From: Armillaria gallica
Lineage: Eukaryota > Basidiomycota > Agaricomycetes > Agaricales > Physalacriaceae
Length of the DNA: 64,000 nucleotides
Reading direction: 5' to 3'
Assembly (NCBI GenBank): GCA_037576215.1
Contig: JBANDB010000003.1
Coordinates: 1,488,001-1,552,000 of the forward strand
Shown: positions 1 to 64,000 of the stretch, in pieces
Layout of the letters: every line of letters starts with the position of its first letter
Position numbering within the stretch: the first letter of the stretch is position 1
Notes under the pieces: generated by a model
What the model was told of the DNA's origin: nothing
The model's database searches: none
Seen by the model: the letters and a program-made list of their open reading frames with translations, nothing else
Made by a program: the position numbers and the translations under genes

Positions 1-667
1 TGAATAACTCCAGGTCGCTGTACGAGATCCACTCAGTGATGTCGTTGGATTGTCCCCATGCTGGAAGTGCTAGCTTGGGAATTCTGTTTGCCTCCAATGA
101 AACCTGTGCTCTTGATTTTCGTTCATGCAGCATGCTCATGAATTCACTGCAGAGCTCTCGATTTAGATGGAAGCCGACATCACTATTCTCTGTTCTAATG
201 AGATGGACTCATGCTAGAAGCTGCTCCATACCGATAAGTATCTTCTGAAATCGCTTGTATTGTGCCAGGCTGAGGATATTCGACTTGTACAGGTTAATCC
301 GCATATGCTTCTTCAAGATGTCATAAGCGTCACTCATACGACGATGACCAATGCCATCCCTGTCAGCCTCTGCCAGCCTGAATAATGGTCCTGCGGTTGC
401 CCATATGAACTCAAAGTCCCTTTCTGTCTTGTCGTCACATTCCTTGGGTGAGAATGGATTTCCTGGTGGTTCTAGTTCAAGTAGGTCCTCCTCGAGTTGT
501 ACTAGACGAGACTGTCTGACCGTTTCGACTGTAGGCCCAGATATACCTGTCTGTGACCCTGTTTGAGCTTCGTTATCAGTAGTAAGGACAGTCGGAGATC
601 CTATGAAACGAGCTGAAATGGTTTCCTTGTGTTGCTGATCCGCTTCCATGAGAGATGACGAAGGCAT
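1..667 (-). pseudogene. Hypothetical protein gene, 3' end cut by the window edge, in-frame stop
   Basis: A minus-strand reading frame opens at an ATG at 665-667 and runs to a TGA at 209-211. The same frame then stays open to the window edge, so the TGA interrupts rather than ends the protein. The TGA lies where CGA (Arg) would keep the frame, the decay pattern seen in the transposons of this window. The N-terminal part is acidic and low in complexity; a more structured stretch with basic and hydrophobic residues follows. I recognise no domain. It could be a decayed host gene or a transposon-borne ORF; no terminal repeats were seen here. Confidence 0.4.
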
Positions 668-1160
668 TGCTTCGCTAGGATCAATGAGATTGAGAATAAG
701 TTGTGTGAATGGATCAATGATGCTATGATGTAAGTGAACTCCTTATCAAGGTAAAAGCCAATGTGTCCACCAATGTTGCGAATGAGAGTAAATCTGCGAA
801 GAAAAGGTTAGTATATCCGTAGATAGATAAATCTGTTACCTTCACTGATGTACTAGATAAGAGCTGAGGATGATAATAGAAGAAAGTTCAATCAGTTACC
901 GTGTAAGTGTTCACTTGAGCCTTTGATTCCGATTAACCTATAGAGGTTCGGCAATCCCTTAAGTTCACTTGTAAGTAAAGGCATAAAGGGGTTGTAATTC
1001 AAAGTGAGTATCTAGTACACTACTGCTCATATATATATACTTGTCACCGAAGACGCGAGAAGGTTCCATGGTATTCTAGTGGAAGAAGAGTAAAGGTGAC
1101 TCGAAGATATGAAAGGAGATAGTCATAGCGAAAGGAGATAATGGAGTCAACGGTACGTAG
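668..1160. other. Non-coding stretch, nothing recognised
   Basis: No open frame of note and no recognisable promoter elements. It contains a short TA-rich run near 1030 and otherwise mixed sequence between the divergent flank of the partial gene at 1-667 and the repeated gene family member at 1161-1830. Confidence 0.4.
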
Positions 1161-1830
1161 TCATATAGGTAATCCCATAACAGAGGCCTCAATATGAATG
1201 GTTGTCTCCCAGAATGGTGCTAGATCTTTTGTTTCAGCATCCTCTGCCCTTCTTCCAATTATGGCAGGCTCATATGCCACAACTGGATTGTCAAAGTAAG
1301 GTCTACTCTTCTGGAGAATGATGGTCAGGCTCACCCTGAGTGAAGCATCAAACTCCTGTCCCATGACAACCTTTGCTTCTTTCCACTGCTGTAACTTTAC
1401 CTTCTCTGGTGTCTCATCTCCCCCTACAGCCAAGTTCTTCCCAAAATGATAGCCCTGGCATACAGCATAGCTGGTCCAGTCTACATGTGCCTCTGTCTCC
1501 ATCTTGAGAATCTTCTAAATTGTGTATGCAAACTGATAGCTCTGTAAAGTGGCTCTGCACAGCAGTGTGTTACTCAAAATGGTCTGGAGGACCAAAAAGT
1601 CCTCAATGGTAATGGGTCTTGGGAGGGTCTTATCTTTTGGATCTGTTGCCAATCAGATGAAGAGGGCTGTCATTGAGCCTGTCTACTAAGAGGTACCCTC
1701 TCTGCCAGGCTCCCGAGGATTCCTTCATGGTCACCACCAGGTATTCATGCTCCTCAGCCAAGTGAGATTTACAGTATTCGACCTATTCAACATGCATGGG
1801 TCCAAGGCCTCACAGGAGAAAGGGGAAATT
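1161..1830 (-). pseudogene. Degenerate member of a repeated agaricomycete hypothetical family (copy a)
   Basis: Reading 1830 to 1161 on minus gives pieces of one protein in shifted frames: an N-terminal part with EHEYLVVTMKESSGAW and LLVDRLND, then a part ending at 1161 with TSYAVCQGYHFGKNLAVGG and KEAKVVMGQEFDASL. The copy at 59.3-59.85 kb supplies the joining segment, with an aromatic motif YRFAYTIW. From memory, a large unnamed agaricomycete family has this order (HEYLVVE-like start, then a Y-W/R-FA-T-W motif). The function is unknown to me. Frames are broken and few CpGs remain, so I call it a pseudogene. Confidence 0.5.
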
Positions 1831-3440
1831 ATACTTGAGGTCATTGAGAAGCTATGTGATGGTCATTGCACTACTGTGCAGGGAAGATGTACATGTCATT
1901 GATAGGATTGTTGGAGTTTTATGGCAGAGTGGTGAAGTAGAATATGATGCAGAATAGGTGGGAAAAGCACTGGAAGAGAATCCTCTTTCTGTCATCGTTG
2001 AGGTTCAAGTAAGACCACTGCATAGTCTGAGATAACTGAGTACATGTTCATCACAGATTGAAAGGAAAAATGACCACAAAGTAATCTGCACATAGCATGG
2101 CAACAAGGGAGCATCAGCACACTTGAAAACAAACAGGCCTTCAGTAGACAAATTCCTCAAAGAGGAAGTTTTTGGTAACAAAACTATCAAGAGGAGGCTA
2201 CAGATCGGTAGATGCACTTGCCTTATTGGTGAAAAACATTGGCGTTATCTCTACTGTAAGGAGCTCAATCATATCCTTCCAGTAGTCATCCTGTACCACA
2301 TTTGTATTGTCTTATGAGGCATCAAAGATGATCAACAAGCATTCAACTGGCAACAGAATGAGAACTACTCACAGGATGTACCTGAGCCATCATTGGGATC
2401 CAAGGTTTAGCAAATGAAATACATCATCATCTCAGCCAACAACATCATTAAAGTGGACTTGCTGGAAGAATTCAGTTGTCTGGAGATGATTTCTATATTG
2501 GCTATATGCATAACTGGCAAATATGTTAGTATCAGTTAGACAAAATGAATTTAGGAATGGAAATACCCACCCCCCTGCTCAGGTAAGCACAATGATGAAT
2601 TCCCTGCAAATTGGAATCCATAGGCTTTTACGCTGGCAGGTGCAGCAGTCTGTGTCCATGTCCAACATTGAGCTTCAAAGGTCAAGTCTCTAGCTGAAAT
2701 AGATCAGTGTGTAGAATTATTGGGAAGAAGGACACCTCTAACTCATAGATGCCATAATGCAGGCAAGCTCAAGGATTTCTAGTGTCATACAGTGAGCCCA
2801 AGGACAAATTGTTAGAGTACAGTTTGAGAAGCCAGTCTAAGATAACAACTGAGAGGTAAGGCAGGAACACTGAGTAGGTGGTCTGAAGGTAACCCTTGAT
2901 GATTTCATCTTTGAAATCATTGGTACTTGTTGACAGGTCGCCCATCCGGGATAGGTAGTAAGGATATTGTGGGTGGTAGACTGATAAAATAGTAGGATTC
3001 GACACATGAGTGAGTGCAACATTGGTTTCACATAGTTGTAGTCTTTCATGAGTGCTTACATATGTATCACCTTGAGTTTTAGTCTTTCCAAAGTAGTTGA
3101 GTCAAGAACCACAAAACATGTGTTGAAAGAAAAATGTTTTGATGTGGTGAAGTGCTGGAATTATCATCATGGTTCTTTTCAAGCAGTAATTATGCAAGTA
3201 TGCACTGCAGAACTAAAATATTACTCTGAATTTCTGTAAAGACAGAGGCTATTCCTAGTTCTTGAAGTGGGTATTATCTCTTTCATAGTGAACGGCTGGA
3301 ACAGTGCTGTTATGTTGCAAAACCTAGATGCATATCACTTGAGGTTTCCTGTTTGGGGTCAAGCATGAAGCCAACACAATGAAGATGCATTGCCAATACC
3401 AAAGTATCTGTTCAAGTTTAAAATGTGGCTGTCATTAGAC
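1190..3440 (+). repeat. Large dispersed repeat, copy 1 (partner at 59240-61660)
   Basis: Long stretches match the 59.2-61.7 kb region in the same orientation and order, for example the phrases at 1500-1990 and 59520-60010, and 2770-3050 and 60890-61200. Differences are dominated by transitions plus small indels; the partner also carries a solo LTR that is absent here. The repeat includes gene-family copy a at its left end and the 3146-3440 block at its right end. Apart from those, the 1830-3140 interior holds only short broken frames. Confidence 0.8.
3146..3440 (+). repeat. Three-copy block, copy 1 (also 28277-28620 and 61350-61660)
   Basis: Shared phrases such as CTAGATGCATAT and GTGGGTATTA occur in the same order in all three copies. 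The 28-kb copy has CpG at many sites where this copy and the 61-kb copy have TG or CA, so copies 1 and 3 look older or more heavily deaminated. No coding frame is shared by all three. Confidence 0.75.
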
Positions 3441-3964
3441 CTGTGACTGATCCCCTTGTAAGGCTGGGAAACTAGGTGTAAACCAAAGATATGTTTCCTG
3501 GCGAATTCTTTTGAATGCAAGAGGGGCTTCAATGATTCTGACAGACATGTGCTGGATTAATTGAAATGAATGAAATAGTAATTGTGATTTAACGGTTAGG
3601 AAGATGTTAGGCAATGGTTTCCAGATACTGAATTGTATATAAAACTCCTGGTGATAGAACCCTAGGTGGTGCTAGGCAGCAGCTATGCTTGGAGGGTAAA
3701 TGCAAATGTATTGGTAGACCTGGCTAAAGATGGGGGAAAAAATCCCCCCCTCTGTCTAATTTACAGCTACTTATATACTACTAGAGAACAATGAGTTTCC
3801 ATACTTGGGGAACAATAGGTAGGAACAATGGGAGTACAGAACAATGAGATCAGATGATAGAACAATGGAATCACAGAACAATAGAACAATAGGAGAGGAC
3901 AATGATCCATATTTGATGATCAAAAGATCATGATGAGACACTTTAGCTATATGAATCTGGATTC
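3441..3964. other. Non-coding stretch with a short AACAAT-rich tract
   Basis: No gene recognised. Between about 3788 and 3903 the hexamer AACAAT occurs repeatedly at irregular short spacing (near 3788, 3810, 3824, 3841, 3862, 3878 and later), like a decayed simple repeat. Confidence 0.4.
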
Positions 3965-4094
3965 TTATTGTGATCTGATGCTGAGATCTTGGATAGGAGT
4001 CTGGAGAGGATGTTCTCTTCTTCCTGTATGCTGTCTTGAAGCATAGCAAAATGTGAGATAGAGCTCACATTGGTGCACAGCCTGTACTGGATGT

Positions 4095-4262
4095 GCACAC
4101 CCTACAATGAGCAAGTGTTGATGTAGGGGATCTGTAAAGCTGACTTTTAATTCATAGGCGACATAGTTAGGCATTTGCTGAGGCCCAAAAAGGCCGTTCG
4201 AGTCATTGCCATATTGGGCTTTGGTGGTGATCACACCAATCTTGATGTGCTTGACATGACTT
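4095..4262 (-). repeat. Left arm of a ~150-bp inverted repeat (partner 14540-14690)
   Basis: The reverse complement of this interval matches 14540-14690 closely, including an open frame with MPNYVAYELKVSF and DPLHQHLLIVG here against MPNYVAYEFKVSF and GPLHQHLLVVG there. The arms enclose two truncated genes that point inward. They may be terminal inverted repeats of a composite element, or an inverted duplication of one upstream region. Confidence 0.7.
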
Positions 4263-4266
4263 TGCT

Positions 4267-4854
4267 TTGTACATTTTGTTAGCCATGATCCAGCAATTGA
4301 ATTCATTACCAGACAAATCTCTTTGCTCTACACATGTCTTTTATACTCCCAATTCATCCTCAGTAGCACCAACAGCTGCCAGCTCATCAACCCAGTTTAT
4401 CCTCAATCCAAAGCCCAAGAAGGCAGCTGCATTGAAATCTGTAGCTGCAAAGCCAAGGAAGAGACAGAAAGAGCACAACCCAGTAGCCTTATTTTCAGTC
4501 TCCACCCCCAGTATCTCCTAGAATCCTAGTACTCTTGCTATTCCAGCCTTTGGGTTGCAGACACCTGAAACTCCCTCACACCAAATTCCTGTACTAATTT
4601 TTGATGGCAGTTATGCCATGCCTGACGTGTCTTGCTCACTTCTCTTTTCTGCTGACACTTTACCACCACATCCAATGGAAACTCCAATGCTCTCTCTTGT
4701 TACTCATGCTGTAGACCATGTCTCTTCTGAACTGCCCAGTCCTCTTTCTCCTTTTTTCTCTATGCTCAAGCTTCCTAATGATGGACTATCATTGCATACA
4801 GTCAATAATTACTCACCTTCTGATGGTGTTCTCAATGATCCAACCGTTCTTGCA
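4267..4854 (+). pseudogene. 5' part of a DUF6589-like gene, split by Ty3 element 1
   Basis: An open frame from 4267 runs rightward with an in-frame TAG at 4519-4521 and continues to the boundary of element 1 at 4854. Joining across one copy of the TTGCA target site leads into 12948 onward, where a fragment resembling the N-terminal part of DUF6589-domain proteins begins. This first exon is rich in Ser, Pro and Ala with a short basic KPRKRQKE stretch, possibly nuclear. It is dead: a stop codon, a transposon in the middle and loss of the 3' half. Confidence 0.45.
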
Positions 4855-5111
4855 TGTAACCATGCTCTGTGTCAGAGCGAGACCACTGCAAGCGATCACA
4901 TGAGAAGTATGAGGAACAATATATATTGTCCAAAGCAGAAGAAGGATAGTCGACTATCTAGTGAGGTGAAAGGGAGGAAGATGGTGGTAAGAGGTGAAGG
5001 TAGGAACGTAACAAACATGTTCATATATGTGAGTACATGATGTCGAATGAACTACAATGCAATCAGAGTGATCTGATGAGTAAGTGATGTGTAGTAAGTG
5101 GCATGCTTACA
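4855..5111 (-). repeat. 3' LTR of Ty3 element 1
   Basis: Direct copy of 12686-12942 with TG...CA ends. The two LTRs are the same length and differ mainly by transitions, many at CpG, as at 4875-4880 (cag agcgag here against gag agtgag in the partner). Confidence 0.92.
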
Positions 5112-5196
5112 CTCTCCCCAAGTCTAGAAAAGAGTCCAGTCCAGTGAAAGAAAGAAAGAGAGAAGAAAAAAAAAAAAAAAGTAAAAGGAATCAGCA

Positions 5197-6167
5197 TCAA
5201 CCTGCAGGTGTGTCAAAATCCAGTGGGAAAAAGCTACTGCACAAACTATTCTGACCCATTTTCCTTCTGCCAAACATCAAGGGCTTCACAGTCGTCAAGT
5301 GAGCTACCAGTGATCCAATGGTCATGTTCCAGTCCATATCCTGTCGAATGTACAAGGTACTGATGGCTGTGACCTCTGCATCGTTGGTCAATGATCCTGT
5401 TGATGTGAAATTCCTTGATGCTGTCATTAGTGACAATGGGGCCAGGTGGTTGATGTTCACACAAAGGGAAAAGTACAGAGTTGTTGTTGTTGAAGGGTTT
5501 CAATTCCAAGGCATGGAAAGTCAGGAAGACATTAGGGGCATTCGGCATCTCTATAGTATAAGAGGATAGAGTAGAGTTAGCACATATCACCACATATGGG
5601 TGGTTGAAGTGTGGCATGAACTTAGTGACACAGTTTTTGTCTCTGGCTTTGAAGTCTCGGCATTGATGGAAGATGTTGAGCATGACCTTGTTGCCTACGT
5701 TGAACTTGATCTCTTTGCCACGGTGTTTGTTCATGTGGTGAGCTTGGTTGACTTTTGCCTTGAGGAGGTTGTTGTGAGCTTGAGCTATGTTATTGGCAAG
5801 TCGTTCAATGATCTTGGCAGCATCCAGCATGGCTTCCAAATTGTCTATGAGGTTAGCCAGGAGAAAAGGTGGAAGTATCCTTGGAGATCTGCCCATGCGT
5901 AGCTGGAAACATGAGAAGCTGGTAGATGCATTGACTGTGTTCATGATGTTGAAACGAATCATGGGCATGGCTCAGACTCAGTCTTTTTGGTTCCATCTGA
6001 CATGGTATTGTACAGCTTGGTTTACCATTTTGTTGGAACATTCAGATGCGCTGTCTGTTTTGGGGAAGAAAGGTTGAGGTGTACTCCAGTGAGTTTATAT
6101 AGTGCATGCCAGAATTTTGAAATGAAGAGCTTGTCTCTGTCAGAAACAATGTCAGCATCTAATCCAT
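5197..6167 (-). pseudogene. Element 1 pol: integrase catalytic C-part, C-terminal domain and chromodomain
   Basis: Minus-strand frames show integrase core residues DADIVSDRDKLF, then, after a frameshift near 6060, a stretch with TDSASECSNKMVNQAV holding the catalytic Glu region. The C-terminal domain follows with VGNKVMLN and AKFMPHF-like KFMPHFNHPY, then FHALELKPF. The chromodomain has QYLVHSTGYG, EHDHWITGSSL and DDCEALDVW. Chromodomains direct integration to marked chromatin in this clade. The N-terminal half of the integrase lies at 7939-8520; the 1.77-kb repeat separates them. Confidence 0.88.
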
Positions 6168-7938
6168 TGACACGCTTGAAAAGTGTTCTGTAATTTCATG
6201 AAATGTATCAATAGATACATTTTATAAGACCTAGATACCAAAGCAATGAGATATACCTTAGAGCGCAATGTACTAAGTGCAGACAATGAAGTTCCTTGAG
6301 TGATGCTTGGTGGAGCACAAGGCTTAACTGCAGAGTGATACCATAAGGGTCACACTAAGTCTAAAGCCCCAGCACTTGACACTGAGTACACTGACAATGC
6401 ACGGAAGATGCGTGCTAAGAATGGAACCAGTGAAGCTCAGGAGATAATTGATACTTCATGCAACCTTGATCTATGACGCACGAGGCACTGCCATGCAGGA
6501 GACTAGCACTCTAGACCTCAGAATGTTTAGAATTGAAGTAAGACTGATGTCTCTGACTTTGGCCGATGTGCACAAGGCCTAGACTAGATGCTGGTGGTCC
6601 TAGAAGACCATGGAAATCACTAGAAGATATTATTACCATAAATAAGAGTTGCGGGGTAGGCTACAACTCCGAGGAAATACTAGGCGACGTCAGTATGCGC
6701 AGATAGCACAGTTAACCGATGTCGCGCAGCTGAGAGACAAGGATCTGGCCCCGAGCCAGAGCTCTGAGTAAGCGCCAAGCAATGGCGTGATTATGGCAAC
6801 ATGCCTGGGACTCAGGAAAGGAAGTTCCGCCAGCCAAGAGTTACTATTTAAGGTTGTATTAATATGTAGAGCGCATAGTATAAATACTGTAGTGTAGTAA
6901 TAGTGTACAAGTTTCGGACCCCCGTTGTAGTTGCGCGCAAGCCTCCAGCTTGACGCCCTAGCAGCAGGATTAGTTTGTAACTTCGAGCGAGAGAATAAAC
7001 CTAGAATTGATATCATACCGAGTGAATTGAGTTGCACGCGAGGCATAGAAAGCTTAGTGGGGGACTTGCCTAGCGGGGACTTGTGTATGGTTTGAGTGAT
7101 TGGTTGACTGCACTCTACCCTGAGAATAAGAGATATTGTGTCATTGCGGACGCGCTCTTGAGTTTTGAGGGTTTCTTGTAACGTGCGGTGCTACAGGCGG
7201 CACAGGTTCAAACCCTGTGGTCTGGTTAGCACGCGCTTAGTTGGGTATACCATTCCGCAAGTGGCAGAGGTTCAAACCCTTTGGCTTGTTGGACAGCGTT
7301 TCTTGGGTGCGAGATACTACAGGCAGCAGAGGTTCAAACCCTGTGGTCTAATTAGTACATGCTTGAGGGTTCTCATTTCTGCAAGCGGCAGAGGTTCAAA
7401 CCCTTTGGCTTGTCAGACAGGGTTTAGTTGGTTATTGTGTCTCTGGATTGGCATAGGTTCAAACCCTGTGGGTCTACAATCAGTTTTGGAAGCTTGAGCA
7501 CATAGGTTCAAATCCTGTGGCTTGAGTGGACATTTTGTGAAGGGTTTCTGCTTAGAGCGCAAGCTTTGAGTCATGTTTAGAGTGTGTTTAGGTTGTTGTG
7601 GTTACCTGTGTGTGATGCGCATGACTTATTGAGGGTTTTGTGGGTGTGTGGCAATGTATCGTGTATTGTAGTACACCTTGCCTTGAGGCCCGGTGACATT
7701 GGTCGCCCCTCTTGTTATAAAAGCCTTTGGACTTAGAGAGATCTAGATACATAATGTGCGCTATTGTTATACATGTGTATCATATATTCTGAGAGTTTAG
7801 TTGTCTTGCTTCAATCTGCTTCTATCACATAATATCCCCCCAAGAACTTGAGGGTTTGTGTGTATAGTGTTGGGTGTGAGTGTGATCAGTGTCTTTGACA
7901 CTGCTGCATTTCTAGCCTGCATGCACAGAGTCTCTTCA
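6168..7938 (-). mobile_element. Nested 1.77-kb repeat with TG...CA ends (long solo LTR or non-autonomous LTR element)
   Basis: It interrupts the integrase exactly at a Cys-Lys-Asn-Gly stretch: both flanks carry ATGG (AATGG if the last base is excluded), and removing the repeat plus one target copy restores the frame. The ends are TGACAC and CTTCA on plus. A second copy ends at 40761. Inside are TATA-like and AATAAA-like signals (near 6993 and 7720), an array of T-arm-like hairpins (7205-7520) and no protease or reverse transcriptase. The long minus ORF at 6690-7046 looks like chance. Confidence 0.8.
7200..7525 (+). repeat. Tandem array of six T-arm/B-box-like hairpins, ~62-bp period
   Basis: The motif GGTTCAAACCC (last unit GGTTCAAATCC) starts at about 7205, 7269, 7331, 7393, 7456 and 7505. 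It fits the B-box/T-arm consensus GGTTCRANNCC. The first unit has a perfect six-pair stem around TTCAAAC; other units keep pairing through A-T and G-T pairs. The second copy of the host repeat has four units. No A-box or full tRNA fold was seen around the units. Confidence 0.7.
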
Positions 7939-8520
7939 CCATTTTTGCAGTACCAATTTTCAAAGAATATTGTTGCCAATTTCTCTGCAGTGATGTCTGT
8001 CCTAGTGGGAATTAACCTGATATCTGAACCCAGGTGGTCTGTGATTGTTAGTAGGCAGTTAAAACCCTCGTCTTCTGGGAGAGGTCCAATGAAATCCATG
8101 GCGATGCTATTTCCACATTCATCTGGCATAGGTAATGGGTGTAAGGGACCGGCAGGTTTGGTTGTGCTTGATTTGTTCTGCTGGCAAGGTATGCATCTGG
8201 GTATGAACAATTGTTCTAGATCTCTTCTCATGTTCAGCCAGTAGAAAGAGTCTCGTAATGTTGCATAAGATCTATCCACTCTGAAATGTCTGAGAGTTTT
8301 GTGTGCAATGTGAAAGAATCGAGCCTACCTGTGGGATGAGTAAATGATCACTGATATACCAAAGTCCATTTATTTCTTTTACTTCTGGCAGTGTTGATTC
8401 TCCAGAAATAAACTTGTTGCAAAATTCATTGTGTTGGTAGCCAGCTTTAATTGTGTCCAGCATCTTATTATCAGATGAGATAGAAATTGTGGTGTTGATC
8501 AAATTGGAGGTATTCATCAT
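7939..8520 (-). pseudogene. Element 1 pol: integrase N-terminal zinc domain and first part of catalytic core
   Basis: Minus-strand frames give an integrase N-terminal part with RSYATLRDSFYWLNMRRDL and CIPCQQNKS, matching the HHCC-type region of Ty3 integrases, then IAMDFIGPLP carrying the first catalytic Asp and LLTITDHLGSDIRLIPT. The frame meets the inserted 1.77-kb repeat after ENWYCKNG. The upstream linker (8272-8520) is in a neighbouring frame, so a frameshift is present near 8280. Confidence 0.85.
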
Positions 8521-8532
8521 GAGCCATTCTTT

Positions 8533-9989
8533 TCATGACGATATTTCTTCTGGGTCTGAGTCTGTCACAGGGCTCTTGTCTGGGGGTAGTTGTGATAGGG
8601 CATCTGCGACGCAATTGTCTTCTCCATGGATGTAGCTAACTGTCATTTTGAACTGGGACATGACTTCTAGCCAGCAAGCTTGTCTCTGGGATAGGTCCTT
8701 CTGTCCTTCAAAGTTTTCTAGCATGCGATGGTCCATGAATACTTTGATGTGTGAGCTGAGGAAATCAGAACACCATTTCTTTAGTCTGTGTATGATGGCT
8801 AGGAGTTCTTTTTCATGTACAGGGTAGGCCAATTGGGTGCTGGTGAGTTTCATCAAATCATAGGCCACCGGTTTCGTTGTCTCCCAAGTGGGTCCCCAGG
8901 AGAGGACGGCACCAGTATGGAAATCACTGGCATCGCACATTAGGAAGATCTTATTATCGCCTGGATTTGTGTGGTCAATGACCATTAAACAAGCACTTTT
9001 CAATACAAGGTCTTTGATGCCATTGAAGGCTGTTTGATGAGCTGTTGTCCATTCTGGAAACTTTTTCTCTGCAATGTCAGTGGTCAAGGGTGAGAGTATC
9101 TGAGTATGATCCACTAGGTTTAGCAGAAAGGACATGAGGTATCTCGTCAGACCCAGGAACTGTCATACATGAGAGGCCGTCAAAGGTTGAGGCGACTCTT
9201 TTATATGGCTCACTTTGGATTCATCAACCTCAATACCTCATTGCAAGATGCGGTGTCCTAAAAAACTCAATTCTAGGAGGAAAAACTCGGATTTCTTTGG
9301 GTTGCAGTATGGAGCGTCTGCACGGAGTGCATCAAGGACTTGACATACATGAAGCATGTGTTCTTCTACGGAGTTAGACCATATAATTATGTTGTCCAGG
9401 TAAATGTGACAGATCTTGCCTATAAGGTATCATAATGCATGTTTAACACAATGCTGGTGTATTGCTGGCACATTCTTCATGCCTTGTGGCATGACTAGCC
9501 ATTCATAGAGTCTGAAAGGAGTATTCACCACAGTGTAAGGAATACTTGCTTCATCCATCCTGGTATGGAAAAAACTATCTGTCATATCCAGTTTGCTCCA
9601 AATTTTGCCTCATCCTGCATCTGCTAGGATATCATCAATGCAAGGTAGTGGGTAACGATCTGAGATCATATTTGCATTGAGAGCTCTGAAGTCATTTACC
9701 CATCAGGATAGTATGATCTTGTCTGTTTTCAGGATCAGGAATGAAGGCGATGAGTATGGGGAAGAGGATGGGCATATATGACTGGCATCAATGTTCTTCT
9801 CGATAAATGTCTGCCATGTCTTGCGAAATTTATGTGGGCATAAATAAGACCTAGATGTGATAATCTTATCTGCATTCTTCAGTTTAATCTTGCATGTAGT
9901 GTGTGTTGGTAATGTCGCTGCATGTGGTAATGGTTGGAATACATCTTTATATTTTTCCTTAATCTTATCATGCAAGGCTTTTAGACACT
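8533..9989 (-). pseudogene. Element 1 pol: reverse transcriptase and RNase H
   Basis: RNase H is open at 8533-9135 with FLMCDASDFHTGAVL, VHEKELLAIIHRLKKW and CVADALSQLPP. Upstream, the reverse transcriptase is readable but crossed by several in-frame stops, mostly TGA at expected Arg positions, for example before YLIGKICHIY. The catalytic box reads YLDN at about 9391-9402 where YLDD is required. The change is G to A at a CpG spanning the two codons. The enzyme would be inactive. The MITE at 9990-10252 cuts the N-terminal linker. Confidence 0.88.
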
Positions 9990-10252
9990 CACTGTATGGA
10001 GAATTCAATATTTTAGCTTAAAATATTGAATTCTATAACTATTTATTGTTTCAATATATTGGACTAAAATATTGAGATAATATTTTTAACATAATTGTGA
10101 TATTTGGAAATTTTCCAATATTTTTTCAATAAACAAGAATATTGAAATAATATTGAATATAATCTTTTGATATTCTAGCTTAGATATTGGAAAAAATAAA
10201 TAGTTATACAATTCAATATTTTAAGCTAAAATATTGGATTCTCCATGCAGTG
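9990..10252. mobile_element. CACTG-type MITE, 263 bp (copy 1)
   Basis: It starts CACTGTATGGAGAAT and ends with the complement of CACTGCATGGAGAAT. It is AT-rich inside and flanked by the 3-bp duplication ACT (9987-9989 and 10253-10255). CACTR ends with 3-bp targets are the hallmark of CACTA/CMC elements. It has no coding capacity. It sits inside pol of element 1 and so is younger than that insertion. A related MITE is at 21757-22021. Confidence 0.88.
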
Positions 10253-11170
10253 ACTCTAAGAAAGCTAAGTGTTCAATATTCATGTGAAGTGAAGCTATTA
10301 TATCAGAATTACACAATGTTTCGTATGTGGGGTCAATTAAAACAGCTAAGGACATATTGTCTAATGATAGGTGATAGAAGGGCAATGCTTGGGAATCAAT
10401 GTGGTTGCTCCTCACCTTCTAAGTTCAAATAGCAGCAAAGGGTATGGGATCTGGGTGAGGGACCAGTGTCTGACAATGGTACGGGAATGATGATCTGTTT
10501 TAAGGAAGAGAAGACCAAGTATTATGTCTGAACATAAGCCAGGTGTGATTATAGCATGTACAGTGCGGAAAGACCATGTGTTGGAAATGTCGTGTGGTTT
10601 AAGTTTAGCCCATTTTGTCAATCTGCAAGTGGGAGAAGGGGAGTCAGATACAGCAACCCCAATATCTATAAGTTCAGGTAGCAGGCAATGTTTCAGGTTC
10701 AGGCGATCTATAAGTTGTGGGTGAATAAATACCAGGTGGGCACCATCATCTACTAAAGCAGTCACATTAGCACAGGCATTACTGGTACCAGAATTACAGT
10801 CATTGACTGTGCAGTTCCATAGGAGATGCGGAACTGCAAATGGCACAGGTGAACATTTATTCACAGCATCAGAGTCAATGGACAAGTTGGCATCTGCCTC
10901 AGTTCCATCCGTGTTGGCAGCATTGAGTACTGCAGTCTTGTTTGCAGGTACCACAGCTGCTATGGGCCAGGTGGTGGTGTCAAGAACCTGTATGGCAGCT
11001 GCAGGGGTAGGCTGTGGTACTGGGGCAGGTGCAGCTGTTGTGTTGTTCATGACAACAGCAATAGTGAACAGGGGAATGCCTTTTGCCTTGTCAGCATGGC
11101 GACAGATGACCCATTTGGGTGTACAGCATTCATAGCCTTCTGCAGGTGGCAGGTGTCCTTTACACTTCAT
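10253..11170 (-). pseudogene. Element 1 aspartic protease region and nucleocapsid end
   Basis: The frame 11170 to 10412 holds a Cys/His-poor remnant of the nucleocapsid (MKCKGHLPPAEGYECC) followed by a retropepsin-like domain: TALVDDGAHLVFIHPQLI with DDG at the active-site position where DSG or DTG is usual, and IITPGLCSDIILGLLFL near the end. Some basidiomycete Ty3 proteases are known to me with a replaced third residue, so DDG may be native. It continues past 10412 in another frame to the MITE. Confidence 0.7.
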
Positions 11171-12470
11171 GTAGCCTTGTTCAGCCTTGGGGATGTTGAT
11201 ATCCCTACAAGCAAAACAACTGTCGTTCGCTGCAAGTGTCGCACACTCATCAGGTTCAAGACAGCTCTGGCATCTGGTATCTGTAAAGGTATGGTGTGTT
11301 CAAAGAAGAACTGGCAGGAGGTGCCGAGTTCATACAATGTTGAGGTGGGGGACAGTAGGACAAGCTGGAGCTGCTGGCAGTAGTGGTAGTGGTGGTCAGA
11401 GTTGAAGTTGCAGGAATGGGTTCAGCTACATGTACACATTTGTTGCATGCAGCCATCATGGCTTCAACCATGTCTTTGAGCTCTTTACGCTTGCAGCAAA
11501 GTTTGTCATCCTGTACTAGAACAAGTTTGGTCCAAGTATTGAGGTTGTTGCACTGTCTGATCTCCTGAATGTTGCATATGGCATCCTGGAGAGGTTTCGA
11601 GATTCAGCCACATAGATTAGACAGCAAAATGTCATCAGTGATGAATTCCAGATAGCTAGCAAGTAATCTATTTCAATCATGAAGGTGTTCTATCCAGTCA
11701 ATGAATATCATGCCTGGTGTCATCGTCTCTTGCCAGATTTTGTTGGTCAGGTCCTTCTTTCACATCGAAGGTAGGAAATGATCATGAAACACAGTCATGA
11801 AGTCTGGGAAAGAGAGCTGGGTCAAGTGTGGTTTGTTTTGTTTGAACCAGGTGACCACAGCTAAATTTTCTGAGAGACTGTCAACAAAATTCAACAAGAT
11901 ATCCAGGAGCACAACACCTTTCTGTTGTTGTCAGTGTACATATGCGATGCTGACATCAGCATAGCAGCCCATTGTCTGTGGATCATGGAGATGTCCCAGT
12001 CCAATCATAGGTGGCTGTTGACCACTGTGTGACAGGATGCAAGCAGCTTGATCTGTGGATGATGAGGACATGGTGGCAGGGGATTTTGTTTGTATGGGGC
12101 TGGAAGAATAGTAGTTGGAGGAGGAATTGTTGATAACTAGATGTCTAAGCAAATTCTTTAGGGTAATTTCTAGTGGGGGAGCGGGATTAACAGGGGAAAA
12201 GGTACATGGAGGCAAATTTTTGGGGGTTCTGTCATTGGCAAGATTTTCGTCAAGTGACACTGAGGACTGGAGACTGAGGAAGGCTGCCGGTGCAGGGTTT
12301 GGTGCAAATGCTACACTGGGATTCAACAATTGTGCCACAGTGTTTTTGTCTTCTTCAGTGATGGTGTTGGGGACATCAAGAGAAACTGATATTGAGCAGG
12401 AATGGCGGGTACTGGATGCAGGCGAGGGAACAACATGGCCTGATATCATGTACGAACAGTCAGCAGGCAA
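11171..12470 (-). pseudogene. Element 1 gag
   Basis: Minus-strand frames from 12470 give a Ser/Pro-rich N-terminus, then, after in-frame stops, a capsid-like stretch with VVTWFKQNKPHLTQLSF, DFMTVFHDHFLPSM and IFIDWIEHLHD, recalling gag of basidiomycete Ty3 elements. A Cys-containing CFACRDINIPKAEQGYMKC motif precedes the protease. Stops at the capsid level are TGA in several places. Similarity to named gag families is from memory only. Confidence 0.6.
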
Positions 12471-12685
12471 ACTTCAGTATGAAAGAGCAAACTCCACCTG
12501 GCAGATGAGTAATGGGTACAGAGATGGACTGGCAGGAGCTGGAAGATGTGTTGGCAATGGGCAGGTGGATAGCAGTCAACACATTGACATAGACATCCCA
12601 TTCTTTGAGGGCAAGAAGGCATTTTTGGGGAAATGGCCCAAGCAAGAGGAGGTAACATACTTTGATTGTAAAATAAAAATAAAAG

Positions 12686-12942
12686 TGTAACCATGCTCTG
12701 TGTGAGAGTGAGACCACTGCAAGCAATCACATGAGAAGTACAAGGAGCGATGTATATTGTCCAAAGCAGAAGAAGGATAGTCGACTATCTAGTGAGGTGA
12801 AAGGGAGGAAGGTGGTGGTAAGAGGTGAAGATAGGAACATAACAAACATGTCCATATATGTGAGTACATGATGTCGAATGAACTACAATGCAATCAGAGT
12901 GGTCTGATGAGTAAGTGATGTGTAGTAAGTGGCATGCTTACA
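12686..12942 (-). repeat. 5' LTR of Ty3 element 1
   Basis: Upstream LTR relative to the minus-strand genes, 257 bp, TG...CA bounded. It abuts the target duplication TTGCA at 12943-12947. A purine/pyrimidine-poor A-rich leader lies on the internal side; no convincing tRNA primer site was found. Confidence 0.92.
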
Positions 12943-14040
12943 TTGCATCACTGTTCATTCATCCTGTCAACCTTTTACAATGGAACACCAATTTTTCATC
13001 TGATGATCTTGATGCAGAAACCGAGCAATGACATTGTGAAGAATCATTGCAAAATCCTATAGATCATCATGAAGGATACCTGTGGACAAGGTGCAGCTTG
13101 TGCTTGACTATCTGGCCTCAATATCTTTCACTGTGACCAACTTCATTAGCATACTCATCTCCAATGATGAATTCTTGTTATTCCAGCAAGGACTATATCG
13201 GGAAGACTCATGTCAGCTTTTCTGCATTCTTGACACATTCTGGGGTTATTCAAAGATACGATGGCATGTAGAAAAGTGGATGGATGATAAGGCGACTGCT
13301 CTGGTTTCAGACACAATTTATAATGAGTTTGAACAGGCAAAGAAGCATTTCTTTATGTCTACAACAGATGTCATGCTGTCATTTATTACTATATGGTCTT
13401 TTGAGGATGAGATGAAGAGGGCTTGAAAAGAGATGCCCAAATGGAACACTGTTTTGAAGGCTGCTATGACAAATGCAAATCAGCTAAAAAGAATAAGCAA
13501 CACAATCCTGCTCTGGTACGTACTAGCCTCCCATTGCTGTTGCTGCTGCTCATTTGTTGTTCAGAGATGTAAGCTTATTACTGCACAGATACTACATTTA
13601 CATTTGCAAGCTTGCAGCAAGTCACAGATCATTCTTGGGCTTTTTGCATCTGCTACAGGTGCATCTCACCAGATGATTGAGGTTCTCAGCCATGCTAGTC
13701 TGTCTGTGTTATACCCAACTATCCAGATACTCACTAAAACCCTTGCTACTGGAGCTATTACAGCTGCCATGCTGAGGCATGTGAGGTACCCTTCTGTGGA
13801 CTTGAACATCTGCTCCATTGTGACAATGAAGTGTTGGACAGAGCCAGGTGTGTTTGTTTTGAAGTTGAAAATCATATCCTGTGTCAACACGAAATTTCAG
13901 CACAGATGAAGACAACTCAGAAAAGCCCAGAAAAGCTTACATTCCAGTATGCAGGAGTCCTTGAAGTATCATTGTTTATAGCTAGTGTTATTATCTTATA
14001 TTTATTGATGACATCGTCAGCCTGTAAGCTTATTGGTTGA
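12943..14040 (+). pseudogene. DUF6589-like protein gene, N-terminal region, 3' truncated
   Basis: Continues the gene broken by element 1. Frames give VQLVLDYLASISFTVTNF and FLLFQQGLYRED, then DTIYNEFEQAKKHFFMSTTDV, and from 13433 a segment with QIILGLFASATGASHQMIEV, LSHASLSVLYPTI and DLNICSIVT. From memory, this order matches the N-terminal half of the DUF6589 proteins that are multiplied in Agaricomycetes. Frames change between 13082-13426 and 13433-13909 and a TGA lies at about 13029. The homology stops near 14040, just before the inward-pointing helicase fragment. Confidence 0.55.
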
Positions 14041-14085
14041 TGATAATAGGAAGACATTAGAAATATGCACTTGAGTCAGCTGTAG

Positions 14086-14457
14086 CTATTTTAATGAGGA
14101 CACAGTAATTGTTACGCCATTGGACAGATTGTCCATCAGAATGAGAAGTGCAATTATGAGAGTTTTGCCAGATCCTGTCCCTGCAATGACCACGCAGTCT
14201 TGACACTCATAAGAAGCAAGAGCAGCACAGAGCTGGACTTCTCTTGGAGCTTCTCGATCACATGTCACCAAAAATGCCAAGAGAATGAAGTGATAACAGA
14301 TAAGTTGTTGATCCTTGGGTAATGAGCAGATGTACACAAAGGGAACATGGTCAGAATCAATGGTTTGTGTAATGTGGTGGTGAAGAGACTCGAAGGTGGC
14401 ATTTTGGATAGATGCAAGAGTGTCAGATAAGGTTTTAACAAGTGAGAAGGTCTCCAT
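14086..14457 (-). pseudogene. RecQ-like DEAD/DEAH helicase, N-terminal fragment
   Basis: The 123-residue frame starts with Met at 14457. It shows the Q-motif-like REAPREVQLCAALASYECQ and the Walker A motif AGTGSGKT with LIIALLILMDN, then ends after TVSSLK. Intact RecQ-like proteins of Agaricomycetes continue with motif Ia and the DEAH box; all of that is missing. The remaining part cannot unwind DNA. It points toward, and collides with, the truncated DUF6589-like gene. Confidence 0.75.
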
Positions 14458-14539
14458 ATCAATTGTATGGGTCTAAAGATAGTATTATGAGGTTTTGAAG
14501 ATAAAATACATGGTTGTGCATCAAGACACGATGGTATCT

Positions 14540-14690
14540 GAACAAAATCAATGTGATCACCTGCAAAACCCCAATATGGTAATGACTTGAATGGCCTTTT
14601 TGGGCCTTGGCAAATGCCTAACTATGTTGCCTATGAATTCAAAGTCAGCTTTACAGGTCCCCTACATCAACACTTGCTTGTTGTAGGGGA
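14540..14690 (+). repeat. Right arm of the ~150-bp inverted repeat (partner 4095-4262)
   Basis: Reverse-complement match to 4095-4262. Each arm lies directly upstream of a truncated gene start: the helicase ATG at 14457 here and the DUF6589-like frame at 4267 on the left. Sequence similarity ends about where GTTGTAGGG is reached on the outer side. The flank at 14700-14990 holds no recognised gene. Confidence 0.7.
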
Positions 14691-15099
14691 CCAGTCACAG
14701 GTCTATGGAGTCGTTAAATGGACCAACATTTTAGTATTGTGTCTTGCAGCTTCCATGAACCTATGTTTCTCCATTCTATCTGTTATTCAAGCATCTCTCG
14801 CTTTCCAGTTTTCTCTTTTCTGCTCTTTATCAATGGCCTTGGCAAGGTGTCCACAAACAGTTTACATTTGCCAGAAGCAGAAGCCTGCATACTCAATTTA
14901 AAGAGGGCCTGGAATCCACAAGAGGAAGTGAATGATGAGAATCTGTAGTATTAGCCTGGTGGGTAAATGAACCAAATTATGAAAAAAGAGTAAAACTTAT
15001 ATCCAAGGGTTGAATCCGGGAGGAGCCTCAGGTGAACCCATCAAGCAAAAACTCTCACAATGCACACTCTCCCATCCTTGGGAGGGCACATGCTCATAT

Positions 15100-15153
15100 C
15101 TCTCTGGCTGGGAGTTGAACCCAGCCTGTGCAGCCCAATATGCCAACAGAGAG
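15100..15153 (-). ncRNA. tRNA-like sequence lacking an anticodon arm (SINE head?)
   Basis: On minus, the 54 nt start CTCTCTG and end CAGAGAG, a perfect seven-pair acceptor-like stem. TGGCATATTGG fits the pol III A-box, GGTTCAACTCC fits the B-box, and GCTGGG/CCCAGC form a perfect six-pair T-arm around TTCAACT. The space for an anticodon arm is missing. A relative lies at 15546-15615; both are followed by a similar tail ending near TTTTTGCTT. It is probably the head of a tRNA-derived SINE. Confidence 0.55.
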
Positions 15154-15545
15154 CTGGGTATATCCAGTGTTGCTGGTCCCATTTCGCCATGGCTATTCAT
15201 TTATGTAAATGAATCTGTGTTTGCAAAGTACATGCTGCCTCAGGAGTCTGTGGCATATATCTTGAATTGAAAACCTGGAGCTGTGGTCGTCTTTGTTTAG
15301 AGAAAGCACTGCATATTGTTAAAAGAAAGAAAATGCATGGAGGATATTTGCATCACATGAGAAATTGACAGGCATGAGTGAAGCATACAACAGAAATAAA
15401 CTGCAAGGTTCACAAAGAAGCAATGAGTACGAGGGCTTGCCTGAAATTACAGGTATAGTCATTCTTCCCAAAGACCAGATAATGTATGAAGCAAAAAGCT
15501 TCACAACATACACCTTCCCCTATTGAGGAGAGCGTGTGTTGTGAT

Positions 15546-15615
15546 CTCTCTCACAGGGAATTGAACCCAACAACAAGAAGTGATGAGCCCACTTCTCTGA
15601 TATACCATCAGAGAG
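15546..15615 (-). ncRNA. tRNA-like sequence, second copy, with anticodon-like arm
   Basis: On minus, about 70 nt begin CTCTCTG and end AGAGAG (six of seven acceptor pairs). The B-box GGTTCAATTCC is present. An AAGTG/CACTT stem with a seven-base loop occupies the anticodon position. The T-arm pairs only in its inner three positions. Position 33 is not T, so it is unlikely to be a working tRNA. Downstream similarity to the 15.1-kb copy supports a shared SINE origin. Confidence 0.5.
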
Positions 15616-15824
15616 TTGATGACTGTCCTTTAATGAATTATATCACAGTCAACTCGTGGGGATCATGCAATTCTTGCAGTAGACTGCTGAATCTTGCAGG
15701 ATGTGTTCTATAAGTTATTTGGTCCAGCAGAAAATGTCCTATGCATTCACAATTATCTTCATTTGTCCATAGCAGCTTTGTTTTCTCTTGGAGCTTAGGG
15801 AGCTCGCTAAACTCATATGTCTAA

Positions 15825-16545
15825 GTTGCTCTCTTTCAATGCTTTAAGGTTCTCCAGCTCGGAATAATCCTTCATAGAGTTGTCTGTGAACTTCTCTTCA
15901 AGTCCCGGCAACTCCATGTGCTTCTCAAGTTCCTTAAAAACAAAAAGGCTGCTCAGGTTCATCTACTAGTCAGGTTTCTTCTTCAGAGGGAAAAGGAGAA
16001 GGCAGAGCATCATGCCAAGGCTATTCAGGTGATTTTATATCACTAGTAGCCAACTTTGACTCATCTTTACACAATTACCAGGCCGCCGAAGCAATTATCA
16101 CCAAAGGGGAGGCCAACGAGGCTGCTATCCAAGCCAGGAAGCATCCTCGTGCCTCGGCTGACCATGCTTTCAAGGATTCCCCTTTCACTATTGCTGGTAT
16201 GTGCTTACTAGTGAGCTTTGCGATGCACTATTGACCTTCTTTCTTTTACTAGCAGCTGACTTAGCTATCAACAACGAGGCTAGTCAGAGCACTGTCGATG
16301 CTGCGGCCATGCTAGTCAGTGCTGGAGATCATGTCAATCCCTCCAAGAGCATTTTGCGCTCTAGAGAGGCTGATCTTCGCAATGACATGATTGCTACGAC
16401 CCACAAGATTGAGTACTTACTCAAGTACCGCGAGTTTGTGGTCGCTCATCATGGCCAAGTCGTCAAGCAGCTCAAAAGTCATCTTCCGGTACCTATGGAA
16501 GACGAATCTCCAGCTCCCATTGCTTCTAGTTCCAAGCTTGACTAG
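15825..16545 (+). CDS. Spliced hypothetical gene, 3' exons (5' end not found)
   Basis: Exon 15825-16028, intron 16029-16081 (GT...AG), exon 16082-16196, intron 16197-16255 (GTATGT...CAG), exon 16256-16545 ending TAG. The joined frame is open throughout with a helical, charged character: REKEKAEHHAKAIQ, AAEAIITKGEANEAA, then DLAINNEASQSTVDAAAMLV and KIEYLLKYREFVV, suggesting coiled-coil. No ATG precedes it before a TAA at 15822-15824, so an earlier exon is expected. Several ACTAGT hexamers lie in its introns. The family is unknown. It is convergent with the Ty3 pol remnant at 16691. Confidence 0.5.
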
Positions 16546-16690
16546 TACCAGTCATTCGGAACGGTCACTAGTCACCATATATAAAAGTTTTCAATCACTA
16601 GTCTGTCATTTCTCATAATTTCCAACTGCTTAGATACAGTATCTAGCATACACCGTTGTTACTTAGCAATATAAAGTGTGTTTGACCATT

Positions 16691-18042
16691 CTAGCCTGCA
16701 GTTTTCGAGCTTCTAAGTCGACTAGTGATGGGGACTTTGTTGTCTTCATCACTATTGCTATCATCTTCGTCTGGCTGAAGGTATCCTTCAGCCTCTGAAC
16801 CTGAATCTTCGCTGTCAGACTCACTAGTGTCGCTCTGTTGCAGCCTAACTCGGTCTATACCATATAGTTTCTTGCCTAAGGGCCGATAGTGATATTCTGT
16901 TGGGACAGACTCGTCACTAGTCACCAACTCCTTAAGAGTTTGGGGACTTACATCAATCAAATCATGAATTTTCTTGGGTAACTCGATACTATGCCTCGCA
17001 TGGTATGGAATTACTCTAAACTGAGCGACTGTGCCACTCACTAGGGCTCCATCCAACTCTGCTAAGACATAAGAACCACCCCTAGTCCTTCTGATAACGA
17101 CTAGTGGTCCCAAGTACCTCGCCTCCATCTTGCTATTGAGACTTTCCTCGACTCATGTGTTCCGCATAAGCACTAGTCGACCTGGTTTGAAGTCGTAATC
17201 GATCATAGTGGCCTTGTGCTCGCGTTGGTAGCGTAGTACAGTATCGAGCTTATTCTTATTAATTTTCTGTTGCATGGCCATTACATGTTTAGCGTGCTTG
17301 GCTAGTGCTGTCACCCTCATACCAATAAGGTCTTCGGTGCTCAAGATCCCACTTGGGGGCTTGACTAGCCAAGTAGCTTCAACTACATCAAGGGGTACTA
17401 TTGGATGTGCGCCTAGTGCCATGAAATATGGTGAGCAACCAGTACCGCGTTTGATAGTGATACAGTCCGCCCACAACACATGCGGTAGGAAGTAAAACCA
17501 CTTCTTTGGGTTGCCACTAGTCGCCTTAAATAGCGATTGATGAATGTCCCAATGGCCTCTTTCAATTTTTCCATTCGCTTGCGAGTTGTAAGGAGTGATC
17601 TTTATGCCAGTGATGCCATACTTGTCACTTAGCCACTGTATAACTGCAACCCAAGGTCCGCCGTTATCAGTTACTATTTTGTTGGGACAGCCCCACCTGC
17701 ATATCACATCCTCAAAGAACCAAACCGCAATTGCTTTAGCATTTTCTTGCTGTAAGGCCCTTGCTTCTGGCCAAGACGATAACGAATCGCGTGCGTGAAC
17801 TATATACCTGCACTTATTAGAAACCGGGGTCATAACCATAGTATCACAGTGTACTTTCTGGAATAGCGAAGGCGTTTCGGTGACAGAGGGTGGAATACAG
17901 ACCATAGTCTTCTGTCTGACTTGACATACCAACTGATGTCTCATTCCAACTCTGGCCACCAAAACCGTTGCTCCAACAGTGACTTAGTCGCGTAAAAGCC
18001 TCTATGTCCTAACGAGTCGTGTGCTGATCTCATCATATACAT
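16691..18042 (-). pseudogene. Ty3-type integrase remnant (element 3)
   Basis: Minus-strand frame 17962-17153 carries the integrase core: HCDTMVM (first Asp), KIVTDNGGPW (second Asp) and NGKIERGHW (Glu), so the DDE triad is present. After a TGA at Arg position 17150-17152 the frame continues to 16691 with the C-terminal domain YLGPLVVIRRTRGGSY and a long acidic tail. Upstream, HDSLGHRGFYATKSLLEQRF is the zinc-domain end, with further TGA at Arg positions and a small deletion. No LTRs were located. Confidence 0.85.
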
Positions 18043-18858
18043 TCAATGCTCTTTATCCACTACTAGCCGGTGGTCTCCTTCAGTACTGCGTCTATATAGT
18101 CTGCCTTCTTTGTCCAAGAAGAAGTTACGACAGTACTGCTTGTCGTTAAGTCCTTCTGGGTGGTGTCTAGGGTTCCTCAACCAAGTCCTGATATGTGGCA
18201 GCTGTCCGTCTTGCGCTAGTCCACTACTAGTCCGTTGTTTCTCTGAGTAGTCCTCTCTTTTGTTAGGATCGAACTTATACTCGAGATCAGGAATGAGCGG
18301 TGTCGCTTTCAAGAACTGGCATATGGTTTCATTGGTTTTCTCCTGTGCTAAGTAAAGATTTCTTAGTTCTAGTTCATGAAAGCGTGCTTCGTCCAATTCT
18401 ACAGAAAAGTCGTCGATACTAGTGGCTAGTGTGTGCATGTAGCCACCTCGACTATCAATTTCATTCTTAAATTCCTCTAGTTCCTTCGGCAGCTCACTAG
18501 TCCCTTCCGCTACTTCAAACTGCAAAGGGCCATGGTCCTCTAGCTCATAATCCTCCAAGTCAGGATGGATCTCGTCGCCAGGTTGCGCATCTCGCCTCGA
18601 TAGTCTGTCAGCAGGGAAAGTACTACCTTTCACATGTCGAAGGGTGAAATGAAACATCAAGATATCCTCTATCCAACAGTTGATAGTGGCATTTGGTCCC
18701 ATTCCTGGGTTGCTTAGCATACCCTTGATGTACTGCACGTCGGTTTCAACCACCAAGTTGCGAATTCCAATAAGCCAATACTGACAAGCCTTTAAAGCTT
18801 GCAATAGTCCATATAACTCGTGTTTGGGCTGTGAAAACCATGCTTCTCTTTCGTTCAT
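18043..18858 (-). pseudogene. Ty3-type RNase H and linker remnant (element 3)
   Basis: A frame of 271 residues includes WFSQPKHELYGLLQALKAC, LVVETDVQYIKGML and FTLRHVKGSTFPADRLSRR, the C-terminal half of a Ty3 RNase H with its connection region, then a charged linker toward integrase. The reverse transcriptase that should precede it is absent: the upstream frame (18944-19483) is unrelated Ser/Thr-rich sequence. A TGA at Arg position lies at the junction with integrase (18040-18042). An internal deletion or recombination seems likely. Confidence 0.8.
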
Positions 18859-18943
18859 AGTTTACAAGCAAAAGATTAAGCTTGAAGGCTTGCACTAGTC
18901 ACCATGTTTCTCTCGTACTTCAAGGTTACAATTGAGCCGAAGC

Positions 18944-19483
18944 TCAAGATAATGATACAGTACTTGTACCCAGTGGATACTTTATAATATCGTCATCTTT
19001 AACGCTATAGCCAAAGAACAGACACCTGTTTCGCACTGTAGCATCCTCTGTGGTGACAGAATCATCACTAGTGTACTTCACAAAGTTTCTTGCTCTTTGA
19101 CTAGCCGTTTTTTGGGTGCTAGCAGAGACTAAAGTCCTACTAGCAGTTTGATAGGACTGCAAGTTCGGTAGTCCAGGGTATACTATTGGAACATCACTTC
19201 CAACAGCAGAAGAAGATGTGGATGTTTCAGCAGAAGGACTCTTCTGAATATCTGGCATGTCTACAGTATCTGGCACTGTTGCCTGCTCTGCTCTATCAGA
19301 AAGACTAGCAGAAGGTACAGTCATGCATTGCCTTGGTAGAATTATACCAGTACTAGACAAAAGAGCTGTATCCATTGAAGGAAACACCACAATCATTCTT
19401 TGAGGGGACTTCGGAAACAAACCACCAAGTAGCCGTTCCGAAGCCCAAGTGCGCATAAAGTCTGAAAATCCTCCCCTGCTCAT
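18944..19483 (-). CDS. Ser/Thr-rich ORF of unknown nature upstream of the element 3 remnant
   Basis: 179 residues starting MSRGGFSDFMRTWASERLL, then a low-complexity segment with SAETSTSSSAVGSDV and VSASTQKTASQRARNFV. No domain recognised. It could be a gag fragment joined to pol by deletion or the remains of a host exon. It contains ACTAGT sites like its surroundings. Confidence 0.3.
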   Translation of the reverse strand: MSRGGFSDFMRTWASERLLGGLFPKSPQRMIVVFPSMDTALLSSTGIILPRQCMTVPSASLSDRAEQATVPDTVDMPDIQKSPSAETSTSSSAVGSDVPIVYPGLPNLQSYQTASRTLVSASTQKTASQRARNFVKYTSDDSVTTEDATVRNRCLFFGYSVKDDDIIKYPLGTSTVSLS

Positions 19484-19783
19484 AGTTATACTATGGCAAG
19501 GGTCAGAAAGACGATAGTATGCAGGCTAGGTCGAATAGTATGCGTATTTAACAAGACTAGTGTCAAATAAAAGTCTTAATTCAACGAGATTATCAAGTCT
19601 GAAACTCCCTCGCGGTGGGCTCCAGATGATGTGCTCGGTAACAGCGAGTGGCAAATGGACTAGAGGCTGGCAATGAACACCAACAACACTAAACCAATCA
19701 CTAACTCTACACTTATCACCAATGTATTGAATTCGGGCGTTTCGAGTACGATAGAAGCACTCTGCAGACTTCAATAATCAAGG

Positions 19784-20940
19784 AAAGTTGTTTAAAGACG
19801 TTTTATTTCGTTACTAGTGAGCTATACAAGCGTACTACTCGCACTAGTGGGGTTTGTAAGACACAATTGGATGAATAGTGACTTGACTTGAGCTACTGCG
19901 CTCGCTCTGACTGGGACTGCTTCGAACTAGTGGCTCTCTTGGCCCTGTAATGTCTTACAAGTGAATAAACACTTGACTAGTCGCTTTCTAGGCAGACTAG
20001 TGGCGCTCTTGGCCTAAGAATAATACTTTAAACTTCAAGAACTTGCTTGAACTAACTTCGAAACACTCTTGGCCTTTGCAGGACACAAAAGATTACTCTA
20101 AGACACTTCTATTCACTCAATGCTATGGGTAACTTAGCGACTAGTAGCCGCTTCGTCGAGGTTAAGCACAAAAGCCTTTAATTGGGGCACTAGATACTGA
20201 CTAGTAGGTCACAATTGCGGGGATGGCTTGCCTGAGCCGCGTGTGTGCCTATTCTACTACTTATATACTGACAAACAAGGTACGATCGAGATATAAATAA
20301 CTGACTAGAGGGGTATTATTGATAAGGATTTCTTGGCTAGTCACGAATAATGGTGAATAATCACGCAATAGTCGGTCTAGAAACGATCGCTTGCTGACTA
20401 GTGAGCCTAGGAGCTCCGCTAGCGGTTGTATTCCGTGTCCTGGGCCCAGCGACGCTCCACTAGTGCCAAGGATAAATGACTAGCCAGGCGAGCGTGCCTG
20501 TAACAGCTGTCGATCGTGATCGAAGGCGCAGCCCGGCTATACTAGCACCGATCGCAATGGATCTGTATCGCACTCGTCAGATCTGCCGCAAGGTTAACCC
20601 ATTGCTAATTCATTTCTAAGTTCTGTTTCGAGATTGCCGCGTGACTAGTTAACCTGACTTAAGCGTTTATGCCCAGAGCGGCTCGCTAGTGACCGAACTT
20701 CATGAGATTTGTGTCCTCTGCTTCTTGTTTGGTGCACTAGTCGCGTTACTTGTCCACTAGTGGCCGTATTCACTTAGCCCTGTTAGCATTCAAGTCACTA
20801 GTATGACCGGCTGGTAGATTTAACCCACTAGTGGTATCGCATCTAAGTCCTGGCTCTACTAGTCGCATACTAGTCTAACTATCAGCTCGAAGCCTCAGCT
20901 ATAGTCCTCTAAGTATCACTAATGTAAGATAGATATGCAA
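19784..20940. other. Non-coding part of the ACTAGT-rich domain
   Basis: No gene recognised. ACTAGT occurs every 40-80 bp on average, and the phrase 'ctcttggcc' recurs at about 19938, 20005 and 20072. It may be an LTR or leader of element 3, but no second copy is present in the window to test that. Confidence 0.35.
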
Positions 20941-21756
20941 TAGTATTATTATAAAATCGCAAAATCTAGGTGTGAACGTGTAGACGGCGTATCATCGTCA
21001 CCCACTTAGGTAGTCTCTGAGTAGACTTAGGATCAGTATCAATCAGTTTTCATATCACATCAGTATAGGACAGTCCCTCAAGCGGACTTGAAGGTTAGTT
21101 TTGACATAGGATAGGATTGTTTCAGTATGAGACCAGTTTTGACATCGACTCAGCACCATTGCACCATATAGGACCAGTATCATCACCAGTTTTTGTAGTT
21201 TAACATTTTCTCTTGACATTCCACCCTCAGTACCTCTTTCTATGATATTGCTCACCTCACTCAGTCCTACAACACATTTTCTCATTGACTCTCTCACTTC
21301 TAGACCGATTGCCATCGGTTTAGTCTATCTCCCATTGTTCACCCCACATAGATTACCATCTAGCATCATTTTCTAGTTCCACAGCACATTTTCTCATATG
21401 GATTCATGGTATTAATGTCATACCTGCTTTCATTCCCTCTCACTTTGAGAGATCCCTACCGGCTTATAGCCAAAGCATCTAGTACTCAACTACCAAGCAG
21501 TACTACTTCGCAGACTTAAAGTCACAGTGTATACTTGCATATAGAGGAATTGATTTACTGCATGGAGGTGCCTCGAACCACTCACACACATGATCGCCTT
21601 GATTGCCATGCTACTACATTAACTTGCCCAATCTCATTTTGAGTTGGTGTTGCCATTGCCATGGAAGTCTAGGCTCATCACCATTGACATACTCTTTGCA
21701 GTAGCCACCTGCATGGATGCGTCAGAAGATAGATATGAATCCATGAGCATTGCTTA
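20941..21756. other. Non-coding stretch, nothing recognised
   Basis: Short frames only. Phrases related to 'agtatcatcac' and 'caccattg' recur at 20990-21190, like a decayed tandem repeat. Confidence 0.3.
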
Positions 21757-22021
21757 CACTGCATGATAGCTTCAATAATTGAGGCTTAAATATTAAATTT
21801 AAAAGATATATATTTTCATCAATTTGTTGCCTAAAATATGCAGAAGAATTTGCTGATATCTCTTTTATATTTGTGAAAATCACCTCAAAACTTGATAAAA
21901 TCACAAATATAGAAAAGATATTTTGCTTATTTCTTTGATATTTTAGGCTGAAAACTGACTAAAAATAAATATCTTTTGGTTTCAATATTTTGGCCTCACA
22001 TATTGATGCCATCATGCAGTG
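21757..22021. mobile_element. CACTG-type MITE, 265 bp (copy 2)
   Basis: The left end CACTGCATGATAGCTTCAAT is the inverted match of the right end (complement CACTGCATGATGGCATCAAT). The target duplication is TTA (21754-21756 and 22022-22024). The interior is AT-rich with no ORF. Termini and length match copy 1 at 9990, so one transposase family probably moved both. Confidence 0.9.
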
Positions 22022-23824
22022 TTACCATGTAGAACAATTCCATTGGGTGTCGAGAGAAAAGAAAAGCCACTTCTTGCTCTGCATAATAGGTCAACATGAA
22101 GACAAAGACCAGAAGACACCGATCACATACTACAACAGAAGTGTCCAACCGCAGCATTAGACCTGGATGAAACTTGGGTCAAGTAGCCAGCAACCAAACT
22201 TGAGTTGGCTCACCATTGTTTTCTTCAAAATAAAATGTTGAACTTCATGTGCGACAATTGATGTTGGCTATCCCACATGACCTAGAGTCTAAAACATCAG
22301 GAACACAAGTTACAGATGAGAAAAAGTACAGGCGCCCTGTATCTCGTGGTCTGCAGATATTCTCATAGCCCCACTCAGCCTATCAACATCGTGCACCAAG
22401 TAGCAATGCACATTGCAATACTAGAACAACATGTCAAGTTGTCCCAGTTGTGGCTATGTACTTTTGCATAAGCAAGTTCTAGCTTAAAGAATAGTTTATC
22501 AGCAAATATGGAAGCGAGGACATTGGGCTATACACCTGGGACCAGAAACCTAACTATGCAAGTCCCCTTATGATTCTTTTACTGCATGAAAAAACATCAA
22601 AAAAGAGGAAGATTATAACTAACAAGCTGGATGTAATCACCTTTAGAGGTTGGAGATCCAATACCCACTGAAAGTAGGCAATCCGAAACAGTTGTGACAG
22701 ATGCTGTTACGGGTGCATGAAAATGCATGTGGTTGCATGTAGTTCATCGGGGGTGGTGAGCATGTAGTTCAGTGTAGACACGTGTAGAACTGACAGGTTT
22801 GTCATGGTGTTGACACAGCTCTACACGATTGTGCAATCACTAGGGCAGGATGTTTCCATGTGGTGCACCCAGGTTTGCATGGGATTTCATCAGTGTACAT
22901 GGCTGTACATGGCTCCACACGGATGTACATCCATTTAAACTGGTTTACATCAGTGTACACTGGAGTCCAGTAAATCCACTTGTAAGCAACAGCAGGAAAT
23001 GTCATGGCAGATAATCCAGTAGTGGTGGAAGCCGAGTCCCCAATTCTTTCCTTTTTTAAATATCAACAATTTTTGACTTTCTTGCGCCTTTTTCTTCCTG
23101 CTGCAGTATGTAGTTACTACACGGGCCATTACTAGACAGCTATGTCATTGAAGCTTGAAGGGTAAATTCATATCTCATTCGAAAAAGCTCGCTCAGTGGC
23201 GGCCTTTGGCTGCCACCAGCTTGCATTTTCTCACTTGGTTTTTTAGTTATTCAAGTAAAGAATACCTTGGGAATACTATGTACATAACCCTAGGCTAACA
23301 GCTAACATAAGATATAGGATGAAAAAAAGATGGGAAAGTGGGCAAGGCAGGAGCCTCAAAAGGCAGTGCACAATTAAGATGAAAAATGGTGAAGAAAGAT
23401 GGAGGATGTGGGATTCCATAACTTGAACAATGGCCAGCAACTTAGAAAGACACAAGCCAGGAGTATCAGCCCAACAAGGAGAAGGAAGTGCTATAAAAAG
23501 GTGGTAAAAGCAAGGGGGTGCCAGAATGTCGGCCTGGCACACCAGGTAGGTAGGTAGGTTGGGCCATCAGGCCCAAAAAAAAAAAGTTGACCACCTTTTT
23601 AGGGGCCTGAGAATGGACTTTGAGCACAATGTATTAATCATTTATGATACAAAATATACTTATCAGTATAGAACTTACCTTGGGACATCACATCTAGCCA
23701 TGTAGATGGACAATCAATGAAGTTGGCAAGCATTGCCAAAATGACCCTGCTTGCTGACATGATGACATCAGACCTCCCATTGAGGCAATTTTGAGATCTA
23801 GACATAATAGCATACAAATTGTAC
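22022..23824. other. Decayed, CpG-poor intergenic DNA
   Basis: No gene recognised. A TGTACA/CATGTAG-rich cluster at 22720-22980 recalls a decayed minisatellite. A GGTAGGTAGGTAGG tract lies at 23546. Short frames are not conserved elsewhere. Confidence 0.35.
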
Positions 23825-24340
23825 TCAAAATACTTTATAGCATACATAATACACCCATTTCTGGTGAGGTATATGGAATATTGTGTCAGAAGATGCCTGA
23901 AATAGGTGAGATGATGTCATATTGGTCATATGGAGGTAGGTCTGGTACTGGTGCACAAAATTTTTAATCAACCCCATGTCTTTTTTTTTCATATTGGTAC
24001 CCCCTTGGGTAAAAGTAGACAGAGGGAATGAAAATTGAGTGAAGAGGTCTATGCTAGCCTGAGCAATACTTATTATAAGCAAACCAATCTCCCCAACCAA
24101 TAGGGAAAAATCAGAAAGAGAGGTTTTTTCAGCCACAGTGGCAATCAGCTTCAGCCACTCAGCATGACAGCTGAAGCATGCCGGATGCTTGTCAATCACT
24201 ACAAATTTGTAAGCCAACCCAGAGTATAGCCCCTGTCCAGACTGTTTGGTGCTACTCACCAAGGGGGTGGTGGAAATAAAATCCCGGACAGGGGAGGGGG
24301 GGGAGGGGGAGAGGGGTCCTGACCTTAAACACGATACCAA
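23825..24340 (-). CDS. Hypothetical ORF, 171 residues, doubtful
   Basis: A single open frame with a hydrophobic central part (LLVGEIGLLIISIAQASIDL) but no recognised domain and a Cys pair in CFSCHAEWLKL. It lies in CpG-poor repeat-like DNA and its start overlaps a G-rich tract. It could be a chance ORF. Confidence 0.25.
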   Translation of the reverse strand: MVSCLRSGPLSPSPPSPVRDFISTTPLVSSTKQSGQGLYSGLAYKFVVIDKHPACFSCHAEWLKLIATVAEKTSLSDFSLLVGEIGLLIISIAQASIDLFTQFSFPLSTFTQGGTNMKKKDMGLIKNFVHQYQTYLHMTNMTSSHLFQASSDTIFHIPHQKWVYYVCYKVF

Positions 24341-24655
24341 ATTACCTTATATAGGACTGTGAGAGGGCCTAATGAGGTATAAAATGATGCTTCCATCTCA
24401 ATAGGATCACTTGTGAGTTTGTTAAAGCATCCAACATGCTTTATATACCTTTTGTGAGTCACGGCAACACAGCTGGCAACCTCAGGCCATCATATTGTGC
24501 TGATATAGCATTACTAAGCTACCCACATATGGTCATATTACTACTGTATATGGAAAGAGGGGGGGGAGGGGGGGGTCTACCTGACCTTAAATGTGAAAAT
24601 GTATGTCATGTGCACAATTTTATTTCCGCCACCCCCTTGCTACTCACAACCAGTT
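24254..24655. repeat. Imperfect inverted repeat with two long G tracts
   Basis: About 35 bp around CAAGGGGGTGGTGGAAATAA (24258) recur inverted near 24618. G-rich runs lie at 24286-24320 and 24557-24580 on plus, and each could form G-quadruplex-type structures. It may be a foldback element. Confidence 0.4.
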
Positions 24656-24779
24656 ACATTTTCTACAACCCTCTGTCATTTCCTCATCCTTCAGAAAGAA
24701 TCAGGGATATCACAAAAATGATGGACAATGGAAAATATTCCCACAGTCAGTCCAATTCATAGGACTTGGAATTAGGCAT

Positions 24780-25540
24780 GTCTCATGAGTTATTCTTCCG
24801 TTGTTGGTCAAACACCTGTTGAAATTTTCCTGGTCCCTTCTGGCCACAGTACACGCCAGAGAATGAGGTAAGGCATGCAAAACAAGGACTTTTTATAAGT
24901 AAACACACCAACGTTGCTCACGAGTCACGATTCAATTAGGCTTCTTCCTGGAGTCAAAGTATCCAACACTACACCATTGCAAGGAATGCGATATTCTGGA
25001 GGCTGTCCTCGGTCATCATAGGATTCTTCTGTGCTTCTTATCAGGTGTCTAGGATCACCCGCTCACGCCTTGCCAAGTCAGGACATTTGCAATGACACGA
25101 ATCACATTGGATAGATTTGTATGCAGAGCACAAACCACTTGAGTCTTCAAGCTTCAAGCTTCAGGCCCAGGCCAAAGATAGGCGACTATCTACTTCGCAT
25201 CTTCGACGTGCTTCGCTTTGGATATCTCCACGAAGAACTGAGATATACCCTCAATTCGCAGCACGAAGTAATGCTGACGCCAAACATCAGTAGACTTGGA
25301 CGAAGAGGTGATTATTTTGTTTCTTTCTGATGAGAAAGACATCTGTAGCGTATGTACGGTCCCAGCTACCTTGGCGTATCCTTCGGACGGCTGTAATTTA
25401 TATTCAAGTGGCAAGGGTAATAGGTTGATGCTGCCTCACAAACGTTACAGCAACCGGTATGTTGTATCATCACCAGCTCTTTTATCTTTCCTAAATTCGT
25501 TCAGCGACAGAACAGATCTACACAGACCCTAATCCCATAA
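24780..25540. repeat. Three-copy block D, copy 1 (also 29536-30545, 62625-63555)
   Basis: The same order of phrases occurs in all three copies, for example the stretch around 25180-25330 against 30140-30290 and 63160-63310. A minus-strand peptide (SQF-EISKAKH-ED-K in all three) is fairly conserved and could be an exon; no family recognised. This copy lies just upstream of P450 copy A, copy 2 upstream of P450 copy B. Confidence 0.7.
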
Positions 25541-25672
25541 ATGACAGGGAAGCGAATGAGTCTACTGCCACATTGTGTTCTCTTCAAAACGGATTGCGGC
25601 AACTACTACAAATCAAAATGACTAAGCCCGGAGGAGGAGCTCGGTACTTTTTAACTGAATTCTCATGGTGCG

Positions 25673-25680
25673 TATATAAA
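25673..25680 (+). promoter_or_regulatory. TATA box of P450 copy A
   Basis: TATATAAA lies 39 bp upstream of the ATG at 25719, in a segment conserved with copy B where the spacing is 26 bp to the first ATG and 62 bp to the second. Confidence 0.55.
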
Positions 25681-25718
25681 CGCCAACTTTCCTGTTTTAT
25701 GTTTCCAGTATTCATAAA

Positions 25719-27801
25719 ATGCCCCTCGAAGAATACATCGATCTCGCACGACAAGTCGACAAAACCTTAGTGTTACGCAATCTTGGTTTAGCCACCGTGT
25801 TTCGGCTGGCGCTCCAACTTCAAAAGACCTTAATCACTAGACAAAAGGTAATTGTTATACCAACTTCGGTCCCGGTCAATGCTGACATCGTCTCAGCTGA
25901 AATCGATTCCTACGGCTGGGTCGTCTGGTATCGTCGGGTCATGGATAGACGCTTTCAAATTCATCTTTCACGCCAGGGAAATCGTCGAAGAAGGTCAGAG
26001 AATGGTGTGTATCGCTCTGTCTCACGATCTATGATCTGACCTGTTATGAATAGTATGGATCGATATTCAAAGTTCCCTTGCTCGACAAACGGACTGTTGT
26101 GGTCAACGGAGCAGAGAGAATCAATGACATCCGAAAGTCTTCAGTAGAAGAACTGTCTTCCATTGTCATGAATGAAGACGTGAGTGCTGTGTGTCGTGCA
26201 CGAATCATTGGGCTTCCGACAACTAGATGGACTATACTTTTGGTCGCTCCAACAGGCTGGACCCTTACCATTTAGACGTGGTACGAGGCGCCTTGACCCG
26301 CAATATCTCCTCTTGCTTTGCGGAGGTTCAGGATGAGATCAAACCGGCTTTCAAGGACAATGTACCGATGACTGAAGGTACTAAGACTAACAATGTTTTT
26401 GAGTAACCCAGGCTGACGTTACTGCAGATTGGGTTCAGATGCCTGCATACGAAACTATTTTGCAAATTGTGTGCAGAGCGAGCAATCGGATGTTTGTCGG
26501 GCTTCCTCTTTGTGAGTAACCTCTCCCTCTCGAGTCTCGACACCGTATTGATATAAACTCTTCCTTGAGGCCGCAACCGCGAATATATCAAACTCAATAT
26601 CAACTACACCATCGAAATTTTAAGTTTTGCTCGTATTATCAACGTTCTCCCTACGGTCCTGAAAATGCAAGTCATTCTCACTCAATACTATTCATACTGG
26701 CACCATAACTTCATACGATTAGGATTCTGAGTCCTACCTTCACGCCCCGCAGGCGAGCTATAGCCAAGGCAGAGAAATTCCTTGGCGAAACCATTCAGGA
26801 ACGAATGAACCAGCAGGATGTCTATGGGAAAGATTGGCCGGGAAAACCAGTAAGGAAGTTTTGATTTCATTCACTTTTTGTCTGACACGACGGTAGAATG
26901 ACCTCGTCTCGTGGCTGCTTGACATAACTTATGGTGATGGCAAGAGGCGCTCAGTAAAGGATCATTGTGATCGGGTGCTCATGTTGAATACGACAGCTAT
27001 GGTATGTCGGATTACGCATCACAGAGCTACAGCTGATTGCGTCCCTACAGACTCTCACTACTGCCCTCTACGCCTTGGCTACACACCCTGAGTATGCTGA
27101 AATTCTTCGCGATGAAGCGGAAGCTATCATCAACGAAGAAGGTTATACGAAATCTGCAATGGGAAAGATGAACAAGCTCGACAGCTTTATGAAGGAAGCG
27201 CAGAGATTGTATGGTAACATTAGTGTCTGTGAGTTGTCAATCTGTTCATTACATCAATCCCTTCTGACGATTGGGTACAGTCGGAATGATGCGTGAGACC
27301 CGTAAGAACTTCGTATTTTCAGACGGGACGGTGGTTCCCGTTGGAGTTCCAATGGTTGTGGCCTCTCTGTCCACGCATACAGACGAAGTACATATGAGCT
27401 TTTTTTACCCTGACAGTCCCTCTCATCATGTCTATAGAAGAAATACGAAGGCCCTTTAGTACTCAAACCGTGGAGGTTCTCTGAAAAGATGAAACAAGAA
27501 GGCGAAGGCACTCGCCACTGCATGGCCACAACGAGTCTGGATTTCGTCTTTGGCAACGGGCGGTCAGCATGGTGCGTATATGTCGAGCTCTCTGAAAACT
27601 CCTCAGGTTGACATATTTGTGTGCAGTCCGGGCAGATTCTTCGTTGTCAACAAGTTGAAAACTATCATGTCCTACGTTCTCCTGAACTTTGACGTGAAGC
27701 TTGACAAGTTCTCCACGCCAGTGTGGATTGCTGGAACTCAGCTGCCAAATCAGAGCAGCAAGGTGTTGTTCAGGAAGCGCGTATGTACCCCGCGAAAGTG
27801 A
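25719..27801 (+). CDS. Cytochrome P450 monooxygenase, copy A (12 exons, 496 aa), I-helix motif deleted
   Basis: Exons: 25719-25847, 25897-26004, 26054-26179, 26227-26377, 26428-26511, 26570-26666, 26753-26849, 26897-27001, 27051-27228, 27281-27387, 27438-27571, 27627-27801. All introns are GT-AG except intron 6, which is GC-AG. The joined frame is open to TGA. Seen: an N-terminal hydrophobic anchor (LVLRNLGLATVFRLALQL), ExxR as KEAQRL, KPWRF, and the heme loop FGNGRSACPGRFF with its Cys codon split by the last intron. Compared with copy B it lacks five residues of the I-helix (LNTTAM against LNMSSIHSTSM) and one Phe before the heme loop. P450s of this kind are ER-anchored haem oxygenases; the substrate is unknown. 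Activity is doubtful. Confidence 0.9.
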
Positions 27802-28276
27802 CGATCAGAAGGAGTTGAGCATTGAAGAGTCAAGCAACAGTGCCTACTATGTCGTTCCAGTACCAGTATGAATCTTTGATGAAGTGGTGAGCCATCGCGG
27901 GGCGTGGCACGTCCGAGTCCTGTGTGAGATCCAGCATTAATGCTCACGACAATTTCGTGCCAGATTTTCCGACGAACAATGCAATTGATTAGGAAACGAA
28001 AATTGTGCCTTCGAACGTCGTCAACGTATGCAATGATATATAGATTAGCTCTGGCTGGACGCGGGGAAAGGTTTGCTCGGCGGCAGCTATGAACCAGACG
28101 TTCTATCAGACTGCGCTCACACCCTCGTCCTGTTCGTTGATGTATTCCTCCCTGAGATTAGTATTGAGGATTGAGGAGATTGATGAAGTCGAACAAAGAA
28201 TAACCAACGCCGAATGATTTGAGACCTGCAAGGGCCTCTCAATCTCTCTGCGACGAAAGCTTCGTCGACCCATACC

Positions 28277-28620
28277 ATGTGGTAAAGCGCTGAAATTATC
28301 ATCAGGGTCCTTTTCGAGCAGGAATTATGCACCGCGGAACTAAAATCTTACTCTGAAATCCTGTAAAGACGGGTGACCATTCCTAGTTCTTGAAGTGGGT
28401 ATTACCTCTTTCACAGCGAACGGCTGCAACGTTGCTGTCGTGTTGCCAAACCTAGATGCATATAACTTGAGCTTTCCTGTTTGGGGTAAAGCATGAAGCA
28501 AACACGATGGGGATGGATTGAATACTTTTCACGCAACTAAAGGATTTGTTCAGCGTGACCGTTTAGGTTTAAAACGTGGCCATCGTGGGAATTAACCCAA
28601 ACGCCAATGTCGATCATGAC
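28277..28620 (+). repeat. Three-copy block, copy 2 (CpG-rich version)
   Basis: Same block as 3146-3440 and 61350-61660. It keeps CpG where the other two have TG or CA, for instance CACCGCGGAAC against CACTGCAGAAC, so it is the best view of the ancestral sequence. Confidence 0.75.
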
Positions 28621-28799
28621 CGCGTACCTCTGCCTTTCCCTTAAAGACGATGATTCCCTTCCACTGGCTCACCCACCCATTCTCTTCCTTTTACTACTTC
28701 ATCATGCTGCCCCCACCTGGCAACGACCACATGTGCATCTTCACCCATGAGCCTCGGCGCAATGCTCCTTCTCAATGTCCTCAAGATTCGTAACGACGC

Positions 28800-29480
28800 C
28801 TATCTATGCCGAACGGGTCGAGTACCGTAAATTTCTTCCACCCGGTAGTCCAGTGGAGCATGAGTGCCTCGTCGTGACCGTGAAGGAATCCTCGAGAGCT
28901 GAGCGGAGAGGTACCTATTGGTAGGCAGGCTGAATGACGACCCATCAGCGGATGTCGCTCTAGTCAGGATGCAGCCGGCACACAGGACACCGACTCGCAA
29001 TCACCTCCAGCCTCATCCCCACCCGACGATCACTGGGAAACGAACAATCGTCTTCATCGCGCCGGTGTCAAACTCAAGAGATTCTGCAAATGGGATCCCC
29101 CCGACGCTCTCGACAGAGTCGTCATCCTGCGCAGCACAGTCGACGCTGACAGTGTGCAGGCTCGCTGCCCTTATCACATTCTTATGACCATGGACTTTCG
29201 CCAGGTCCAACGGTGCGTCGCTCTCGAGGACTTCCTTCTCCTCGTCCAGAATACCTCCAGGAATACCGCGCGGTACCATGTCATATTTTCCCTGTGCTAT
29301 TGGTTCGCCTACACCATTTGGATCGTTCACGGGAGCCCATGTGGTGAAGGTCATATATGTTGTACTCGATTGGGATTTTCTATTTCTAAATCCATCCGAC
29401 TTGTACTAAAGTTATTGCTAGTTCCACATGGATCAGAAATACCCTTCATCTACGGAACACTGAATTCCTCCGCTGAGCCT
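28800..29480 (+). pseudogene. Repeated agaricomycete hypothetical family member (copy c)
   Basis: Plus-strand pieces in order: FLPPGSPVEHECLVVTVKES, LVGRLNDDPSADVALVR, and from about 29205 ALEDFLLLVQNTSRN with SLCYWFAYTIW. The same order and the W-FA-T-W motif are seen in copy d at 61.9-62.45 kb and, inverted, in copies a and b. Frame changes between the pieces could be introns or lesions; the stop after RGTYW at 28918-28920 is a lesion relative to copies a and b. Function unknown. The antisense ORF at 29013-29354 is taken as a shadow. Confidence 0.5.
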
Positions 29481-29535
29481 GAGTCTTAGAATGTTGGTGG
29501 ACTATTGGGTTTCATTTGCTACGAGCTTGGATCCC

Positions 29536-30545
29536 GTGAATTATTCCTCTGTTGTTGGTCGACCACTTGTTAAAAGTTGCCAGGTCCTTCTGGCCATAGT
29601 ACACATCTGAGAATGAGGTATGTTAACGCATTTATCAAAGCGGGGAGTGATTATGACCCCAGATATTCCTGCAATAACATGGCGACAGCACGACCGTCAT
29701 CCCGGATGACTATTGGAAGGAAAAGATTGACTTCATCAGAGATAAAGCTGAAATTTTTAGCCGGTGATGCGTACGACCTATGTCTTCGTTCAGTTCTAAT
29801 ATATATGGCTTCTCATCTTGATGTTGACTGAGAAACGGGATTGTCGGACGACATGGCATGAACGCCCTATCGAGTGTCTCCTGAAGACACGCAGAACGAG
29901 TACTTTTTATAAGTAAACACATCAGCGTTGCTCACGATTCAAATAGGCTTCTTCCTGGAGTCAAAGTATCCGACACCATACCATCGCACTGAAAGCAGGG
30001 AGCGCGTTACTCCGGAGCTGTCCTCAGTCAACATATGGGATCACCCGCTCATACGTCACCAAGTGAGCACATTTGCAATGACACGAGCCGTATTGGGTAG
30101 AATCATATGCGGACTAAATACAATTTGGGTCTCCAGGCCAAAGATAGGCGGCTACTTAGTATCTTCGACGTGCTTCGCTTTGGATATCTCCGCCAAGAAC
30201 GGGGATACACCCTGAAATTCGCGGCATAGAGTGATGCTGACGCCAAGCATCAGTAGACCTGGATGAAGAAGGGATCATAGTGTCCCATTTCGATAAGGAA
30301 GATGTCTGTAGCGTACATACCGTCCCGGCAACCTTGGCATATCCTTCGGATGGCTAGAAACAGCAAGCGATAAGTTGATGCCGCCGACACACGGACACAA
30401 GGGTCGTCGCAAACCTATACCGGCACCACCACCAACACACCAACACCAAACGCGTCAAGCTTTTCACAGATATTACGCCATCCGGTATGTTGTGTCATTA
30501 TTGGATCTTTTATCTTTCCTAAATTGTTCAGCAACAGAACGAACC
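29536..30545. repeat. Three-copy block D, copy 2
   Basis: Matches 24780-25540 and 62625-63555. Copies 2 and 3 share an internal part (29640-29900 against 62710-62900) absent from copy 1. It holds short broken frames, including a conserved minus peptide with RPTIPFLSQHQDEK. Confidence 0.7.
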
Positions 30546-30556
30546 TTTCAAGTAGC

Positions 30557-30990
30557 ATGAGTGATCAGTTATCTACTATTCCCGATCCCAGATCTCACGG
30601 TGCCGAGCTCCGAAGTCGAAGATTCCGGGAAGGTGGCCATGTTAGGGCGAGTAAGGTAAAGGACGGTAGCAGCCTCCAGCGGAACTCAGAAGAGTGGGAG
30701 TCGGCAGCATGTTGGACAACCGTCGCAGGACAAGAAGATAAAGTAAGTAAGATTGTACAATGGTGAGGACTGATAGTGCTGAATCTCTGCATGATGCTGA
30801 TGGAGGCCTCCGAGACGACGCGAGCGGTAACATGACATTGGCGTCGACCATCTTCGGAGTAGACTATGAGTTAGCTGTGAAACGAAGATGAAAATATCGA
30901 GACACGCCCATTAACTCCCACAACCAACAGCATCTTTCAACGAAATACAAAATTTCTATTACTTCTGGCACCATGCACACAAGGAGCAAG
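30557..30990 (+). repeat. Two-copy block E, with a conserved short ORF (also 63568-64000)
   Basis: An ATG at 30557 opens MSDQLSTIPDPRSHGAELRS and runs to EEWESAACWTTVAGQEDK followed by a GTAAGT-like donor. The copy at 63570 keeps the frame with few replacements. It may be the first exon of a gene or a conserved upstream region. No family recognised. The rest of the stretch to 31610 shows no gene. Confidence 0.45.
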
Positions 30991-31734
30991 ATTCTATTAC
31001 CTTTAATCAGATGATACATTGGATATCTTGGCATCCAGAATTAATAGCATTGTCAGATTAAAAGTCACTGTTTGGGGGTAGGCAGTTCCGCATTCGGAAC
31101 CGTGCTGCTTAGTCGGCGATTTGATTGATAAGAGTGACCTATTCACTCGTCTACCTTTCCTCCTTCCCTCGACGTCCCTGTGACTGTTGCTTATCGACAG
31201 ACAAAGGACTGCGAGGTTGTTTGGCGTTTGAGCCCACATTGTCACCAAGCGAAGGTGCTGATCATTAAATGTCGTGGTGCTTGTCTTTCCAGTCGCCGCT
31301 TGTTAACGTCTTGTTATTGTTCTCTTATTAATGGTACGTATTCGTTGTTTATACCCGCGGCTTTTAGTTAGAATCATCATATAAAAGGACTGTCTTGTGT
31401 AGGATACCCCATCTCGTTTGCAACGGATATACAATACCTTTTCCTCTCGCTCATTTCGTGGTCCCGAGCCTCGCGATTCCAATAGAGGTATGTCACAGGA
31501 TAACCAGCCTGTCACTTGGCGCCAGTCCCGATTTGGGAATGTGAAGATCAGAGATCGGATTCGGGAACATCCGAACAGTGAAAGATCACCTAAGACTCAA
31601 GTAGCATAGAGGAAGCGAATCAGTCTACTGCCACACTATGTTCTCTTCCGAACGGATCGCGGGAACTGCTACAAATGAAAATGACGAACCCCGGACGGAG
31701 GAGCTCGCTGCTTTATCTCCATTCTCATGGTGCG

Positions 31735-31742
31735 TATATAAA
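31735..31742 (+). promoter_or_regulatory. TATA box of P450 copy B
   Basis: TATATAAA in a segment conserved with copy A. A partial duplication of about 36 bp follows, so that ATGCCCCTCGAAGAATA occurs twice, at 31768 and 31804; either ATG is in frame. Confidence 0.55.
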
Positions 31743-31767
31743 TCCCAACTTTCCTGTTTTATATAAA

Positions 31768-33911
31768 ATGCCCCTCGAAGAATATGTTTCCCATATTCAT
31801 AAAATGCCCCTCGAAGAATACGTCCATCTCTGCCGACAAGTCGACAAAACCTTAGTGTTACGCAGTCTTGGTTTAGCCACCGTGTTTCGGCTGGCGCTCC
31901 AACTTCGAAAGACCTTAATCACTAGACAAAAGGTAATTGTTACACTAACTTTGTCTCGGTAAATGCTGATATCGTCTTAGCTGAAATCAATTCCTACGGC
32001 TGGGTCATCTGGTATCGTCGGGTCATGGATAGACGCTTTCAAATTCATTTTTCACGCAAAGGAAATCATCGAAGAAGGTCAGAGAATGGTGTGTATCGGT
32101 CTGTCTCACGATCTGTGAATTGACCCGTTATGAATAGTATGGATCGATATTCAAAGTTCCCTTGCTCGACAGATGGACTGTTGTGGTCAGCGGAGCGGAG
32201 AAAATTAATGACATCCGAAAGGCTTCACTAGAAGAACTGTCTACCATTTCCCAGAGTGAAGACGTGAGTGCTGTGTGTCGTGCACGAATTATTTGGCTTA
32301 TGACAAATAGATGGACTATACTTTTGGTCGCTCCAACAGGCTGGACCCTTACCATTTCGAAGTGGTACGAGGCGCCTTGACCCGCAATATTGCCTCTTGC
32401 TTTGCGGACGTTCAGGATGAGATCGAAGCGGCTTTCAGGGACAATATACCGATGACTGAAGGTGCTAAGACTAACAATGTTTTTGAGTCACTCAGGCTGA
32501 CGGTTTTTTGATTGTAGACTGGGTCGAGATACCTGCCTACGAAACCTTTTTGCAAATTGTATGTAGGGCGAGCAACCGGATGTTTGTCGGGCTTCCTCTC
32601 TGTGAGTAACCTCTCCCTCTCGACTCTTCATACCATATTGATATAAACTCGTCCTTGAGGCCGCAACCGCGAATACATCAAACTCAATATCAACTACACC
32701 ATCGAAACTTTCACCTTTGTTCGTATTATCAACATTCTCCCTAGGGTCCTGAAAATGCAAGTCATTCTCACGCAATACTGTTCATACTGGCACTATAACT
32801 TCCTACAATTAGGATTCTAAGTCCTATCTTCACGCCTCGCAGGCGTGGTATAGCGAAGGCAGAGAAATTCCTTGTCGATACCATTCGGGAACGAATGCAC
32901 CAGCAGGATATCTATGGGAAAGATTGGCCGGGAAAACCAGTGAGGAAGTTTTGACTTCATTCACTTTTTATCTGACACGACGGTAGAATGACCTCGTCTC
33001 GTGGCTGCTTGACATAACTTATGGTGATAGCAAGAGGCGCTCAGTAAAGGATCGTTGTGATCGGGTGCTCATGTTGAATATGTCATCTATCCATTCGACA
33101 TCTATGGTATGTCGGATTACTCATCACAGAGCTACAGCTGATTGCGTGCCTACAGGCTCTCACTACTGCCCTGTACGCTTTGGCTACACACCCTGAGTAT
33201 GCTGAAATTCTTCGTGACGAAGTGGAAGCTATCATCAACGAAGAAGGTTATACGAAATCTGCAATGGGAAAGATGAGCAAGCTCGACAGCTTTATGAAGG
33301 AAGCGCAGAGATTGTATGGTAACATTAGTGTCTGTGAGTTGTCAATCTGTTCATTACATCAATCCCTTCTGACGATTGGGTACAGTCGGAATGATGCGTG
33401 AGGCCCGTAAGGACTTCGTATTTTCAGACGGGACGGTGGTTCCCGTTGGAGTTCCAATGGTTGTGGCCTCTCTGTCCACGCATACAGACGAAGTACATAT
33501 GAGCTTTTTTTACCCTGACAGTCCCTCTCATTATGTCTCTATAGAAGAACTACGAAGACCCATTAGAATTCAAACCGTGGAGGTTCTCTGAAAAGATGAA
33601 ACAAGAAGGCGAAGGCACGCGCCACGACATGGTCACATTGAGTCTGGATTTCGTCTTCTTTGGCAACGGGCGGTCAGCATGGTGCGTATATGTCGAGCTC
33701 TCTGAAAACTCCTCAGGTTGACATATTTGTGTGCAGTCCGGGCAGATTCTTCGTTGTCAACGAGTTGAAAGCTATCATGTCCTACGTTCTCCTGAACTTT
33801 GACGTGAAGCTTGACAAGTTCCCCACGCCAGTGTGGATTGCTGAAACTCAGCTGCCAAATCAGAGCAGCAAGGTGTTGTTCAGGAAGCGCGTGCGTACCC
33901 CGCGACAGTGA
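31768..33911 (+). CDS. Cytochrome P450 monooxygenase, copy B (12 exons, 514 aa), intact
   Basis: Exons: 31768-31932, 31981-32088, 32138-32263, 32311-32461, 32518-32601, 32660-32756, 32843-32939, 32987-33106, 33156-33333, 33386-33492, 33545-33681, 33737-33911. Exon lengths sum to 1545 nt with no internal stop, a normal length for fungal P450s. Intron 6 is GC-AG, the others GT-AG. Motifs: WTVVVSG, the I-helix SSIHSTS (the A-I-H-T-T-S type of ent-kaurene-oxidase-like fungal P450s), KEAQRL (ExxR), FKPWRF, and the heme loop FFGNGRSACPGRFF with the Cys codon split by intron 11. The usual Arg/His two before the Cys is Ser. Starting at the second ATG (31804) gives 502 aa. Substrate and partner reductase are not deducible here. 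Confidence 0.93.
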
Positions 33912-34255
33912 CGATCAGAAGGAGTTGAGCGTCGAAGAGTTAAGAAATAGTGCCTACTATGTCGTTCCAGTACCAGTATGAATCTTTAATGAAGTGGTGA
34001 GCCATCGCGGGGCGTGGCACGTCTGAGTCCTGTGTGAGATCCAGCAACAATGCTGACGACAATTTCGTGCCAGATTTTGCGACGAACAATGCAATTGATT
34101 AGGAAACGAAAATTGTGCCTTCGAACGTCGTCAACGTATGCAATGATATATAGATCGGCTCTGCTGGACGCGGGGAAAATGTTTGCTTGGCGGCAGCTAT
34201 GAACCCGACGATCTACCCGAATATGCGCCTACACTCTCATCCTGTTCGTTGATGT

Positions 34256-37080
34256 ACTGTACGTGAGTGTACAGTAGAAACGCCAGAATGAGCGTTACGG
34301 TGAAGATTTAAGGAAACTCGGAAACAGCCTCCGAGCTACGCGTTACGGTTGCCTGATTGAGCAACGGCGCCAAGGTAATCGTTATATTGTTCTAAAATAT
34401 TCGCAATGTTACTCTGCTTGAAGCGCTTATAGAATTACAACTGATATTAAAAGAGCTCGTACTTGAAATTTAAGGGGATTTTTCGATTTTTTCAATGATT
34501 TTCTATAGCCACCCCTTCGTGTCCAGAAAGTGTACGTTCTCCAGTAGTTACAGTGCAAGCCAACGCACACATTTCCCAGTAATACTAGAGCCAAGTGCAA
34601 CGTGTGCATTGTTGACATGATACACTGAGGAAATGTTACAGTGAAAGCCAACGTGCACATTCCCCAGTAACACTTGAGCCAAGTGCAATGTGTGCATTGC
34701 TGACAAAGGCTTGGGCCGCAGAAATATACACCTGTCATTGATCACTACGTGTGTTTGTCGACACGTATTAAGATAATCGTGTATCATTAAATAAATAAAT
34801 ACATGTAGTATTTGAATATATATAATCAACGATAAAATATGTGCTGGTGGGCGGGCACGGCGGGCTGTAGGCATCGACGGTGGTCATCGCTATCAGGTAT
34901 GGTCGAAAACGGGGACTGTGAGGATGTGGGGATTAATGCACTGCTGAAAAGGGTGAGACATGCTGGAGAATGTGTGCTTCGGGACAGGGAGTAGGCGCAC
35001 AATGGTGATGACGTCAGGCAGCAGGTAGTGGTGGGGGTACCTGTGGTCGCGTAGCCATGAATTCGGGTACGCTCATCACAACATGATGCCTAAAAAGGCG
35101 TGCATGTTGTCAGCGTCGCCCGCTGTCCGCATCCTGACCTCGCTTGTACCCATCCACCCTTCTGCACCTCTCCAGCACATCCTCACCTTCCACTCCATCC
35201 CTTGGCTATGACTTTGTAAGACTCTGCTTCATGCTCGAAGCCTCCCCACCCCTCACGCCGTCGCTGTCGCCATCGTGACCGTCATCGTTGTTGTCGGCAT
35301 TGGGTGTGCATCGCTTTCCTGGCTGCAGAAGGTGGTCGATGTTGTTTTTCAGGTTAGACCTAGTATCGTTGGTGCATTTGAAAACTGGGGTCGACGCAGA
35401 TTGGCCCCGATTTCGATGCGGGAATGCTGGGGTGGGTCGCAACAGGAATGGGATTGGGCATCATGGTTGCCAGTAGGCATTGGTGGGCATCGTAATCAAT
35501 GGCAAATGCGTTGGTAGCATTCCTCGTCATCTGGGATGGAGCTAATAATGCTGCCTCGTGTGAGGGCTTACACATGGCCAGTAGGGAAAGAAGCAGAAAA
35601 GAAGCGACACAGCCACTTGATCACTCTGCGGTTTCACGGACCGGAGCGATTGAGCGAGCGGAATACATGCTCGGGACGCATCCTCTGTTCAATTCATCCC
35701 TTCTGTGGCCTCAAAATCATCGGAATATAGTATTATGGCAGTGTAGAGTATATGTATGTAGTTTTCTGTGTATGAAATACATCCCAACCTTGATTAATAT
35801 GTATTTCATGGTTGATAAACCACATTTTGGGGCCATTTGTTAGAGTATATCCATTCTGTGCGGTTCCATATACCATCACCAAGGTCCGGATGAGGTGCAT
35901 ATGCAATATTATGCTTTATGTTGTCCAAACATAGTGTCTGATTTACAGAGATCCACTTGTATAAACCTCGTTATTCACTTCATTGCTTAGAAAATGTATG
36001 CTCATATTCTATCTTGGTGCATTTTCGTCTGATTGTCTCACCGAAACAAAGTTATTGCATCGGAGGCTCAGGGCAGGTGCCTTTTCAGATATATGCCACC
36101 CAGAATAAATGAAATCCATACTTTTACAGACTCTGTATTCTCGTTTGAATGTGTACTGTGGGGTGAAGGATGTGTTGCATTTGCATTTGATAATGTAATT
36201 CATATTTATCTTTGAATCAGATTAATAATAATAGGGACACAAAAGCTATACATAAAATATGAATACTAATAGACACCATCTGGTAAAAATTGAGCGCTAG
36301 AAGAGCTACATTGACTGTACAATTGCGACCCGTTGGTCACTGCAAGTGATTTAGGGGCTGTCTGGCAAATTCTGGAAATCAACTCAAAATGTTCTTCTCT
36401 CACTAGTCCTACATGCAGTGAGAAAGAAGCTTACAGAGTCTTCATATATTATACCAGTGGACATTCTATATCTAAAAGAACAGATTATACAAATATTTTG
36501 TCCAAGATTCCAAGCCTATCGGATTGGGAATACTATATTCCCACGGTAGGCACATCCAAGCGCACGTCGACGCATTCACCCAAAATATGCCATGGGTGGG
36601 CGTTGAGCAGTGTGTGGAATATTATTTTCAGGCCTGCGTTTCTTTTTTTGGGACCCAAGCGATGTTGATGAATGGGAGGGCAGGAAATTCGGCACCAATC
36701 TGGTACACTTGCGTGCACTGATGACGTAGCTGAGAGCGGACCAATGGGATTAATACGACACATACAATGGGGGTGGAATCGATATCTGAAGCATGGGAAA
36801 TAGCTCCTGGGAATGTGCAAAGCCATGATTTGATCATGACGCCACGTGTATGTCAATGTGTGCATTGATAGACAGAGAGCAACTACTGGAAAACGTGTGC
36901 ATTGGCTTGCACTGTAGTTACTGGGCAAATGTGTGCAATATGGACGCTATGGACTCCTATAGCGTAACAAAAAAAAAGGGCAACTGGTCGGCCGTTACAC
37001 GTTACGGAGGGCGAAATAAGCAACAAAACGGTACCTGCGTTACGCATTACGGTTTCTACTGTACACTCACGTACAGTATT
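34256..37080. mobile_element. DNA transposon, 2.8 kb, TA target, hairpin-ended inverted repeats, apparently non-autonomous
   Basis: Ends CTGTACGTGAGTGTACAG (left) and its complement (right), the match extending through GTAGAAAC, with TA on both sides. Duplication unit A preserves the empty site with one TA. Each terminus can also fold on itself (TACTGTAC/GTACAGTA). Subterminal CGTTACG-type motifs recur near both ends. No transposase domain was recognised in the short internal frames. TA targets suggest the Tc1/mariner group, but the ends fit no family I know. Confidence 0.8.
34547..34703. repeat. Two ~71-bp direct repeats inside the DNA transposon
   Basis: Units begin at 34547 and 34633 with GTTACAGTGCAAGCCAACG and GTTACAGTGAAAGCCAACG and end near GCATTGCTGACA. 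A related inverted stretch lies at 36855-36935, so they belong to the subterminal repeats of the element. Confidence 0.7.
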
Positions 37081-37320
37081 CCTTCACAGATGTGAAGCGG
37101 GGACAGAAACCGAGGGACAGAGAGTTATACACGACGCCCGTTTTCCGAGCAGCCACAACACAATTAGCACCAATTAATAATCAGAGAAGCAAACCCACCT
37201 GATTCTTATTGAGGATTGAGGAGACTGATGAAGTCGAACAAAGAATAACCGACGCCGAATGATTTGAAACCTGTGAGGGCCTCTCAATCTCTCTGCGATG
37301 AAAGCTTTATCGACCCATAC
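37081..37320 (+). repeat. Segmental duplication unit B, right part
   Basis: After TTCCT the B unit has about 100 bp not found in unit A, then 37199-37320 matches 28150-28272. A minus-strand frame (KAF-AERLRGP and IIRR-LFFVRLHQSPQSSI) is open in both copies. Confidence 0.7.
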
Positions 37321-37399
37321 CAATTCACTCAACATCTTCAATCTTATGAGCTCCATTCGAATGCCAACAGATATTTTGAGCTGCTTGAACTCGTTTTCA

Positions 37400-37610
37400 A
37401 GGGACGAGTGGCATGCCTTGGTAGAATAGCGTCAGATGATGAAACAGTATAAGACTTCGAAAGAAAGAATACTCACCACGAGCCACGGCTGATCGTCCTG
37501 GGCAATGGGCAATATCATACATCTCCGCTGGTTCTTGACCATCGATCGGTGTCCCAGATGACGACAAATCAATCGTGTCGCTCGACTTCCTTTTTCCGTT
37601 CTCCGCATGA
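37400..37610 (-). CDS. Possible exon of an unrecognised minus-strand gene
   Basis: From an ATG at 37625 region the frame reads MQVTEDHAENGKRKSSDTID and SSSGTPIDGQEPAEMYDIAH then CPGRSAVAR, followed by a GTGAGT donor. Charged and Ser-rich, it could be a nuclear protein start. Downstream exons were not established. The flank 37630-39270 holds no recognised gene; a C/T-biased, palindrome-poor segment lies at 38320-38600. Confidence 0.25.
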
Positions 37611-39274
37611 TCTTCGGTGACCTGCACTATTCCATGAGATCAACTTTGCTTCAAAGAAACAGGCATGAGAAGGTTTACTCAGTGGGAAAGGCATGTCGTC
37701 AAAAAACGGTGTTGTACGTAAGAAAAAGAGGTGAGCTGCAGGATGCATATAAGTCTATGCAGACCTCACACTTCTTGGAATACCCAAGTCGTGTTCATTC
37801 TGCTTACACCATAAACCCTGCCTTGTCAAGACGGAGTCAATAGATCTTACGCCGACATTTTCGAAATATGACATACTGGGACTCACCTATCAACGCGAAA
37901 GATCATGAACATGCCCTGGCAACCATGTTTATATCGGTCACTTACTGCAGGTGTGTCTGCGGAGCACACAATAAGTCAGTTCCTCCGATTTTATCAAAGC
38001 CACAGACATCATATGCCACCATCTTGGTGGCAGACTAGGGCCAGGAAAAGAGCTATTGATTTGATAAGGTGATGCAAAAAGCATTGAGGACAAGGATTAT
38101 GAATGCCTGAATACCTGTATGTTGTTGAAACTTCCATGAGCATTTCATATGCAACACATGCACCAGTAGAATTGGCTGAGCCAGGTAGTATCAGGGCTGT
38201 TGTAATGCCAGCAGTAGAGAGAGGGTATGCATTGTCGTGAGTATTCAACCATCCAAGCTTTGAAGTCATGGCCATGCGGTTCCCTTGAGAGAGTTGCCAT
38301 CCATGACTGAAGCACCCCAGGCCAGGCTGTAGTATTAGACCAAATGGACCTGGATAATATCCAGGATGGACTTGATCAAATCATGGATAATTATCCACCA
38401 TCTACCCAGGTTCATCCCTGGGGCGAAATTTTGAAATTTTGGGCCTGGTCCAGGGAAAATTTTTGATTTTGGGGTCGATAATTTGGTCATTTCCACCACT
38501 TTGGGGGTGTCACCCACAATTCCCCCCACATTCTGTTTCCCATCCACCCAGCTGTCCCTAATATCCATACTCGGCTCGACTTTCGCCTCATATTAGTTTT
38601 GCACCATTTTGCACCCTCTATTTGCCATGTACTTCATTTTCCCTGATGACCTCAAGTCTCAACCAAGCAACCTTATTTACTCATATCTTATCACCCTGTG
38701 CATCTCAACTGTACCCAATATGCAGCGTCTTCCTTTTATTGCAACACATTAACAATGGTCTCCCTTCCCACAAGATGGCCAAAAGAACGGAACAAAAAAC
38801 GCTGCGAGTGAAGTCACACCATCTTCTAGGATTTGAAACTACAGTGCCAACATCTCCACATTGCAGGAACATCAAATGCAGGCTGGCGGAGCCATATCTG
38901 GGTAGAGAGACTTTCAGTTGAACTGTCGCAAGGCTGTCTGCTTGACAATCAGAGGTATGTTCCCTCTCCCCCAAGTTCAGTTTTTTACTAGATGACTGAC
39001 CCGTTTATTATGGCTTTCATGCGATGCTGGGTCGGCGAAGGTAAGGCCTAGCTACGACTATTTACATTGAAGCTAAAGAGGGTTACTACAGGCAGACTGT
39101 CAAACGAAGATATACGCATGCCGCTGACATACTCTGCAAATGTCTACGCATGTAATTTTGCGATTTATAGGAATGAGTACAGCAAACGATACCCAGATGC
39201 TAAGGCAACGAGAGAAACAACAGAGCGCAGTGTTTACAATGCTAGTAATGAAATTACCAGAGTAAAGCTGGGTG

Positions 39275-40761
39275 GAGCGCATGGCTTAACCTGAGGATAG
39301 TACTAGAAAGACTGTACTAGGTATAAAGTCCCAGTATTTGACACTAAGTGCTCTGACAGGGAACAGCACACGCACACTAAGAATAGCACAGAACACGCTT
39401 ATGAGATAATTACAACTTCGCGCAACATTGATCTATGATGCGCAAGGCATGGCAGACCCGGAACCTAGAGCTCTAGGCCGTATGATGTCAGGACTCAAGT
39501 AAATCCGAAGTTTCTGACTTCGTCCGAAGCACGCGAGGTCTAGACAAGAGACTCGTTGCCTTCACTACTACAAGAATTCCCTAAGAGAATATATTAAAGC
39601 GAAATAAGAGTCGCGCGCTAGGCTGCAACTCCGAGGAGATAGCAACTGATGTCAGTACACGTGTGTTAGCATTGTTAACCGACGTCGCAACACTCAGAGA
39701 CAGGATCTGGCCCCGAGCCAGGCTCCTGAGTCAGCGCCAAGCAATGGCGTGCTAATGGCGACATGCGTGGGATGCAGGCGAGGGAGCTTGGCAACTTAAA
39801 TGATACTATATTTGGTGGTACAAATTTGTAGAACGTAAAATAAATAAATAGTGCAGTATAATAGTAGTGTACAAGTTTCGGACCCCTGTTGTAGTCATGC
39901 GCAAGCCTTCAGCTTGATGCCATAGCTTCTGGATCAGTTTGTAACTTCGAGCGAGAGAATAAACCTAGAATTGATATCATACTGAGTGAATTGAGTTGCG
40001 CGCGAGGCATAGAAAGCGAACGCGGTGCTTGTGTGACTGTTGATTGGTTGGGTGACTTGCGCTCTAACCTGAGAAGAAGAGTATAGTGTCATTGAGGACG
40101 CGCTCTTGTGCTTTGAGGGTTTCTTGTGACGCGAGGCACTACAAGTGGCAGAGGTTCAAACCCTTTGGCTTGATTAGTGCTCGCTTGAGAGTAGATATTT
40201 CCCAAGTGGCATAGGTTCAAACCCTGTGGCTTGCGGACAGTGTTTTATAAGGTTTTCTGTGTCTCTGGATTGCATAGGTCAGAACCCTGTGGATCTATGA
40301 TCGGTTTGGAAGCTCGAGTGTGTAGGTTTGAATCCTGTGGCTTTAGCGGACGGGTTTGTGAAGTGTTTCTGCTTGGAGCGCAAAGCTTTGAGTCGTGTGT
40401 TGTGTGTTTTAAGTCGTTTGAGGTCATTTCATGTGTCGCTCCAGACTTAGTGAGGGTTTTGTGGATGTCTCTCGACGTTGCGTGTACTGTACTACACCTT
40501 GCCTTGAGGCCCAGCGACAAACTGTTGCTCCTCTTGTTATTAAAAGCCTTTGGACTTAGAGAAATCCAGATACTAGACACGCACTATTGCTATACGTTTG
40601 TATCCTATATTCTGAGAGTCACCTTGCCTTGTTTCTATCTGCTTCTATCGCATCAGAATCCCCCACGAACTTGAGGGTTTGTGTGTGTAGTGTTGGGTGT
40701 GGGTGTGATCAGTGTCTTCGACGCTGTTGCATTTCTAGCTTGCGTGCACAGAGTCTCTTCA
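39275..40761 (+). repeat. Second copy of the 1.77-kb repeat, left end degraded
   Basis: Follows the order of 6300-7938: the AACTCCGAGGA phrase (39630), AATAAACCTAGAATTGATAT (39957), the T-arm-like units, TTAAAAGCCTTTGGACTTAG (40540) and the end GCACAGAGTCTCTTCA (40746-40761). No target duplication was found because the left end is unclear. It abuts the 5' fragment of the gene hit by element 2. CpG is better kept than in the 6-8 kb copy. Confidence 0.8.
40150..40345 (+). repeat. Four T-arm/B-box-like units in the second repeat copy
   Basis: GGTTCAAACCC at about 40153 and 40214, then the degenerate GGTCAGAACCC near 40277 and GGTTTGAATCC near 40325. It is the counterpart of the six-unit array at 7200-7525. 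Confidence 0.65.
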
Positions 40762-40849
40762 ACGTTTCTGAGGCTGCAGAGTGCATGCCAGGCTGTAATC
40801 AACTCTGTTGGCGGTGTTAGTGGGAGCAACACTGCTAAATGGCTTGTGA

Positions 40850-41030
40850 AGCCACATTAGCATCATTGAGCTACTGTTGGGATGTCTTCACGCCCTCCCT
40901 ACCTCATTTACTCGGGTCAGTCTGACCATTGCTGAGACCCAGCATGTTGTGCATGAATTACATGCATTCGTCAAGTATATGACGATATACAAGCCTCTTA
41001 TGGAGGCTCTGGAGAGTGATGTGCCCAGTA
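40850..41030 (+). pseudogene. 5' fragment of a hypothetical gene split by Ty3 element 2
   Basis: Frame with HVVHELHAFVKYMTIYKPLM and EALESDVPS, reaching the insertion site. Removing element 2 and one CAGTA joins it in frame to MPIDDTLVGVFSND at 49298. The upstream exon is lost at the end of the repeat at 40761 and a TGA lies at 40847-40849. Confidence 0.6.
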
Positions 41031-41391
41031 TGTTACGATTTATTCACTTTTTTCCTTATCTTATCCGGCACCTTGGCCCTCTGGCACCTCGGCACCAACC
41101 ATCGCAACTCCATTGTTCCCACCGTCGCCCCACATCTTTCTATCGAAGCCGCATACCACCAAGCTATTATTAGTTTCCACAGATCGTATATAAGTAGCAC
41201 AGCTCTCAGCTATGTACCCTAGCTTTGAGCTAAGTTTAATACACCCCGGACTTTACTCCTACCGCTTGCTGAGAGTTCACTGCGTATACTGCTCCGCTGT
41301 AGCAGACACCACGGTTCTATCAATCTACCCAAAGTGCGAGGTAGTGCATCGTTAGACGCCTAGTCTGTTATTCCCGGGTCCGGACATAACA
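41031..41391 (+). repeat. 5' LTR of Ty3 element 2
   Basis: 361 bp from TGTTACGATT to GGACATAACA. A TATATAAG promoter-like box lies near 41188. It has 16 bp (TTGGCCCTCTGGCACC) absent from the 3' LTR and keeps CpG at all eight sites where the 3' LTR has TG or CA. Confidence 0.95.
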
Positions 41392-41586
41392 GTTAGCTCG
41401 AAGCTTTCTTGAATCTCCTTCCGTATACCGCGGAGATCCCTATGCCCCAGAAACGACAACTGAAACACGAAAAGAACCAGAGGAACCCCGAGACCAAGAA
41501 CGTGGACGGAGGGCGACGCAAACCCAGAGCTCGGAAAGGAAGGAACTACTCAAAGAAGCGTGAGTTATTCCCTCCCCATTACCACC

Positions 41587-41769
41587 ATGACGACTTCCAC
41601 TCCTACGACTATTGCGGCTATAACGACTACAACTGCAATATTGACTAGACAAGAACTCTTGTTCCTCCTATTCTTGAATATCGTCACCATCCTCTCGCTT
41701 TTCGTTCTAAAATTCCTCCTCTACCAACTATCCCAGACGCTGCGCGAAGTGCGGCTTCGAGATCTATGA
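41587..41769 (+). CDS. Small ORF with one membrane segment in the element 2 leader (first of two)
   Basis: 60 residues: a Thr-rich start, then LLFLLFLNIVTILSLFVLKF, a strong single transmembrane segment, and a basic tail. Its TGA overlaps the ATG of the next ORF. No family recognised. It lies between the 5' LTR and gag, not the usual env position. Confidence 0.4.
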   Translation: MTTSTPTTIAAITTTTAILTRQELLFLLFLNIVTILSLFVLKFLLYQLSQTLREVRLRDL

Positions 41770-41981
41770 CCCCGGACCTGAACCCAACGCAAACCGTCGC
41801 TCTTAGTGCCGCCATCGTAACCACCACCTTTTTGTGCCTCCTCACTGTGGCACTAGTCCTTGTATATCAGGAACAGATTCGGGGATTCCTCCACCGACGA
41901 GGGGTCCTCATTGTACCACCACCACCACCAATTCCTCGACACTATGTCGAACTACCCAGACTCGATCCCGCCCACATCTGA
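41766..41981 (+). CDS. Small ORF with one membrane segment in the element 2 leader (second)
   Basis: 71 residues starting at an ATGA overlap with the preceding stop. AAIVTTTFLCLLTVALVLVY is a clear membrane segment, followed by a basic stretch FLHRRG and a proline run. It may be a real accessory protein or a chance pair; the hydrophobic design repeated in two adjacent ORFs argues against chance. Confidence 0.4.
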   Translation: MTPDLNPTQTVALSAAIVTTTFLCLLTVALVLVYQEQIRGFLHRRGVLIVPPPPPIPRHYVELPRLDPAHI

Positions 41982-42524
41982 CCAGGCATGGGGACGGAGC
42001 GCTCAATCCTACGGAACCGACGACAGGGGGAGTCAGTCGTCTTCTTCGAATCCTGTCAGGGGTTCGTTGAGGATCGAGAGCCTACTCAACCCGCTTCCAG
42101 AGCCGGATCCTTCACACAAGCAAGAACGCAGGACGTACGGCGTGAGGAGCCCGACCCCCAGAATACACCCCCAGACAACATCTCCCCGCAAGGGGACCCC
42201 AACTCGAGGCCTTTCTACGATGCCCCCCGACGTGACCCGCTCAGTGGCCGCTTGGGACGGCTCGAAGACCCATTGAGGTCGACAGTGACTTGGACGATAG
42301 TATCCCCCTCATCATCCTGGATGAGCGAGGAGTTCCATACGCCCCTGGGATCTCCGGAGCCTCCACCCCTGAATCTGTCCCCGCCGTTCTGAGAACCATT
42401 ACTCCTGACCCAGAGCCCATGGGAGCCGCAGCAACCCCTGCAGACCCGGAACCCCTTCCGAACCCAGAACCTGTCGTGGCTGGACCGCTGCGACCACAAG
42501 ACGACGACGACCCGCTCAACCCCT

Positions 42525-44341
42525 TTGGCGGGGACTACGAGTGGCTGGCTCTTTCAAGAGCCGATATCCGAATATTGGGCCCCGTGCACAGCGAGGCCTG
42601 GGAACTACGATAGCAGGACATTGAGCGAAGGGCAGGGTTCCGGGCTCCCAACCGAGAAACCATGGACTATTACCTTGCCGTTGATCGAGGGGATCCGCTT
42701 CCTCGATACGAACGAGACCGTGTCATTGACGCCCAGATCTGGGCGAACTGATACCGGGAAAGGTACCCTCCATCAGCAGGGAACCGCGTCCCCCGCATTC
42801 CCCCACGATCCGAACAAGAACAGGCTGCCTTGGAGCGTGCCCTATTACCCCTTGCCCAGCTACAGGGGGACTGACCAGACCTGGACGGGGAATACCAACC
42901 CGCTACGACAGCGGAGGCACTACCCCAAGAGCCCGGCGACGGGGGTCCCTGACTATTACTATATGACGCGCGAGGTCGGACCCCTACCTGACTCTCCTCC
43001 GACCACCATGTGAAGGGACTGGAGGAATAGGGGAGAATACCATGGGAAGGGGACGAGCCAGTTACTCGGCGGATCAGGAAATGCCGATGACGACGGGGAT
43101 ATGAGGGAAGACCCCCCAGAGGAGACCAACCAGCAATGAATGAGCCGGCTTGAAGACCAGGCCGCGGCCATGCGAGACGAGAATATCCGACTCCAGAACG
43201 AGTTGGAGGCGGAAAAGAAGAAGAAGGCGTCAGTACCAGGCTGAGGTCGACCCCCGTGACGGGGACCAGACCTGGACCACTACTCGGTCCCACGCCCACC
43301 TGATTGGGAACCACCCGACCATGGGCCGGCAGGCGAGTGGGATGCCGCCCATCCCCCGGCCTTCATCAATGTCAGACCAATACTCATGAAACCTCCGAGG
43401 GTCTTCGAAGGAAAACATGATGACATCGAATGCTTCCTGGGGGCATGCGACCACTACTTCGAGACTTTCCGATATCATTATGAGGGAAGACCCTCCCTCA
43501 TGGTAGGATTGGCAGTGTCCCTCCTCGAAGGAGAGGCCGAGGACTGGTGGGTACACGAATGCCCCAAATATCGATATGTCCCAGCGGACCCAGGACCGCA
43601 CGGGACGCCTGAAGAAGATGAAGACTTTGAGACAGGACCACGCTATCGCTATCCCCGCTGGGAAGACTTTTGCAAGCTCTTCCGGGAACAGTTCAGGGAT
43701 CCCGTGATTGAGCTAGTCCACGAGAAGAAGATGGGAGAGATGAAGATGGGGGATGATGCCGCCCACGTCTTCTTCCGGAAGTTGGAAAGGGAGGCCAAGC
43801 TGGCCAATCGCCTCGCCGATCAAACGGATCGCGGACTCCTGGTCCAGGCAGTCCGCAAAGGCATCCCCATGGCTATGGGGTGGCCATTGCCAACCTGGGA
43901 ATTGCGATTCCCCGCAACTACGAGGAGTGGAAGGACTGGATCCTCCTCATGTACAAACAACGCCAGAGGCAGAAGATCTTCGAACAAACCCAGGGACTCG
44001 ACAAATACCCCGAAAAGCGCTCGCACCCCCAGGGGTCTGCCCCCACCAAGGCCGTCGAATCCCGCCCTACCCCGAAGCCTAAAGAAGCTACAAAGCCAGC
44101 CGCACCCGGACCTAAGTGGGTCTCGGTCCACCAAACCACGCACAAAGGCGGGGGGATCCCCATGGAAATTGACGTAAAGAAATCGTGACAAATGGTGGAA
44201 GGGAAGTGCTTCCGCTGCGACGAGAGGGGACACCTTAGCCGGGATTGTTCCCACAAGAGCGAGAAACGGGAGGTACACGCGCTTGAGGCGGTACCGGAGC
44301 CACTTGCAGAGACAACGGAGCTGAAAGAGATAAAAGAATAG
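42525..44341 (+). pseudogene. Element 2 gag with CCHC zinc knuckle
   Basis: From about 43014 the gag frame shows a coiled-coil part (MSRLEDQAAAMRDENIRLQN), VFEGKHDDIECFLGACDHYF, then WEDFCKLFREQFRDPVIEL of the capsid. A one-base shift near 43862 moves it to the frame with EEWKDWILLMYKQRQRQ and the knuckle CFRCDERGHLSRDC (44207-44248), ending TAG at 44339-44341. TGA stands at 43011, 43137, 43242 and 43257 where Arg fits. Between 42290 and 43010 two frames are open and I cannot decide which is coding. Confidence 0.8.
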
Positions 44342-47300
44342 GTCGTCCGGGTTCTGATTCGCCCGCGACGACCAAGGACCTTCCTGGTGCACGCCCCGCT
44401 TCTTCTTTTGTACTACTATCTACCCGCTACGAACTTTCAGACAATTTACCTACCAAGCATTCAGCTATACCCCGGCCCCCAAGTGTGGGGCCAGTTACTT
44501 CCACGACTTCAAAAAATGTTACCAATATATGGCCTACGTGCCAAATTACGACTTCCCTCGTGCGCCCAGTCATAGAATCAGCAAACCAATACGACGCCCT
44601 TCGGGCCATGACTAATGAACTCCCTCTAGACGCCGGGGCCACCGTCTCCAAGTTACCTAAACCGGCTAAGCATTCGCCAAGTAACTCATTACGAGCGAAC
44701 GGATCGGACAAAAAGTCGCCCACCATAGCGACACCCGCCATAATGATAGATGGGCAGTCTCCCTCTGGTCGAGACACCCTCCAATCAGGTGGGGCAGGAA
44801 TTAGGGTCACACCTAAACCTGACGAAGCGACCCCGAGCCCTGAACGGGTGCCCCCACGGAACGATAACCGAGGCGTGGGCCCAGAGCACAACCCTCCCCG
44901 GGATGGCAAGGGCTGCACAGGCTCAACCCCTACGAGGGAGCGGCCAGGAAGACCAGACGGAGGGATATCCGCCACGACCTGGGATCAGGACCCATCGAGT
45001 AGCAGCTCCTCGGGATATTACCTGCAGGACACCCACATAGCTGAAAAGGGGGAACCCGCTAGCGCCCAGGCGGTAAAGAGGGGGCACCAGGTACTTTTGG
45101 AAGAGGTATCCGACAAGGAAGACGATACCTCCTTTCGACAATGGGAACGGAAGGGAAGGCCGATCGTTAATCCAGGGAGTCCTCGAGCGGTCGCTCCCGT
45201 GACCCTCGAAACAATCCCCGTCACCCCCAAGGTTGACTTCGGGTGGGTAAAACCCTTCGAAGTCGACTGGACTCTGCGTGCTATCTACCAGGCGCCGAAT
45301 GACAATGCGGCTCAGGCGGTCCTCTCTCTATGGGTCCATCAGGATCGCCTGGGAGAGTTGAGTGACGAGCTCCTCAAAACCCTTCGGACGGAGGGCAAGC
45401 TCCGAGAGCCCATACACTATATCCGGGGATCCACCAGCGACTTAATGATCCCGGTGGTCCTTGAACCCTGCACAGGGCGGAAGGTCCTCAGTATGAGAGC
45501 CCTGTTAGACAGCGGATGCACTGGGAGTGCAATTAACAGCGCCTACGTCAGGGAACATGGACTCGACACCAGGAAGGTGAAAGTCCCAATTCCAGTTTAC
45601 AACGCTGACGGGACCAAAAACGCAGGAGGCGAGGTCACCAAGTTCGTGGAACTCTGTCTCTCCATCGGGGACCATCGCGAACGAATTGACCTGGCAGTCA
45701 CTGATTTAGGAAAACGAGACATCTACCTCGGTCATGACTGGCTTAAGCGTCATAACCCTTCTGTCAATTGGCAGACCGGAAGTGTGATTTTTGGACGTTG
45801 CCAGTGTGTCAAGAACCCCCTGGAGCTGCCGGATGCCGACCCCGACGACTGATGGGATGAGGAACTCAAAGACGGCGATACGATTCTTGCCGTCCGAATG
45901 GAAGAGGAGCTCACAATCCGAGCCCTCCACCATGCCAATGACCTCGCGGCCAAAGCCAACGCTGATCGGCCCCGAAAGACTTTCGAAGAAATGGTACCAG
46001 AGCACTACCATTCCTTCCATGACCTGTTCTCTAAGGAGAACTTCGACAATTTACCCGAACAAAAGCCCTGGGACCATGCCATCGAGCTCGTCCCCAATGC
46101 CAAGTCCACCTTAGACTGCAAGGTGTACCCCCTGAACCGAAACGAACAGGAACAACTCGACAAGTTCCTCGATGAGAACTTGGAGTCCGGTCGTATCCGC
46201 CCTTCCAAGTCCCCATTCGCGTCCCCCTTCTTCTTTGTGAAGAAGAAAGACGGTACGCTCCGACCCGTACAAGACTATCGCAAACTGAATGAGATGACCA
46301 TTAAAAACCGTTACCCATTGCCGCTCATCTCCGAACTCATCGACAAATTGCGCGGTGCTAGGTACTTCACGAAACTGGACGTTCGTTGGGGGTATAACAA
46401 CGTCCAGATCAAGGAGGGAGACGAGGAGAAGGCCGCCTTCCGCACGAATCGCGGGCTCTACGAGCCCACCGTCATGTTTTTTGGACTCACCAACTCGCCC
46501 GCAACGTTCCAGTGGATGATGAACGACATCTTTAGAGACCTTATTGGGGAAGGGAAGGTCACCATTTATCTCGATGATATCCTGATCTTCTCAAAAAACC
46601 TCCAAGAGCACCGCCAAATCGTGAAGCGCATCCTCCAATGCCTCCACGAGAACAAGCTTTTCCTCAAAGCAGAGAAATGCGAGTTCGAGGTCCTCGAGAT
46701 GGAGTATCTCGGTGTGATCATTAGCGAAAACTCCGTGCGAATGGACCCGGTCAAGATCGCTGGCATTGCCGAGTGGCCCACTCCCCACAGGAAGAAGGAA
46801 CTCCAATCATTTTTGGGGTTCACCAATTTCTATCGGAAATTCATCAAAATGTACTCAAAAGTTGTATGGCCCCTCACTCAGCTGACGGGAAACGCTGAAT
46901 GGAAATGGACGGGAGTGCAAGACAAAGCCTTCCAAGAATTGAAGCGACACATGGCAGAGGACGTTGTCCTCGCCATCCCGATGGACAATGACCCCTTCTG
47001 GGTCGAAGCGGACGCGAGCGAAGGCGCGGTGGGCGCGGTGCTCAGTCAAAGGCAGAACGACGTATGGTGACCAGTAGCATTCATGTCCAAATCGCTTAGC
47101 GCCACAGAAAGGAATTACGAGATCTATGACAAGGAGTTACTTGCGATCATGCTCGCACTCTCTGAGTGGCACCACTATCTCATGGGCGCCAAGGAAAACG
47201 TGGAGATCTGGACGGATCATCAGAACCTCCAGTACTTCCGACTTCCGCAGAAACTAAACCGACGACAAGCCCGCTGGGTAACCGAACTCGCTGAATATCA

Positions 47301-48948
47301 CTTCACGCTCCACCACAAACCTGGTGCTCAGAACGTGAAGGCTGACTTGCTGTCCAGATGACAAGATCACAACCAAGGCCACGACGACAACGGCGACATC
47401 ACTATACTTCAAGGGCATCACTTCCGTGCCCTCATCATGCCCACCACCTCCGAAATTCACCAACATATCGAAGAAGCTACCCGACAGGAAGACTTGTGGG
47501 ACGTAGGCATTGCCGCATCCCTCAATCACCAGCGGGGCATCAGCCGTCAAAATGGCCTCCTGCACTACGACGGGAGAATCTACATTCCCCGCCAGAAAAC
47601 GTTACGGGGCGAGGTCATCTCCCAATATCATGACCACATCACCGCCGGACACCCGGGTATCGAGAAGACCAAGGAGCTGGTCCTTCGAGATTACTGGTGG
47701 CCCAAGATGAAGAGGGACATTGAAACCTATGTCAAAGGCTGCGAAACCTGCCAGCGAACCAAGACCAGTACTGCTGCCAAGGCCACACCGTTATATCCGA
47801 ACGAAATACCAACAGGACCATGGACCCATATCTCAGTCGACATGGTCACTGGATTACCGGACTCGAACGGGCACGACATGATTCTAATGATTGTAGACCA
47901 ATTCTCCAAAGCCATCATCCCAGTAGCCTGCAACGTAGAACTGTCAGCAGAAGGATGGGCATGGATTCTCCGAGACCATGTCTACGCACGGCATGGAATG
48001 CCCCAGGTAGTCATCTCTGACTGGGGACCCCAATTCGTATCAAAATTCATGAAGGAACTATACCGGATGCTCAATATCACCCAGAATGCTTCCACGGCGT
48101 TCCATCCGCAAACAGACGGACAGACTGAACATGTTAACCAAGAGGTCGAGAAATATCTCCGAATCTTCATGAACCACCGACAAACGGATTGGAGCGACTG
48201 GCTCCCCTTGGCGGAATTCACCCACAACAACCGGATCCATAGTGCCACAGGTAAAAGCCCGTTTATGGTCCTCTATGGTTGCAACCCATGAATTCTCCCG
48301 GACTCGGGACGCCCATCCCCACTCTCGAACCCTGCCACCCAAGACTTCGTCAAAACCATGATGACTATTCATACGGAGACAGAGAAGGTGCTCAACGTGG
48401 CAGCAGACAGGATGAAAGCCCAGTACGACAAAAAGAAGCGACCCTCCCATCCTTACCAGATCGGCGACAAGGTATGGCTCGACGCCACCAACCTCCACTT
48501 ACCACGCCCCAAGAAAAAACTCGACGATAAACGAGTAGGACCCTTCACTATCATAGATAAAGCAGGGGCCAGTGCCTATAAACTCAAATTACCGCCGCAT
48601 TGGAAGATCCACCCACGCTTCAACGAGAAACTCCTCACTCCGTATATACTGCCGTCATTCCCTAACCAGGAATTACCCCCACCACCACCCCCCGACCTCG
48701 TCGACAACGAAGAAGAATACGAGGTGGAAGCTGTCCTCGACGCTAAACCATGACAGATATGTGGAAGAAGAGGTCAAAAGTCGAGGACGACGACGGATTA
48801 CTTTGTAAAATGGCGGGGTTGGATGTGAGAACATAATTCCTGGGTCTGGGAAGAGGATATGGCGCACGCACAAGACGCGATACGTGACTTCGAAAACTGG
48901 GGGAGCACCATACGAGCAGTCGGGACGCCTGCCTTAACGGGGGGGTGA
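44338..48948 (+). pseudogene. Element 2 pol polyprotein, broken only by TGA codons
   Basis: One continuous frame, -1 relative to the end of gag. Protease: ALLDSGCTGSAI (about 45500-45535). Reverse transcriptase: SPFFFVKKKDGTLRPVQDYR, FFGLTNSPATFQ and an intact YLDD (46570). RNase H: VEADASEGAVGAVLSQ, LLAIMLALSEWHHYL, WTDHQNLQYF. Integrase: HPGIEKTKELVLRDYWWPKM, CETCQRTK, SVDMVTGLP (Asp), ISDWGPQFVS (Asp; Trp replaces the usual Arg), TEHVNQEVEKYL (Glu). C-terminal GDKVWLDATNLHL and chromodomain DYFVKWRGWM, WVWEEDMAHAQDAIRDFENW. In-frame TGA at 45850, 47068, 47359, 48289, 48751 and 48826, each at a plausible Arg site; the natural stop is TGA at 48946. Confidence 0.95.
48936..48948 (+). other. 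Polypurine tract of element 2
   Basis: A G-rich run (ACGGGGGGGTGA) directly before the 3' LTR, the primer site for plus-strand DNA synthesis in LTR elements. It overlaps the last pol codons. Confidence 0.75.
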
Positions 48949-49293
48949 TGTTACGATTTATTCACTTTTTTCCTTATCTTATCCAGCACCTCGGCACCCA
49001 CCATCACAACCCCATTGTTCCCACTGTTGCCCCACATCTTTCTATCGAAGCCGCATACCACCAAGCTATTATTAGTTTCCACAGATCGTATATAAGTAGC
49101 ACAGCTCTCAGCTATGTACCCTAGCTTTGAGCTAAGTTTAATACACCCCGGACTTTACTCCTACCGCTTGCTGAGAGTTCACTGCATATACTGCTCCACT
49201 GTAGCAGACACCACGGTTCTATCAATCTACCCAAAGTGTGAGGTAGTGCATCGTTAGACGCCTAGTCTGTTATTCCCGGGTCTGGACATAACA
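48949..49293 (+). repeat. 3' LTR of Ty3 element 2
   Basis: 345 bp. Against the 5' LTR: a 16-bp deletion and ten substitutions, eight of them CpG to TpG or CpA with the decayed state always in this copy. Confidence 0.95.
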
Positions 49294-50706
49294 CAGTATG
49301 CCCATTGACGACACTCTTGTTGGCGTGTTTTCCAATGACACTACCATAATCCAACGTTTCTTTGAGGCTGGCATTCCAGTCTGGCATATCATTGCAATAA
49401 AGGACCTGCAAGGTGTCTGCATTGATAGGCTGTCTGACTTCACAATGCTGCCCTTTGTGGACAAACTGTGCCCTTTACGACTGCCCTCAGTGTTCATTGG
49501 ATCATCAAGGGACCCTCAAAAGTACCACAAGATTCAAGACTTCACCATGCACTCAATATGCTGGGTGGATCCCTTTGCATTGTCGACTCCCATTATCATG
49601 GGTCGGGAGGATGTCCCTGTCTCCGTGTCGACAACATCGAATGCTCGTTATTCGCCATGTAAGTATTTGCTATTCTCATCAACACTTGGGCTTAATAATC
49701 CAATCTCCTTCACAGATCAAAAGAAAGCCTCTGGATCACGAGTGAAGGGGACTTCACACCAGCTAACAGACCCAAAGCACCCTTTCCTGCCCCCCTTGGT
49801 TGAGCCATGGCATCTCAGACTTCTCGCTGTCACTCTTCAGGATGGCCTGAAGCTTCCAATCCTACAGCAATTCCATGCGAAAATCAATACACGTTCCCTC
49901 GCCCAGACATCATTGTGACGTTGAATATGGAGGAAAAAGTGAAGTCATACCTAGTGTCGTGGCTTCACTTGCAAGCACTGCTGTATGCTTGTTTGACAGT
50001 GACTGAGCAAGTACCAGTCAATCTGTACCACCAGGAGTGGTGGACAGTACTTGCGATGGGTTTCCTTCATTCGGCTGGTGAAACAGGCAGGCGGGCAGCC
50101 AAGCGGCCTGAGGAGGTACAAAAGATGATGAATGGATACCTGGAAGAATTTCCTCTGTGAGCAGATAACAATGTGCACACAGCATTTTGGCGAGGGAAGG
50201 CATACAAGTCCCACACATTAGAGGAATGGCAGGAAGTATGCTGGGAGCTTAGTGAGGTGAATTTCTGTTGTGAATTCAGAGCATTGCACCATCGAGCAAC
50301 TGCTTCTTCACACTCTCAAGATGTCAGTTGGTGTTTTCCCGATGGTCACCATTTACCTGGCCAGATTGATGTCAGATGTGCCAATTACAGTGTTGTGCAT
50401 CACCTGTGGTTGCAGTGTGCACCATATATCTTTGCCATGAAGAAAATGATGCGGGCATGGAATGGTCCATGTCCAGCACTGCTTGACAAAGTCCAGACCA
50501 TGGGCTGGAGGGAAAATGAATTTTTGGAACTTGAGAAAACAGTTGCCGCACACTATGCTGATTCTTTTTACCTGTATTTTGGTTGTGCACCTGTTCTTCC
50601 ATGTCAACTTTTGCACCGCTCATCAGAGGATTATGTACCAGAAGTTTGGGCTCACATGTCAACAAGTCGGTCTGGTGTGTATATGGACATTGAGGAGCTC
50701 ATTTAA
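49294..50706 (+). pseudogene. 3' part of the hypothetical gene split by element 2
   Basis: Frame from 49298 with DDTLVGVFSNDTTIIQRFFE, WHIIAIKDLQGV and a GTAAGT...CACAG intron at 49659-49715. After a frame change near 49830 it continues IPCENQYTFPRPDIIV, HQEWWTVLAMGF, then, past a TGA at 50158-50160, WQEVCWELSEVNFCCEFRAL and AHYADSFYLYFG, to TAA at 50704-50706. From memory this order matches an unnamed hypothetical family common in Agaricomycetes. It is decayed (stop, frameshift, transposon). Another TGA at an Arg-compatible site lies near 49801. Confidence 0.6.
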
Positions 50707-52249
50707 ATTACAATTTGTGTATATGTGGTAGACAAATATTCATGTTTTTCATGTACAGATTTCTATGAAATATATGTTTATAACTAGTCAGTAAGACTGC
50801 GCACCATACTGTCTAGTCATTTTAAAGTCTTGTCAGTGTGGGTACAGGTACATTATGGCCATCTACAGTCATTGACAACCACGTACCCTAGTATAAAATA
50901 AATTTATTTGTATAGACTTAGCAGAGAAAACTTGTGGCATGGCTTGATGGTTAGATAGAAAAAGAAGAGAAATGAAGTTGAGAAATACCAAACTTGAAGC
51001 TGAAGGCAAGTCAGATGTGCTCAAGACCACAAAAGAACCACAAATTGGACCAGTCTAGAGGTGTCCCAGTCTCAAGAGAAAATCACATGTCTTTCCCTGA
51101 ATGTGAATGGTACATGTCAATACTTGATCTAGGGATGCCCACCATACCCATACATACGGTGGATACAGGTACCATATATATTGGCTCATACCTGTACCAT
51201 CGGTGCTGTAGAATTTGATTTTTACAGCCATATTTGTATGGGTATTGTACAGGTAGGCCAAATTGGGCTGTATGCCTACTCCTTTGCACATGTAGTGAGT
51301 TCAATTAATAAAATATAATGTTTTGACCATGAATCTCATCCGAGATAGGTTGCTATCATCCTAAAGGCCATCCATATATGGTATTATATAGGATGGGTAC
51401 AGTATGGTATATGGGCAAAACCCATACCATACCATTGAGACCCTTGGGCCATACAGGTTATGGCCATACCTTGTACAGCTATAACCATATACAGTATGGT
51501 GGATATCTCTAACTTGATCAGACCCTACTGAACAGGTGTGAACAGTCAAACTGTAGTCTAATACAATAAACCATATTATGATGTTATATGGCCATATATA
51601 GGAGTGCTTGACAGTGATGGAACAGCCATATACTGTACTGTACAAATGGCTAGTAGGATGCTTTCAGGCTTGGTATGTCTTCTGTATAACAGTTACTGAA
51701 AGCCTTACAATATGGCGATGGTGCACAGTAGTCAAGCCATGGAATTAAATGATAACTTACCATTTCAAAAGTAAAATAAAAAATCTTACCATATTATAAT
51801 ATTATATGGCTGTCTATTGGAGCTCCTGAAGGCAACAGAACAATTGTACACTATATCATACAAATAGCTGTTGAGGATATAAGTTTCATAGCCACAGGGT
51901 TGACAGCTAGGCCATTTTTTGTTTTATCTTATTTTGATTTCCATACTGATCATTACCATTTCTTGGCTTCATACCACCACCACCACATATTTGTCCACAA
52001 ATACATGTTTGTTTGAGCCATCCCTGTCATGTTGTTTGTGCCTGCTGACATCTATTCCCAACAATAGCCATTATGCTGCATTTGGCTTCAGTCTGTATTC
52101 CATATAACAGTTACCAAAAACTATACAATGCAGCAACAGTGTGCAGCCCTAGCCATACTTACTATCTGTGCAATTAGGCATACTTTCAACTATGTGCTAT
52201 ATATATTTACAAAGTCCACTATGTAAGAATACAATTAGTGTACGAACAA
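50707..52249. repeat. AT-rich intergenic DNA with decayed tandem repeats of CCATA/TATGG words
   Basis: No gene recognised. The segment 51570-51720 recurs in diverged form at 51785-52150 (shared order: ATTATATGG, GGAG-GCT-TGA-G, ACAGTTAC, GCACAG). CCATAC, GGTAT and TATGG words make many short palindromes at 51360-51520. Confidence 0.45.
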
Positions 52250-55200
52250 CTAATCCTTTTTTAATGAAGCAACATTGCAATATTTAAGAAGACCTGCAAC
52301 TTTTTTCATTCTGAAAAACATATCAGCATCAACAGTGTCTACAACAAAGTAATCCTGGCTATTGCTCAGATCTGAGCTGCTGTCTTCAACTAGTAACACT
52401 CCACAGATAATAAAGTAGATAGAAACAAATTGTGAAAAGACCTGAGGATGAGCATGAAGGCGATAAAATCCCAAATCTTTGTCTCGTTGGAATTTCCAGT
52501 GTTGTCTCCCATCAGTAACCTTAATATCAAAAGGATGAACTAATGCCAATGGGTATCACTGACTCAAATATTCACATTCAAACAGCTGAATCAGCTGTCC
52601 AATGTATGCTCCTTTATCAGTGTTGATCATCACTCCATCATAACGTGGCTCATTGTAGAAACTTGGACTGCAGTGTAATAGATCAGCAGACTATTTGAGA
52701 TTGACTAGTGACTGATAAGTAACAGTCAAAGTCTGGTGAATTCGGATCTATATTTGTTTGTTAATTAGCACATGGTTTCAATATAAATAAGTACATACTA
52801 TGTCATGAGGCATATATTGAATAAATTCTCCTTCAGCTACAGTATCTTCATCAATTCTTTTTAGAAATGCAGTCATAAATCTTCCAAGACAAATATGAAA
52901 ATGTTCATAAGCTGAATCTGAGCAAAAGGCCTCCTCAAGCTCACCCGCTGTACATGGATCCTTTGGAGTAAACTTGAGACTGTGAAGCATGGCTTTACTG
53001 TTAAGAGCTCCAATTTTTTGATTTTGACGACACTGATTCTTCTTGTCTTCAGATAGATCATCAGTTTCTTCCTGCTGATATTTTTTCTGGCAATCAATCT
53101 TTTCATGGATCTGCATAATGATATTATAATGATGATCAGTCTTCAGAATCTTAAAGATAATTTCAGAACATTATTTGATTAGTTCTATTATAAATCATAC
53201 CTGTTCAGTGACATCTTTAAAGTTTGTCTGAGTCTGATATGTTTTCTTGAGTGGGCCATGCATACATTCATTGTGTTTGGTGTTATAGTTTTTTGTAATA
53301 CCTTTGGCAATAATATCATCAAAAAGATGTTGCTGTGTATGCACTTTTGGGATTTTCCAAGTCGTTGGCTTTTCAAAACCTTTATTATCTGTTGCTCACG
53401 AATAAGCCTGCTTTAATATTAGTATAATATAGAGACATCAGATCTGTAAAACTTACTTTCAATCTTGCATCAAAAATTTCCATTACATGTCTTCCTTCTT
53501 CTATGCTTTTTTCTGTATGAACATCCATTAATGCATACATGTCTAACTCAAGGTAACTTCGAATAACCTTGAGAAGCAGATATGCATCATGATGAGTTTC
53601 TTTTGTCAGCAAAGACTGGGCTGCAAAGAGAATTTGCTACTTGAATAGTAAGTATCATAATGAAATATATGAGTAAAACTTACTTTTGACATATGCTCAA
53701 ATTTCTTAGCATCTCCAAAATCAAAATTAGTAACATTTTTAAAATGCATGAGATTTCTCCATCTTGGAAAGTTGGCAATACTATAAATTTATTAGTCTTA
53801 TTCTATTAAAAAAAACAAATCCACACAATTCATCAATAGCAATCTTAGCTGCACGTTTATCAACACCAGGTATTTTCTCCAGATGCTCTAGTAGACGTAA
53901 AAGAAAATGCTTGAAAAGACCAAGATGATATGCATGCAACTGATCCCAGGAAACTGCTTTATATGGATCACTTCAAGCAATGCTCCAGAATACATTTTAG
54001 AATTAATTAAAGTAGTAGAAACACCCAAAATTAAGGATACTTACTTCAACAGGTCATAGACTAGCTTCTTGTAAAACATCTTCTCCCTCTTCTTCCACAC
54101 GATTATAAAGATCTTGCATTTCTTCTGCTGTCTGTGGAAGATATACTTCTAATAGATCTTGTAATCTTTCAAGTGGAATCAAGCAAACAGGATCTGGATG
54201 GGCAGATTTATTACCATGCATCAATGTCATCATGCAACTGTATCAAATGGTCAACTATTAAAGATGTGAAATATTTAAATACTTACTATTCTTCATAATC
54301 TGTGGAAAGAATGAAAATGAATAGATAGATGATAATGATGTCATCAGAATGTGGCAACTTGAAGGCATATCCCATATGTGAATATTCAGCAACAGACTGA
54401 ATAATTCTGCGAAATGCTTCATGCCAAACAACTCACTTGAAATTAATCCATGACAGTTTTCCCTTGTGTCTTGAATCATCCTCAACCTAATTGCAGTTAG
54501 TTATATGATTGAAAATAATCAGAAAGAACTTACAACTGGAAGCCATCCAACAGCAGTTCCACCTCCCCAGGTTTTTCCATTACATATTGCATCAGGAAGA
54601 TTTGCAATACGTGCTACAACTGGGTATCCTTTTTCTGTACTAAATGATGATAATCATGTTTTGTCTGCATATAAAATATATGCTAATAGTTTTCCACCAG
54701 GAGGTAGTGAGCTCTAAGAATGTGATTAATGATACAGAATTTAATAGGGAAAAAAATATACCTGAATCTCCCATAGTAGATCACCTGTCCAAGGTTCATC
54801 AAAAATCCATATTTTTGTATTTGTATTTTCATCCAACTGGAAAATCTTTATAGCATCCCATACAAAAAATGGTGATAATGTTTTATCACTAATGGTTGGA
54901 AGTAAATATCATATTTCCATATCTTCTCTCGATATTCTAAAGCCAATGTTTCTTTTTTGAACTGAATTTTATAATAAGTTAATATCTAAAATATAAAAAT
55001 ATAATATAAAGCATACCTTTGTAAGTAAAATCTCTGCTTTTGACCATGCTTCTTTAAGATCATGGTCATTGTTAATTGTGAATGCAGATGGATGATCTCC
55101 TGCTTGAGTCTTTAATACTTTGAAGAAACCATCTCGTCCCTCACCATTCAGGTGGGTACGCAAAATATATTCAGCTAATTCAAAGTCATTTTTAAATGCA

Positions 55201-55999
55201 AAAGGATGCCATGGACGATTCAAGTTGTCAACAAAAGAATCTGTCTTTTCCACAGCAGTCATCTGAAAATACTCCTCATGTGTTAAGATACGTGAGTCCA
55301 AAAGTGCTCTCGGATGATATTCAATAACAAATTTTGGGTTGTATGAATTCACCGAGTCAAGAATCTGATCTGTGGCATTGGTCACAGGTGCAGAGGAAGG
55401 ATTCTGATCTTCAGCTAAATATTATATTAATCAGTAAATAGAAAAGAAATAGTGATCATACATACAAGAGACTGATTCAAATGAAAGAGAAGGTGAAAGG
55501 TCTCCCTGATTGTCAAGATGCAAATCTAATTATACGTAGAGTATTAGAGAGTACCGTTCATGAATCAAGTATCAAATCTTACCATGAAACTGTGAAGTGA
55601 GACCTGCACTTGATGATGGTGCTTGGTTACCAAATAGCAGCATTGGAGTATTAGTAGCTCCTTGATGTCAATAGATTGTCAGTGTCAATTCATATCATAC
55701 AAAGTGGAAAACATACCATGATCCATGCCAGCTGCTTGCCTCTAACTTATTTCCATATTAAACTGCGAATCCATAACATCTTGCTAAATTCGCTATTTAC
55801 AAGTCTTTGTATGGTTGCCAATGCCATTTGCATGAAAATACTTCTGACAATGGGGGCATTGTCGACGTTCACATAATGAAGACATGAGAAGAAAACAGAA
55901 TGGCTGAGGGCAATAAATCCACAGGAGGGAAGGTTCCAGGAAACTTGGATGTAGGAAGGGGGAAGGTGGGGGAAGGAAGAAGATCAAATACTGCAACAC
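52250..55999 (-). pseudogene. Plavaka-type (CACTA-related) transposase gene, degraded, multi-exon
   Basis: Minus-strand exons in order: a C2HC zinc finger near 55800-55880 (CPHCQKYFHANGIGNHTKTC), NRPWHPFAFKNDFELAEYIL and HLNGEG at 55385-54969, a middle with poor frames, DAYLLLKVIRSYLELDMYAL and DVHTEKSIEEGRHVME at 53385-53612, and the C-terminus PFDIKVTDG, RDKDLGFYRLHAHP, GVLLVED and YFVVDTVDADMFFRMKKV ending at 52250. This matches the domain order of Plavaka transposases as I recall it. Stops (TGA and TAG) near 52560 and 52690 and split frames show it is inactive. AT-rich introns of about 50 bp separate exons. Confidence 0.8.
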
Positions 56000-57480
56000 T
56001 CCTGAATATAAGTATCATCTTGACCCAGTTCCATATTCCAAAATGTTTCAGATTCTAACTTCAGATAGTCACAAAATAAGCACATGAAACTATCAAGGTT
56101 TGACGAATGGATTTCATTGGAGGATAACACTTTCAGCCTTCATAAATCAAGCTTCTATCAACCATCTACTGCTATCTGATGATTCCACAGCCAATCAAAG
56201 TACTAGTTAAGGAGCAAGGTAGCTGTGAGGCTGTAGTGCGATGGAGGCAACAGGCCAGTCGTATCCAATGCAGACGAATTGGTAATAATGATCGGATCAT
56301 ATTCCACTTGTAAGCTGCCTTATAAGCTAGGCTGCCACCCTATAAGCCTGCCTGAACCTAATTTGGTTTGCTGGCTTGGATTTGCTGATAATTTGGTTGA
56401 GGGTCACTTATTTGGGCCATATCAGTGCCTTATTGTGTCATTAGTTGTAATTGATCCTTATAAGGCATTTCGCAACTTTCCAACATGTGGTGGTGGTTGT
56501 GTCAGCCTGTAACACAGAATGCAGCCTAAGAGGAGATGTTGCAATGGAGAAGAGGCATTGCAATGGGGGGAACAGGTATGAGATTGAAGATCTTGTCATT
56601 ATAAGTTACATACAATAATAAAAGTACACATTGCAATGTGTGGAAGTACAATGTCATTATGGATATATACAATAAAATAGTGCATTGCAACATATTGCAA
56701 CAGCATGAACATCTAACACATTGTCACACCTGCAGCATGTCTAAGGGTGTAATTTTGCAAAAATGTCATACCTTACACATTAGCAATGCAGAGGCATTGC
56801 AAGTGGGCTGACAGTGCAAGTGGCATGTGAAGAAGCAAGGTCACTAAGGTAGAGAGCTCTATGATAGAAAAAGAAGCAACAGAATTAAAAACATAAGGAC
56901 TTTGTTGTTGCACTGTACCTTACAGGCATACATGGCAACAAGGCTGAAGGGCAAGCTAGCTTGCTAAACCACCTGTTTGCAATAGAGAATTCAACTTCAG
57001 TGGGATGTGCTTGTACATGGGCCAAGGCTAATTTAGATAATGACACATCTGTAATCTATGATGCGTGGTCCCTGGAGATCCAGAAAAACAATATCACATG
57101 TGGGGTAATCAAAAGAACCCTGGGCATGGCCTAGAAACAGACTTTGGCTGATGGAAATAGCAAGCAGGCTTGGAATCCAAAGCCTTTCTTGGTTACTGAG
57201 TCTAGAATATGACACTATCATGTTTGGAGCAGACCCAAAAGCCAAATATGAAGTATGATCAGTGATTGAGGATTAAGCAGCTATTGAGTGCATGCCAACA
57301 AGCTACTCTGTTGCTTGAGCGAGCAACATAGACACCGCTTAGTTCTTTGGAACTACTAAAAAGAGGAAAAAGCAGTGCATTGCCTAGAGCACTGTAACAG
57401 TTTAGACAAGGGAGTATCAGCCAACAATGAGTTAAATTACTAAAAAGCTGCTTGTAACAATCAATCACCTGTAGTATAAG
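56000..57480. other. CpG-poor intergenic DNA with an ATTGCAA-rich patch
   Basis: No gene recognised. TTGCAATG/ATTGCAA words recur about eight times between 56540 and 56830. Short frames (56279-56512, 57033-57245) show no known domain. Confidence 0.35.
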
Positions 57481-58420
57481 TAGAGTAGAAATTCATGTAA
57501 TAAAGCAAGCGACATACCCCCCACATACTATAATTAAGTTTCAGTTCAGATCTGGACTTGTTGCACCATGTAAGAGTTAGTAACTTTGAGTCTCAGCTAT
57601 AATGCAAGTTTAGCGAGCTCACAGAGAAATTGAATAAAAGAGAAATTTTGGATACAAACTTTGGTTTACTTGAGATAAGAAAGATATTCAGAGGCAGTGA
57701 CGCTGCGCCAGTCTTGAGAAAGTTTACTTGGTTACATCTGAGAGAAAAAGAGAGATGGTATTGTGCCAGCCTCTGTACAGGTCAAGAAGTAGTTTGCAAG
57801 GGAATCAGCCAGATTGAGCTGTTCCAGCAGTTGCACAAAGTGTGACAGGTGTGCACAGTTGGACCTCACAGCACCATTGTTAGAGCCAGTGCACTGTGTG
57901 TGAGGACTTGCAGGGATGGTTCCTGAAAATAATTGTGACATGATTGAGAGTGCCAAGGGCCTCTATTGTGATGAGTTTGGGCATCAGGTTTAGCAACTAA
58001 GAGAAAGGTGGCATTGTATGCAGATTGGATCTAGTGGTGAGTCATATTTAGTGAGCTCACTGACTGGACTTGGTTGTTTTGTGGATCTGCATGTCTGTGT
58101 GTTTTATTTATTGATATATCCTTTGCCTTGAGGGTTGCGTGGTTCACCGTGCTCTCTTGTAAAAGGCTTTGAGGAAATAGGGAATTGGAGATCAGCTTGA
58201 TAATTATACATTGTTATGTGCATCGTTCTAGCAAGCTTGCTGAGATATATTGAGATACTGTCAGCATGCAAGTGGAATTAAATTCCTTGCTCCCCTCTGC
58301 ACTTAAGAAGATTGTGTGTGTGTGTGTTTTGTGGGATTGAGTGTAGGTTTTGTGTGTGTTCACACTAGGCTATGCTCAGTTTCACGGGTGCCCATCACCA
58401 GCCTCATCAATGTTTTTTGT
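57480..58420 (+). repeat. Diverged relative of the 1.77-kb repeat's LTR-like right half
   Basis: It keeps the order TAATAAAGC (57500), CCTTTGCCTTGAGGG (58121), TTGTAAAAGGCTTTG (58157), then a GTGTGTGTGT tract and TGTGTGTTCAC, as in 7680-7900 and 40500-40700, at low identity. Boundaries are uncertain. Confidence 0.35.
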
Positions 58421-58612
58421 TGTAACAAAATCTATGAAATGTCAGTTGCTCCTGCTATTGTGGAGAGATTAGGTGTGAAACATGCAACCCTTCTATGCAG
58501 GACTATCCTGTCTCCATCCAAGAGAGTAGAGTCATATGGAAAAATGGTATGGCAGTTGCGGAAACCTGAATTAGAGGCCTTGATATGAATGGTCATCTCC
58601 CAGAATGGCGCT

Positions 58613-59248
58613 TGTTATGGATATCAGGTATCTGCTGACTCGGTCCATGAGTCAACACATGCCTGTACTTGGGCTTCTCAGTCTTAATGGTGACTCGCTC
58701 ATATCTTCTGTTACTTTCTCTAATTTTCTTACGGATACTAGAATACATTAGAATATTGTAGAATAATAATGACTCGAACAATTTCTAGTATATAATACTG
58801 TACATACTGTTGACATACCATTGTATCAAAATCTTATCCAATCTATTACTTTCAGTACCCTCACACTGTGTGAACCCTCAGCTATGCCTAGTGCTTGCTG
58901 AACAAGCCCATTGGATATGCCTAGCGCTTTCCAATATCAATCCTAAGGTTATGCTTAGCACTTGCCAAGTTCACCTATGACCCATAATTACTTCACGCTT
59001 ACAGGTTTCTGTATTAGCACACCCCTCAGTAATAGCTCTGTGCTTACTGGCTATGCCTTACAGTAATTGCTTTGCACTTACTGATCTCATCAACCTCACA
59101 AACCAGACCACTCAGGTCTCCTCATGAACTCTTGCTGGAATCCATTCTATTTCCTACCAACATCCATCATTTCTAATTAATCCTACCTTGATTTGATCAT
59201 CGCTACTTCCCTCGTGCTCGCATATCCGATTTTGGCAGAATCCCAACA
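58613..59248. mobile_element. Solo LTR, 636 bp
   Basis: Starts TGTTATGG and ends CCCAACA; flanked by GCGCT (58608-58612) and GTGCT (59249-59253). The related repeat at 1190-1230 is uninterrupted at this point (GGTGCTAG), confirming insertion. One target copy has lost its CpG. No internal domain, so it arose by LTR-LTR recombination. The superfamily is not decided. Confidence 0.85.
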
Positions 59249-59253
59249 GTGCT

Positions 59254-59860
59254 AGACCTCTTGTTTCAGCATCTGTCCTTCTTCCAATTATGGCAGGCTC
59301 ATACACCACAACTGGATCATTGAAGTAAAGTCTACTCTTCTAGAGAATGATGGTCAGGCTCACCCTGAGTGAAGCATCAAACTCCTGTGCCATGACAACC
59401 TTTGCTTTTTCTCACTGCTGTAACTTTACCTTCTCTGGCATCTCACCCCCCCCCTACAGCGAAGTTCTTCCCAAAACGATAGCCCTGGCATACAGCATAG
59501 CTGGTCTGGTCCACATGCGCCTCTGTCTCCATCTTGAGAACCTTCCAAATTGTGTATGCGAACCGATAGCTCTGTGAAGTGGCTCTGCATGGTGGTGCAT
59601 CACTTGAAATGGTCCAGATGAGAGCCAAAAAGTCCTTGACAGTAATGGGTCTTGGGAGGGTCTCATCTTTTGGATCTGTTGCCAATCAGATGAAGAGGGT
59701 TGTCATCGAGCCTGTCCACTAAGAGGTACCCTCTCCGCCAGGCTCCTGAGGATTCCTTCATGATCACCACCAGGTATTCATGCTCCTCAGCCAAGCAAGA
59801 TTTACAGTATTCAACCTGTTTGACATAGATGGTTCCAAGGCCTTGCAGGAGAAAGGGGAA
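59254..59860 (-). pseudogene. Repeated agaricomycete hypothetical family member (copy b)
   Basis: Minus-strand pieces: EHEYLVVIMKESSGAW and GYLLVDRLDD (59700-59800), then ITVKDFLALIWTISSDAPP, YRFAYTIWKVLKMETEAHV and YRFGKNFAVGG at 59443-59685. It aligns with copy a at 1.2-1.8 kb. The region upstream of the solo LTR (58570-58612) is the rest of this copy. Divergent to copy d. Confidence 0.5.
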
Positions 59861-61349
59861 ATTATACTTGAGGTCATTGAGAAGCTATGTGATGGTCATT
59901 GCACTACTGTGCAGGGAAGATGTACATGTCATTGATAGGATTGTTGGAGTTTTATGGCAGAGTGGTGAAGTAGAATATGATGCAGAATAGGTGGGAAAAG
60001 CACTGGAAGAGTGTCATCTTTCCATTGTTGTCATTGGTAGGAATCTGAGACAACCAAGTACATGTTCATCGCAGATCAAAAGGGAAAATGACCACAAAGT
60101 AATTTGCACATAGCATGGTGACAAGGGAGCATCAGCATGTTTGAAAACCCTTCAGTAGACGAATTCCTCAAACAGGAAGTTGTTAATAACAAAACTAGCA
60201 AGAGCAAGCTATGGATCAAAATAATAGATGCACTTGCCTTATTGGTGAAAAGCATCAGTGTTATCTCTACCATAAGGAGCTCAGTCATGTCCTTCCAATA
60301 GTCATCCTGTACCACAGTCATATTGTCTTCTTTCAGTTGTAAGAACACCTAGGACTACAATCAGTGAGAGAAAACTTTCGAGGAATAGTTTCAACATGCC
60401 TCATTCTCCTGTATATACTGTGGCAAGAATGAGGCATCAAAGATGATCAACAAGCATTCAACTGGCAACAGAATGAGAACTACTCATGAGATGTCCCTGA
60501 GCTATTGTTGGGATCCAAGCTCATGGTGAATGAAATAAATCGTCATCTCAGCCAACAACATTGTTGAAGCAGACTCGCTGGAAGAATTCAGTTGTCCATA
60601 GATCAATTCTATATCAGCCATATGAGTGACTGGCAAATACATTAGTATCAGTCGGATGAAATGAATTTAGGAATGGAAATACACTCCCCCCCCCCTGCTC
60701 AGGTGAGCACAATGATGAATTCCCTGCTAATTGGTATCCATAGGCTTTCACACCAGTATGCATAGCAGTCTGCATCCATGTCCAACGTTGAGCTTCAAAG
60801 GTCAAGTCTCTAGCTGAAATAGATCAGTGTGTTAGAACTTATCAGGAAGAAGGACACTCCTAACTCACAGATGTCACCCTGCAGGCAAATTAAAGGTTTC
60901 ATTTCTAGTGTCATATGGCAAGCCCAAGGACAGATTGTTAGGGTATAATTGGACAAGCCAGTCCAAGATAACATCCCAGAGGTAAGGTGGGAACACTGAG
61001 TAGGCGGTCTGTGAGTAACCCTTGATGATTTCATCTGTGAAATCATTGGTACTTGTTGACAGGCCACCCATCCCTAATGAGCACCAATGTCAAGTTCGGA
61101 TCTCAAAAAACCTGTTGTATTGGTCAACTCCAATAACAACACATTTTCTAGGGATAGGTAGTAAGGATATCGTGGGTGGTAGACCGATAAACTAGTAGGA
61201 TTTGACACATGAGTGAGTGCAACATTGGTTCCACATAGGTGCAGTCTTTCATGAGCACTTAGATATATATCACCTTGAGTTTTAGTCTTTCCAAAGTATC
61301 TGAGTCAAGAATTGCAAAACATGTGTTGAAAGAAAAAAGGTTTGATGTG

Positions 61350-61660
61350 GTGAAGTGCTAGAATTATCATCAGGGTCCTCTTCGAGCAGCAATTATGCAA
61401 GCATGCACTGCAGAACTAAAATCTTACTCTGAATTTCTGTAAAGACAGGGGCTATTCCTAGTTGTTGAAGTGGGTATTATCTCTTTCATGGTGAACGGCT
61501 GGAACGGTGCTGTTGTGTTGCAAAACCTAGATGCATATCACTTGAGGTTTCCTGTTTGTGGTCAAGCATGAAGCAAACACAATGAAGATGCATTGCCAGT
61601 ACCAAAGTATCTGTTCAAGTTTAAAACATGGCCATCGTGGGATTAACCCAAACACCAACG
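61350..61660 (+). repeat. Three-copy block, copy 3
   Basis: Same block as 3146-3440 and 28277-28620. It joins the two half-units: to its left the 1-3.4 kb type sequence, to its right the 28.8-31 kb type sequence. Confidence 0.75.
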
Positions 61661-61930
61661 TTCATCATGACCTCATGCCAGGACCCCGGATAATCCCTAT
61701 ACAGCTCCGATCCCGGATTTTCGACCCATTTTAACATTCATGTATGATGCATTCTACCCTGGAAATTTGTCGAGCTGTCACCAGGTATGGTGCCAAATCC
61801 CAGATTTGGGCCAGCTGTAAATGGTCTGGGATGTTGGAGCATGACAGAGAGCTTAGGATTCAACCCTGCAAAGTTGAAGATCATGCTGAAGACAAAGGCC
61901 ACTTGTCAATAATGCATTTTTAGGCGCAAA

Positions 61931-62450
61931 TTGTTCATATCAGGAGTGAAAAGCCTTGCGGCATCTTGGCATCTATACCGAATGACAGAGGACCCATCAG
62001 CAGATGTCGCTCTAGTCAGGTCCCAGTCAGATGCAGCCGGCACACAGGACACAGACTCACCATCACCTCCAGCCTCAGTCCCACCCAACGATCAGTGGGA
62101 AACCAACTCTTCATCATGCCGGTGTCAAACTCAAGAGATTCTCCAAATGAGATCCCCATGACACTCTTGACAGAGTCGTTATCCTGCGCAGCATAGCTGA
62201 CACTGACAGTGTGCAGGCTTACTGCCCTTACCACATTCTTATGACCATGGACTTTTGCCAGGTCCAACAGCGAGTCAGTCTCGAAGACTTCCTTCTCCTC
62301 GTCCAGAATATCTCCAGGAATACCATGTGGTACCACATCATATTTTCCCTGTGCTATTGGTTCTCCTACACCATCTGGACTGTTCACAGGACTCATGTGG
62401 TGAAGATCGTATATATTTTGTACTCGATTAGGATTTTCTATTCCTAAATC
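61931..62450 (+). pseudogene. Repeated agaricomycete hypothetical family member (copy d)
   Basis: Plus-strand pieces: MTEDPSADVALVRSQSDAAG, then from about 62211 HILMTMDFCQVQQRVSLEDF, LLLVQNISRN and SLCYWFSYTIWTVHR. It parallels copy c at 28.8-29.5 kb. Against copy c it has a ~290-bp replacement upstream (about 61684-61970). The antisense ORF 62016-62507 is open but is taken as a shadow, because the plus strand carries the family motif. Confidence 0.5.
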
Positions 62451-62624
62451 CATCTGACTTGTACTAAAGTGATTGCCAGTTCCACATGGATCAGAAATAC
62501 CGTTCATCTACAGAACACTGAATTTCTCCGCTGAGCCCGAGTCTTCGATCTTGTTGGGTGAAATGATGGTTGACTACTGGTTTCATTTACTACGAGCTTG
62601 AATCCCAACGATAGATTGGGAATG

Positions 62625-63555
62625 TCTCGTGAGTTATTCTTCAGTTGTTGGTTGAACACTTATTAAAAATTGCCAGATCCCTTCTGACCACAGTACACAC
62701 CGGAGGATGAGGTATGTTAAGGCATTTATTGAAGCGGGGATTTCTCTCACTTATTGTGGCCCCAGGTACTCTTGCAATTAGCCGGTGATGAGTACGACCT
62801 ATGTCTTCATTCAGTTCTAATACATATGACTTCTCATCTTGATGTTGACTGAGAAAAGGAATTGTCGGACGACGTGGCATGAACGCCCTCTTGAGTATCT
62901 CCTGAAACATGCAGAACAAGTACTTTTTATAAGTAAACACATCAACATTGCTCACGATTCAATTAGATGACTCCTTGGAGTCAAAGTATCCAGCACCACA
63001 CCATTGCACTGAAAGCAGGGAGCACGTTACTCTGGAGCTGTCCTCAGTCAACATATGGATTCACCTGTTCGTGCGTCACCAAGTGAGGAAATTTGCAATG
63101 ACACGAATCGTATTGGGTAGAATCATATACAGACTAGCTACCACTTGGGTCACCAGGCTAAAGATAGGCAGCTACTTAGTATCTTCGATGTGCTTCGCTT
63201 TGGATATCTCCGCCAAGAACTGGGACACACCCTGAAATTCGTGGCATAGAGTGATGTTGATGCCAAGCATCAATCGAACTTGGATAAAAAGGTGATCATA
63301 TTGTCTCTTTTTGATGAGGAAGACATCTGTAGCATACGTACTGTCCCAGCTACCTTGGCGTATCCTTCGGATGGCTAGACGCAGCAAGCGATAAGTTGAT
63401 GCCGTCAACACGCGGACACTAGGGTCGTTTTGATCGCAAACTTATACCGGCACCACCACCAAACGCGACAAGCGTTTCACAGATGTTACAGCACCTGGTA
63501 TGTTGTGTCATTATTGGATTGTTTATCTTTCCTAAATTGTTCAGCGACAGAAAAA
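62625..63555. repeat. Three-copy block D, copy 3
   Basis: Matches 29536-30545 closely and 24780-25540 in part. CpG decay is stronger than in the P450-flanking copies. Confidence 0.7.
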
Positions 63556-63567
63556 ACCTTTGCAATA

Positions 63568-64000
63568 GCATGAGTGATCAGTTATCTACTATTCCCGATC
63601 CTAGATCTCACAGTGCCGAGCTCCGAAGTCGAAGATTCCGGGAAGGTGGCCGTGTTAGGGCGAGTAAGGTAAAGGACGGTGGCAGCATCCAGCGGAACTC
63701 AGAAGAGTGGGAGTCGGCATCATGTTGGACAACGGTCACAGGAAAAGAAGATAAAGTAAGATTGAACAATGGTGAGGACTGACTGTGCTGAATCTCTGCA
63801 TGATGCTAATGGAGGCCTCCGAGGCGACGCGAGCAGTAACATGACATTGGCGTCGACCATCTTCGGAGTAGACTATGAGTTAGCTGTGAAACGAAGATGA
63901 AAATATTGAGACACACCCTTTAACTCCCACAACCAACATGATCCTTCAACAAAATACAAAATGTCTGTTACTTCTGGCACCGTGCAGGTCCCGGGAAGCT
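63568..64000 (+). repeat. Two-copy block E, copy 2, running off the window
   Basis: Matches 30557-30990; the ORF MSDQLSTIPDPRSHSAELRS is conserved with few replacements. If the synteny with 30-32 kb holds, a third P450 unit may lie beyond the window edge. Confidence 0.6.

Follow-up and report, generated by a model that had tools for sequence, protein, structure and literature searches.

Helically phased ACTAGT sites in a young Ty3-type retrotransposon family of Armillaria gallica

Each of the four full-length copies of a young Ty3-type LTR retrotransposon family in Armillaria gallica carries 84–88 copies of the palindrome ACTAGT, and the sites share one face of the DNA helix. The density of the sites, their recruitment of codons, the spectrum of variants and the helical phasing, together with moderate conservation, indicate that on balance the array is probably a selected, helix-phased set of binding sites, read from one face by a single putative sequence-specific DNA-binding protein. 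Neither chance nor base composition nor undirected mutation accounts for the array.

A sequence-only reading of a 64-kb stretch of DNA, here called the window, had drawn attention to over thirty ACTAGT sites in a 4.9-kb domain, nearly ceasing at both borders and beyond what composition could explain. The observation is borne out. The window contains 41 ACTAGT, compared with 13.1 ± 3.6 in 100 dinucleotide shuffles, none of which reaches 41. Thirty-four of the 41 lie at 15,965–20,874, where ACTAGT is the top-enriched 6-mer (34 observed against 0.67 expected, with the rest of the window as basis). The 7 elsewhere, in about 59 kb, are not above the shuffle prediction, and no similar density occurs in the remaining window; the scope of this comparison is the window plus the genome-wide pair counts given below. 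Chance or composition as the source of the density is rejected by the shuffles and expected counts. The sites do fall in exons and introns, in Ty3 remnants and in non-coding DNA as had been said, but these are all parts of one element: its pol on the minus strand, a 1,370-bp LTR and, on the plus strand, an antisense gene with introns (Table 1). The limits of the stretch are corrected to about 15,953–15,964 on the left (15,953 in copies C1b and C2, by blastn) and 20,996, the end of the LTR, on the right.

Table 1. Features of the element copy in the window.
Feature	Position	Strand	Basis
Truncated, internally rearranged Ty3-type LTR retrotransposon copy with 34 ACTAGT	15953..20996	-	blastn against fetched copies
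LTR (5' LTR relative to pol), 1,370 bp, 16 ACTAGT	19627..20996	-	98% identity to C6 LTRs
gag-like remnant	18944..19525	-	42% identity over 77 aa to C6 gag ORF
pol remnant, RNase H region	18043..18861	-	Pfam RT_RNaseH E=0.002, under curated cut-off
pol remnant, integrase core	17153..17983	-	Pfam PF24764 E=0.0041, under curated cut-off
pol C-terminal part	16691..17152	-	open frame homologous to C6 pol ORF end
Antisense gene B, 3' part	15987..16545	+	homology to gene B of C6
Gene B exon 4	15,987-16,028	+	border read by eye, via C6 homology
Gene B intron 4, one ACTAGT at 16,042	16029..16081	+	GT..AG borders; homologous C6 intron likewise has one
Gene B exon 5	16,082-16,196	+	border read by eye, via C6 homology
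Gene B intron 5, one ACTAGT at 16,207	16197..16252	+	GT..AG borders; homologous C6 intron likewise has one
Gene B exon 6	16,253-16,545	+	border read by eye, via C6 homology
34 ACTAGT sites of the window copy, helically phased	15965..20874	.	counts and gap phasing

Aligned by blastn to the copies C5, C6, C9 and C4, the window is 94–95% identical over 15,964–18,861 and 97–98% identical over 19,525–20,994 or beyond. The interval 18,862–19,524 has no blastn match to the fetched copies, and a diverged gag-like remnant sits there. The inner LTR edge coincides with window position 19,627, which is query position 128 of a genome search in which 28 of 42 rows begin at exactly that position (40 scored among 245 first-look candidates). 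The final 122 bp of the window LTR are devoid of ACTAGT. The RNase H remnant falls in the stretch that is 94–95% identical to intact copies, and the integrase-core remnant is homologous to the pol ORF of C6, where Integrase_H2C2 scores 2.3e-18. A Pfam search with the C-terminal part of pol returned no match.

The four full-length copies are 15.05–15.07 kb long. Their LTRs are 1,369 bp with TGAT..ATCA ends, and are 99.3–100% identical. Three have 4-bp target-site duplications (CCGG, CCGC and ACGC), and in C5 the duplication has one mismatch. In C6 the pol ORF has RT_RNaseH_2 (2.5e-11) followed by the integrase domain, and is preceded by gag and protease frames, the protease match of 5.6e-4 being under the cut-off. 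The Pfam search gave no RT domain in C6 pol; the segment upstream of RNase H has 105 scored genome matches, and its homologs are annotated with PF00078. The paired LTRs, TG..CA ends, duplications and RNase H before integrase show that the element is a Ty3-type LTR retrotransposon. It has two antisense genes, A and B, neither of which in C6 matches a Pfam family above cut-off. Gene A has a Cys-rich, finger-like stretch and a coiled coil, and relatives of gene B are found as proteins in Armillaria and Desarmillaria. Alignments of relatives of both genes gave no significant match against PDB sequences (one at E 0.55). AlphaFold2 models of one relative of each were mostly of low confidence, with no Foldseek match in the PDB at E<0.001.

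The word is unevenly distributed between coding and non-coding DNA. There are 11.7 ACTAGT/kb in the LTR and 14.8/kb in the intergenic stretch between the two antisense genes. The five introns of gene B have 7 in 272 nt (25.7/kb), compared with 1 in 1,230 nt of its exons. The gene A span has 3 in 2,161 nt, and four of its five introns examined have none. Intron branch points were rejected as an explanation, given that ACTAGT is not confined to introns but occurs in LTR, intergenic and coding sequence as well; moreover the word departs from the CTRAY branch consensus. An insertion-site preference for ACTAGT was likewise rejected, the duplications at the four insertions being CG-rich. A tandem-repeat origin of the kind seen in VANDAL transposons fails also, as neither the C6 copy nor the window stretch has tandem arrays beyond one in gag.

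Codons have been recruited to the array. The gag-pol open reading frames contain 30 ACTAGT, a count that none of 2,000 synonymous shuffles reaches, the highest being 16. The dipeptide Thr-Ser occurs 31 times in the coding frames against 10.4 expected, a threefold excess, and 22 of the 31 are spelled ACTAGT; the reverse dipeptide Ser-Thr occurs 12 times (10.4 expected). Pol has 15 Thr-Ser pairs, compared with 8 at most in the best 120 listed of 1,569 homologs. Of six Leu-Val sites in pol, three are Leu-Val in most homologs too (44, 59 and 57 of 60), and there ACTAGT is therefore synonymous. The word is seen at synonymous as well as amino-acid-changing positions.

The spacing of the sites is strongly periodic. 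For 76 adjacent gaps of 8–105 bp the mean cosine at 10.2 bp is 0.78, which none of 4,000 jittered controls reaches, and for the window copy alone it is 0.62 (19 adjacent gaps of 8–105 bp). The best-fit period is 10.23 bp, with a bootstrap interval of 10.20–10.26 that is approximate because pairs share sites. Free DNA has a helical period of 10.5 bp, and about 10.2 bp is that of nucleosome-wrapped DNA; the interval excludes phasing at 10.5 bp. Genome-wide there are 553 pairs of ACTAGT 29–31 bp apart (62 in the reversed control) and 10 pairs 24–26 bp apart (35 in the reversed control). With the sites masked, AA/TT/TA/AT lie in phase with the array (z 6.6) and GG/CC/GC/CG out of phase (z -5.3), AA/TT alone being weakly in phase (amplitude 0.03 on 0.155, z 4.5). 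Autocorrelation of these WW and SS dinucleotides in the masked element peaks at 10.2 bp, most strongly in the LTR. The coherence of the phase extends to 400–600 bp, beyond one nucleosome.

Single-base variants of the word differ in their frequency. GCTAGT/ACTAGC and AATAGT/ACTATT are enriched (28 against 7.9 expected and 24 against 6.7 respectively), and 15 of 17 ACTAGC and 14 of 15 AATAGT placements near ACTAGT are in phase. By contrast ATTAGT and CCTAGT are avoided (2 against 6.7 and 2 against 6.8). Generic TA or AT-rich positioning words were rejected as the signal, since TTTAAA (5 against 4.1), TCTAGA (2 against 5.5), CCTAGG (2 against 3.0) and CTTAAG (2 against 4.6) are not clearly enriched. 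GCTAGC (9 against 4.1) and GGTACC (5 against 1.8) are mildly so.

Most sites are common to the copies of the same family, although the copies are not independent because all the sites come from one family. C5, C9 and C4 are near-identical, with divergence too small for a conservation test. Compared with all other hexamers ACTAGT is kept well in the L001 LTR (14/16 against 467/1,318), and the excess looked large in C1a, C12, C2 and C1b too, but this is weakened because CpG decay accounts for a large share of the loss in the baseline. With CpG-free, site-free hexamers as the reference, the word is kept at 14/16 compared with 377/814 in L001 (p 9e-4), 44/56 compared with 3,365/5,507 in C1a (p 0.004) and 42/48 compared with 2,844/4,276 in C12 (p 9e-4). 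CpG-free hexamers of equal base composition give p = 0.015, 0.0025 and 0.009 for the same three. No excess over CpG-free hexamers at p 0.05 was found in L004 (0.40), C1b (0.12), C2 (0.06), C3 (0.53) or C15 (0.91). Among frequent hexamers ACTAGT ranks 15th of 76 for retention in C1a and 11th of 30 in C12. Conservation beyond CpG decay is thus moderate, with three of eight comparisons significant, and the CpG-free comparison weakened it as a main pillar of the argument, lowering our confidence a little. Sharing of the sites does not extend to two sister families (71% and 66% RT identity), which have 1 ACTAGT each in 7.0 and 6.0 kb.

If ACTAGT is a binding site, the protein would probably read its ACTA half-sites, and would act on rotationally set nucleosomal DNA. 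Such DNA is the probable substrate because the spacing follows the helical repeat of nucleosome-wrapped rather than free DNA, although a coherence of 400–600 bp is not by itself predicted by a simple nucleosome reading. The reader is predicted to be encoded by the element itself, in antisense gene A or B, and by analogy with the VANC proteins of VANDAL elements its job would be to mark the element's own copies and keep them open, i.e. self-recognition and anti-silencing. The array would in this way putatively aid the element's control of its own packaging or silencing. The sequence-only reading had offered three possibilities, namely that the words form a binding-site set, that the element acquires them by biased mutation, or that they serve as a silencing mark. 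The binding-site set gains support from codon-level recruitment, the specific variant spectrum and helical phasing, and moderate support from conservation. The phasing contradicts undirected biased mutation, and so does the scarcity of ATTAGT, the C-to-T variant of the word. A role in silencing or anti-silencing is plausible. More tentatively, the whole 15-kb retrotransposon, genes included, might have been overwritten by a phased self-identity code, by which its own antisense-encoded protein would unlock the copies against silencing. That code would consist of one hexamer on one face of nucleosome-type DNA, written via synonymous and amino-acid changes. We regard this as possible and rather doubtful.

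The main rival is a positioning code for histones alone, in which a fixed rotational setting evolved without a dedicated reader. CTAG is a strong nucleosome-positioning core that faces inward. Such a code would give the 10.23-bp period and the in-phase WW and out-of-phase SS dinucleotides, as well as the 10.2-bp autocorrelation in site-masked DNA, strongest in the LTR. The array shares its CTAG core, period and WW/SS phases with the YTAR signal, for which the available part of the source gives CTAG and TTAA as major experimental cores and a 10.2-bp period (PMC2880596). It departs from that signal in requiring the flanking A and T, and TTAA is not enriched. Other positioning words (TTTAAA, TCTAGA, CCTAGG, CTTAAG) are not clearly enriched, AATAGT/ACTATT is enriched and in phase without a YTAR core, and the coherence reaches 400–600 bp, all of which make a histone-only origin unlikely. 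A host transcription or chromatin factor exploited by the element would draw on the same site evidence as an element-encoded reader, and the LTR and the stretch between the antisense genes, where promoters would be expected, are rich in sites. Yet the window outside the element copy has ACTAGT no more often than in the shuffles, the word is nearly absent from both sister families examined, and there are 84–88 sites per element, codons included; we know of no promoter array with as many. A host factor is accordingly rather improbable.

A role in the replication cycle could also be envisaged, with double-stranded cDNA coated by gag, integrase or another particle protein; the phased sites would help such a protein to wrap, protect or recognize the element's own cDNA. 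The sites occur in all main parts of the element, codons included, and keep phase over several hundred bp as a continuous coat would need. However, such a coat would be patchy because the gene B exons and gene A span hold few sites, and the four insertions have CG-rich target sites rather than ACTAGT, so we give this possibility little credence. Least of all do we favor a hexamer-directed mutation or conversion process that writes ACTAGT into the element. This would explain sites at both synonymous and amino-acid-changing positions, and conservation that exceeds CpG decay only moderately. It is made very improbable by the 10.23-bp phasing across unrelated flanks, the avoidance of the C-to-T variant, the sparsity of sites in gene B exons relative to its introns, and the lack of tandem repeats, one gag array aside, in the stretches scanned.

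PATCs of C. elegans lie in introns and have a helical period of about 10 bp. The accessible part of one account describes them as periodic non-coding DNA able to prevent silencing in repressive chromatin (PMC7725773); they are An/Tn runs in host DNA outside codons, unlike the single palindromic word of a mobile element found here. A close parallel for a family-specific word is that of the VANDALs, the Arabidopsis transposons that encode the VANC anti-silencing proteins. According to the portions of the two sources available, a short family-specific word is dense in their terminal, intergenic and intron DNA, the motifs YAGTATTAY, AGTTGTCC and AGTTGTAC lying in tandem repeats and non-coding DNA (PMC5735166; PMC10398659). 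Like a VANDAL family, the present one has extra genes and its own word at high density (here in gene B introns, LTR and intergenic DNA). Unlike those Mutator-type DNA transposons (MULEs) it is a Ty3-type retrotransposon, its genes A and B are without a Pfam family above cut-off, and its sites are dispersed, helically phased and present in codons rather than in arrays formed by tandem repeats; the one tandem array seen is in gag.

Two families of plant retrotransposons offer partial parallels. In the part of the source available, Sireviruses (Copia) have up to 32 element-specific palindromes in each element, nearly all with a CGG-CCG core. These are dense in the LTR and occur near ENV too, and neither codon recruitment nor helical phasing is described there (PMC2829016). 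An element-specific palindrome dense in the LTR is common to both systems, but here the domain order is that of Ty3 and ACTAGT is shorter, without the CGG-CCG core. Retand Gypsy elements have a long region from pol to the 3' LTR, with antisense genes suggested to be DNA-binding, TRP28 and frequent tandem repeats; that source, as far as it was available, describes no phased hexamer (PMC11963269). The ACTAGT element likewise has a long region between pol and the 3' LTR with antisense genes, and unlike Retand no Pfam match to TRP28 (PF04195). ACTAGT in fungal retrotransposons was not found in the literature searched. Titles and abstract openings on fungal transposon-encoded anti-silencing and Armillaria LTR elements, and on helical phasing and CTAG positioning, contain no such array.

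If a protein reads the array, then selection on DNA recognition rewrote a mobile element's codons and even its amino acids, and the 10.23-bp spacing rule reports that the sites matter on nucleosome-type and not free DNA. Fungi would then have, in this array, a candidate for a system written in DNA sequence by which transposons recognize themselves or counter silencing, and the VANC principle of plant DNA transposons would apply to a retrotransposon as well. The origin of such arrays without tandem repeats would become addressable by comparison of Armillaria species.

A separate phased word for each sister family is only partly seen. In a host control stretch one 5-mer (GTACA) also scored 5.8, and because of this single phasing scores of 3–6 are not taken as evidence. 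The LTR of the C3 family has no clear word (its top palindrome is ACGCGT, 6/200). In this family the phasing of TCCA and ACGC exceeds that in every one of 60 shuffles; AAAA is phased as well, which may be ordinary A/T periodicity. The LTR of the C8 family is rich in GCGC (19 against 3.5; 0/200 shuffles), with phasing that is not significant (p about 0.1). GCGC in post-pol DNA is phased for all pairs only (p 0.002–0.009 at 10.3–10.5 bp), and in the 93.6% copy within the window it is phased with p = 0.001–0.003 at 10.0–10.2 bp, for at most 6 gaps.

The genome that holds the window comprises 86 Mb in 28 contigs. The window contains 41 ACTAGT sequences, 34 of which lie at 15,965-20,874, bearing out the sequence-only reading that more than thirty are packed into one 4.9-kb domain. 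A search of the genome with both ends of the ACTAGT-rich stretch returned copies of one Ty3-type LTR retrotransposon, and ten loci were fetched. Four (C5, C6, C9 and C4) hold full-length elements of 15,052-15,069 bp with 84-88 ACTAGT each; the others (C3, C15, C1a, C12, C1b and C2) are incomplete or rearranged, or extend beyond the stretch that was fetched. The LTRs of the full-length copies are ~1,369 bp long and 99.3-100% identical, which points to a family that has probably been active recently. The 4-bp target duplication is perfect in three of them (CCGG, CCGC and ACGC) and has one mismatch in C5. One LTR of the family lies within another at LTR position ~571-575, and L003 is likewise broken near position 555-574, which makes this a possible hot spot of insertion or recombination.

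The organization of the reference copy, C6, and of the truncated window copy is summarized in the table. Inside the 4.9-kb post-pol stretch of C6 are two intron-containing genes, A and B, on the strand opposite to pol. Their splice sites were predicted from GT-AG borders and open frames, with the second half of gene A placed by eye. Their closest relatives come from Armillaria gallica, A. nabsnona and A. ostoyae; the best protein identities are 77% (gene A) and 87% (gene B), which places the host in Armillaria or close to it. The predicted model of a gene A relative has a long helix following the Cys-rich stretch. The matched stretch of the window copy contains neither gene A nor the other LTR. 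Given the similarity of the sequence just left of that copy to two A. ostoyae proteins, the chimeric junction there may be present in other species.

Features of the ACTAGT-rich element, its copies and neighbouring sequences
Feature	Position	Length	ACTAGT	Description
C6 copy				LTR, gag (637 aa), protease (446 aa), pol, 4.9 kb with genes A and B, 3' LTR
C6 LTR		1,369 bp	16	
C6 gag-pro-pol		7,282 bp	30	
C6 pol		1,362 aa		RNase H and integrase domains
C6 gene A		551 aa (predicted)		Cys-rich, finger-like stretch
C6 gene A span		2,161 nt	3	
C6 gene A upstream stretch		456 bp	3	
C6 stretch between genes A and B		675 bp	10	
C6 gene B		409 aa (predicted)		Five introns of 52-58 nt
C6 gene B introns		272 nt	7	At least one in each of the five
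C6 gene B exons		1,230 nt	1	
C6, one LTR and internal region	L027:968 to L028:4659			CTAAGTC/GACTTAG 13 times
LTR within LTR	L038:1477-4218			
Window copy, LTR	window 19,627-20,996			The one LTR of this copy
Window copy, remainder				Gag-like remnant; pol parts on minus strand; 3' exons of gene B on plus strand
Left of window copy	window 15820-15956			By eye, apparently in frame with gene B exon 3 and similar to the middle of A. ostoyae proteins P0040 and P0043
C8-family relative	window 6233-7213			More distant, 75%
Control stretch	window 22000-34000			GTACA strongly spaced at ~10 bp (28 copies, 21 pairs)
C8-family copy	window 39125-40161			Solo-LTR-like, ~93% identical, GCGC-rich
Ty3-like element	window 41857-48753		not enriched	Largely open, with gag-, pol- and integrase-like frames; GC 47-61% per kb, composition far from surroundings
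Sister family L046	G000:C3:2327401-2333400			AAAA, TCCA and ACGC spaced near the helical period, weaker than ACTAGT

ACTAGT ranks first by far among hexamers, with 72 occurrences in the last 13.7 kb against 11 of the next palindrome. Of the five gene A introns examined, four lack it. A second word, CTAAGTC/GACTTAG, is possibly related to the site and one base longer. When the nine one-letter variants of ACTAGT were counted with both strands folded, GCTAGT/ACTAGC (28 against 7.9 expected) and AATAGT/ACTATT (24 against 6.7) were enriched, ATTAGT (2 against 6.7) and CCTAGT (2 against 6.8) were avoided, and the remaining five were near expectation. This spectrum looks like recognition rather than decay, since C-to-T decay of ACTAGT would yield the avoided ATTAGT. 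Independently of this, no other hexamers are as enriched as these two variants at distances in phase with ACTAGT, with 15/17 and 14/15 placements in phase, where a variant close to several ACTAGT is counted more than once.

The sites are spaced in register with the helix. Adjacent ACTAGT gaps of up to 63 bp in C6 are 11, 19, 20 (three), 21 (three), 30 (six), 31, 41, 41, 42, 50, 50, 53, 60, 60, 60, 62 and 63. Including the two variants gives 124 sites. Over the 76 gaps of 8-105 bp between neighbouring sites the mean cosine at 10.2 bp is 0.78, reached by none of 4,000 jittered controls. Both non-coding (16 gaps ≤60 bp, R 0.94) and coding gaps (14 gaps ≤130 bp, P 0.011) are phased when taken alone, and phasing is also present in the L001 and C1a LTRs and in the window copy. 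A period of 10.23 bp fits best, with a bootstrap range of 10.20-10.26 over 244 pairs 15-200 bp apart. With increasing distance the mean cosine runs 0.84 (15-60 bp), 0.62, 0.48, 0.31, 0.41, 0.29 (300-400 bp), 0.16 (400-600 bp) and 0.05 (600-1,000 bp). Phasing was scored for the 18 5-mers that form at least 20 pairs: ACTAG reaches 15.0, followed by the overlapping CTAGC at 3.1. Genome-wide there are 553 ACTAGT pairs 29-31 bp apart against 62 in the reversed control, and 10 at 24-26 bp against 35; most of these pairs presumably belong to copies of one family and so reflect spread, not independent events.

Within coding sequence of C6, 22 ACTAGT encode Thr-Ser and 8 Leu-Val; the third reading frame, which would make a stop, is unused. 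Thr-Ser occurs 31 times against 10.4 expected (Ser-Thr 12 against 10.4), spelled ACTAGT in 22 cases and ACTAGC in 3 more. Shuffling synonymous codons 2,000 times, which preserves protein and codon usage, gave a mean of 6.9 ACTAGT and a maximum of 16, against the observed 30. The pol of C6 has 15 Thr-Ser, where the best 120 of 1,569 homologs average 2.9 with a maximum of 8. On aligning the first 60 listed homologs to C6, Thr-Ser was outside the five commonest pairs at all 12 pol Thr-Ser sites, several of these columns being mostly gaps. At three of the six pol Leu-Val sites, Leu-Val is also found in 44, 59 and 57 of the 60. The pairs carried by the homologs indicate that ACTAGT has been gained in two ways, synonymously where residues are conserved and through amino-acid change where they vary.

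Other copies of the family share most of the sites of C6, with 10-14 of the 16 LTR sites kept in six LTRs. Against 1,318 other hexamers per comparison, retention was 14/16 versus 467 in L001 (83.4% identity), 13/16 versus 762 in L004, 13/16 versus 771 in C2, 10/16 versus 562 in C1a, 13/16 versus 979 in copy C3 and 10/16 versus 818 in C15. Whole-element retention gave p = 3.6e-6 (C1a), 1.4e-6 (C12), 6.6e-4 (C2), 0.007 (C1b), 0.01-0.02 (C5, C9 and C3), 0.13 (C4) and 0.57 (C15). Measured against CpG-free, site-free hexamers the excess holds in L001 (p 9e-4), C1a (0.004) and C12 (9e-4), with no significant excess in L004, C1b, C2, C3 and C15. Since much of the contrast is CpG decay of other hexamers, conservation lends moderate support to a set of binding sites. 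By eye, sites in L001 or L004 missing from C6 fall at phased places, e.g. neighbour + 21 columns.

What might read such an array? With the sites masked, the phase of WW dinucleotides (AA, TT, TA and AT) follows that of the ACTAGT centre (z 6.6), and SS dinucleotides (GG, CC, GC and CG) are out of phase with it (z -5.3). WW and SS autocorrelation of the masked element peaks at 10.2 bp, most strongly in the LTR and weakly in the post-pol part. No peak near 10.2 bp was found in the C8 sister family or three of the four window stretches; weak peaks lie at 9.9 bp in the C3 sister family and 10.0 bp in one window stretch. Nucleosomal DNA has a 10.2-bp period with CTAG as a positioning core (PMC2880596), and the 10.23-bp period and WW/SS oscillation match it. 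A code read by histones only is for this reason the main rival, yet it leaves unexplained why neither TTAA nor CTAG in other contexts is used, and why the AATAGT variant is. The best reading is that a specific protein would act on rotationally set nucleosomes; to fit the pattern, it would have to recognize a single face of the helix, with a preference for ACTA half-sites. An origin of this candidate reader in the antisense genes and a role against silencing are predicted by analogy with VANC anti-silencing proteins (PMC5735166) and with Retand, which has antisense genes too (PMC11963269).

Transposon motif arrays (VANDAL, Sirevirus) and periodic anti-silencing DNA (PATC) are already known. The defining features of the ACTAGT array, codon invasion and helix lock, are absent from the available portions of their descriptions, and we class it as a variant of motif-array systems set apart by these two features. 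A literature search without most subscription journals found no description of a dispersed, helix-locked retrotransposon array written into codons with amino-acid recruitment.

Two sister Ty3 families were compared, a sample beyond whose reach lies any rule of one word per family. L045 (the C8 family, 71% RT identity) has one ACTAGT in 7,000 bp and L046 (the C3 family, distinct from copy C3; 66%) one in 6,000 bp. No convincing homolog of gene A or B was found by tblastn in either stretch (best E 0.05), and there was no clear enriched word in the L046 LTR. The L045 LTR is rich in GCGC (19 against 3.5 expected, reached by 0/200 shuffles), and an antisense frame in L045 contains a Cys-rich stretch. 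The word spacing observed in L046 is possibly an ordinary nucleosome signal.
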